A program made the translations under genes and the position numbers. From positions 1-34,836 of the forward strand of contig NZ_QKYN01000030.1 in NCBI RefSeq assembly GCF_003258295.1: a stretch of 34,836 nucleotides of DNA, read 5' to 3'. Source of the DNA: Streptacidiphilus pinicola. GTDB taxonomy: Bacteria > Actinomycetota > Actinomycetes > Streptomycetales > Streptomycetaceae. Below, piece by piece: positions 1-34,836 of this stretch. The notes beneath the pieces were generated by a model. It was not told the origin of the DNA, did not search any database, and saw only the letters and a program-made list of their open reading frames with translations. Each line of letters begins with the position of its first letter. Positions within the stretch are counted from its first letter, which is position 1.

Positions 1-506
1 GGGGCGGTGCATCCGGCGTGGCCGCAGCCGCAGGGGCGGCTGCAGGCGCACGTGCAGGGGCGGGCGGCGCGGTTCCTGCGCTGTCCGGGCACCAGCCGCA
101 TCCGTCCGGGGGCGGCGGGCGGGGTATGCCGCCTGAGGTTCCGGTAGGCGTCGATGAGCCGATCGAGGTGGCCGAGGCACTGGTCGAGCTGCCCAGTGAT
201 CAAGTCGATCTCGGCTCCGAGCGCGGCCATCACCGTGGTCCCCCGTGAGAGGGCGGGGCGGCCTCCCGCGCCGAGGCGGGCCAGTTCGTCGCGTGCCTGT
301 CCGATCCGGCCGCGCAGCATATCGGCGAGGATGTCGGCGTCCCGGGCCATGTCGCAGATCAAGGTGGCCAGGGCCAGGTGGGCGGGAGATCCGCTCGCCT
401 GGGCGGTCAGGTCACGGCCGGTGGTGCCGAGCCGCTTGTGCAGGCGGTGCCTGCCCGGTTCGCGGATCGGGTCGGGACTCTCGGAGGGGTTCGTCGTGGC
501 AGTCAT
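1..506 (-). CDS. Hypothetical protein, partial (runs off left edge), Cys-rich C-terminal region
   Basis: The frame is open on the minus strand from an ATG at 504-506 to the window edge, so at least 168 codons are present and the stop is not seen. A GGAG lies about 9 bases upstream of the ATG. The middle part reads as a helical segment (HLALATLICDMARDADILAD, later LDQCLGHLDRLIDAYRNL). The last visible 20 residues are rich in cysteine, with the pattern C-x-C-x-C-x3-C-x-C-x2-A-x-C, which could bind metal. I do not recognise the family. It follows the 563-916 gene by 56 bp on the same strand and is probably cotranscribed with it. No function is assigned. Confidence 0.6.
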   Translation of the reverse strand, partial: MTATTNPSESPDPIREPGRHRLHKRLGTTGRDLTAQASGSPAHLALATLICDMARDADILADMLRGRIGQARDELARLGAGGRPALSRGTTVMAALGAEIDLITGQLDQCLGHLDRLIDAYRNLRRHTPPAAPGRMRLVPGQRRNRAARPCTCACSRPCGCGHAGCTA

Positions 507-562
507 CGCGAGTGCTCCATCTCTGTTGTGCGCGAGGGGTCTTGGGGTGCGGCGGCGCGGGG

Positions 563-916
563 TCAGGTCGTCTTCGGGCGCGGCAGGTCGGGGTGGACCG
601 GGCAGGGCGTCCAGTCGCCGGGCGGGGCGTCGAGGTCGAGGTCGGCGTCGATGCGGACCTGGTAGTGGCAGGCGCGCAGCATCCGGGCGGCGTTGGTGGC
701 CATGCGCTCCGCGACCCCGTCGGACAGGTCGTAGGGCAGGCGGCGGTAGCGCTGGTGGAAGTAGTCCTCGGTGATGAATCCGGCGCGCCGGAGCAGGAGG
801 CTGACCAGCGGGTCGTGGCCCTGGGCCGTGGTGCCGGTGCACTCATGTCGGCAGATGTTCACGACCGGCTCGTCAGGGCGGGCCATCGTGGGACCGTCTT
901 CATCCAGGTGGTCCAT
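563..916 (-). CDS. Hypothetical protein (117 aa)
   Basis: The ATG at 914-916 is preceded by a clear GGGAG ribosome-binding site (on the complementary strand of 917-930), which supports this start over the internal Met at residue 11. The protein is soluble, with no signal peptide or membrane segment. It has a Cys/His-containing stretch near residues 22-26 (CRHEC) and a segment FITEDYFHQRYRRLPYDL, then a helix-rich region (ERMATNAARMLRACHYQV). The style is that of small Streptomyces accessory proteins, but I cannot name the family. It probably forms an operon with the partial gene at 1-506. The long upstream region 917-1629 probably carries its promoter. Confidence 0.7.
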   Translation of the reverse strand: MDHLDEDGPTMARPDEPVVNICRHECTGTTAQGHDPLVSLLLRRAGFITEDYFHQRYRRLPYDLSDGVAERMATNAARMLRACHYQVRIDADLDLDAPPGDWTPCPVHPDLPRPKTT

Positions 917-980
917 TCACGTCTCCCTTTATCGGGCCCGGATTTCGGGCGCACTTCTCCCCGGGCGGAGTTCTCCTGGG

Positions 981-1107
981 GAATTCGCGGCGTTTCTTGC
1001 TTTTCGCCGCCGCCCGGTTTTCCCGGGCACATTTAGAAGGTAGCTCGACGTCGGCCGACGAGTCGAGCCGGAATGGGGCTTTGAAATGCTGGAATTTCCG
1101 CGAATTC
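981..1107. repeat. 10-bp inverted repeat GAATTCGCGG / CCGCGAATTC
   Basis: A perfect 10-bp inverted repeat has arms at 981-990 and 1098-1107, spaced 107 bp apart. The dyad at 1043-1068 lies between the arms. Function unknown. Confidence 0.6.
1043..1068. repeat. Inverted repeat GCTCGAC...GTCGAGC
   Basis: Arms at 1043-1049 and 1062-1068 flank a central perfect palindrome CGTCGGCCGACG. It may be a protein-binding dyad or an extruding hairpin in the gene-free region. Confidence 0.55.
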
Positions 1108-1131
1108 ACGACGCCTTGTGTCGTGCAATTC
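1102..1131. repeat. Stem-loop GAATTCACGAC / GTCGTGCAATTC
   Basis: The stem is CACGAC (1107-1112) with GTCGTG (1120-1125), extended by GAATT/AATTC with a single bulged C at 1126. The loop is 7 nt. A second stem-loop follows within 6 bp. Confidence 0.6.
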
Positions 1132-1136
1132 GGATT

Positions 1137-1154
1137 CGACGACCGAAGTCGTCG
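1137..1154. repeat. Perfect stem-loop CGACGAC-CGAA-GTCGTCG
   Basis: A 7-bp perfect stem (1137-1143 with 1148-1154) closes a CGAA tetraloop. It is in tandem with the 1102-1131 hairpin. Confidence 0.65.
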
Positions 1155-1254
1155 CGTGGTCGCCGTGCTGCGACGCGATCGCAGGCGCGCCCGCCCGTCA
1201 GCGTGTTTCGGGCAGCAGGCGCATCAGGCCCGCCTGCGCGCCCCCCGCGCGTGG

Positions 1255-1266
1255 CCACACGTGTGG
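1255..1266. repeat. 12-bp perfect palindrome CCACACGTGTGG
   Basis: A perfect dyad around a CACGTG core, within the GC-rich part of the gene-free region. It could be an operator; no regulator can be assigned. Confidence 0.5.
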
Positions 1267-1479
1267 GCCCGCGCCTCTGCGCCGCCCGCGCCCCGGCCAG
1301 GCGGGCGCTCTCACCTGCGCATGCCGGCGGTCGGCACCGTCTCGCCGGCTGGCCAGAAGCAAGGGCGAGGGAGGGAGAGGGGAGTGAGCACGGTGAGGCG
1401 AGGAGAAGCGCACCTGCCGGGCCGGGCGGGCCGCCACGCGCGAAGACCGGGGGTTACAGGCTCCCCGGGTATGGAGTCG

Positions 1480-1507
1480 GGGCACCTCCGGAACCGGAGG
1501 AATGCCC
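1480..1507. terminator. Strong hairpin, probable tad operon terminator
   Basis: CCTCCGG (1485-1491) and CCGGAGG (1494-1500) form a 7-bp perfect stem with an AA loop. The stem is extended by GGGCA/TGCCC (1480-1484, 1503-1507) across a small AA bulge. It lies about 120 bp beyond the stop of the last tad gene (1630, minus strand). There is no clear U-tract, as is common for actinobacterial terminators, so the role is inferred from position and stability. Confidence 0.45.
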
Positions 1508-1534
1508 TGTGACCTGCGCTTATACGCCCGGTGG

Positions 1535-1573
1535 GGGTATCCCGTCTGTAATTGGACGGGGTCGGGGATACCC
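1535..1573. promoter_or_regulatory. Paired operator-like sites GGGTATCCC / GGGATACCC
   Basis: Two perfect reverse-complement 9-mers sit at 1535-1543 and 1565-1573, 30 bp centre to centre (about three helical turns). Each is itself near-palindromic (GGG-TAT-CCC). A similar GTATnC/GnATAC pair with 30-bp spacing sits upstream of the tad operon (12364-12403). This suggests binding by a dimeric regulator on one DNA face, which is inference. Confidence 0.4.
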
Positions 1574-1629
1574 ATGGTGGACGGGGATGATTGGACAGGG
1601 TGTGGGACTTCGCCAATCGCGGATTTGGT

Positions 1630-4377
1630 TCAGCCGGAGGAGCGCTGGCTCGAGGCGCGGCCGGGCGCCGGATGACGCGTCCGCAGCAGGTCATCGAAGG
1701 CGCGGATGGTCGCCGGCGTCGGGTGCGCGTCGATCGCCTTCAGCGCCTGGACCAGCAGGTCCCTGGTGCGCCTGACCGCGGCGAGGTTGCCCGTGCGCAC
1801 GTGGAGCTGCGCCTGCTCCAGGTAGAGGGCCTCATCCGTTGGCGCGAGAGCGATGGCCTGCTGGAGGTGGGTCAGGGCCTGATCGATTCCGTCCGCGGTG
1901 CGAGCCAGCTCGGCGTGCACGGCGACGGCCTGGATGCGCGCGTGTTCGCGGTGCGCGTCGATCCAGCCGAAGGCACTACCCGCGCACAGCTCGCCCGAAT
2001 AGAGGCGGACCGCTTCCTCGCGTGCTCGGCGGCGCTGCTCGCGGTCCGCAGCCGTGTTCGCCTCGCGCAGCGCATGGTGGAAAGCGGCGACGTCGGTGGC
2101 GAACTGACGGGAGTCCAGGCGCCAGCGGCCGTTTCCGTCGCTGAGGATCAGCTGGGCGCCGGGTCCCGTGCCGAGGGCTTCGCGCAGCCTGCTGCGCGCG
2201 TTGCTGGAGGTCCGGTGGAAGGTCTCCTTGGCGCTGGTGGGGTCGCGCTCGGGCCACAGGTCCTGCCAGATGTTCTCGCCCAGGACGCCTTCGTCGTGGA
2301 CGGCCAGGTACGCGAGGAGCTCGCCGATCTTGCCCCGTGACAGACCCGTGTGGACTTCGCCGAGGACCGCCACGCTGAACGTGCCGAACAGCGAGACCGC
2401 GACTGAGGCACTGGCTGGTACGGGCGGATCGAGGACCTGGCAGGCGGCCTTCGGCTGAGCGGAGGGTCGGCTGCTTTCCGGTGCCGCCACAATCGGCACA
2501 CTGGGCGCGGGAATTTGCCTGTCGTACCCGGCGGAATCTGGCTTGTCTGCATTCGTCGAGGAGTCGACCGTAGCGCTTTCCGTGACCGTAATGCCCTGCG
2601 CATCGGGCGATGGAATTGTGTCGCCTTCCGTGCCCGCTGCAGGGGTGATTGATTCTGGTTCCTCGGCTGACTCGTCCGGGCTTCCGTCCCCGGATTCCTC
2701 GGACATCTCATCGGCATCGTGCAGGAGTCGCGTCACCGCGTGGGCGCCTTCGACCCGCAGATGGAAGAAGCGCAAGCCGGCCCGGTCACTGTCGTGCAGG
2801 CGGGCGGTGCCGTCGTGGTGGACCTCAACGGTGACGGCTTCGCCGATCGCACGGTGGAGCAGGACAGCGGACACGCCCACGTCGGCGCCGACTTCCAGCA
2901 TGGCCAGCAGCCGGCGGTGCTGAGCCGGCGGAACCTGGCTGGTGATCAGATAGGTGGGCGGCACCGGTTCGCCGGGAGGCAGGGCGTCTCGGTCGCGGAT
3001 GCGGCCCAGCAGGATCTCTTCGACGCGGGCCAGCGCGGCGCCTACATTCTGCGCGGCGTGGACGCGGTCGGCGAGCCCTCCGGGCACGGCGTGGGCGCCA
3101 GTCAGTTGCTGGAGGTCGTCGACCGTGGTGATGACGTGTGCGCCGGACTGCTCAGGCACGACGAGGACGTGGAGGAGAAGCGCCCGGATGGCGTCCTCGG
3201 CGCCGGGCCCCGCGAGGGAAAGGACGTGCAACGGCTGGTCGTTCAGCAGATCGTCCAGAGTGAGCTGCTTCCCGGACTGGTCCGCGATCGGCAGGCCTGA
3301 CTCGGGACCGTCCTCGGGTGCGAGCGGTTCTTGGCCTTGGAGGGTGCGCAGATCGGCGAGCAGCGGATGGTGCTCGGGGCGCTGCTTCACCTCTTCTAGC
3401 GAGGGAAGGGGACGGCCGGCGGGCGCGTGGACGGGGCGGCGGCGCATCACCTGCAGCGCGGTCACGCCCAGGGCTGCGGCCAGGGCGAGGGACACGTATC
3501 CGGCGTCGCGCGGCAGCCGCAACCCCGCCGTGTGCCGGCCGACTGTTCGGGCGGACGCAGACGCGGAGGGGGCCGGCGGTGGTGCGGTTGCACCTGTTCC
3601 TTCCGCTCCGTGTGTGCGGGCGCCGCCGGGGTCTGACGGGCTGGAAGGCTGAGGCGTGGGGCGGGAGGCGACGTCGTGCTGGGTGGGGAGTTGGAGACTC
3701 CAGCCTGGGTAGATGAGGTTCGGGTTCTGGAACCTGCGGCCATCCGTCTCGGTGTCGTCCTGGTTGAGCGCGTAGATCTCCGGCCAGCGCAGGGGATCGC
3801 CCAAGTGCGACTGCGCCAGCTGCCAGAGCGTGTCACCAGACTTCACACCCACCGTGTTCGGGCTCGCGGCGTTCTGCCCGGGATGCAGTGGCGCCGTGGC
3901 GGCAGCTGGCGCGGGGTTGATGGAGCCGTCTTGAGTAGGTGCGCTGGCGGCGGGCGTGCGGGTGGCGGTGAGCAGGGCAATGAGGATCCCGCCGATCAGC
4001 AGCGAGCCGAGCGTGCGGCGCGCCGTGACGAGCGCGAGGCCCGTCGAGCCGCGCAGCGCGGAGAGGTGGCGCAACGCCCAGACCACTTCGAGCAGGACGC
4101 TGGCGGTCAGCACAGCCCAGGTGATCCACCCGGCAAGCGCGAGGACCGCGAACAGCAGCCGGTCGTCGACCGGCTGCTCCGCCGTGGCGATGACCTCCGA
4201 CGGGCCGGGCAGGTGATTCCCGAGCGCGGTGGACAGCTGCGGTGTGCCGATGAGCAGCGTAGGCAAGGCCGTCAGCAGTCCAGCGACGAAGACCGCCTGG
4301 ACAGCCGCGGACAACGCCGATGGCAGGCGCCCGGCACGGCGGAGCGCTAGGCGCTGGGGGCGACGCGGTTGGTTCAC
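1630..4377 (-). CDS. Membrane-anchored LysM / SARP-type (BTAD) regulator of the tad locus
   Basis: The protein has 915 aa. The N-terminus carries three hydrophobic segments (about residues 22-44, 74-100, 122-140). A LysM motif follows at about 177-231 (GVKSGDTLWQLAQSHLGDP through NLIYPGWSLQLP), then a Ser/Pro/Ala-rich stretch and a fourth membrane segment (293-311). The long cytoplasmic part ends in a winged-helix DNA-binding domain (661-760, starting VSLFGTFSVAVLG) and a helical bacterial transcriptional activator domain (762-905). LysM binds peptidoglycan, while SARP/BTAD domains activate transcription. A protein joining both through membrane segments could sense the wall or pilus assembly and control the operon. 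It is the last gene of the operon and overlaps the preceding TadG-like gene by 4 bp (ATGA). The domain calls are secure; the regulatory role is inferred. Confidence 0.85.
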   Translation of the reverse strand: MNQPRRPQRLALRRAGRLPSALSAAVQAVFVAGLLTALPTLLIGTPQLSTALGNHLPGPSEVIATAEQPVDDRLLFAVLALAGWITWAVLTASVLLEVVWALRHLSALRGSTGLALVTARRTLGSLLIGGILIALLTATRTPAASAPTQDGSINPAPAAATAPLHPGQNAASPNTVGVKSGDTLWQLAQSHLGDPLRWPEIYALNQDDTETDGRRFQNPNLIYPGWSLQLPTQHDVASRPTPQPSSPSDPGGARTHGAEGTGATAPPPAPSASASARTVGRHTAGLRLPRDAGYVSLALAAALGVTALQVMRRRPVHAPAGRPLPSLEEVKQRPEHHPLLADLRTLQGQEPLAPEDGPESGLPIADQSGKQLTLDDLLNDQPLHVLSLAGPGAEDAIRALLLHVLVVPEQSGAHVITTVDDLQQLTGAHAVPGGLADRVHAAQNVGAALARVEEILLGRIRDRDALPPGEPVPPTYLITSQVPPAQHRRLLAMLEVGADVGVSAVLLHRAIGEAVTVEVHHDGTARLHDSDRAGLRFFHLRVEGAHAVTRLLHDADEMSEESGDGSPDESAEEPESITPAAGTEGDTIPSPDAQGITVTESATVDSSTNADKPDSAGYDRQIPAPSVPIVAAPESSRPSAQPKAACQVLDPPVPASASVAVSLFGTFSVAVLGEVHTGLSRGKIGELLAYLAVHDEGVLGENIWQDLWPERDPTSAKETFHRTSSNARSRLREALGTGPGAQLILSDGNGRWRLDSRQFATDVAAFHHALREANTAADREQRRRAREEAVRLYSGELCAGSAFGWIDAHREHARIQAVAVHAELARTADGIDQALTHLQQAIALAPTDEALYLEQAQLHVRTGNLAAVRRTRDLLVQALKAIDAHPTPATIRAFDDLLRTRHPAPGRASSQRSSG

Positions 4378-4820
4378 GGTGCGCTCTGTTCCGCGTGGGC
4401 GGTGGTGCCGGCGTGGACGGTCAGGCTGGTGATGCCGACCAGGGTGAGCAGGTGGGTGGACACGGTTTGGGTGACGGACACCGACACGGTGTCCGCGCCG
4501 ACCGTGACGGTCCCAGGGACGCCGACCCGGGCGAGGTAGGCACGGGCGTCTTGTGCTGCGCCGTCAGGGAGTAGCCGCACGGTCCCGCTGGACCGTAGAG
4601 CGCTGAGGTCCAGGGCCTGGGCGCCGGCGCGGGCGGCGTCCTGTGCTTCGCCAAGCGCCTGCACCTTCGCGGCCAGCGCCTGGCCGAGGTCGGCCGTGAT
4701 GCCGAGGAAGAGCAGCAGCCCGGTGAGTACGACGACGGTGAACGCGGTCACCGAACCCTCATCCGGCCTGGGGTCGCACGGCTCGTGATGCTGTCGCCGC
4801 GCCAGCACGTAAGGCCGCAC
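4374..4820 (-). CDS. TadG-like pilus assembly protein
   Basis: The protein has 148 aa. The GTG start at 4818-4820 abuts the TAG stop of the upstream TadE-like gene. After a basic, Pro-rich leader comes a TadE/TadG-type N-terminal segment, DEGSVTAFTVVVL, and a single membrane helix (TGLLLFLGITADLG). A short extracellular domain ends in beta-like repeats (TVTVGADTVSVSVTQTV). The leader keeps the Gly of a prepilin-peptidase-like site, but the usual Glu at +5 is replaced by Phe, as is typical of TadG-like subunits. It probably acts as a minor pilus or anchoring subunit on the outside of the membrane. Alternative start: GTG at codon 5. Confidence 0.75.
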   Translation of the reverse strand: MRPYVLARRQHHEPCDPRPDEGSVTAFTVVVLTGLLLFLGITADLGQALAAKVQALGEAQDAARAGAQALDLSALRSSGTVRLLPDGAAQDARAYLARVGVPGTVTVGADTVSVSVTQTVSTHLLTLVGITSLTVHAGTTAHAEQSAP

Positions 4821-5309
4821 CTACGGCCTCCCGTCAGAGACGTACTCGTAGGAGTCGACGGGCACCGAAGCCGTCGACCGGGACACACGACTGCCCGGAA
4901 GCGGAAGCCCGAGGTCGGACAGCTCAGTGGTGCAGGCGACTGTGACCGTCACCTCACCGCCCGCCGTGAAACGGCTGGTGTCCGTTGTGACGTTGAAGCC
5001 ATGGCACGCGCGCCCGGTCTCCTGCAGAGCCGTACGCGCGGTCTGGGTGGCGACCTGTTGTGCCTGCCCGGGCAGCCGCAGCAGGGATGCCGCTCGTGCC
5101 GCCTGCTGTGCGGCGGAGTCGACGTCCAGGCGGGCGTTGACCAGCCGCCCCAGCATGACGGCACAGAGCAGGAGCAGCACCAGGGTCGGGGCGAGCAGAA
5201 CGAGCTCGACGCTGGCTGAGCCGCGGTCACGCGGGCGGGGGGAGGCTGGTCGGTGCTTGGGCACGGGCGAGTCCTCGAAGGGGACGACGGGTGCGGAGGT
5301 GAGGGTCAC
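4821..5309 (-). CDS. TadE-like pseudopilin
   Basis: The protein has 162 aa. The start is a GTG at 5307-5309 overlapping the upstream stop as GTGA. The same frame is open further upstream, but that stretch is a shadow of the neighbouring pseudopilin gene. A basic leader ends in DRGSASVELVLLAPTLV: Gly, then Glu at +5, then a hydrophobic helix, which is the prepilin-peptidase substrate pattern. A periplasmic-side domain follows with two Cys (GRACHGF and VACTTEL) that could form a disulfide. Probably a minor pilin that helps initiate or anchor the Flp pilus. Translationally coupled to the TadE-like gene upstream. Confidence 0.8.
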   Translation of the reverse strand: MTLTSAPVVPFEDSPVPKHRPASPRPRDRGSASVELVLLAPTLVLLLLCAVMLGRLVNARLDVDSAAQQAARAASLLRLPGQAQQVATQTARTALQETGRACHGFNVTTDTSRFTAGGEVTVTVACTTELSDLGLPLPGSRVSRSTASVPVDSYEYVSDGRP

Positions 5310-5749
5310 GGCGCCGACGCCGGCGCCGTGACGCGTTCGACGGGACCGGCGGCGTGTGCGGTCACGGGCAGGTGCAGTCCCGGGAACACGCTCAGGACTT
5401 GGCCGTGGACCACGGCAGTCACCTGGTCCGATGTCCGGACCACCGTCAGTCGCGCGTGCTGCAGGACATCGCCCCCGAGTTGGGCAAGCGCTTGCGCTCC
5501 CGCACCGTTGCCGTCGGCCGCCGTGCCGTCCTCGGTTTGAGCCTGGGCGAGCGCGTTGGCAGCGGCGGCCTTGGCGATGTGCGACGCATGTTCCACCAGG
5601 GCGAACTGCACAATGCCCATGAGCAGCAGCATCAGCAAGACCATCGCGAGCGCGGTCTCGACCGTCGCCGAGCCCTCGTCCGCAAGTGACGTGTCCTCGG
5701 CTGACGGCGACGGCTGTGGTTGGTCGCCGCGGCGGTTGCGCTTCATCAC
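5306..5749 (-). CDS. TadE-like pseudopilin
   Basis: The protein has 147 aa. It opens with a charged leader, then DEGSATVETALAMVLLML: Gly with Glu at +5 and a long hydrophobic helix, the pattern of TadE-type pseudopilins processed by a prepilin peptidase. The helix runs to about residue 52 (LMGIVQFALVEHASHIAKAA). The rest is an Ala/Gln-rich small external domain with beta strands near the end. The first two codons are both ATG; the second (5744-5746) may be used instead. It lies 21 bp after the Flp-type pilin gene and overlaps the next TadE gene by 4 bp. Confidence 0.8.
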   Translation of the reverse strand: MMKRNRRGDQPQPSPSAEDTSLADEGSATVETALAMVLLMLLLMGIVQFALVEHASHIAKAAAANALAQAQTEDGTAADGNGAGAQALAQLGGDVLQHARLTVVRTSDQVTAVVHGQVLSVFPGLHLPVTAHAAGPVERVTAPASAP

Positions 5750-5770
5750 GGGTTCCTCGATCCGCCGCGG

Positions 5771-5959
5771 TCACAAGTTGATGCTGTTGACCTTGGCGAT
5801 GACCTTCGCGCTGATCACGCCGATGACAGTGATGGCGAGGATGACCAGCAAGGCGGTGACGATGACGGCCTCGGTGCTGTAGCCGTCGTCCCCGAGGTCG
5901 CGGAGACGGGCGGCGAGCACGCGCAGGCGGGCAGTGAGGCAGGCGAGTTCGTGGTGCAT
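5771..5959 (-). CDS. flp: Flp-type (type IVb) pilin, probable major pilus subunit
   Basis: The protein has 62 aa. A short leader with basic residues (TARLRVLAARLRDLGDDG) is followed by YSTEAVIVTALLVILAITV, a hydrophobic helix, and a short tail ending KVNSINL. This is the size and layout of Flp pilins: leader, processing Gly, acidic residue near the start of the helix, almost no external domain. The Glu sits at +4 after the Gly instead of the usual +5, so the exact cleavage point is uncertain. It lies between tadC and the TadE-like genes, where Flp pilins are found in Streptomyces tad loci. Confidence 0.75.
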   Translation of the reverse strand: MHHELACLTARLRVLAARLRDLGDDGYSTEAVIVTALLVILAITVIGVISAKVIAKVNSINL

Positions 5960-6044
5960 GGTGGTCCTGGTTCTTCGAACGTGGCGTGCAGGGAAGGAGA
6001 GTTCGGACTCTTCAGAGCGATTGCATGGCGTGGGCCAGTGAGGG

Positions 6045-6935
6045 TTAGGCGAGGATGCCGAGGAAGCCGGTCATCATCAGGGCGACGGGGATGGCCATCC
6101 GCTCGGTCGCGGAGGAGGCTGCTGCTTCGGCGTCCGCGAGCAGGTGCGCGCGCAACGAGGAGGCTTTGGCCATGAGGGTGTTGCGGACGCGGGCTCCTTC
6201 GCCGCCGGCGAGCGCGATCGAGCAGGCGAGCTCGTCCAGGTCGGTCACACCGAGGCGCAGGCCGAGGTCGCGGAGCCGGTCCCACGGCGGGGTGCGCGTG
6301 ATCTCGGCCTCCCGCAGGACGAGACGGAAGGCGTCGAAGGCTTCCCCTTCGCCTTCCGTGGCGGCATCGCGCAGTGCCTGCTCGACGCCCGCGCCTCCGG
6401 ACAGTGCGACGCCGGTCATGTCCAGCCAGGCTGAGAGTGCGTGGCGGACGGTGTGCCGCCACTCGGCGGCGGTGGAGCGCAGCGCGAAGTCAGGGGCGAA
6501 GAAGCCCGCGGCCGCGAGCAGCACAGCGAACCCGATTGGCACTGTCCAGCCCGGCTGGATGCCGAGGACGCTGACCGCGAGGCATAGCGGCCACGGGGTG
6601 ACCAGCCCGAGGAGCGCGGCCAGGGCCTTCTCCGCCAGATGACGCTCGGCCGGCTTACCCAGAGCCGCAAGATCCGCGCGCGCCTTCGGACCCGGCAGCC
6701 CGCAAGCCGCGAGGACGGGAGCCAGACGGGAGCCGAGCCTTCCGGCCCAGCCCTCCGCGATCCCCATGACCTGAGGGGACGTCACCGCCGCTTCACTGCT
6801 AGGTGCGGCGGGTGCTGGCGTGGTGAGGCGGGCGATCTCAACGCTGAGCGGGACACGCTGCGGACGTAGAGCGGTCACCGTGGTCCAGGCACCGCATCCG
6901 ACGGCGGCGGACAGAAGGAGTACGAGCATCGTCAT
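6045..6935 (-). CDS. tadC: TadC, inner-membrane platform protein (T2SSF domain)
   Basis: The protein has 296 aa. The ATG at 6933-6935 overlaps the tadB stop as ATGA. The frame is open far upstream, but that part is the shadow of tadB. There is an N-terminal membrane segment (TMLVLLLSAAVGCGAW), two hydrophobic segments around 107-150, and a T2SSF-type cytoplasmic helical domain (about 160-280, with SAWLDMTGVALSGGAGVEQAL and LACSIALAGGEGARVRNTL). It ends in a final membrane segment (AIPVALMMTGFLGILA). TadC pairs with TadB to form the platform that couples the TadA motor to pilin extrusion. Confidence 0.9.
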   Translation of the reverse strand: MTMLVLLLSAAVGCGAWTTVTALRPQRVPLSVEIARLTTPAPAAPSSEAAVTSPQVMGIAEGWAGRLGSRLAPVLAACGLPGPKARADLAALGKPAERHLAEKALAALLGLVTPWPLCLAVSVLGIQPGWTVPIGFAVLLAAAGFFAPDFALRSTAAEWRHTVRHALSAWLDMTGVALSGGAGVEQALRDAATEGEGEAFDAFRLVLREAEITRTPPWDRLRDLGLRLGVTDLDELACSIALAGGEGARVRNTLMAKASSLRAHLLADAEAAASSATERMAIPVALMMTGFLGILA

Positions 6936-7837
6936 CGCGAACCACCTGAGGACGGGACAGGCAAGCCGGCGGGGGAGTTCAGCAGGCGGGGGCCTTCGCG
7001 GAACCGGGCCAGGCGCCGGATCATCGCGAACCCAGCGGCGAAGACCAGCGCGATCCACAGCAGCACCAGCTGACCCGCCGCAGTCCCGAAGGGAGACATG
7101 AACGATGCGTCCAGCAGCATCAGCGCGACCGGCATGCCCACGGAGACCCCGGTGATCAACCGCTGGGCGGTGCGGACCCGCGCCTGCGAAGTGTGGACGC
7201 GGATGCGCGCGCGGGCCTGCTCTCGGGTGGTGTCGGCGAGTGCCGCCAGCAGCTCGGTCAGCCGACCGGACTGCCGGCGCGACGCCGTCACCAGCGCCAC
7301 CACTACGAGGTCGGCCAGCGGGTCGGCGAGTTGATCGGCGAACTCCCGCAGGGCGCTCGCCAGCGGCACGCCGCCGTCCATCCGCTCCACCAGCGCCGCT
7401 ACTTGCGGGCGGATCGCCGCCGGGGCCAGCGGTCCGGTGGCGCGGATCGCCTGCGACAGTCCCGCTGCCGCGGAGAGGGTGTCCCGCAGCTGCTCGGTCC
7501 ACCCGGCGACGGCCTCGACCTCCGCCAGTCGTTGCTGGTGCTCCCGATCCGGGCCGAGCATGCCGGGCAGCGCCCAGGCGGCCCAGGCCGCGACCAACGC
7601 GAGCACCGGCCACCCCGAGACGGCCAGCACGCCGCAGCTGGCGGCCACGCAGCCCAGGACTCGCGGGCCGACCGGGCGCGTTGCGGCAGCGGGTCGGTTC
7701 TTCCGGGCCCAAGCCAGTGCGTGGCGTGGATACAGGCTCGACACGGGGATGCCGGCCGTGCCGCAGTACGCGGTGACCACTCCCACGCCCAGCAGCGCGC
7801 CGCAACCCGCGGCGGTAAAGGCGTCCCAGGAGGACAT
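6932..7837 (-). CDS. tadB: TadB, inner-membrane platform protein (T2SSF domain)
   Basis: The protein has 301 aa. Two N-terminal hydrophobic segments (about 10-30 and 60-92) precede a cytoplasmic T2SSF domain (about 105-230, with AVAGWTEQLRDTLSAAAGLS and ADLVVVALVTASRRQSGRL). Two further membrane segments follow near the C-terminus (ITGVSVGMPVALMLL and AGQLVLLWIALVFAAGFA). Order and length match TadB of actinobacterial tad clusters. It is 67 bp downstream of tadA and overlaps tadC by 4 bp, so the motor and platform genes are one transcription unit. Confidence 0.9.
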   Translation of the reverse strand: MSSWDAFTAAGCGALLGVGVVTAYCGTAGIPVSSLYPRHALAWARKNRPAAATRPVGPRVLGCVAASCGVLAVSGWPVLALVAAWAAWALPGMLGPDREHQQRLAEVEAVAGWTEQLRDTLSAAAGLSQAIRATGPLAPAAIRPQVAALVERMDGGVPLASALREFADQLADPLADLVVVALVTASRRQSGRLTELLAALADTTREQARARIRVHTSQARVRTAQRLITGVSVGMPVALMLLDASFMSPFGTAAGQLVLLWIALVFAAGFAMIRRLARFREGPRLLNSPAGLPVPSSGGSR

Positions 7838-7904
7838 CAGCCCACCGTCCTCATCATCGTCATCGAAGTCGTCTTGCTTTCTGTGCTCTTGAGAACAGGA
7901 GCGG

Positions 7905-9194
7905 TCAGCGGCTGTAGCTGGGATGCAGCTGGTCGAGGAGTTCGCGCAGGTGCGCCGACGGCGGGGCGGCGCGGCGGGCGCGCTGGTCGGGGCCCGGTTC
8001 CCACAGCTCGTTGGAGATGATCTGCACGCCGTCGGCGTCGATGATCTCCCGCACCGAGGACACCACCCGCGTGCCGTCCGTGGCCCTCGACAGCTGCACC
8101 ACGACGTGCAAGGAGGAGGCGATCAGCTGGTTGGTGGCCTCAACCGTCAGCTTCTCCGGCCCCTGGGCCGCGTACGCGGCCAGCTTCATGAACGCCCCAC
8201 GTGATGTCGCCGCGTGGATCGAGGACATTGAGCCTTCGTTGCCGACGGAGAACGCGTTGAGCATCGCCACGACCTCGGGTCCGCGGCATTCGCCGACGAT
8301 GACCCGGTCCGGGCTCATCCGCAGCGACCAGCGCACCAGCTCCGCCTGCGTGATCTCGCCGACGCCCTCCAGGTTCGCCTCCCTGGCCTGCAACGGAACC
8401 ACGTTGCGATGGCGGCCGCTGCGGTGCAGGTTCAGCTCCAGGGTGTCCTCGATCGTGATGATCCGCTCGCTCGGGTCCGTCTCGTTCAAGCACGCGGACA
8501 TGACCGTGGTCTTGCCCACCCCCGGACCACCGGCGAACAGCATGCTCAGCCGGGCACGAACCATCGCCCGCAGCTCCTCCGCGAGTTCGCGGCCCATCAT
8601 GCTCAGGCCCACAAGATCGTCCAGTGTGGCCGTGCGCAACCGGTGGCGGCGGACCGACAGCGTCGGGGTGCCGCGCGCGTCGAACGCGGCGAACAGCCGA
8701 GACCCGTCCGGCAACTGCGCCGACAGGAACGGACTGGCCCGGTCGAACCGCCGCTCCTCGGCGCCACACGACACCGCAACCTGCCGCACCATCTCCGTCA
8801 GCGCCTCAACCGAGTCAGCGACTTGGCGGCCCAGGCGCTCGCGGCGGCCTCCGGCATAGTGGACGAACACGTGCTCCAAGTCGTTGACGAGGATGTCCTC
8901 CACCCGGTCATCCGCGAGCAGGTCACCGAGGGTGCCCAGCACGGTCATCCCCGCGCGGACCTCGTCGCAGACCCTGGCCTCCGCCTCCTCGTCCAGCGGC
9001 GACTCGGCCCGCCGAAGTCGGGCGACCGCGTCCTGCCGCAGCTCCTGCTGGAGCAGCCGCTCGGCCAGCGCCCAGCGCGCCTCGGAGGTCAGGCCATGCG
9101 ACCCGGCCTGCTGCTCCGCTGCCACGAGCTGCCGACCGATCCTCGTACGGAACTCGGTCGCCAGCGTCCTGACCGCGTTGTCCGTCACGGTCAC
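7905..9194 (-). CDS. tadA: TadA/CpaF secretion ATPase
   Basis: The protein has 429 aa. The GTG start at 9192-9194 overlaps the upstream CpaE-like stop (GTGA). Longer in-frame extensions are shadows of that gene. An N-terminal helical domain (1-90) is followed by the CpaF N-domain (LLADDRVEDILVNDLEHVFV). The T2SS/T4P ATPase core has Walker A GGPGVGKTT at 222-230, Asp-box ITIEDTLELNL (246-256), and the RMSPDRVIVGECRGPE signature at 292-307 with the catalytic Glu. A C-terminal segment with SSIHAATSRGAF matches the His box. This hexameric motor drives Flp pilus assembly at the inner membrane. All catalytic motifs look intact. Confidence 0.93.
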   Translation of the reverse strand: MTVTDNAVRTLATEFRTRIGRQLVAAEQQAGSHGLTSEARWALAERLLQQELRQDAVARLRRAESPLDEEAEARVCDEVRAGMTVLGTLGDLLADDRVEDILVNDLEHVFVHYAGGRRERLGRQVADSVEALTEMVRQVAVSCGAEERRFDRASPFLSAQLPDGSRLFAAFDARGTPTLSVRRHRLRTATLDDLVGLSMMGRELAEELRAMVRARLSMLFAGGPGVGKTTVMSACLNETDPSERIITIEDTLELNLHRSGRHRNVVPLQAREANLEGVGEITQAELVRWSLRMSPDRVIVGECRGPEVVAMLNAFSVGNEGSMSSIHAATSRGAFMKLAAYAAQGPEKLTVEATNQLIASSLHVVVQLSRATDGTRVVSSVREIIDADGVQIISNELWEPGPDQRARRAAPPSAHLRELLDQLHPSYSR

Positions 9195-10039
9195 GAGCCG
9201 CCCCGCACAGCAAGCGGCCCGACCGTCAGCGGTGCGGGCGAATCGACCTCGGCGATGCCGAGGAGGCGTTCCAGCTCCCGCGCCACGCCCGATGCGGCAG
9301 CGACCAGCGGATAATCCTGCCGCCGGGGCTCCCCCGCGAAACGTCCCCCCAACAGGGCACGGCGCGTCCGCAGGCCGCCGGCCCACTGGCCCCGCAGCAC
9401 CGCGGCCGTGAACGGATCCCACGGCAGGCGAACCACGCCGGAACCGCCGAGCGCGCGCAGGATCTCCCGATCGCTCTCCGGGCAGTCGCCGACCACGGCC
9501 ACCACCACAGGCAGCCCACGTTCCGACGCCCGGCGGGCGATCAACGCCCCGTACAGCAGCGCATGCCGATCGCCACGCGTGACCAGCACGAGAGCGTCGG
9601 CGCACCCCCACACCCCGTGCGGCAGCGGCACGGACGGGTCGATCCGGCCGATGTCGACCAACCACGGCACCGGCCCCGTCTCCGCGGCCCCCCACAGCGG
9701 GGCCAGCTCCTCCAAGGCAGCCTTCGCCTGACCCGGGTGCAGCGGCGCAGTGACCACCGGCACGCCACCCACCAGCTGGCCGGCGTACTCCAGCACCCTG
9801 CCGTGGACCAGGCCTTCCCGCCGGGCGACGCCAGCGACCGTCACCAGACCGGCCTCACCACCGGGATTGATCACCTGCTGCAGCACTCCGCCGGCCGGAT
9901 CCGCCTCCCACACCAGCGGCCGCCCCACCCCCGACCCCGACCGCCAGGCGGCCGACGTCGCTCCGACCACGGTTGTGACCCCCGGCGCCCCGGTCACGGC
10001 ACCGAACGCGACGATCCGCCGCACCCCGATCGCGCTCAC
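9191..10039 (-). CDS. CpaE/TadZ-like MinD-family protein
   Basis: The protein has 282 aa, with a GTG start overlapping the SAF-domain gene stop (GTGA at 10036-10039). It has a MinD/ParA-like alpha/beta fold: an initial strand (VRRIVAFGAVTG), a P-loop position reading GAPGVTT (17-23), a later strand with LVDIGRIDPSVPL, and a switch-like LVLVTRGDRHALLY. The deviant Walker A lacks both the first and second lysines of KGGxGKT, so ATP binding may be weak or lost. In tad loci this protein positions the secretion system, and sequence-divergent P-loops are common there. Translationally coupled to tadA. Confidence 0.78.
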   Translation of the reverse strand: MSAIGVRRIVAFGAVTGAPGVTTVVGATSAAWRSGSGVGRPLVWEADPAGGVLQQVINPGGEAGLVTVAGVARREGLVHGRVLEYAGQLVGGVPVVTAPLHPGQAKAALEELAPLWGAAETGPVPWLVDIGRIDPSVPLPHGVWGCADALVLVTRGDRHALLYGALIARRASERGLPVVVAVVGDCPESDREILRALGGSGVVRLPWDPFTAAVLRGQWAGGLRTRRALLGGRFAGEPRRQDYPLVAAASGVARELERLLGIAEVDSPAPLTVGPLAVRGGS

Positions 10040-10740
10040 CGTGCGGCTCCCGAGGAAGGGCCGGTCAGCACCACGGCCGGTGCCGCCATCGACGCCAGCC
10101 GCAGCGCGTCCGCGTCACCCACGGAGACAGTCAGCACGATCGACCCCGCCCCGCTCGCCGTGTCCGCGGCCGGCTGGACCGCCAGCACCGACGCCTCCAC
10201 CGCCTGACCCTCCTGCTGCGCGGACGCCGCAGAGCCAGGCGACGGGGAACTGCTGCCGGTGTCCTCGATCCGGACCAGGTCACCCACAGCCAGGGCTGGA
10301 TAGTGCCCCTCCTTGACCACCAGCGACACGCCGTCCTGGCCCGTCGTCAGCGCGGAGGAGTTGACCAGCGCCGCCGTCAACAGCGTTCCTGCAGGCAACG
10401 ACGCAGCCGCCCGGTGACTCACCACCAGTCCGGTCTGCGATGCCGCCAAAGCCGGAACCCCCGGAAGGGAGGAGACGTCCACGACCCGCACGTCCGCCGG
10501 ACCGATCACCTGACCGAAGGACACCGAACGGGCCAGCGCCAGCACCTCGGTGCGCTGCTGCGTCGCCGACCACAGCGCCAGCCCTGCCCCGGCCGCCACG
10601 ACCACCGTCGCGACGCCCGCAGCCGCGCGCAGCAGCGACCGCCGCCGCTCCAGCCCGGCCAGCTCAAGCCCGCTCGCGGTCTGGAGCACCCAGTCATCGC
10701 TTTCAAGCTGCGGCTTCTGCCGCTGCGCCACAAGGCGCAT
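10036..10740 (-). CDS. SAF-domain protein, CpaB/RcpC-like
   Basis: The protein has 234 aa. The ATG is preceded by a perfect AGGAGG at the correct spacing (complement of 10741-10755). A cytoplasmic N-terminus of about 37 residues is followed by one membrane helix (38-58). An SAF domain follows (about 63-125; SVSFGQVIGPADVRVVDVS and SHRAAASLPAGTLLTAALV), then a low-complexity Ser/Ala linker and a C-terminal beta-rich part. SAF domains are found in CpaB/RcpC of tad systems, where they are thought to bind peptidoglycan or stabilise the pilus path. First of the strictly overlapping tad genes; 56 bp separate it from the secreted protein gene upstream. Confidence 0.82.
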   Translation of the reverse strand: MRLVAQRQKPQLESDDWVLQTASGLELAGLERRRSLLRAAAGVATVVVAAGAGLALWSATQQRTEVLALARSVSFGQVIGPADVRVVDVSSLPGVPALAASQTGLVVSHRAAASLPAGTLLTAALVNSSALTTGQDGVSLVVKEGHYPALAVGDLVRIEDTGSSSPSPGSAASAQQEGQAVEASVLAVQPAADTASGAGSIVLTVSVGDADALRLASMAAPAVVLTGPSSGAAR

Positions 10741-10796
10741 ACCAACCTCCTGGCTCGGTACAAGGAAGAAGAAAATGAAGTGGAGGAGCGGGTCAG

Positions 10797-11636
10797 TCAG
10801 CGTGTCTGGTTGCTGGTCACCACGGAGTGGACTTCCTCCACCCGGACCTGCACCGTCGTCGTAGACGACAGATCAGGGAACACGCCCTGCTGACCGCCTC
10901 CAGCCCAGTCCACGCGCCAGTGCACCCGGACCGTCACGGCGTATGTGCCGCCCGGCTGGTCCGCCGAAGGACGCAGGAAGACGTGCCCGCAGTCCGGTGA
11001 CGACGCCCTAGGATCATCACCAGGCCGCCAAGGTGTTCCCGGCCCGGCGCAGGTCAGCTGCGTTCCGTCGCCCAGATCCCACTTCACGGACGAGGGCGTC
11101 GCCGTAGCCGTCACGCTCACCCCCGGCACCTGCGCCGTCGCTGTGACCGGACGCCACTGAACCGGCTCGATCCACATCCACGTCGGAACCCGCACCACCT
11201 GGAAGCCCGCCGGACTGAACGACATCACCGGAGAAGGCAACACCAGTTCGCTCTCCGCCTGCTGCGCCACAACCACCGGACTCACCGCAGGGCCAGGCTG
11301 GCCAGCCCCTGCCCACAGAGGCAGGGCAGGACCGCCGAACTCACCCTGGTCGAACCCCCTCCCGCAGTCGAGGCGGTACCACTGGCCCCTCGACCCGTCG
11401 TCCGCCGTCGTGATCGCACCCGCGGGCACGTAAGCGCAGACCGGAGCGGATCCAGAGGATTTCGAAGGGCCCGAGGCCGAGTCCTGCGACGTGCTGCTCG
11501 CCGCGCCGAACGTGCAGTTGCTGGCCTGGCACGCCGCGCTGACGTGGGTGTGAGTTCCGCCGTCGGCGGACGCGGCGTTCGGCACGAGAGCGGCCAGTGC
11601 AGCTGACGCAAGGACGACCGCGACGCGCTTCAGCAC
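10797..11636 (-). CDS. Secreted protein of the tad operon, PKD-like fold possible
   Basis: The protein has 279 aa. The GTG start overlaps the lipoprotein gene by 7 bp. A Sec signal peptide is clear (MLKRVAVVLASAALAALVP then NAASA, cleavage near residue 24). The mature part has a Cys-rich N-terminal section (CQASNC, CAYVP, DCGRGF). The C-terminal half resembles a PKD-type beta sandwich: VSVTATATPSSVKWDLGDGT, then C-x-G-PGTPW, DCGHVF, and TYAVTVRVHWRVDWAGG. Such proteins are commonly found at the start of Streptomyces tad loci and presumably form an external accessory component. No enzymatic motif is visible. Confidence 0.75.
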   Translation of the reverse strand: MLKRVAVVLASAALAALVPNAASADGGTHTHVSAACQASNCTFGAASSTSQDSASGPSKSSGSAPVCAYVPAGAITTADDGSRGQWYRLDCGRGFDQGEFGGPALPLWAGAGQPGPAVSPVVVAQQAESELVLPSPVMSFSPAGFQVVRVPTWMWIEPVQWRPVTATAQVPGVSVTATATPSSVKWDLGDGTQLTCAGPGTPWRPGDDPRASSPDCGHVFLRPSADQPGGTYAVTVRVHWRVDWAGGGQQGVFPDLSSTTTVQVRVEEVHSVVTSNQTR

Positions 11637-12268
11637 GAGCCGACCTCGCCGATCATCTGCTGGCTGACTAGCCAGCGCTGCCAGTCTGCGTCGTAGGTGA
11701 CGATGGCCTCGCTGCGATGGCGTCCACCGGGGGTGTCGTTGGCCAGCTTGCCCGTCGCCACCACGTACTGCAGCCAGTCGCCGTCATCGACGCAGTCGGC
11801 GATCTCGACGCGCGTCGGCTGCCCCGAGGGCGACACTGACACCACGCGAGGCGAGTCCTTCGTCGAACCGCGCAGCACGAGCCCTTGGCGCTTGTTCTGG
11901 GCCAGGGTCGTCGACCAACTGGAGAGCACATCCGCCGTCATGTAGCGGCCCATTTCCGGGTTCTTCCAGTCCGATGTCGCACCGAGTCGGACCAGGTCGC
12001 TCCACATCCCTTGGTAGGCGGCGAGAGCTCCCTGTACTGCAGCCCGCTGTGCGGGTGTTCCCTTGTCCGAGGCCCAAGGTGACGGAAGCCCGGAAGCAGC
12101 AGGCGATGCGGAAGGGGCGCGAGGTGCCGTCACTTCGGTCCTGCTGGTTGACGCAGCGTCACTAGCCGGCCCTGGCTGCGATGGCGTGGTGCATCCAGTC
12201 ACCAATGCCATCGCCCATGCCGTGACCAGCACAGAGAACAGGGCTCGTTGCCTGAGCTTTCGCTTCAT
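11630..12268 (-). CDS. Lipoprotein, first gene of tad operon
   Basis: The protein has 212 aa. A lipoprotein signal is clear: basic start MKRKLRQR, hydrophobic core, and lipobox ALVTGC with Cys26 as the lipidated residue. A Ser/Pro/Ala-rich linker follows. The folded domain (about 70-212) contains AALAAYQGMWSDLVRLG, TADVLSSWSTTLAQNK and a beta-rich end (EAIVTYDADWQRWLVSQQMI), resembling secreted NTF2-like domains. The ATG has a strong GGGGAGG ribosome-binding site. Predicted to sit on the outer face of the membrane as an accessory to pilus assembly. Confidence 0.8.
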   Translation of the reverse strand: MKRKLRQRALFSVLVTAWAMALVTGCTTPSQPGPASDAASTSRTEVTAPRAPSASPAASGLPSPWASDKGTPAQRAAVQGALAAYQGMWSDLVRLGATSDWKNPEMGRYMTADVLSSWSTTLAQNKRQGLVLRGSTKDSPRVVSVSPSGQPTRVEIADCVDDGDWLQYVVATGKLANDTPGGRHRSEAIVTYDADWQRWLVSQQMIGEVGSC

Positions 12269-12440
12269 CGGAGCACACCTCCCCAGGTGCGCGGACCCTG
12301 TCCGCGCTCGGTTTGCAACTGTCGGTCACGAGCAGAGATGCCAGGATGCCCCTGAATTTTCCCGTCGTATACGGAAGTCACCCCTGGGTGGTACGGATAC
12401 GACTCAATCAACGCTCGTTTCAGGGATATTCGGGACCAAG
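12269..12440 (-). promoter_or_regulatory. Tad operon upstream region with operator-like inverted repeat
   Basis: This 172-bp gap lies between the prepilin peptidase stop and the lipoprotein start and presumably holds the main tad promoter. It contains an inverted repeat, GTCGTATACG (12364-12373) and CGGATACGAC (12394-12403), about 30 bp centre to centre. A GGGGAGG ribosome-binding site precedes 12268. I do not see a convincing -35/-10 pair. The spacing and GTATnC core resemble the pair at 1535-1573. Confidence 0.4.
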
Positions 12441-13127
12441 TCATCGCAAGGGGTTGACGAGGACGACTGCCAGCGTTGCCCCGAAGAGGAACGGGCCGAG
12501 TGGCAGCCGCCGGATCTCCGCACGGCGGCGAGGTGTCAAAAGGCCTGTAACGCCTGCGCATGCGAAGCCGAACAGTGCAGCCTCAGCAAGTGCCCACCAA
12601 CCGGCACAGCCGAGCAGCGGACCTAGAAGGCCCGCGCTGACCTTCACATCACCCCAGCCAAGTCCACCTCGCGAGAGGATCGCCAGGCCAGCTAGGACGG
12701 CCCCGGACAGTGTGCCGGCCGCGAGCGCGCGGATTGCCTCAGCGGGGTTCCCGTGGGCAAACGCTGATGCGGCGATGAGTAGCAGGACAGATGGTGCCGC
12801 CGGCAAGACAATCGCATCTGGCAGCCGGAGTAGCGCGACATCGAGGGTGCAGAGAATCGGCCCGACCACGACCAGAACGAACCAGTAGGCCGCAGCCTCG
12901 GCCCGTGGCGGATGTCGCTCGCCCAACAGGGCAGCGCTTACGCCCGCCACGACCACGACGACAGGCCATCGACACTTGAGCGCCGTGAGTGCATCGCTGC
13001 ATCGCACCTCTCGGGATGCCGCTTCGGTGTTCGCGGAAGTCTCTTCGAGAGCCCCCTGGCCCTTATTGCGCTGGTCAGGGTGTCGTGGTGCTCCGCCCAG
13101 CCTGGATCGGAGGCCCGAGGTGTTCAT
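12441..13127 (-). CDS. A24-family prepilin peptidase (TadV/CpaA-like)
   Basis: About 228 aa from the ATG at 13125-13127, chosen because AGGA lies about 7 bases upstream; an ATG at 13143-13145 is the alternative, with no visible ribosome-binding site. Several membrane segments are visible (WPVVVVVAGVSAALLG onward). The two catalytic aspartates of the family are present: one in ILCTLDVALLRLPD, and one in GLGWGDVKVSAGLLG, which is the GxGD motif. This enzyme would cleave leaders from the Flp pilin and TadE-like proteins after the conserved Gly. It lies just upstream of the tad operon in the same direction, 172 bp apart. Confidence 0.85.
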   Translation of the reverse strand: MNTSGLRSRLGGAPRHPDQRNKGQGALEETSANTEAASREVRCSDALTALKCRWPVVVVVAGVSAALLGERHPPRAEAAAYWFVLVVVGPILCTLDVALLRLPDAIVLPAAPSVLLLIAASAFAHGNPAEAIRALAAGTLSGAVLAGLAILSRGGLGWGDVKVSAGLLGPLLGCAGWWALAEAALFGFACAGVTGLLTPRRRAEIRRLPLGPFLFGATLAVVLVNPLR

Positions 13128-13280
13128 GCTCGTCCTGCTCGTCATGGTCGACACATTGCGGTTCAGCCCGTTTAACGTTGGGCTCGTTGCACACGACACG
13201 CGCTCATGCCTACGCCCTGGGCGCGGACGGCACCGACGCCAAGGCCGACACGCCCGTCCCTCGCTCTTCTGGAGCGCGGC
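13128..13280. promoter_or_regulatory. Divergent promoter region
   Basis: Between the prepilin peptidase gene (minus) and the ATPase gene (plus). It contains the inverted repeat AGCCC (13165-13169) / GGGCT (13180-13184) around the palindrome AACGTT. Promoters for both directions are expected here; no hexamers can be assigned with confidence. Confidence 0.35.
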
Positions 13281-13754
13281 ATGAACGAACAACCGGGTAG
13301 CGCATGCGTGACCGTCCTGCGATGGAACTCCGAAACTGTCCATCCGACCCGCCTTGCGCGCCTGAAATTGCGTCCTGAGCTTCTTCGGCTGGACTTCGAA
13401 GACGATCTCGTGGACGACGTGCTGCTAGCCGCGTCCGAGCTCGTAGCCAACGCCACGGAGCACGCGGTCGGCCCGTATGAGCTCAGGCTGCTGACTGACG
13501 GTACTGAGCATGTCCTTGAGTGTCATGACGCCAGCTGGGAGCTTCCGCCGACAACACTGCGCATCCTCGGCGAAGAAGACAGGCTGGGTGGCCAGGAAGG
13601 GTTCAGACGGCAGCTGATGGGCGAACGCGGTCGAGGTCTGAGTCTGCTGAGTAGCATGTTCCACGGATGCATATCCGCCAGACGGACGGTTGCGGGAAAA
13701 GCCGTGTTCATCGCTTTCGGTTCGCGGAGCCCGGTCGGAAGCGCTCCTTCCTAA
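13281..13754 (+). CDS. ATP-binding anti-sigma-factor-type protein (HATPase_c, RsbW-like)
   Basis: The protein has 157 aa. The ATG at 13281 follows GGAG at a good distance; the frame extends 75 bp upstream but without a better start. It has a GHKL/HATPase fold: the N box LLAASELVANATEHA (about 49-62, with Glu53 and Asn57), an Asp in VLECHDAS, and the Gly-rich lid GERGRGLSLLSSM (114-126). Streptomyces genomes encode many such single-domain kinases, which act as anti-sigma factors or signalling modules. No sigma factor or anti-anti-sigma gene is adjacent, so the partner is unknown. It converges with the ABC transporter gene, 18 bp apart. Confidence 0.85.
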   Translation: MNEQPGSACVTVLRWNSETVHPTRLARLKLRPELLRLDFEDDLVDDVLLAASELVANATEHAVGPYELRLLTDGTEHVLECHDASWELPPTTLRILGEEDRLGGQEGFRRQLMGERGRGLSLLSSMFHGCISARRTVAGKAVFIAFGSRSPVGSAPS

Positions 13755-13772
13755 GTGTCACGCCCTCGGGAC

Positions 13773-15686
13773 TCAGGTGGTGGTGGGCTGCGCGGGGATG
13801 GTCCCTTGTCGGTCGTGTTGCAGCCGCCACAGCTCGTGGAACAGGCCAGCCTTGTCGGCGACGAGTTCAGCGAAGGTGCCCTGCTGGATGATGCGTCCGT
13901 GGTCGAGGACCAGGACGCGGTCGGCCATGGCTACGTTGGTGAGGCGGTGGGAGACGAGGACGACGGCGCGGTCCTTCGCGGCGGTGCGGAGGTTGGCGAA
14001 GATCCAGTGTTCGGCGCGGGGGTCGAGCGCCGAGGTGGGTTCGTCGAGGATGAGGAGTCCGGCCGGTCGGTAGAAGGCGCGGGCGATGGCGATCCGCTGG
14101 AACTGGCCGCCGGACAGGGCTTCGCCGCCTGCCCAGTCGCGGGTGAGGAGGGTGTCCAGGCCGTTGCGGAGTCCGTCGACTACCTCGTCGGCGCTGGACG
14201 CCTGGCAGGCTGCGCGGATCGGTGTGTCGCCGCCGGGGAGGGGCTGGCCTTGGGTGATGTTCTGGCGGGCGGTGAAGGGCCAGCGGGCGAAGTCTTGGGG
14301 GACGACGGCGGTGTGCTTCCACGCCGCGTGCGGGTCGAGGTCGCGGGTGTCGGCTCCGTCCCAGGTGACCGCTCCGCTGGTGGGTAGGTAGAGGGCGGCG
14401 AGGAGCTTGGACAGGGTGGTCTTCCCGGAGCCGTTCTCTCCGACCAGGGCGACGACCTCGCCGCGCTTCACGCTCAAGGTCACGTCGGTGAGGGCGTCGC
14501 GGTGGGCTCCGTCGTAGCGGTAGGTCAGGTTCTCGGCACGGACCTCGTGCACGTCCTCGGGTTGGAGTGTGCCCCGTTCCAGCCGGTAGCCGCCCGCTTC
14601 GCGCAGGAAGTCCACCCAGTCCTGGAAGTACAGGCCGTTGCGGAACGCCTGCGCGCCGATGCTGGTGATGCCCTGCACGCCGGTGGCGACGGTGCGTAGC
14701 GCGAACACCGCGGCGCCTCCGGAGGCTGCGGAGATGCGTCCGGTGGCGAGGAGCCAGATCAGCGTCACCCACACCACCCCGGATGCGAGCCCGCCGAATG
14801 CCGCACCGATCAACGAGACCAGTGCTCCTGCGTCGGTGGCCTGGCGGTGGGAGGCGTGCATGCGGGCGCTGACGGCGCGGTAGCGGGCCATCAGGAACGG
14901 TGCCATCGTGCCGGTGCGGATTTGATCGGCGGTTTCCTGGTCGGCGAGGAACCAGCGCAGCAAGTACCGCATGCGGCTGTGGCTCATCACGCGCTGCCAC
15001 GCCAGGCGGGTGAGGGTGGCGGACCGGACCTGCGCCCAGCCCTGGGGGATGCTCGCGAGGGCCAGCAGCGGGAGGAGTACGGGGTGGATGGAGGCGAGGA
15101 CCGTGCCGCCTGCGATCAGGGAGACCGTCGCCGCGATGAGGTGCTGGGCGTTGTTGAACAGCTCGCCCGCCCACTCCGCGCCGCGCTCGGCGGCTTCCTT
15201 GCGGTCCCGGAACTTCGGGTTGTCGAACGCGGACAGTTCCACGTTCACCGCCGCCTCCGCGAACATCACCTCCGCCTCTTCCTTCACGACGGGGATGAGC
15301 CGCAGGGCGAGCCAGTTCGTGACGATCCCGAGCACAGCGCGCAGGCCGGCCGTGGCCACCAGGAGCGCGACGGAGACCCACGCGGACTCGAGTCGTGCGA
15401 TCACGTTCCCGGACGAGAACAGGGCCGCGATGGTCCCGGTCATCGCCAGCAGCCCGGTTGCCTGCGCCACCCCGGACAGCAGCTGGCTTGCGAGCAGCCC
15501 GGCGGTGGAGCGGCGATCCACCCTCCACGCGAGGGCGACGGCTCGGGCGGCAAGGTGGGGAACCCTGCGGGTCATGTGCCTGAGCGTCAGCGCCTGTAGC
15601 TGGTCGGCGTACTCGGTGCCGTCCTCAACGATCAGCAGATCGTCGTCCGCGTCCTGATGGGTGGTGGTCGGGGCTGCACCCGTCAC
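13773..15686 (-). CDS. ABC transporter, fused membrane and ATPase domains (exporter)
   Basis: The protein has 637 aa. The GTG start overlaps the Nudix gene stop as GTGA (15683-15686). An N-terminal membrane domain with about six segments (residues 60-330) is followed by the nucleotide-binding domain (383-620). Walker A is GENGSGKTT (416-424), the Q-loop is VVPQDFARWP, the signature is LSGGQ (524-528), Walker B is LLILDEPTSALD, and the H-loop is SHRL (579-582). This is the half-transporter exporter layout, working as a dimer. As the last gene in a long metabolic run it probably exports the product or confers self-protection; the substrate cannot be read from sequence. Confidence 0.9.
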   Translation of the reverse strand: MTGAAPTTTHQDADDDLLIVEDGTEYADQLQALTLRHMTRRVPHLAARAVALAWRVDRRSTAGLLASQLLSGVAQATGLLAMTGTIAALFSSGNVIARLESAWVSVALLVATAGLRAVLGIVTNWLALRLIPVVKEEAEVMFAEAAVNVELSAFDNPKFRDRKEAAERGAEWAGELFNNAQHLIAATVSLIAGGTVLASIHPVLLPLLALASIPQGWAQVRSATLTRLAWQRVMSHSRMRYLLRWFLADQETADQIRTGTMAPFLMARYRAVSARMHASHRQATDAGALVSLIGAAFGGLASGVVWVTLIWLLATGRISAASGGAAVFALRTVATGVQGITSIGAQAFRNGLYFQDWVDFLREAGGYRLERGTLQPEDVHEVRAENLTYRYDGAHRDALTDVTLSVKRGEVVALVGENGSGKTTLSKLLAALYLPTSGAVTWDGADTRDLDPHAAWKHTAVVPQDFARWPFTARQNITQGQPLPGGDTPIRAACQASSADEVVDGLRNGLDTLLTRDWAGGEALSGGQFQRIAIARAFYRPAGLLILDEPTSALDPRAEHWIFANLRTAAKDRAVVLVSHRLTNVAMADRVLVLDHGRIIQQGTFAELVADKAGLFHELWRLQHDRQGTIPAQPTTT

Positions 15687-16237
15687 AGGTTCTCTCCGAT
15701 CGGTGTTCCGTCCGGTCGGCGGCGCTGCACGGGCTCGTGCTGGAGGTACGCGGCGACCCCGCTCCGGCGTGCGGCGTCTGTGGCGGCGAGCAGCGTGTAC
15801 TCGCCCGGGTCCATGGCGGCACGCCATTCGTCCAGGCTGCGCACGGACAGGTCGCTGTGCTCGGTGGGGTCGAGCACGATCGCGTCGATCTGGTCGTCTG
15901 TGAGGGTGCCGCCATCGAAGGTGAAGCCGATGTGGCACAGCGGCCAGCCGCCGCCGACCGGAGCGAACGAGGTGGCCAGCAGCCGCGGCTCCCCAGCGAA
16001 GCGGATGCCGGTCTCCTCGAAGCACTCGCGCACGGCGGTCTCCCACGGCGTCTCACCCTTCTCGGTGTTCCCGCCGGGCCAGTCCCACCTGTCTGGGTCC
16101 AGGACCGAGCGCATCTGCATCGGCCGGCCTTGGGTGTCGGTGAAGAACAAGCAGCCGAAGAACGTCGCGTTGGCGATCGTCGTGACGTACTGGTCCGGGG
16201 GCAGCCACCCGTGTCCGGGGCTGGCCTCTTCAGTCAT
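15683..16237 (-). CDS. Nudix hydrolase
   Basis: The protein has 184 aa. A complete Nudix box is present: G56-x5-E62-x7-REcfEEtGI, reading GGNTEKGETPWETAVRECFE. Preceding residues DRWDWPGG are typical of the strand before the box. A C-terminal helix region (SLDEWRAAMDPGEYTLLAATD) follows. Nudix enzymes hydrolyse nucleoside diphosphates linked to another group; the substrate is unknown. It overlaps the second Nudix gene upstream (ATGA) and the ABC exporter downstream (GTGA). Two Nudix genes in tandem next to a nucleoside-like cluster suggest handling of nucleotide-linked intermediates or removal of damaged nucleotides. Confidence 0.88.
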   Translation of the reverse strand: MTEEASPGHGWLPPDQYVTTIANATFFGCLFFTDTQGRPMQMRSVLDPDRWDWPGGNTEKGETPWETAVRECFEETGIRFAGEPRLLATSFAPVGGGWPLCHIGFTFDGGTLTDDQIDAIVLDPTEHSDLSVRSLDEWRAAMDPGEYTLLAATDAARRSGVAAYLQHEPVQRRRPDGTPIGENL

Positions 16238-16725
16238 CGGGACTCCAGGTAGGCGGTGGGGCGTTCGCCGCGGTGGACCTGCGTGGCGGCGAGGAGGTTC
16301 CGGGCGTTGTACTGCTCCATCAGCCCGGATTCAGCGGCTTCCTCGGGTTCCCACCAGTGGTGGGCCAGGATCTCCCCGGCCGGCACGGCGATACGGTCGA
16401 CGTCGGCGGCGTCGATGGGGAGATGGAAGGTGAACATGTGACATGGGTAGGCGTAGGGGTTGTCGGTCGCTGCTCCCGGCCACAGTTCGGCGGCTGCGGT
16501 GAGCCAGCACACTGTCAACAGCTGACCGGCGATGCCGTTAACACCGACTTCCTCGCGGGCCTCACGCTCGCAACCCCGCTTCGGGGGCTCGTCGTGCTCG
16601 ATCTTGCCGCCCGGCAGGACCCACCGGTTCGACTTGGCGTGGTGTACCAGGAGCACGCGCCCGTCGTCGGGGTGTGGGATGTAGGCGGCTGCCGCTGCGG
16701 CGAACAGCGCACGTTCAGAACTCAC
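16234..16725 (-). CDS. Nudix hydrolase
   Basis: 163 aa from a GTG at 16723-16725, chosen because GGAGG lies 5-9 bases upstream; an ATG at 16750-16752 would add 9 residues with a weaker site. The Nudix box is complete: G40-x5-E46-x7-REareEvGV, with the preceding NRWVLPGGKIEHDE. The rest is a beta-rich fold with MFTFHLPIDAADVDRIAVP and HHWWEPEEAAESG. First gene of the Nudix-Nudix-ABC unit, separated by about 300 bp from the sulfotransferase gene. The exact substrate is unknown. Confidence 0.85.
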   Translation of the reverse strand: MSSERALFAAAAAAYIPHPDDGRVLLVHHAKSNRWVLPGGKIEHDEPPKRGCEREAREEVGVNGIAGQLLTVCWLTAAAELWPGAATDNPYAYPCHMFTFHLPIDAADVDRIAVPAGEILAHHWWEPEEAAESGLMEQYNARNLLAATQVHRGERPTAYLESR

Positions 16726-17032
16726 GGGGCCTCCACGGTCGGAATCGGGCATGCCTGTTGAAGCCTCAAGCAGCCCTGCCCGTAGACGAGTTGGGATGCC
16801 GAGGCGATGCAGTCTGCCGGGTGGGTCGGACAGTTGCGGGCATGTCGTGCGCGTCGGCACTCGAACGTGTGATCCCGTCCGTGTGTCGCTGGCGCGGGCG
16901 GCGCGGCAGGTGGTTGGCTCACCACACCGCCCGTGAGAGGTCAGTTCTCCGCGACGCTGCCGGGCTCGGCTTCGAGGGTGGCTCCGCGCCGCTCAGTACA
17001 CGATCGCTGGAGAAGCCTCTGCCCCTCGTTCG
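16726..17032. other. Intergenic gap within the metabolic block
   Basis: 307 bp between the sulfotransferase stop and the Nudix start, both minus strand. No plausible gene is visible. It probably holds a separate promoter for the Nudix-Nudix-ABC genes. A small stem-loop GTGGT/ACCAC (16910-16925) is the only structure I see. Confidence 0.5.
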
Positions 17033-18067
17033 TCATCGGGTCGCCGCCGGGTAAGGCTCGCGGATGCCGAGTGACTGGATCAGCCGCTGGATGCGGTCCA
17101 CCTCGCCCCGACTGTCGGCGAGCAGGTCGCGGTGGGTGACGTGGATGGTTCGCTCGGCCGGTGCCGCGTCGGTCGCGGCCGTGAACACCTCCCATGCCTC
17201 CTCCTCGGTCAGCGGGATGCCGCCCTGGTGGAAGCGGAAGTGGTTGCGGCGCATCGAGTCCGCCGTGCCGGCCTGGTCCCGTGTGATGGTCACGAACAGG
17301 GCCCGGTGGCCGGTGATGGCGTCGAGTTGCGGGATGCGAAGCGAGTTGAACGGCGACTTGGTGATGAAGGCGGGCCGGTCGAAGTGGGCGCAGTGGGCTT
17401 GGATGCTCGCGGTGAGAGTGAGCGGGTCTGTGAGTCCGGCCCGGGTGATCTCATAGGCGTGGCCACCGAGGTGCCGGTAGGTGGGGATGGTGCGGGCGTA
17501 CAGGTCTTCGGCTTCGTACGGCATGACCAGGCCGGGGATGAGGCGGGTGTTCTTGTTGTCGACGGCGAGCACGGTGTCGCTGATGGACTCGAAGGACTGG
17601 CGTGCGGGGTGGGCGAGGTTGCGGACGGGCCAGGCCCAGCAGGAGGCGGTGGTGAAGTAGGCGTAGTGGCCGGTGCTGGCGAGGACGTTGTAGAGGTGGC
17701 TGGTGCCGGAGCGCGGAGCACCGACGATGAACACGAGGGTGCGCGGCGTGTGGGTGGCCAGGGGACGCGGGGCGTAGGGGGCGCGGGCCTCGAGTTCCTG
17801 TCGGAGGTCGATGCCCTCGGCCGCGGCGATGTCCGCGCTGAACGGTGGCAGTTGGCCTGTGGCGCGGATCTGGTCGAGGGTGGCGGAGAGGTACGCGAGC
17901 GTCGCGGCGTTCGGCGTGATGCCCTGCGCGTACCTCTCCTCCAGGACCTCGGCCAGGACGTAGTGCCGGGGGTCGTCGGTGAACCTGTAGGCCCGGGTGC
18001 GGTACAGGGCGATCGCAGCGCCTTCGGGGTTGGGGTCTTTGAGCTGCGCATCGAGGTCGTGGATCAA
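17033..18067 (-). CDS. Sulfotransferase family protein
   Basis: 344 aa from a TTG at 18065-18067, which overlaps the phosphotransferase stop as TTGA and has GAGGA 4 bases upstream. No ATG or GTG lies nearby, and the open frame beyond is a shadow. The PAPS 5'-phosphosulfate loop reads VFIVGAPRSGTSHLYN (P-loop 116-123), and the 3'-phosphate motif reads TITRDQAGTADSMRRN (Arg263, Ser271). ITKSPFNSLRIPQL between them is typical of the Sulfotransfer_3 type family. It would transfer sulfate from PAPS to a hydroxyl or amino group of a small molecule or glycan. Last gene of the eight-gene run that starts with the epimerase. Confidence 0.85.
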   Translation of the reverse strand: MIHDLDAQLKDPNPEGAAIALYRTRAYRFTDDPRHYVLAEVLEERYAQGITPNAATLAYLSATLDQIRATGQLPPFSADIAAAEGIDLRQELEARAPYAPRPLATHTPRTLVFIVGAPRSGTSHLYNVLASTGHYAYFTTASCWAWPVRNLAHPARQSFESISDTVLAVDNKNTRLIPGLVMPYEAEDLYARTIPTYRHLGGHAYEITRAGLTDPLTLTASIQAHCAHFDRPAFITKSPFNSLRIPQLDAITGHRALFVTITRDQAGTADSMRRNHFRFHQGGIPLTEEEAWEVFTAATDAAPAERTIHVTHRDLLADSRGEVDRIQRLIQSLGIREPYPAATR

Positions 18068-18795
18068 CGGTTCCTCGCTTCGGCAGTGTCGGGGTTGCGC
18101 CAGGTGTGGATGTAGCCGTGCCGGCCGAGATAGGGGGCGGTAAGGATGTGATGGATCTCCATCCAGTCGCCCAGGCGTTCCGTGGTGCACGGGTGCGGGA
18201 CGTGCTGGTTGTAGGCGTTCAGCGCTCGCTGGATGGTGGTTTCGGCCAGCAGTCCGTGGGTCATGGCGGTGGTCATGCAGAGCTTGGCCAAGTCGTAGCC
18301 GAAGGGAGCCAAGGTCAGGTCGTCGAAATCGACCACGACGACGCCGGTATCGGTGACGAGGAAGTTCCTCGGGTTGGCGTCCTTGTAGAAAGCGGCCGAT
18401 TCGCTCGCAGCGGCCGTGAGGATGCTGCGCGCCTGCGTGGCCGTGATCGTCGGCGCGGGCACGGCCCCGGCGTCCAGCAGAGCTTGGACGCGCGCGATGC
18501 GGGGTGCGATGAACGCCGCCAGCTCCCCGGGGCCCGGCACCCGATAGGGCGCGTCGAGTCGCGCGCGGTGCAGTTCTGCACGGTGGCCGGCAGCGTGCGC
18601 CTCAGCGAGGACGACCGCGGCGGCCGGCAGGTCATCGGGGCCGACGTGATGCCCTGCGATGGTCTCGAAGCGCAGTGCCGCGCCTTGGCGGCGCAGTAGT
18701 CGCGGTACTGGCGTCCCGAGCCGGGCCAGCCACGCATGGTGCGCGCTGGCTTGCTCTGCGGCCTGGGCGCTGGGGTAGGTCTTGGCGAAGACCAA
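18064..18795 (-). CDS. Phosphotransferase (APH/choline kinase-like fold)
   Basis: 243 aa from a TTG at 18793-18795; the frame is open upstream but would overlap the methyltransferase. A short N-lobe keeps a lysine in VFAKTYPSAQ (Lys5). FETIAGHHVG forms the hinge, and the catalytic loop reads YKDANPRNF (Asp139, Asn144), with the metal-binding DFDD at 156-159. The usual His of HxDxxxxN is Lys here. The first strands of the N-lobe (Gly-rich loop) are missing, so it is shorter than typical aminoglycoside phosphotransferases. It may modify an intermediate, give self-resistance, or be a diverged homologue. It lies 14 bp after the methyltransferase gene and overlaps the sulfotransferase gene. Confidence 0.75.
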   Translation of the reverse strand: MVFAKTYPSAQAAEQASAHHAWLARLGTPVPRLLRRQGAALRFETIAGHHVGPDDLPAAAVVLAEAHAAGHRAELHRARLDAPYRVPGPGELAAFIAPRIARVQALLDAGAVPAPTITATQARSILTAAASESAAFYKDANPRNFLVTDTGVVVVDFDDLTLAPFGYDLAKLCMTTAMTHGLLAETTIQRALNAYNQHVPHPCTTERLGDWMEIHHILTAPYLGRHGYIHTWRNPDTAEARNR

Positions 18796-18809
18796 GGGGG
18801 CGGGCCCTT

Positions 18810-19640
18810 TCAGTGAGGGGCGGTGCCGATGAGGTAGCTGACGACGGACGATGTCTCCACCGGGCCGTCGGGCAGCACGGAACGGAGCTGGTGCGCGAGT
18901 GCGTCGGGGTCGCCAGCGAGTCCTTCGGGGAGCCGGTATTTGGGGGATGTGGCCAGGTAGGCGGCAGTGTGCGCAAGGTCGCGGAAGCGGAAGCGGTGCA
19001 CCTCGTGGTGAACGTGGCGGACCGTCAGGGCGTGGTCGGCGACGTCGCGCATGTTGGCGCTGTGGAATGCCCCGTACAGTCCCGTGCGCCGTTCGGCGTC
19101 CGGATCGAGGCCGGCCCGCGCAACGAGACGGTCCAGTGAGGCGTAGCTGTCGGCGGACTTGGTGGCGAGGATGACGGTCCCGTCCGGGTGCAGGCAGCGC
19201 ACGATCTCGCTCAGCACGCGGCGCGGGTCGGGCGCGTGGTAAAGGCAGAATGCGGCCACAGTCAGTGCCGTGCTGCCGTCGGCCAGTGGCAGGTGGTGGA
19301 AGTCCGCCTGGGCCGCCGTGGCGGCGGCACCGGTCTGCTCCAGGCGGGCGCGGGTGGCGCGCAGCATGGCCCCGGAGGCGTCGATGGCCACGATGCGGGA
19401 GCCGGGGAGCGCGCGGGTCAAGGCGAGGGTGGACGCGCCGCGCCCGCAGCCGATGTCCAGGACCGGCCGGCCGGGGCGCGGTCGTGCGCCGACGGCGTAC
19501 GCGGCGAGGACTTCGGGGGTGGCGCGCCCGGTGATCTTGGCGGCCATCAGCGCTCCGGTGCGGCTGGCGAGCCGGTCTCCGTCACGGTAGAGCACGCCGC
19601 CGACAAGGTGCGGGTCAAGGAACGGGGAAGGGTCAGCCAC
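18810..19640 (-). CDS. Class I SAM-dependent methyltransferase
   Basis: The protein has 276 aa, with a GTG start preceded by a GGGGGAG ribosome-binding site. Motif I is VLDIGCGRGAS (60-70), the acidic end of strand 2 is RIVAIDASGAML, and motif II/III is AAQADFHHLPLADGS then LTVAAFCLYHAPDPRRVL, with LHPDGTVILATKS after it. This is the methyltransf_11/25 type acting on small molecules. The variable C-terminal part (190-276) is helical. It could methylate O, N or C of the cluster product. 33 bp separate it from the P-loop kinase gene upstream. Confidence 0.85.
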   Translation of the reverse strand: MADPSPFLDPHLVGGVLYRDGDRLASRTGALMAAKITGRATPEVLAAYAVGARPRPGRPVLDIGCGRGASTLALTRALPGSRIVAIDASGAMLRATRARLEQTGAAATAAQADFHHLPLADGSTALTVAAFCLYHAPDPRRVLSEIVRCLHPDGTVILATKSADSYASLDRLVARAGLDPDAERRTGLYGAFHSANMRDVADHALTVRHVHHEVHRFRFRDLAHTAAYLATSPKYRLPEGLAGDPDALAHQLRSVLPDGPVETSSVVSYLIGTAPH

Positions 19641-19673
19641 GGCTCCCCCTCTTCGCGAGGGTCAGGCCGGTGT

Positions 19674-20198
19674 TTAGGCGGCGGCCGTGATCTTGGCGTC
19701 GCCGATCTGGGCCAGCAAGGCTCTGGCCTGGCGTCGGCTGGTGATGCGGTAGACGGCGGCGTCGCGGGCGTGCTCCTGGATCAGTGCCACAACGCGCGGG
19801 GCCATGCTCTTGCGGTAGCCCCACACGTAGCGCAGGAAGCTCCAGGTGATCCGGTCGTAGACGCCGGTCGCATCGTTCTGGCCGCCGCCGTACCGGAGCC
19901 GCCGCTGGGCGATGCCCCACAGGCACACTCGCGCGGGAAGGTCCAGGAAGACCACGGTGTCGGCTCTGGTGAGCCGGATGGGGAGCGTGGCGGCGTAGTT
20001 CCCCTCGATCACCCACGACGGTGCGGCGACCAGCTCCTCTTGGATCGCGGCGAACTTCTCCTTGTCCAGCGCGTTCCATCCGTCGTCGTAGTACACGGCG
20101 TCCAGGTGCGTCACAGGTGCCTCGATGAGCTCCCCGAGGCGGTTCGACAGCCATGTCTTGCCACTGCCGCCGCAGCCGATGAGGGCGATTCGTTTCAC
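19674..20198 (-). CDS. P-loop kinase, adenylate-kinase-like (FlaR / topology modulation family)
   Basis: The protein has 174 aa, with a GTG start. Walker A is GCGGSGKT (8-15), followed by HLDAVYYDDGWNALDKEKF and the strand WVIEGNYAAT. TVVFLDLPARVCLWGIAQRR is the typical downstream region of this small P-loop family, often annotated as DNA topology modulation or FlaR-related. Homologues are probably small-molecule (nucleotide-type) kinases, and the topology name has little support. In this setting it could phosphorylate a nucleoside or sugar intermediate. Gap of 45 bp from the glycosyltransferase gene upstream and 33 bp to the methyltransferase gene downstream. Confidence 0.75.
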   Translation of the reverse strand: MKRIALIGCGGSGKTWLSNRLGELIEAPVTHLDAVYYDDGWNALDKEKFAAIQEELVAAPSWVIEGNYAATLPIRLTRADTVVFLDLPARVCLWGIAQRRLRYGGGQNDATGVYDRITWSFLRYVWGYRKSMAPRVVALIQEHARDAAVYRITSRRQARALLAQIGDAKITAAA

Positions 20199-20243
20199 GA
20201 GTAGGGACGCTATCGAGCCGGGTGAGGGGGACGAGGTAGGAAA

Positions 20244-21272
20244 TCACGATTCTCCCCCAAATCGACGCAAGCTTATGTTGATCGTTTGGACTTGTCGCGA
20301 CAGGCGGAAGGGATCCAGGCGCTCAAGGCAGCGCGTCAGTAAGCGCGTTCGCTCGCTCACGGTCATGGCGGCGACGGCGCGGGTGATATCGGTCACGTGG
20401 GCTCCGTCGTCCGCGTGGAGCTCGCCGGGGACGACGGTTCCCGCTCCCCGGTAGCGCGCCGGAACGATCGGTGCGCATCCGGACAAGACGGACTCGAAGA
20501 TGCGTTGGGTGTACTGGCCGGAGTTCACGTACCGGTCCGGGGCGAGTAGCACCGTGGCGTGCGCTTCCCGGTGCAGGGCGACGCCGTGCCGGAAGGGGAC
20601 GCGACCGATGAACCGCACGTGGGGCCAGCGGCCCGTGTCGGTCCACTTGCCCGCGACTACGTGGTCCAACTCCCGTGCTGGCGGGGCGAAGAACTCCCCG
20701 AACGCCCGGTCGCGGCCGTACTGGTTCCCGACGTACACCAGCGGCAGCCTGCGGCCGGTCGACGCGAGCGCGGCGGGATCAGCCTGATCGATTGCCCGGT
20801 CGGCGACGGGGAACAGCAGGCTCACGGCATGGTGCCGCGGGTACAGCGCCGGTTCGAGGACCGTGACGTGCGCCGTCTGCCGCAGCGGGTCGGCCGGGGC
20901 GAGCTGCTGATCCTTGTCCCACAGCAGCGCGGGCACGCCGAGGGTGTGCACGTAGTGGGCGATGAGCTGCTGCTGGCGGTGCAGGTCGCAGGTGTGCCCC
21001 AGCGTCCCGCACGGGCTGTCGTTACGGCCGGGGACGGGCCAGCGCCATTCCAGGAACAGCGCGTCGATGTCCGGCAGCCCCGCGTCCCACCCGTACGGCC
21101 CGCCGACGGGCGTGCCGGACTCGGCGCTATCGCGGTCGACCTGGAGGAACGTGATCTGGTGCCCGGTCTCGATCAGGCCGTCCACGAGCGCCTTGCGGTG
21201 GCTGCGTCCGCCGTCGGGGGTGTCGGTGATCCCGTCGCCGAGGAAGCCCCAGAAGCTGTAGCCGATCCTCAT
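20244..21272 (-). CDS. Glycosyltransferase (GT4/CgeB-like), contains a TTA codon
   Basis: 342 aa from the ATG at 21270-21272, which overlaps the carbamoyltransferase stop (ATGA) and follows GGAGGA closely. The N-terminal Rossmann-like half reads MRIGYSFWGFLGDGITDTP. The C-terminal half carries LVYVGNQYGRDRAF, HVRFIGRVPFRHGVAL and YTQRIFESVLSGCAPIVPA, where the E-x7-E-like region and the Gly-Cys-Ala-Pro turn match the nucleotide-sugar site of GT-B enzymes (Glyco_trans_1_2 type). A rare TTA leucine codon lies at 20340-20342, near the C-terminus, so translation should need the bldA tRNA. It probably adds a sugar to the cluster product. Confidence 0.78.
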   Translation of the reverse strand: MRIGYSFWGFLGDGITDTPDGGRSHRKALVDGLIETGHQITFLQVDRDSAESGTPVGGPYGWDAGLPDIDALFLEWRWPVPGRNDSPCGTLGHTCDLHRQQQLIAHYVHTLGVPALLWDKDQQLAPADPLRQTAHVTVLEPALYPRHHAVSLLFPVADRAIDQADPAALASTGRRLPLVYVGNQYGRDRAFGEFFAPPARELDHVVAGKWTDTGRWPHVRFIGRVPFRHGVALHREAHATVLLAPDRYVNSGQYTQRIFESVLSGCAPIVPARYRGAGTVVPGELHADDGAHVTDITRAVAAMTVSERTRLLTRCLERLDPFRLSRQVQTINISLRRFGGES

Positions 21273-22972
21273 GTCTCCTCCACCCACCAGCCCTCCAGCA
21301 AGAGGGCGTCAATGCCGGATTCGGTCAGGCAGTCCAGGGCGTGATCAGGGGTGCCGCAAATCGGCTTGCCCTTGATGTTCAGGCTGGTGTTGATCAGCAC
21401 CGGCACGCCGGTGATTGCCGCGAACTCGGACAGGACGGAGTGCAGGAACGGGTTGCGGTCGCTGTCGAGGGTCTGGACCCGGGCGAGGCCGTTGTCGTGG
21501 ACGACGGCCGGGATCATCTCGCGGGCGCGGTCGGTCACACCGCTGGCGAAGGACATGAACGGGGCGGCCTGCCTGAGGGTGAAGTACTGCCTGGCGTGCT
21601 CGGCAGTCACCACAGGCGCGAAGGGACGGAAAGGCTCGCGGAACTTCACTCGTGCGTTCAGCCGCTCCACCACCTCCGGCTTGAGGGGGGACGCCAGGAT
21701 CGACCGGTTGCCCAGCGCGCGGGGGCCGGCCTCCAGCGCTCCTTGGAACAGGCCGACGATCTTCCCCTGCGCCAGCTGCCCGGCCAGGTAGCGGGCGGCG
21801 TGTGCGGGTCGGTGCGCGGTCATGCCGGGCCGCGGCTGTGATCCGAGGTCCAGGCCGGGAAACTCGGGTCCCAGGTAGCAGCGCCCGTCCACGCCCTCCA
21901 CGAGTCGGGGAGCACGGGTCTGGTGGACGGCCAGCGCCGCGCCCGCAGCGGTGCCCGAGTCGCCCGGCGCGGGAGGGACGAACACCTCGTCATACCCCGC
22001 GCGCTCGACGATCTTCCCGAGGCTGACGCAGTTCAGGGCCACGCCCCCGCCCACACACAAAGCCCTCTGCCCAGTGCGGTGCCGAGCCTGGACGGCCAGG
22101 TGAACCATGACCTGCTCGGTGCGCTCCTGGAGTGCGGCGGCAAGATCGGCGTGGATCTGGCCGGGTTCCTCGGCCGGCATGCGGCGCGGGCAGGTCGCGG
22201 CCACGAACGCGGGCGACAGGCGCGGATACCGGCTGGACATGACCCGCAGCGGGAACCAGGAAGGATCCAGCGCGAAGGCGTCCGCGGTGATCGAGATGGC
22301 CTCGGCGAACAGGGCGCGGAACCGCGTCGGATCCCCGAGTGCGGCGAGCGCCATGACGGTGCCCTCCTCGTCGCCGCGCCGCCATCCCAGGTGCTCGGTG
22401 ACAGCCCCGTAGGCGTAGCCAAGGGAAGCGGGATCAGGCAGCGACCAGCGGCCCGTCAGGGCGACTCCCGCCGCTTCCCTGCGCGCGGTGCAGATGGACG
22501 TGGTGGTCGTCTCACCGAGGCTGTCCACCACCAGCACGGCGGCCTGCTCGAACAGGGACGCGGCGAACGCGTATAGCCCGTGGGCCCGATGGTGCTCCAC
22601 GCCGTGCAGGGCCGCGTTCGGGAAGCGCTGCCCGAAGGCTCGCAGCCGCTCGGACGCGCGCCCGTGGACCCGAAGGAAGCTCCGAACCCGGGGCAGCGCC
22701 CGGGGAGCTGTGGCCGGCCGAAGGTGCCACCATGGCGTCGCCCCGCGCAGGTACAGGCGCGGCGAGAAGTTGTACGCCACGTCCGTCACATCGGCGGCCG
22801 ACAGACCAGCAGTCCTCAGCAGCCACCCGACAGACCTTTCCGGGTACGCCTTGGTGTGCTTCTCGCCGTTGAGACGCTCCTCCTCCACCAGGCCAACCAA
22901 CGACCCGTCCATGATCAGCGCCGCCGCCGAGTCGTGCGTGCCCGAGCACAACCCCACCACTACCGGCTTCAT
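21269..22972 (-). CDS. O-carbamoyltransferase (NodU/CmcH/TobZ family)
   Basis: 567 aa from the ATG at 22970-22972, which overlaps the preceding stop as ATGA; longer in-frame extensions are shadow. The N-terminal Kae1/YrdC-like catalytic part has CSGTHDSAAAL (9-19), EEERLNGEKHTKAYP and the metal-binding EHHRAH (126-131). GGVALNC (309-315) and GDSGTAAGAAL (337-347) follow. The C-terminal domain has GPRALGNRSILASP (416-429), FREPFRPFAPVV and INTSLNIKGKPI. All family hallmarks are intact. The enzyme uses carbamoyl phosphate and ATP to form a carbamoyl ester on a hydroxyl of an antibiotic or sugar. Coupled to the thymidylate-synthase-like gene upstream and the glycosyltransferase downstream. Confidence 0.92.
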   Translation of the reverse strand: MKPVVVGLCSGTHDSAAALIMDGSLVGLVEEERLNGEKHTKAYPERSVGWLLRTAGLSAADVTDVAYNFSPRLYLRGATPWWHLRPATAPRALPRVRSFLRVHGRASERLRAFGQRFPNAALHGVEHHRAHGLYAFAASLFEQAAVLVVDSLGETTTTSICTARREAAGVALTGRWSLPDPASLGYAYGAVTEHLGWRRGDEEGTVMALAALGDPTRFRALFAEAISITADAFALDPSWFPLRVMSSRYPRLSPAFVAATCPRRMPAEEPGQIHADLAAALQERTEQVMVHLAVQARHRTGQRALCVGGGVALNCVSLGKIVERAGYDEVFVPPAPGDSGTAAGAALAVHQTRAPRLVEGVDGRCYLGPEFPGLDLGSQPRPGMTAHRPAHAARYLAGQLAQGKIVGLFQGALEAGPRALGNRSILASPLKPEVVERLNARVKFREPFRPFAPVVTAEHARQYFTLRQAAPFMSFASGVTDRAREMIPAVVHDNGLARVQTLDSDRNPFLHSVLSEFAAITGVPVLINTSLNIKGKPICGTPDHALDCLTESGIDALLLEGWWVEET

Positions 22973-23907
22973 CGAGCCGTCCTCCCGTCCAGCACCGCGT
23001 ACCAGTTGCTCAATCCCGATCCGAGGACGTCGGTCGCGGAAGCGACCATCTGCCGTGCGTCGGCCCGGTCTCCGCCCTTCCAAACTCGGTAGCTGCGCAT
23101 CACCTCCGCGAAGGCACCCCACGCGGACGGCGGCGTGCCCCCGGCGACGATCTGTTCCATCAGAGCGTCGAACGTCTCCCACGGCACGCCCAGCGGCTCC
23201 ATGGCACGGCTCGGTTGCGGAGCGGACAGGAGCGCGAGGGCGTCGGCGATGTTCTGCTGGTACAGGTGCAGCGAGTCCGCGTGGTGGTGGTACTCGCCCA
23301 GCTCCGCGCCGATCCAGTGGGCCATCAGCTCGTGCAGGATCGTCGCGGTGAAGATGTCGTAGCAGAACCCGAGCCACAGGTCCTGGCTGCGCATCGTGGT
23401 GTGCATCTCCAGTCGGCCGTCACGCAGGTAGAAGCGGTAGCCGAGGGTGCAGGGCACGTCGCTGTGGCCGGGGATGTCCCGGGCCGGGTTGTAGAGCTGG
23501 ACCAGGGCGCGGCGCGAGTCGGGGTCGGCGAGCAGCGTCCGGCGCACGTGGTCGATCTGGTCGACCTCGTCGAGGCCCTTGCGCCACGCCCTCATGCGTG
23601 GCCCGTACGCGCCGAGCAGCACACCGGCGTCGGTGTACTGGGCCATGCGTTGGTTGTAGGTGTAGATCCACGGCGCGTCAGAGCCGGACAGAATCCACAC
23701 CGCCTCGGCGGCGGCGAAGGCCGCGTTGAGCACCCGCGCGGGCGGTAAGTGGACCATCCGGCGGCGCGGCTGCGTCAGCGTCAGGTGCGCGCCGATGACC
23801 TCGGTGGTGGCCATGCCGCGCGGCTTGACCGCGCGCCCGTGTTCGAGCACGGCGGAGCATGCCCGGGTGAATAGCTCGTTGGCCGAAGCCGCCTCCACAC
23901 AGATCAT
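22969..23907 (-). CDS. Thymidylate-synthase-superfamily enzyme, predicted (hydroxy)methylase of a cytosine nucleotide
   Basis: 312 aa from the ATG at 23905-23907 (ATGA overlap with the epimerase stop); a longer open extension is shadow. The ThyA fold is recognisable: active-site Cys153 in VPCTLGYRFY, the phosphate/substrate segment RSQDLWLGFCYDIF (Arg173, Ser174, Asp176), and ADSLHLYQQN with His214 and Tyr216. The residue aligned with E. coli Asn177, which reads uracil, is Asp184. In T4 dCMP hydroxymethylase an Asp at this place selects cytosine, and the same change lets TS act on dCMP. The predicted product is a 5-methyl- or 5-hydroxymethyl-cytosine nucleotide, as in mildiomycin biosynthesis. 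The gene has a rare TTA codon (23746-23748), so it is likely bldA dependent. Confidence 0.82.
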   Translation of the reverse strand: MICVEAASANELFTRACSAVLEHGRAVKPRGMATTEVIGAHLTLTQPRRRMVHLPPARVLNAAFAAAEAVWILSGSDAPWIYTYNQRMAQYTDAGVLLGAYGPRMRAWRKGLDEVDQIDHVRRTLLADPDSRRALVQLYNPARDIPGHSDVPCTLGYRFYLRDGRLEMHTTMRSQDLWLGFCYDIFTATILHELMAHWIGAELGEYHHHADSLHLYQQNIADALALLSAPQPSRAMEPLGVPWETFDALMEQIVAGGTPPSAWGAFAEVMRSYRVWKGGDRADARQMVASATDVLGSGLSNWYAVLDGRTAR

Positions 23908-24893
23908 GCATGCCCCCTGGTCCCGTTGTGGTGCATCCATTCCCACTGGGCCGCGATCCCCTCGCGGGGCCACACCTGCGGCCGGTAGGCCAGCACCGTG
24001 CGTGAGAGTTCGAAGTCCGCTTCGGTCGCCTCTGGATCGCCGGACCGGGCGGCCACTTCCACGAACGGCACGGACCTTCCGGTGACCTCCGCCACCAGCT
24101 CCAGCAGCTCGCGCACGGACAGCGTGGCCGGCCCGGCCACGTTCACGGCTCGCCCGGTGAGCGCGGTGTGCTCGGCCCGCACAAGAGCGGCCACGACGTC
24201 GCTCACGTACGTGAAGTTCCTGCGCTGACTGCCGTCGCCGTACAGGCGCATCGCGCGCCCGGTGCGGACTGCGTTCAGCATCCTGGCTATCGCCATGTCC
24301 TCGCGCTGCCGGGGACCGTAGACCGTGAAGAAGCGCAACGCCACGACCTGCGTCGCCGCGTCGCGCCTGGCCGCGTAGGCGAGCGCGAGTTGTTCCGCGG
24401 CTAGCTTCGACACCCCGTAGGGCGAGAGGGGCCTTACCGCGCCGCTCTCGCTTGACGCGCCGCCTGCCGCGCCGCCGTAGACGCTTGACGAGGAAGCGAC
24501 CACCAGTCGCGGTACCCCCGCCCGCTCGCACTGCTCGATGAGCTGGTGGGTCGCGGTGATGTTGTCCTGCACGTACGAGGCGAAGTTCTTCCCCCAGGAC
24601 CCGCGCACGCCGGTCGCGGCGGCCAGGTGGAACACCGCGTCTACTTCGGCGAGGAGTTCTCCCAGGTGCGGGCCGGCCACGTCGACGTGCTCGAACGCGA
24701 AGCGAGGTGATCCGATGGCGTGGGCCAGGTTCCGGGCGGCCAGGCTGTCGCCGCTCGGCGAGCGCCGGTCCACCGCCCTGACGCGCCAGCCGCGCGCCAA
24801 GAGCTCGTCCACGAGGTGCGAGCCGATGAATCCTCCGGCTCCGGTCACCAGGGCCAAACGGTGCTCGTTGCTGTCCAAAGAAGCATCCTCCAT
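23904..24893 (-). CDS. NAD-dependent epimerase/dehydratase (extended SDR)
   Basis: 329 aa from the ATG at 24891-24893 (AAGGAA about 9 bases upstream). A TTG at 24873-24875, preceded by GGAGG, is an alternative. Glycine motif TGAGGFIG (17-24), catalytic SSSSVYG (134-140) and YGVSK (Tyr159, Lys163) are complete. NFTYVSDVVAAL and VNVAGPATLSV are typical of GalE/WcaG-type enzymes acting on nucleotide sugars. It would supply or alter the sugar used by the glycosyltransferase. The frame continues open upstream without a stop for another 113 codons; see the entry for 24894-25232. Confidence 0.87.
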   Translation of the reverse strand: MEDASLDSNEHRLALVTGAGGFIGSHLVDELLARGWRVRAVDRRSPSGDSLAARNLAHAIGSPRFAFEHVDVAGPHLGELLAEVDAVFHLAAATGVRGSWGKNFASYVQDNITATHQLIEQCERAGVPRLVVASSSSVYGGAAGGASSESGAVRPLSPYGVSKLAAEQLALAYAARRDAATQVVALRFFTVYGPRQREDMAIARMLNAVRTGRAMRLYGDGSQRRNFTYVSDVVAALVRAEHTALTGRAVNVAGPATLSVRELLELVAEVTGRSVPFVEVAARSGDPEATEADFELSRTVLAYRPQVWPREGIAAQWEWMHHNGTRGHA

Positions 24894-25232
24894 GCGGTGG
24901 GTTCCTTGCTTCCTGCTGCTCGGGCGCGCACGCGGGCGGACTTTCGAGGTGGCGACGCTGACCCTTCGGTCGCCCAAGTGGAGCTGGATGGTGCCGCCCA
25001 GCCAGTTGCCGGGGAGGCTTCGACCGGCCACGCAGAATTCAGGGGGGTTACGCGGGTGGCGGTCCAGGTCAGGGGCGCTGTGTGGGACAGGTAGGGCGTC
25101 GCCGGGTGGTTCCGGTTGGCCGTGGATGGTGATCCCGAGCAGAATGGCTGCGGCCACGTGTCCGCTCACCCACAGCGCTCCGAGGACTGTGCCTAACCGG
25201 TCGCGGTCGGGGGTCGCGTGGCGGGCACTCAC
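24894..25232 (-). CDS. Small membrane-segment ORF in frame with the epimerase, contains TTA codon
   Basis: A GTG at 25230-25232 overlaps the preceding small-gene stop as GTGA, so translation is probably coupled. About 113 residues follow before the epimerase Met: LGTVLGALWVSGHVAAAILL forms one membrane helix. Then comes a Pro-rich linker and PEFCVAGRSLPGNWLGG with basic residues. There is no stop between this and the epimerase. Either the epimerase has an unusual membrane-anchored extension (443 aa in total), or a separate small protein has lost its stop, for example by a sequence error. A TTA codon is at 25194-25196. Function unknown. Confidence 0.45.
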
Positions 25233-25410
25233 GACCAATCACCGCGCCGCGCCAGGACGGTGAGGTCGGCCGACTCCGCCCGGGGCTCCTCGGTGGTGCC
25301 GTGGCGCTGGCGCAGCACCAGGCCGCCACGGCGGACACGGGGACGACCCGTTCCGCACCGTCGGGAGCACGCACCAGGTCGCCGACTTCCGGCCGATCCT
25401 CCGCGCTCAC
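25229..25410 (-). pseudogene. Small gene with apparent 1-nt frameshift
   Basis: A GTG at 25408-25410 overlaps the upstream stop (GTGA) and opens MSAEDRPEVGDLVRAPDG. Coding character then moves to another frame, which reads RGGLVLRQRHGTTEEPRAE, then SADLTVLARRGDWS and a stop at 25229. The span is 182 nt, not a multiple of three; one extra base would make a 60-residue protein. The switch point lies at a CCCC run (GTCGTCCCCGTG on the minus strand). The joined protein resembles small beta-rich Streptomyces proteins that occur beside XRE regulators. Sequencing error or recent decay are both possible. Confidence 0.5.
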
Positions 25411-25645
25411 GGCTGGCCCTGGGTGCGGCGCTGGCGGGTGAGGTGGCTCCAGTGGGCGAGCTGCCGCATGCGGTGCGCCACCAGCTCCGCGCGCGCCACG
25501 TTGGGCACGAACACGGTGGTGGTGCCGGCAGGGACGGCGGCGGACGGGTACAGCCGCCAGGCGAGATGTACCCGGTGGCCGCTCGCGCCTGGGGGCGCGC
25601 TGGAAGCGCGTAGGTGGTGCGGGGATCCGTGGTGGTCACGGTCAC
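25407..25645 (-). pseudogene. Small gene with apparent 1-nt frameshift
   Basis: A GTG at 25643-25645 overlaps the upstream stop (GTGA) and opens MTVTTTDPRTTYALPARP. The sensible continuation is in another frame: GHRVHLAWRLYPSAAVPAG, then TTTVFVPNVARAELVAH, ending at 25407 with QRRTQGQP. The span is 239 nt, one base short of a multiple of three. The shift maps to a CCCCC run (GCGCGCCCCCAGG). Together the halves make about 79 aa. I do not know the function. The neighbouring gene shows the same kind of defect, which favours a sequencing artefact. Confidence 0.5.
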
Positions 25646-26019
25646 GCCACCGCGCGGCGCGGGGGCACGTACTCGAGGGTGGCACCTAGTGCGGCGAGTT
25701 CGCGGCGCAGCTCCTCGAACGCCGTCTCGTCGGCGGCGACCATGGCGCGGGTGCGGGTGATCACGGCGGTGACCTGGCGTTCCTGGATCAGCCCGAGGAG
25801 CCGTTGCCAGCCGTCCCGCTCCGTGAGGAGGTGTCCGCGGTTGCGGTCGCGGACGTCGGTGACGGTGTCCCAGCCGAGGACGTCGCGCGCGTACTCGGTG
25901 GCGGTGACGGCCATGAGGGCGGTGGACTCCAGCTCGCCGGTGCAGACGTACACCGCGGCGAGGGGTCGGCCGGCCGGGGTGCCGGCGGAATAGGGTTCGG
26001 CGGTGGTGGTGTGGCTCAT
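25642..26019 (-). CDS. Resolvase-like small protein without catalytic serine
   Basis: 125 aa from the ATG at 26017-26019. The pattern follows the N-terminal domain of serine recombinases: first strand LAAVYVCTGE, helix and GWDTVTDVRDRNRGHLLTER, then DGWQRLLGLIQERQVTAVIT, RTRAMVAADETAFEELRREL and ALGATLEYVPP. The R-V-S of the active site is C-T-G here, so recombinase activity is unlikely, and no DNA-binding domain follows. It is the first gene of the minus-strand chain of GTGA-coupled small genes leading to the epimerase, and is divergent from the XRE regulator. Possibly a regulatory or accessory protein. The fold match is inferred by eye. Confidence 0.6.
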   Translation of the reverse strand: MSHTTTAEPYSAGTPAGRPLAAVYVCTGELESTALMAVTATEYARDVLGWDTVTDVRDRNRGHLLTERDGWQRLLGLIQERQVTAVITRTRAMVAADETAFEELRRELAALGATLEYVPPRRAVA

Positions 26020-26050
26020 CGGTACTCCGCTGGCGTGGTCGAGGGTGGGT

Positions 26051-26090
26051 GCCGTGCCCGCCTGCGACGGGGGGCGCGGGCGGGCACGGC
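26051..26090. repeat. 12-bp perfect stem-loop in divergent intergenic region
   Basis: GCCGTGCCCGCC (26051-26062) is exactly complementary to GGCGGGCACGGC (26079-26090), with a 16-nt loop. It lies 32 bp upstream of the 26019 start, inside the probable leader of the minus-strand chain. It could be an attenuator or an operator. Confidence 0.5.
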
Positions 26091-26217
26091 AGATCAAGGA
26101 GCAGCCCGCCTCGGGGGAACGAGGCGGTTCAGCGGGTCGCACTGGGCTGCACATTCAGTACAGCGCCGGTGACCTGTAGTCAGGGAGGTCAAACCGCGAG
26201 GTGGGTGGGTGCGGTGA

Positions 26218-26249
26218 ACCGGAAATTTGGGAGCCAGGGTTTTTCCGGT
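26218..26249. promoter_or_regulatory. Operator-like inverted repeat ACCGGAAA / TTTCCGGT
   Basis: A perfect 8-bp inverted repeat (26218-26225, 26242-26249) lies 40 bp upstream of the XRE regulator start and in the shared upstream region of the divergent 26019 gene. The arms are 24 bp apart centre to centre. It is a natural candidate for autoregulation by the XRE protein; this is inference. Confidence 0.45.
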
Positions 26250-26289
26250 CAGCTGTGACGCCGATCACCTCAGCGCTACCGTCGCAGGT

Positions 26290-27573
26290 ATGACGGGGCA
26301 GCAGGAACTGAACGCGGCGCTGGCCCAGCGCATGACCGATCTGGGCCTCACGCAGCAGGGATTAGCCGACCAGGTTAACGCGGAGCTGCGCGCCGCCGGG
26401 CGGCGAGACACCGTTGGTGACCGGACGGTGCGGCACTGGCTGAGCGGAAAAACCCGGTGCCCGCAACCCGCGCAGCTGGCCGCGCTGGCGGCAGTATGCG
26501 GTTGTCCGGCCGACGCGCTCGGCTTCCGCCTCAAGAACCATCCCGCTCACGCCGCTGTCCCGACTGCCCCCGCCGAGGTAGAGCCTGTGCACCGCCGCTC
26601 GTTCCTGCACGTCGTCACCAGCGCCGCCCTGTCCCCGGCCGTCGCTGCACCGAGCCGCATCGGGATGAGCGACGTGCGCCGCCTACAGCGCCAGTTCGCG
26701 CAGATCGTCGCCGATGACCACGCTCACGGCGGCCGGACTTCCACCGAGTACCACGCCCTGGCCCTGGCCGAAGAGGCCATCGAGCTGCAGGCCCAGGGCG
26801 GCGCGACGCAGCGAGTACGGGCCGCCTTGTACGGGACGGCCGCCGCGTTCGTGTCCTCGGCGATGTGGGCCGCCATCGACTCCCGCCGCTTCGACACCGC
26901 AGCTGGGCATCGCGACCGCGCGGCCGCCCTTGCGGCCATGTCCGGGGACCAGGGCATTCAGTTCCGTGTCTGGTCCCACGCGGGGAGCCTGTACCGGCTC
27001 ATGGGCCGCCCAGCTGATGCGCTGGCCGCCAACGACGTAGCGCGCGCCCTGCCGATCGCCCGCCGTGACCCGCTGTTCGCGTCGCTGGGTCATGCCCGGC
27101 ATGCCGCGATCCTCGGTCTCACGCGGGATCGGCCAGCCGTGGACCGGGCCCTCGGTCGCGCCCAGGCCGCACTGGGCCGCGCAGACCCCGAGCAGCAGCG
27201 CCCGTTGTGGCTGACGGCGTTCTACGACCAGGCGGAGTTGGACTCCCTCGCTCTGACGTCGTACCTCGCCGCTCGGCGGTACGAGGAAGCCGAGGCTCGC
27301 GCGCACCGCTCTCTGGCCGCCCGGCGGGGTCATCTGCGGCGCTCGAACGTCATCACCAACGCGCGGCTGGCCCGCGCGCAGCTCGGGCAGGGCGACGCCG
27401 ACGCCGCCGTGCACACCGCGGTGGCGCTGCTCCGCGGGGAGGGCGCTCGGCATCCTCGCGTGGTCCGGGCGTTGGGCCACCTCACCGAGACCCTGCACGC
27501 CACCGCTCCCGGGTCCGCGGCTGAGCGGGCCTGGGAGGATCACTGGATCGCCGCACAGAGAGGATCCGCATGA
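26290..27573 (+). CDS. XRE-family regulator with TPR-like sensor domain, contains TTA codon
   Basis: 427 aa from the ATG at 26290; an in-frame ATG at 26227 would precede the likely promoter. An N-terminal helix-turn-helix spans about 8-80 (RMTDLGLTQQGLADQVN, TVRHWLSGKTRCP). A hydrophobic segment RRSFLHVVTSAALSP (102-116) is typical of actinomycete XRE-TPR regulators. Helical repeats from about 125 to the end (AAGHRDRAAALAAM, GSLYRLMGRPADALAAND, LAARRYEEAEARAHRSL) form a TPR-like array. A rare TTA codon at 26362-26364 sits inside the DNA-binding domain, so the regulator itself should be bldA controlled. A likely pathway regulator for the divergent gene block. Confidence 0.85.
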   Translation: MTGQQELNAALAQRMTDLGLTQQGLADQVNAELRAAGRRDTVGDRTVRHWLSGKTRCPQPAQLAALAAVCGCPADALGFRLKNHPAHAAVPTAPAEVEPVHRRSFLHVVTSAALSPAVAAPSRIGMSDVRRLQRQFAQIVADDHAHGGRTSTEYHALALAEEAIELQAQGGATQRVRAALYGTAAAFVSSAMWAAIDSRRFDTAAGHRDRAAALAAMSGDQGIQFRVWSHAGSLYRLMGRPADALAANDVARALPIARRDPLFASLGHARHAAILGLTRDRPAVDRALGRAQAALGRADPEQQRPLWLTAFYDQAELDSLALTSYLAARRYEEAEARAHRSLAARRGHLRRSNVITNARLARAQLGQGDADAAVHTAVALLRGEGARHPRVVRALGHLTETLHATAPGSAAERAWEDHWIAAQRGSA

Positions 27574-28127
27574 CCAGCTCGACAGCAGCAGGCGCGCGCA
27601 TCGCGATCGAGCACCACACCGACCTCCGGCCCGTGCGGCAGGTGATGTTGGACGTGTACGCGGACGTGCGGCGCGATCTGATCCACCTGCCGCACTACAG
27701 CGTGGACGCCTACGCCGAGCGCTTGGACCGTCATGCCGCCGAGGACGGCTGGGAGGCGGTGATCGGCTATGACGGCGTCGAGCCGGTGGGCTACGGCTAC
27801 TGCAACACCGTGCGCGCCGGGGACCGCTGGTGGCAGCGCATGGAACTACCGCTGCCGTCTGGCTGGGAGGAGGCTGCGGCGATCGCGTTCAAGGAACTCG
27901 GCGTGCGCCCGGCGTGGCGCAAGACCGGTGTGTCTGTGCGCCTGCACGATGCTCTGCTGTCCAAGCGGGGCGAGGAGCGCGTCACGCTCCTGGTTAATCC
28001 GGCGGCAGGTGACGGCAAGGTCCAGGCCCTGTACGCCAGCTGGGGTTATGAGCCGTTCAACCGGCAGACCCCCAGCCCTGGCTCTCCGCCGCTCGTCGCC
28101 ATGGCCCGCGCCACCCGCCCGAGGTAG
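27570..28127 (+). CDS. GNAT-family acetyltransferase
   Basis: The protein has 185 aa. The ATG overlaps the XRE stop (ATGA), so the two genes are coupled. The fold follows GNAT: helix 1 (PVRQVMLDVYADVRRDL), strand pair WEAVIGYDGVEPVGYGY, a core region WRKTGVSVRLHDALLSKRG that corresponds to motif A, then RVTLLVNPAAGDGKVQALY and ASWGYEPFN. The acetyl-CoA pyrophosphate loop (Q/RxxGxG/A) is partly degenerate (WRKTGVSV). The substrate is unknown. It may provide resistance or act with the regulator. Confidence 0.8.
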   Translation: MTSSTAAGARIAIEHHTDLRPVRQVMLDVYADVRRDLIHLPHYSVDAYAERLDRHAAEDGWEAVIGYDGVEPVGYGYCNTVRAGDRWWQRMELPLPSGWEEAAAIAFKELGVRPAWRKTGVSVRLHDALLSKRGEERVTLLVNPAAGDGKVQALYASWGYEPFNRQTPSPGSPPLVAMARATRPR

Positions 28128-28213
28128 CGGCAGTAAGCGCCGCCTAGCTTCGGCTGGCCGATCCTGAGGAGGCTGACCGGGTTGCGTCGGGGGCTACGGT
28201 GGCCAGTGGCGGG

Positions 28214-28240
28214 CCGCCGCCCTGTCGACTAGGGCGGCGG
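28214..28240 (+). terminator. Terminator hairpin of XRE-GNAT operon
   Basis: CCGCCGCCCT (28214-28223) pairs perfectly with AGGGCGGCGG (28231-28240) around a 7-nt loop, about 90 bp after the GNAT stop. Outer bases can extend the pairing. There is no U-tract. Confidence 0.65.
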
Positions 28241-28253
28241 ACTGCCACGGGCG

Positions 28254-28284
28254 GGTCCCTCGACGGTGCCTGCGTCGAGGGACC
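28254..28284 (-). terminator. Terminator hairpin of small minus-strand gene
   Basis: GGTCCCTCGACG (28254-28265) pairs perfectly with CGTCGAGGGACC (28273-28284), 12 bp with a 7-nt loop. It begins three bases beyond the stop of the 28288-28434 gene. It may act for both strands. Confidence 0.65.
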
Positions 28285-28287
28285 AGC

Positions 28288-28434
28288 TCAGCCGCCGTGG
28301 CGGATGAGGAGATAGACCGGTTGGGCCATGCCGTTGCACACGGCTTGGGCCCAAGCTTGCCGCTGTGGCGGCTTGGGCGGCTCGGGTTCTTCCTTGGGCG
28401 GTTGTCCCTGGTCGGGCACGTCAGGGCTGGTCAT
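28288..28434 (-). CDS. Small hypothetical protein (48 aa)
   Basis: From an ATG at 28432-28434 with GGGGGT about 6 bases upstream, it reads MTSPDVPDQGQPPKEEPEPP and then KPPQRQAWAQAVCNGMAQPV followed by YLLIRHGG. The first half is Pro/Glu-rich and disordered; the end is a short hydrophobic helix. A perfect terminator hairpin starts three bases after the stop, which supports a real gene. The family is not recognised; possibly a small bacteriocin-like or accessory peptide, but nothing proves this. Confidence 0.5.
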   Translation of the reverse strand: MTSPDVPDQGQPPKEEPEPPKPPQRQAWAQAVCNGMAQPVYLLIRHGG

Positions 28435-28454
28435 GGTTGACCCCCATCGCTCGG

Positions 28455-28837
28455 ACCGGTTCGGCCGGTCACCTCTGGCGGCGGGCTGCAGCAGAGGTGC
28501 TCGGGACCGCCGAGGGGCCGGCGCGGGTATCGCTCAGCTCTCGGTTCTCCTTGGAGAAGGCACCAGAACTGCTGGCGTGCGCTGTGGAGGATGTCCGCGT
28601 CATCGAGCTGCCAAGCACGATCGAGCTCACGGACCCCGCGCCGGCAGTGGCACACCTTGGTTCCTACGAAGCCTGGGCGGACCAGCTCGGCGTGCCCTTC
28701 GCGGCCACGCTGGAGAAGTCCAAGGCGCTGGCGGCCGCAGAGATCGCAGAGCGCGGAGCATTTCGCATCACTGCCTCGGCGGCGTCCTCATCGGCCGCCG
28801 GAGTCAGACGCTGTACCCGGGTGCTGGGAGCTTGTAG
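28455..28837 (+). pseudogene. Truncated SAM-dependent methyltransferase remnant
   Basis: In one frame the sequence reads HLWRRAAAEVLGTAEGPARV, SLSSRFSLEKAPELL, VRVIELPSTIELTDPAPAVA, HLGSYEAWADQLGVPFAATL and AAEIAERGAF. This is the C-terminal half of a common Streptomyces class I methyltransferase. The last part (HCLGGVLIGRR) is in a different frame, so there is a 1-nt loss near 28769. The whole N-terminal SAM-binding half (motif I) is absent upstream. A dead gene fragment, not the same family member as 18810-19640. Confidence 0.55.
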
Positions 28838-28862
28838 CCCATCGCGAGGCGAGGCCAGGCGC

Positions 28863-29870
28863 TCAGTAGAACCCTTTCCAATCCGGCCCTTGCATCAACT
28901 TCGCGACCAGTTGTTGCCGCACCTGTTCGGAGTAGACCGCCTCAACGTCCCAGGGCCGGACGTCCGCCCGGCCAGTTCGCGCCGGGTGCACCGCGCGTAG
29001 GCCGTCCGCCAGTGGCTCCAGTTCCGGGTCGGTCAGAGCGAGCCTGTCGAACAGAAGAGAGAGAAAGACTGACAGCGCCGGTGCGGAGCCGGTGGTCACC
29101 TGACTCATCGAAGTCAGTGGAAAGCCGAAAAGCGCCGGGCCCGGAGATTCGTCAGTTGGAGCCGTGACTGATGAGGGCATGAAGGCGATCCGGGTCGTTG
29201 ACCATGTGCCAAGATCCGCTACACACAAGAAGTCGAGCGCCTCCCTCGGGTGTTGGACGAGTGCGCTGTCCAGTTCGACAAGCGCCCGAGTGACGTTGTT
29301 AGAGGGCCCAGGGTCCGGAGACGCCCAAGCATGCGAGTGGGCAAGGAGACCGACGGGGAATTGGCCCAAGAGTTCCCCGCGGATGTGTCGTGGCGTTGTG
29401 CGGGAACCCCGCCGCAAGCGAGCGGCCCTGTCGATGCCGTCGCGGATCCCGTCTCGGTCAAGTGTGAGCTTGACGCTGAAGGCCGCCGCGACGCCAGCCG
29501 CCAAGACCTCAACCCGCTTCCGAAGTGCCCTCGGGTAACCAGGGCGGAAGACCACCAGGTCGGTCTCGAACACGTCGTCGCCGTCGTCCGGAATGATGTA
29601 CTTCCGGGTGGCTACCTCGTAGTGCGGGGGAAGCCAATCAGAGAGAAACTGCTCCCAGGTCCCCTCCCCACCGTGCCCAGACCTCTGAGGATCCGTCCGA
29701 GCCTGTAGGTGAAGCCGGTCGTAGTCCTCGCGCACATCGCGTTGGACGTCTTCGAGCCAGCGGTCGTGGGCTGGGGACCGCGTGGCTGTCGATTCGTTGG
29801 CGTCAGGGGTGGGGTAGCCAAACCACAGTTCCGGCCTGGGCGGTTGGGCTGGGACTTCGCCGGGGGACAT
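28863..29870 (-). CDS. DUF6602-like protein, possible nuclease fold
   Basis: The protein has 335 aa. Residues 70-140 match the DUF6602 pattern: GTWEQFLSDWLPPHYEVAT, KYIIPDDGDDVFETDLVVF and VLAAGVAAAFSVKLTLDRD. This resembles a PD-(D/E)xK core with Asp104 (ETDLVVF) and Lys134 (FSVKLTL), but the Glu of E-x-K is Ser132, so activity may be lost. The second half is helical (ALVQHPREALDFLCVADLG, ALSVFLSLLFDRLALTD) with no known motif. It lies 132 bp downstream of gajB on the same strand and could be a third gene of the defence operon. Base composition is similar to the gaj genes. Confidence 0.65.
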   Translation of the reverse strand: MSPGEVPAQPPRPELWFGYPTPDANESTATRSPAHDRWLEDVQRDVREDYDRLHLQARTDPQRSGHGGEGTWEQFLSDWLPPHYEVATRKYIIPDDGDDVFETDLVVFRPGYPRALRKRVEVLAAGVAAAFSVKLTLDRDGIRDGIDRAARLRRGSRTTPRHIRGELLGQFPVGLLAHSHAWASPDPGPSNNVTRALVELDSALVQHPREALDFLCVADLGTWSTTRIAFMPSSVTAPTDESPGPALFGFPLTSMSQVTTGSAPALSVFLSLLFDRLALTDPELEPLADGLRAVHPARTGRADVRPWDVEAVYSEQVRQQLVAKLMQGPDWKGFY

Positions 29871-30002
29871 GACACTCCACTGATGTACTCGGCCCAGCCG
29901 ATCCAGCCGAGAAGTTCCTCGAGCGACCGTAGCCCTGCGCGGGTGTTCCTGGTGCCCAATCTGGGAAACCTAGGGGGTCTGAGGATGCGCCGCTGGGGAT
30001 CG
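29871..30002 (-). other. Short gap between gajB and DUF6602 gene
   Basis: 132 bp without a credible gene. No strong terminator is visible, so readthrough from gajB into the DUF6602 gene is plausible. Confidence 0.5.
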
Positions 30003-31040
30003 TTAGGGGACCACGAACGCCACGCTGTACTTCGCCCTCGTGACGGCGACGTACAGCTTCTCTCGTGCCCCCGCCTCATCCGGATTGCGCGATCCTAGGT
30101 ACTTGAGCATCGGCTTGGTTGGGAAGATGAGCACACGGTCGAACGTGCTGCCCTTCGACAGCCCGATGTTCATGGCGTCCAGACCAAGCGTGTCGGCCCG
30201 CTTGTCGTAGCGCAGCACCATGGGAGCGTGCCGCTGAACGTAGTCATGGACCTCGTCCCGCTTGATCTCGAAGATGCCGTCGTGGCCAGTCACCTCGGCG
30301 TTCTTCGAGACCGTCGGGTCCAGATCGGGGTAGAGCCCGTCCGCGAAGTCGCAGATCTCCTGATTGCAGCGGAAGCTCACGTCTCGCACGTCGATCAGGC
30401 AGCGATCGTCTCGCTCGGCGAGCCAGTCAACGACGCCGCCGCCCTTATACCGCTTGTTCTTCTTGGAGTTGTTGGTCGCGTAGGTGGCCTGCCGTGGGTC
30501 GCCCACGACCGTGACGCCGATGGGCGACTTGAACAGTAGGTCCAGGAGCTCCAGGTCGTGCCCGGCGAGGTCCTGGACCTCGTCGATGTAGATGTGGTCG
30601 TACATGCCGGCCAGGCGGTCAATCACCAGTCCGTTGGTGGCCCGGTTGGCTTGCACGGTGAAGTCAGACAGCCCGTCGCGGAACATGTCCTTGTGCCGGT
30701 CCATGTAGTACTTCTGAGGCTCAGACCTCTTGGCGAACTTGAATCTCTGCCCCACGAAGTCCAGGCCACGGATTACGCCCACGTCGCCGAGTACCGCGCT
30801 CTGATAAGGGCGGGCACACTCGTTGAGCAGGAAGGTGAACCAACCCATCGCCGTGACGTGCGCCGGCAGGATCCCACTCCCGGCGCTTAGCCGACCAACG
30901 AGCTGCCCCAGATTCTCGGTGGTGTAGGTCGTCACCAGCACGCGCTCGCTAGGGTCGCTCAGCACGCTGTCAACGATCTGCTGCGTCTTGCGGGAACCAG
31001 CCGCCGCGATCACGGCCAAGTTGTTAGGCGACTGCGTCAC
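30003..31040 (-). CDS. gajB: UvrD-like helicase, GajB-type
   Basis: 345 aa from the GTG at 31038-31040, overlapping gajA by 17 bp. Superfamily 1 helicase motifs are present: Walker A AAAGSRKT (12-19), motif II IYIDEVQD (150-157), motif III VVGDPRQATYATN (178-190), motif V-like LSKGSTFDRVLIFP and motif VI LYVAVTRAKYSVAF near the C-terminus. It is about 150 aa shorter than the commonly described GajB, so accessory subdomains seem reduced. In Gabija, GajB binds nucleotides and acts with the GajA nuclease against phage DNA. The pair order (gajA then gajB, overlapping) matches that system. Identification by architecture only. Confidence 0.82.
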   Translation of the reverse strand: MTQSPNNLAVIAAAGSRKTQQIVDSVLSDPSERVLVTTYTTENLGQLVGRLSAGSGILPAHVTAMGWFTFLLNECARPYQSAVLGDVGVIRGLDFVGQRFKFAKRSEPQKYYMDRHKDMFRDGLSDFTVQANRATNGLVIDRLAGMYDHIYIDEVQDLAGHDLELLDLLFKSPIGVTVVGDPRQATYATNNSKKNKRYKGGGVVDWLAERDDRCLIDVRDVSFRCNQEICDFADGLYPDLDPTVSKNAEVTGHDGIFEIKRDEVHDYVQRHAPMVLRYDKRADTLGLDAMNIGLSKGSTFDRVLIFPTKPMLKYLGSRNPDEAGAREKLYVAVTRAKYSVAFVVP

Positions 31041-32622
31041 TGATGTACCCCGGCATCGTGATTCGGTCTCCTTCAAAGATCGCCAGGGCGACCGTCGTCT
31101 TGTGGCCCTCCATGTGCTTGAGCAGGTCATCGTCGTCATTGAAGCTGGTGCCCAGGACTTCGTTGAGCTTGTCGCGCCCATTCGCCTTCAGGAGCTGCGG
31201 TTCCAGGGTCTTGAAACCCTTGTCCTCGCCGACGCAGACCTTGACGTTGGGCAGCCCGGTGTAGGCCGCGTAGCGCGCCCGCACCACGGATGCATCGTTG
31301 CCGTCGTTGTCCGTAACCACAGCGACCTGGTTCCTCGGCAGCAGAGCGGCGATGTCAAGGAAGCGCTTGAAGGACAGTCCCCGGACGTTGATCACGTCAA
31401 CGCCGTCTTCTGCCGGCAGCGCACCATGGACGTCGAGGTAGGCCCGCTGAATCACCAGCTCGTCGGACGGTCCCTCCACCAGGATCGACCGCGGCGCCAG
31501 GACCACGCGGAGCGTGTCGTAGCCCGAGAGCTTTCGGAAGTAGTCCTGTGTGCTGGCAGGGAGGCTGCTCATACGGAAGCCCCCTTCTGTCGAGAGCAGC
31601 ACCAGGTTCTCGAGCCCGAGTTTGTTCAGAACGAACGAGCTGTGCGTCGTGATGAAGACCTGCTTGCCGACGCACTTGTCGCTGATCTTCTTCACCAGCT
31701 TGCCGAGCTTCGGGAAGGAGAGGTGGTTCTCGGGCTCCTCGACCAGGACGATGTGGGCGTCGGCCACCCGCTTGTTCAAGGCGAGCAGGATCTTGAGTGT
31801 GCTCTGCTCTCCCTTGCCGACGTACTGGTACGGCAGGTCGTCCAGGTGTGGCACGAGGCTGCTCTCCCAGCTGGCCTTGTGCGACAGGTCGATCCCGAGC
31901 GTCAGTTCACGATCACTGACGTCGCGCGGGGCACCACGCAGCCCCTCGTTGATCTTCTGGATGGCGCCGTTGTTGCCGAACTGCTCGCGAAGGTCTCGGT
32001 AGGCCCGGGTGAGGCCGACCCGCTGACTGGGATCGAGGTTCTGGCTGATGATGTTGCTGAGGTAGTAGTCCACGCCGTTCTGGAGCTGGATGTTGGACGC
32101 GTCGATGAGCGAGGCTGTCGCCGGCACGCTCTTGAACGTGATCCCGTTGCCCGAGAACCCGAGCCAGTCGACGCGGTAGTACTCCGTCGGGATCAGCCGA
32201 ACCTGGTCGGGGTCCTTGATGAACTCCGCGTACTCCGCGGCGAAGTCCGAATTGAGGTACGCCCTGATGCGGACGCCAGGCTCATCCGCCTTCTTCAAGT
32301 TGTTGGTGCCCTTGAGTGCGGCGGAGGCCGGCGTGTCCTCCAGGAACAGATCGATGATGATCTCGGGTGGCCGAGCATCTCCGGTGCCGCTCTGCAGAGC
32401 CTCCAGATACTCCCGTACCGCCCGCTGGTGAAACATGAACGGCGAGAGTTCCTGTGCGATGAGCCGACCTCGAAGCCGACCAGTCAGCGCCAGGCTGATG
32501 GCCTCCAGGATGGTGGACTTACCGGCGTCGTTATCCCCAACCAAGATGTTCATGCTGGGGTCGAAGTCGAGCTCGAAGTCTCGAAACGCTCGGTAGTTCT
32601 TAATCGCTATACCAGTCAGCAC
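31024..32622 (-). CDS. gajA: OLD-family ATPase/TOPRIM nuclease, GajA-type
   Basis: 532 aa from a GTG at 32620-32622 with AAGGA about 11 bases upstream. The N-terminal ABC-type ATPase has Walker A GDNDAGKST (29-37), the signature VGKGEQSTLKILLAL (268-282), and Walker B IVLVEEPENHLSF (291-303), then FITTHSS (324-330). The C-terminal TOPRIM domain (378-475) has the metal-binding Glu in ILVEGPSDE (380-388) and the D-x-D in VVTDNDGN (435-442). All catalytic residues are kept. This is a class 2 OLD nuclease: one with a UvrD-like partner gene downstream, the Gabija anti-phage arrangement. GC is visibly lower than in the tad and metabolic genes, suggesting transfer. Confidence 0.88.
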   Translation of the reverse strand: MLTGIAIKNYRAFRDFELDFDPSMNILVGDNDAGKSTILEAISLALTGRLRGRLIAQELSPFMFHQRAVREYLEALQSGTGDARPPEIIIDLFLEDTPASAALKGTNNLKKADEPGVRIRAYLNSDFAAEYAEFIKDPDQVRLIPTEYYRVDWLGFSGNGITFKSVPATASLIDASNIQLQNGVDYYLSNIISQNLDPSQRVGLTRAYRDLREQFGNNGAIQKINEGLRGAPRDVSDRELTLGIDLSHKASWESSLVPHLDDLPYQYVGKGEQSTLKILLALNKRVADAHIVLVEEPENHLSFPKLGKLVKKISDKCVGKQVFITTHSSFVLNKLGLENLVLLSTEGGFRMSSLPASTQDYFRKLSGYDTLRVVLAPRSILVEGPSDELVIQRAYLDVHGALPAEDGVDVINVRGLSFKRFLDIAALLPRNQVAVVTDNDGNDASVVRARYAAYTGLPNVKVCVGEDKGFKTLEPQLLKANGRDKLNEVLGTSFNDDDDLLKHMEGHKTTVALAIFEGDRITMPGYISDAVA

Positions 32623-32647
32623 AGGCGCAAAAATCCTTACTGCACTT

Positions 32648-32675
32648 AGATTAATACGTGAGCACGCATGAATCT
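32648..32675. promoter_or_regulatory. Dyad upstream of gajA, AGATT...CGTG-AG-CACG...AATCT
   Basis: A symmetrical dyad centred between 32661 and 32662: AGATT (32648-32652) with AATCT (32671-32675), CGTG (32657-32660) with CACG (32663-32666). It lies 26-53 bp upstream of the gajA start in A+T-rich DNA that probably holds the promoter, so it could be an operator controlling the defence operon. Confidence 0.4.
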
Positions 32676-32811
32676 AGACCTTAGAAGCAAGCCCATCCGA
32701 TGGCACTCACGGGTGTGCACCCTGCTCTCCATTCGAAGAGCACAGTGACCTTCCCCGATGAGCTACCGCGCGGCGTAGACACCAGCATGCCCCACAGAAC
32801 CTTCACGCACG

Positions 32812-32828
32812 CAATTCTCGGAGAATTG
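32812..32828. repeat. 17-bp palindrome CAATTCTC-G-GAGAATTG
   Basis: A perfect dyad around a central G, followed by GTTCGA (32828-32833) and the palindrome GTTCGAAC (32845-32852). It lies in a 320-bp gene-free stretch (32623-32943) between gajA and the small membrane gene. A candidate regulator site. Confidence 0.4.
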
Positions 32829-32943
32829 TTCGAGTCGAATTGACGTTCGAACTGACGTGGGAGTGGCGGTCGTTCTGCAAGCAGGCTGCGCGCGGGGGCG
32901 GCTGGCATGGCGGGCCTGGGGTGTGCAGTCAGATCCTGGCTGA

Positions 32944-33138
32944 TCACGGCTGGCTCGGCCGGCGTTGAAAGATTGCGGATACGATTCTTTCGAGGCAGGA
33001 GCACAGTCGGTCAAGGGCGACCAGTGCGCTGCGCTGCGAGTCTCGAGTCCCGCGGCAGCAGTGCCAGACAACGAGCACAAGACAGATGCTGAGCGCTGCG
33101 AGAACCACCGTCACGGTGAGGGCCAGGCCAGAAGTCAT
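32944..33138 (-). CDS. Small membrane protein (64 aa)
   Basis: ATG at 33136-33138. The first 27 residues form one clear membrane helix (LALTVTVVLAALSICLVLVV) followed by WHCCRGTRD and an amphipathic helix (ALDRLCSCLERIVSAIF) ending in a basic tail (QRRPSQP). No ribosome-binding site is obvious. It is typical of the small one-helix proteins seen in accessory islands; the role is unknown. The other longer frames across this region have no coding character. Confidence 0.5.
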   Translation of the reverse strand: MTSGLALTVTVVLAALSICLVLVVWHCCRGTRDSQRSALVALDRLCSCLERIVSAIFQRRPSQP

Positions 33139-33399
33139 GCCGAGAGCATGGGTGACCGCGTTGACCAGTGCAAACGAGCGCGCAGGCGTTAAAAGTACCT
33201 GTTTCGAGGCGCACTCAGGTAAGGGCCAAATGTCCCCTTTGGTGGCATTTTCCGAGGGGGGCCCGCTCGCTGACCTGCTGCTTCTCTTCTGAGAATGCAG
33301 CGGTTGAGCAATTTAGCTGGCCGACTGCCGCAAATGATATCGTTTATCGCATTCGCGGAGTTTTGTCCGGAAATCGTCATGGGTTGGCTGGAACGAGTC
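33139..33399. other. Gene-free stretch in accessory island
   Basis: No gene is supported. The stretch around 33330-33360 is A+T-rich with an imperfect palindrome around GATATC. Confidence 0.5.
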
Positions 33400-33668
33400 G
33401 GTGTGCGGTTGCCTGACTCGCGGGAGGGAAGCCTCCACGTGCGCACGGCGTCGCCGGCTCGGACGTACAGTCAGCCGACGAAGAAGTGGCGGCGGGGACA
33501 CTGCCTGTCGGCGGCGAGGGTCAGGAACAGAGAGCCGAATGCTGGGCGTGTTGCGATGATGTCCTAGTCCTGGGAGACCGGGGGCTGCGCTTTGGGCGCG
33601 TAAGCCCAGGCCGTCATCTCCTCAGGCGTTGGATTGGCCACATCTTCGAAGGTGGGTTCCGGGCTCAC
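33400..33668 (-). pseudogene. Decayed small gene with two in-frame stop codons
   Basis: From a GTG at 33666-33668, one frame reads VSPEPTFEDVANPTPEEM, TAWAYAPKAQPPVSQD, then TAG (33564-33566). It continues DIIATRPAFGSLFLTLAAD, RQCPRRHFFVG, then TGA (33471-33473), and LYVRAGDAVRTW. Reading through both stops gives a coherent protein of the kind common in Streptomyces genomes (a W-A-Y segment, then a CPxRxxF segment and VGDAVRT-like end). The stops fit single-base changes of a Trp (TGG) and a Cys (TGC) codon. The function of the intact family is not known to me. Confidence 0.5.
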
Positions 33669-33673
33669 AACGC

Positions 33674-34114
33674 CTATACAAGCGCAGCAACCTGATCGCT
33701 ACCAGTGGCGCGCTGATCCGGGGGCCGCCGGGCGGCCGCTGACCGTCGTTCTCCAGTTCGTCCAGGCCGAAGGCCAGGCCCGTGCCGGGCGAGGCAGCCG
33801 TCAACCACGTGCGGCCGGTACTGGATCTGCTTCCATCGTTGTTCCGACCAGCCGCGGGCCTGCGGACCACGTTCCAACTCCCGCTCCAGCCTGGCGATCT
33901 GGGCTTCACTGAGTCGAGGTCTTCCCGGCGAGCCCTTCGACAGGGCTGCCGCCTCTCCGCTATATCGCCAGGCCCGGCGCCACCGCTCGACTGACCGCAC
34001 GCTGATCCGCAGGCCAGCGGCAATCTCCTCGTTCTTGTGCCCCACGTCCTGGAGCCGTAACCGCTCCCGCCCTGGCGCGGACCCCCACCACGCCTGGGAC
34101 GGCGTCGGCGGCAC
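33674..34114 (-). pseudogene. IS630-type transposase, N-terminal HTH remnant
   Basis: A GTG-initiated frame reads PPTPSQAWWGSAPGRERLRL, then KNEEIAAGLRISVRSVERW, RRAWRYSGEAAALSKGSP, GRPRLSEAQIARLERELE and RGPQARGWSEQRW. This is the winged helix-turn-helix N-domain of IS630/Tc1-like transposases. After about residue 95 the sequence leaves the family (no TLARI-like continuation), and no DDE catalytic domain follows, so the element is dead. A TTA codon is present (34056-34058). Terminal repeats were not found. It marks the island as a landing place for mobile DNA. Confidence 0.6.
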
Positions 34115-34159
34115 GACGTTGAGGCCTCATCATTACGACGTTCACGTCGCCTGGATAGG

Positions 34160-34261
34160 GGCCACATCACGTTCGTTGACACTCACGGTCGAGGGATGGG
34201 CTATGACGGCACCTCGATCTTTTGGGAGCTGGCCCAGTTTGACGGAGCCGCGCAGGGTTGA
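34160..34261 (+). other. Short coding-like remnant (33 aa)
   Basis: The frame reads GHITFVDTHGRGMGYDG then TSIFWELAQFDGAAQG and a stop. Composition looks coding, but there is no start or ribosome-binding site, and the frame runs upstream into the transposase relic on the other strand. Probably the end of a gene broken by insertion; the family is not recognised. Confidence 0.25.
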
Positions 34262-34520
34262 AACCAGGTGAAGCTGTTGGGAGCGCGAAGTTGCGCCCAG
34301 GAGCAGGTCGTCAAGAGCGCAATTCGTCCTCCGTGCACTTGACAACATATGGCACTTCGTCAAAACCCCGTCCGGGGCCCCTGATCTCGCGGCATCTCGG
34401 GGCTCGTGAGGAGAGATTTCTGGGCATCTCGACCGTTGTGGGTGATGCCAGTCAACATGGTTTGACCTGGGAGCGGATTGGGAGCCGAGTGCTCCCAGCT
34501 TCGCTCCCAGTCCGCTCCCA
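34223..34520. repeat. Seven copies of TGGGAGC, five phased by one helical turn (putative integrase arm sites)
   Basis: Copies on the plus strand at 34223-34229, 34278-34284, 34468-34474 and 34479-34485; reverse copies (GCTCCCA) at 34491-34497, 34503-34509 and 34514-34520. The last five start 11, 12, 12 and 11 bp apart, so they face one side of the helix, first two direct then three inverted. They end 25 bp before the tRNA terminator hairpin. Arm-type integrase or excisionase sites next to a tRNA attachment site look like this; the assignment is inferred from layout. Confidence 0.5.
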
Positions 34521-34544
34521 GCTGAAGTGGGTCGGAAAACGTCG

Positions 34545-34578
34545 AGAGCCGGTGTCTGATGAATCAGACACCGGCTCT
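34545..34578 (-). terminator. tRNA-Pro terminator hairpin
   Basis: AGAGCCGGTGTCTGAT (34545-34560) pairs perfectly with ATCAGACACCGGCTCT (34563-34578), a 16-bp arm repeat separated by GA. On the minus strand it lies 28 bp beyond the tRNA 3' end and is followed by CGACGTTTTCC, a short T run, so it suits an intrinsic terminator. Confidence 0.75.
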
Positions 34579-34606
34579 GACCTGCGACTCTGGACTAGTG
34601 TCCGAG

Positions 34607-34680
<74 letters not shown>

Positions 34681-34836
34681 TGACTGCTCTGCCTTGCGGC
34701 TTCGCGGTCTGTCCCCGGTCTCCCGGGCACAGGAAGAACAATACAGGATCCCGGGCCGTGCTCGTGCACGGGTTTCCGCATCGATGCGTGCAGGTCACAG
34801 GGGTGCGGGGGTTCGTGGGGTCGGGAAGGCGATCAT
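34681..34836 (-). promoter_or_regulatory. Upstream region of tRNA-Pro
   Basis: No gene is seen up to the window edge. A possible -10 element TATTGT lies on the minus strand at 34738-34743, about 58 bp upstream of the mature tRNA. No convincing -35 hexamer was identified. Confidence 0.3.

Follow-up and report, generated by a model that had tools for sequence, protein, structure and literature searches.

A conserved actinobacterial gene cassette consistent with a small-molecule pathway on a C5-modified cytosine nucleotide

Seven minus-strand genes of Streptacidiphilus pinicola, together with the sulfotransferase gene that directly follows them, can be read with reasonable though not high confidence as a chromosomal small-molecule pathway acting on a C5-modified cytosine nucleotide. 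The best reading of the product is a 5-(carbamoyloxymethyl)(deoxy)cytidine-type small molecule that would be glycosylated, methylated and, in the subtype represented here, sulfated; its sugar is probably a hexuronic acid. Evidence comes from gene presence, order and co-inheritance, from conserved catalytic residues and from a predicted fold. A modified pyrimidine nucleotide had been placed at the centre of this block in the initial annotation, and the present data support that placement and sharpen it to a base that is probably cytosine, given Asp184 of the thymidylate synthase-like protein (TS) and the pairing of TS with a carbamoyltransferase (CT).

Within the window, i.e. the whole 34,836-nucleotide stretch of DNA that was analysed, the conserved core occupies 18064-24893 on the minus strand and consists of EPI, TS, CT, GT, KIN, MT and APH (Table 1). 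SULF is rarer elsewhere than the core genes. The enzyme classes first listed for one strand are present on that strand, most of them by Pfam match (PF01370, PF00303, PF02543/PF16861, Methyltransf_25, PF01636, Sulfotransfer_3, two NUDIX and an ABC ATPase). Among the 11 genes EPI, TS, CT, GT, KIN, MT, APH, SULF, NUDX1, NUDX2 and ABC, six of the ten junctions are 4-bp overlaps (EPI/TS, TS/CT, CT/GT, APH/SULF, NUDX1/NUDX2 and NUDX2/ABC), which bears out the description "mostly 4-bp overlaps", and at the remaining four the genes are spaced 45, 33, 14 and 307 bp apart, the widest spacing being that between SULF and NUDX1; these lengths depend on the start codons of NUDX1, SULF and ABC, which were the analyst's choice. 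No PKS, NRPS or terpene synthase is found among the Pfam matches of the 13773-26019 span, as annotated. The boundaries of that span did not hold, the conserved unit being the narrower core with SULF as a subtype gene.

Table 1. Features of the cassette and its surroundings in the window
Feature	Assignment	Coordinates	Strand	Evidence
EPI	NAD-dependent nucleotide-sugar epimerase	23904..24893	-	PF01370 E 3e-53
TS	Cytidylate-type 5-hydroxymethylase, thymidylate synthase superfamily (predicted)	22969..23907	-	PF00303
CT	TobZ/NovN/GdmN-type O-carbamoyltransferase	21269..22972	-	PF02543 + PF16861
GT	CgeB-like GT-B glycosyltransferase	20244..21272	-	Predicted fold
KIN	Small P-loop kinase, candidate nucleotide kinase	19674..20198	-	Walker A GCGGSGKT
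MT	SAM-dependent methyltransferase	18810..19640	-	PF13649 E 5e-21
APH	Aminoglycoside-phosphotransferase-like kinase	18064..18795	-	PF01636 E 3e-13
SULF	Sulfotransferase, subtype gene	17033..18067	-	PF13469 E 3e-14
NUDX1	Nudix hydrolase 1	16234..16725	-	PF00293
NUDX2	Nudix hydrolase 2	15683..16237	-	PF00293
ABC	ABC half-transporter, possible exporter	13773..15686	-	PF00005; MsbA/HlyB-like below cut-offs
XRE	XRE-type regulator, divergent, possible pathway regulator	26227..27573	+	HTH_31 E 3e-4, below cut-off
	Gene after XRE regulator, GNAT-like by eye	27570..28127	+	No Pfam match

Two peptide search patterns, one of which contains Asp184, were used to gather related loci; the best 80 of the 102 found, each reaching at most 10 kb beyond TS, span 22 named actinobacterial genera, and every count out of 80 given here refers to these best 80 of 102. 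Those of TS, CT, GT, KIN, MT and APH that could be delimited stand in identical order in 80/80 loci, trivially so for L037 and L041, where TS alone of the six was found. The block is thus kept together in relatives, and the scattering of its genes, which the initial annotation had named as contrary evidence, was not seen. All six genes are delimited in 65 loci, and in 15 at least one of them is not. The contig stops 56-5,241 bases past TS in L016, L017, L025, L029, L030 and L037; L034 has an MT that is seen by tblastn yet not delimited, and L073 has TS, CT and part of GT only. Relatives are found in 78/80 loci for EPI (upstream of TS in 37, downstream in 41), 78/80 for CT, 76/80 for KIN, 72/80 for MT and 74/80 for APH. 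MT is without a tblastn match in 8/80 loci, and in L028, L036, L039, L057 and L066 it is absent by tblastn though the neighbouring genes are present; KIN is absent between GT and MT in L013, tblastn included. The steps are therefore not all obligatory.

Co-divergence of the genes is evident from all 21 pairwise distance correlations (rho 0.68-0.87, none reached in any of 100 permutations), values that reflect host relatedness as well. Occurrence is patchy: counting its own genome, the cassette was found in 2 of the 396 genomes of a phylum sample, in which five first-look candidates were scored per genome, and in 3 of the 14 genomes of the genus. A conserved block with patchy spread is the pattern of sporadic secondary-metabolite clusters. 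In the open-licence papers searched no report of the cassette was found, in agreement with the earlier statement that the gene combination was not recognised as a known cluster. The paper on a xinaomycin producer (PMC4139839), in its excerpted text, describes the knock-out of one glycosyltransferase and no cluster.

The closest solved structure to TS is MilA, the CMP 5-hydroxymethylase (E 4e-50; next protein 7e-25). Catalytic E68 and C153, equivalent to Glu68 and Cys155 of MilA, are conserved in 81/81 TS sequences, as is D184, an Asp replacing Asn at the base-recognition position; the invariance of D184 is partly built in, because one of the two patterns used for the search includes it. An Asp at this position separates cytosine from uracil enzymes, and a MilA double mutant carrying an Arg/Ser pair switched from CMP to dCMP, according to the excerpted text of PMC5175136 and PMC6400193. 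The base used by TS is thus probably cytosine. R132 is found in 80/81 sequences, and position 174 is Ser in 43/81 and Gly in 38/81, so that the subtypes may prefer different sugars. The window TS has the deoxy-type pair R132/S174 rather than the ribose-type Lys133/Ala176 of MilA and BcmA, and by these residues dCMP is its more likely substrate than CMP. The exception at R132 is L041 (R132P, also H214Y), which is also the locus with TS but without CT, GT, KIN, MT and APH for 10 kb downstream. A TS recorded under Streptomyces venezuelae is 77% identical to that of the window. A TS-family profile search of the genome matched the cassette TS only and a ThyX gene is located elsewhere, so TS need not make dTMP; a role as essential thymidylate synthase was ruled out by the presence of ThyX and the cytosine-type TS.

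CT matches the solved structure of decarbamoylnovobiocin carbamoyltransferase best (9s2t, E 2e-84), followed by GdmN and TobZ; the substrates of these enzymes are antibiotic sugars or cores. In excerpts of PMC8670742, co-occurrence of a TS with a carbamoyltransferase in phage metagenomes is linked to 5-carbamoyloxymethylcytosine, and the 5hmC carbamoyltransferase described there acts also on free 5hmdCTP/5hmCTP. By analogy, the TS-CT pair of the cassette points to 5-carbamoyloxymethylcytosine, which in the open-licence literature appears in a single paper, as a modification found via phage metagenomes.

Substrates, step order and product of the favoured nucleoside small-molecule pathway would follow from these assignments. 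TS would hydroxymethylate C5 of cytidylate, in the window more likely that of dCMP than that of CMP, and CT would carbamoylate the resulting hydroxymethyl group to give 5-carbamoyloxymethyl-(d)CMP, or else a hydroxyl of a sugar added later. EPI, whose nearest solved structures are MoeE5 (6kv9, E 2e-74) and 6zl6 (3e-62), is probably a UDP-hexuronate 4-epimerase and would provide UDP-hexuronic acid (UDP-GalA/UDP-GlcA), from which GT would move the hexuronic acid onto the nucleoside or its hydroxymethyl. KIN and APH would then phosphorylate, MT methylate and, in the window subtype, SULF sulfate. The N-glycosidic bond would be retained, unlike in mildiomycin. KIN has no Pfam match; it aligns with NCBIfam PRK08118, "DNA topology modulation protein" (E 5e-45, below the model cut-off), and in PDB weakly and with generic P-loop enzymes alone. 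His_Phos and a second APH are neighbours in 58/80 loci each, and such phosphatase- and APH-type neighbours suit a small molecule.

A variant of this pathway, still a nucleoside small molecule, has CT carbamoylating the uronic acid once GT has transferred it, in the manner of moenomycin-type sugars, while the hydroxymethyl of the cytidine carries the sugar. Both the MoeE5-like EPI and the relatives of CT among enzymes of antibiotic sugars or cores favour it, as does the top fold match of GT, an enzyme that glucosylates the hydroxymethyl of 5hmC (PMC8670742, excerpted). The 4-bp TS/CT overlap and the 5hmC carbamoyltransferase described in the same excerpts stand against it, since with them the hydroxymethyl of the base is the simpler acceptor. 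The variant is regarded as doubtful, if the strongest of the alternatives.

Nucleic-acid hypermodification in actinobacterial chromosomes, in which KIN would phosphorylate the modified (d)CMP for incorporation or CT and GT would modify DNA or RNA, is unlikely, although several observations are in its favour. GT has no Pfam match at E 0.001, many of its homologues carrying PF13524, and no meaningful sequence match in PDB; its predicted fold is GT-B with T4 beta-glucosyltransferase, a DNA-modifying enzyme, as top structural match, a fold that fixes neither donor nor acceptor. Against a viral fold library GT retrieved assorted, mostly unnamed or generic glycosyltransferases, with a named DNA beta-glucosyltransferase at rank 23. 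PHROG families match EPI, TS and CT, and the phage carbamoyltransferase of PMC8670742 is active on both DNA and RNA in the excerpted text. A scan of viral contigs for TS gave 48 relatives (28-40% identity), and the dCMP-type R/S/D triad of the window is found in 47 of them, its Asp being partly selected by the search pattern. Defence genes near some copies (described below) fit as well. A T4-like chromosomal pathway, in which 5-carbamoyloxymethyl- and/or glycosylated 5-hydroxymethyl-deoxycytidylate would be placed in DNA or RNA or serve as a decoy or antiviral nucleotide, is likewise improbable.

The 48 viral TS loci contain no other window gene, save one 25% epimerase 9 kb away, and cassette-type CT was not found in viral contigs scanned with two peptide patterns. 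More distant relatives (<60% identity) exist for the TS family (2,486 phage records, 183 plasmid records) and for the CT family (141 phage records, mostly of cyanophages, and 323 plasmid records). GT has no match in 50,697 phage records, nor any in plasmids; on these GT results, and with no cassette-type CT found in viral contigs by the two patterns, the idea that the block came from a phage or plasmid was rejected.

A surface or cell-wall glycan pathway with an incidental or misassigned TS-like gene is highly improbable: EPI, GT and a 624-aa GT-B-like protein located upstream of TS in 40/80 loci (a protein of the second subtype that resembles GT-B/2-epimerase folds, model pLDDT 78) are typical of glycan loci, but TS lies in the operon centre, keeps its catalytic residues, co-diverges with the other genes and has altered residues in L041, the locus in which the remaining genes are missing, and a scan of ten conserved neighbour families gave no flippase or polymerase.

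Genes outside the core are far less constant. The initial annotation had listed a sulfotransferase, two Nudix hydrolases and an exporter in the block; that they belong to the cassette in general is not supported, relatives of these being found in just 2 to 4 of the 80 loci: SULF, for which a PDB search up to E 1 gave no match, in three (L009, L010 and L038), NUDX1 in three, NUDX2 in four and ABC in two, all lower bounds because contig ends shorten some loci. NUDX1 and NUDX2 are probably outside the conserved pathway, judging by these occurrences. A conserved exporter is wanting (2/80 loci), an observation that speaks against a small-molecule pathway. ORFs at 25229-26154 match no Pfam family and are without relatives across the 80 loci. 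L009 is the only locus with a relative of the XRE regulator (26%, upstream and on the opposite strand), and the only one with a relative of the gene that follows it (30%, adjoining the XRE relative).

A Gabija pair adjoins the cassette in the window, and genes resembling BREX pglW/pglX by eye adjoin L041. In other loci, the flanking ORFs include some type I methyltransferase, CRISPR, ThsB or RmrA genes. The 120 flanking ORFs of EPI-upstream loci gave scattered matches only, and among the 25 of 112 PADLOC families listed none is found in more than two of these ORFs; a defence-island reading was therefore rejected.

If the nucleoside small-molecule reading is true, enzymes whose best-known role is to disguise viral DNA would also serve a bacterial biosynthesis, the TS-CT pair being locked in a conserved tailoring cassette across the 22 named genera (best 80 of 102 loci). 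The pathway predicts a definite intermediate mass that is easy to look for (calculated [M+H]+ 301.11 for 5-carbamoyloxymethyl-dC and 317.11 for the ribonucleoside, carbamoylation adding 43.006), and the Ser/Gly split at TS 174 makes the choice between ribose and deoxyribose directly testable. EPI-TS-CT-GT-KIN-MT-APH could serve genome miners as a marker set for clusters of this type, where neither PKS nor NRPS nor terpene genes were seen.

Several known systems share parts with the cassette. Mildiomycin and bacimethrin enzymes (MilA, BcmA) share the cytosine Asp with TS, for which MilA is the nearest solved relative; unlike the window TS with Arg/Ser, they have the ribose-type Lys/Ala. To our knowledge no carbamoyltransferase of the CT kind belongs to the mildiomycin pathway. 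PF05014 N-glycosidase is on no cassette contig in the 11 genomes searched, two weak matches lying off the cassette contig (G007 C2 just over the cut-off, G000 C99 below), and with no MilB-type N-glycosidase found near the cassette the mildiomycin route is improbable; a mildiomycin/blasticidin-type cluster was rejected on this lack of a linked PF05014 gene together with the deoxy-type TS residues. NovN, GdmN and TobZ are the nearest solved relatives of CT and MoeE5 that of EPI, and these serve scaffolds other than that of the cassette. The 5hmC system of phage T4, with its dCMP hydroxymethylase, beta-glucosyltransferase and dNMP kinase, has analogous enzyme classes; unlike it, the cassette has a GT without sequence relation, no phage context seen and extra tailoring enzymes. 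The T4 beta-glucosyltransferase glucosylates the 5hmC hydroxymethyl, as stated in excerpts of PMC8670742. By description, the pair in those excerpts resembles the cassette in that an Asp-type TS adjoins a TobZ-family CT, here with a 4-bp overlap. Its phage context was not found for the cassette in viral contigs scanned with the two peptide patterns; the cassette differs in being chromosomal in actinobacteria and in embedding the pair with EPI, GT, KIN, MT and APH.

We are confident that the seven genes running from the epimerase (EPI) to the phosphotransferase-like kinase (APH) form a conserved and uncharacterised cassette. In the window, on contig C155 of an 8.43 Mb genome in 281 contigs, a sulfotransferase gene (SULF) follows the cassette, and four-bp overlaps occur at 6 of the 10 junctions of the 11 genes. 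The enzyme list proposed in the initial annotation is borne out, since translation and family searches recovered all of the genes named there; among the listed enzymes, the family search left only the GT-B glycosyltransferase (GT) and the P-loop kinase (KIN) without a Pfam match.

Features of the window, with the basis of assignment
Feature	Position	Strand	Basis or remark
EPI, epimerase	24893-23904	minus	translation and family searches
TS, thymidylate-synthase-like	23907-22969	minus	translation and family searches
CT, O-carbamoyltransferase	22972-21269	minus	translation and family searches
GT, glycosyltransferase	21272-20244	minus	translation and family searches; no Pfam match
KIN, kinase	20198-19674	minus	translation and family searches; no Pfam match
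MT, methyltransferase	19640-18810	minus	translation and family searches
APH, phosphotransferase-like kinase	18795-18064	minus	translation and family searches
SULF, sulfotransferase	18067-17033	minus	translation and family searches
NUDX1, NUDX2, ABC half-transporter (transcription order)		minus	3' of SULF across a 307-bp gap
GajA homologue	31024-32622	minus	E 1e-197
GajB homologue	30003-31181	minus	E 2e-109
DUF6602/PD-DExK-like protein	28863-29870		adjoins the Gabija pair

Aligned sequences of 24 TS relatives served as the query in a scan of a GTDB-based genome collection, and the best 80 of 102 confirmed relatives were kept. By our count, the titles of these loci name 22 genera, which we take to be actinobacteria, plus unnamed actinobacterial bins. 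Using tblastn with the window genes, EPI, CT and GT were each found in 78 of the 80 loci, KIN in 76, APH in 74 and MT in 72; SULF and NUDX1 were found in 3 each, NUDX2 in 4 and ABC in 2. The order TS, CT, GT, KIN, MT, APH is identical in 80/80 loci, using whichever genes could be delimited, an agreement that is trivial for L037 and L041, where TS was the sole gene delimited. All six genes could be delimited in 65 loci. The 15 incomplete ones include 6 that end shortly past TS, 5 without MT and one (L013) without KIN, the neighbouring genes being present; in L034 MT was merely not delimited, in L073 the sequence stops inside GT, and L041 has TS alone of the six. Protein distances correlate in all 21 pairwise comparisons among the seven genes (rho 0.68-0.87; 64 loci, 60 for EPI), and none of these values was attained in any of 100 label permutations. 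Related hosts add to correlations of this kind, so the values are evidence of shared inheritance and not of function.

By our count of the tblastn results for the 80 loci, two arrangements can be distinguished: in the first EPI precedes TS (EPI-upstream, 37 loci), in the second it follows TS (EPI-downstream, 41 loci). A 624-aa protein, predicted to be GT-B/2-epimerase-like, lies directly upstream of TS in 40/80 loci (L050:8130-10004 plus 39 others), none of them EPI-upstream; the representative scanned had no Pfam match. Both arrangements include loci with a histidine phosphatase gene and a second APH gene (58/80 each). An AdoHcyase-like NAD protein occurs in 29/80 loci and another Nudix protein, near the 10-kb locus edge, in 24/80. 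In the second arrangement, genes for the AdoHcyase-like protein, a Nudix hydrolase and, farther downstream, a CTP_transf_3 cytidylyltransferase come after the cassette (L050:18525-20218, L138:14417-15193). These three genes perhaps serve a CMP-activated building block. The window groups with L009 and L010 in a sulfotransferase branch, at identities of 63-81% for EPI to MT, 62 and 55% for APH, and 71 and 65% for SULF; SULF is additionally present in L038.

At E <= 1e-40, GT was found in 2/396 genomes of a phylum sample (5 candidates scored per genome) and in 3/14 of the genus, the window's own genome being counted in both; it had zero matches among phage and plasmid records. Patchy occurrence together with strict internal order is the pattern of a horizontally moving biosynthetic cluster. 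In Salinispora mooreana (L140), Replic_Relax and serine recombinase genes lie ~9-10 kb past TS, after the cassette. Among 120 flanking ORFs of EPI-upstream loci, mobile and defence genes are scattered, with PADLOC families at <=2 ORFs each and Pfam families at <=4. By homology, the adjacent GajA and GajB genes (30003-32622) are a putative Gabija-type anti-phage pair near the cassette. Elsewhere in the window, translations of a minus-strand run at 1630-13343 look by eye like parts of a type II secretion system or Tad/Flp pilus, namely TadE-like, CpaF-like ATPase and prepilin peptidase-like proteins, alongside a LysM/BTAD-like protein. An unassigned small ORF at 25642-26154 has a good codon pattern and relatives in 0/80 loci.

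The solved relatives closest to the TS profile are two sequences of MilA, the CMP 5-hydroxymethylase (E 4e-50), well ahead of the next protein (7e-25). Glu68, Cys153 (catalytic) and the cytosine-selecting Asp184 are invariant in 81/81 sequences, Asp184 lying inside one of two peptide patterns used to fetch loci, and Arg132 is retained in 80/81. L041, without CT, GT, KIN, MT and APH for 10 kb downstream, is likewise the single locus in which Arg132 and His214 are replaced (R132P, H214Y); its decayed-looking cassette (L041:7782-18498) further holds an epimerase and a second APH, and genes resembling BREX pglW/pglX (by eye) come after this remnant. Among the 81 sequences, from loci L009-L088 and the window, 43 have Ser and 38 have Gly at position 174, a split that nearly coincides with the two arrangements (Ser in 34/34 delimited EPI-upstream loci; 36 with Gly against 5 with Ser among the EPI-downstream ones). 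In MilA, Lys133/Ala176 favour CMP and K133R/A176S switches preference to dCMP, as stated in PMC5175136. Given this reversal, the Arg/Ser/Asp set of the window TS, common to 47/48 viral relatives, predicts a dCMP type. No second TS-profile match was found in the window's genome, where a ThyX gene is present. We are fairly confident that the pathway starts from a cytosine nucleotide; our confidence is low as to what the product is, and as to the nature of the acceptor, a free nucleotide or a nucleic acid.

CT is full-length, and its closest solved structures are NovN-, GdmN- and TobZ-type carbamoyltransferases. Alternatively to the base hydroxymethyl, CT may modify a sugar, as its antibiotic-pathway relatives do. 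Further carbamoyltransferase matches lie on other contigs of the same genome (C13, C89 and C269). Taking PF05014 as the family of the MilB/BlsM N-glycosidase, two weak matches were found across 11 cassette genomes, neither on a cassette contig, and the base is therefore probably not released as in mildiomycin. MilB is placed in the nucleoside 2'-deoxyribosyltransferase family in PMC4081090.

Novelty as a nucleoside-type cluster is provisional, because it was judged in a literature search limited to open-licence papers. Distant relatives of TS and CT are common in phages; the cassette-type CT was not found in viral contigs with the two patterns tried. According to PMC8670742, modified phage contigs carry Asp-type TS and carbamoyltransferase domains together; the paper also describes a purified enzyme that turns 5-hydroxymethylcytosine into 5-carbamoyloxymethylcytosine in DNA and RNA as well as on free 5hmdCTP and 5hmCTP. 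By analogy with this co-occurrence and activity, the bacterial TS-CT pair, with its 4-bp overlap, suggests 5-carbamoyloxymethyl-(d)CMP.
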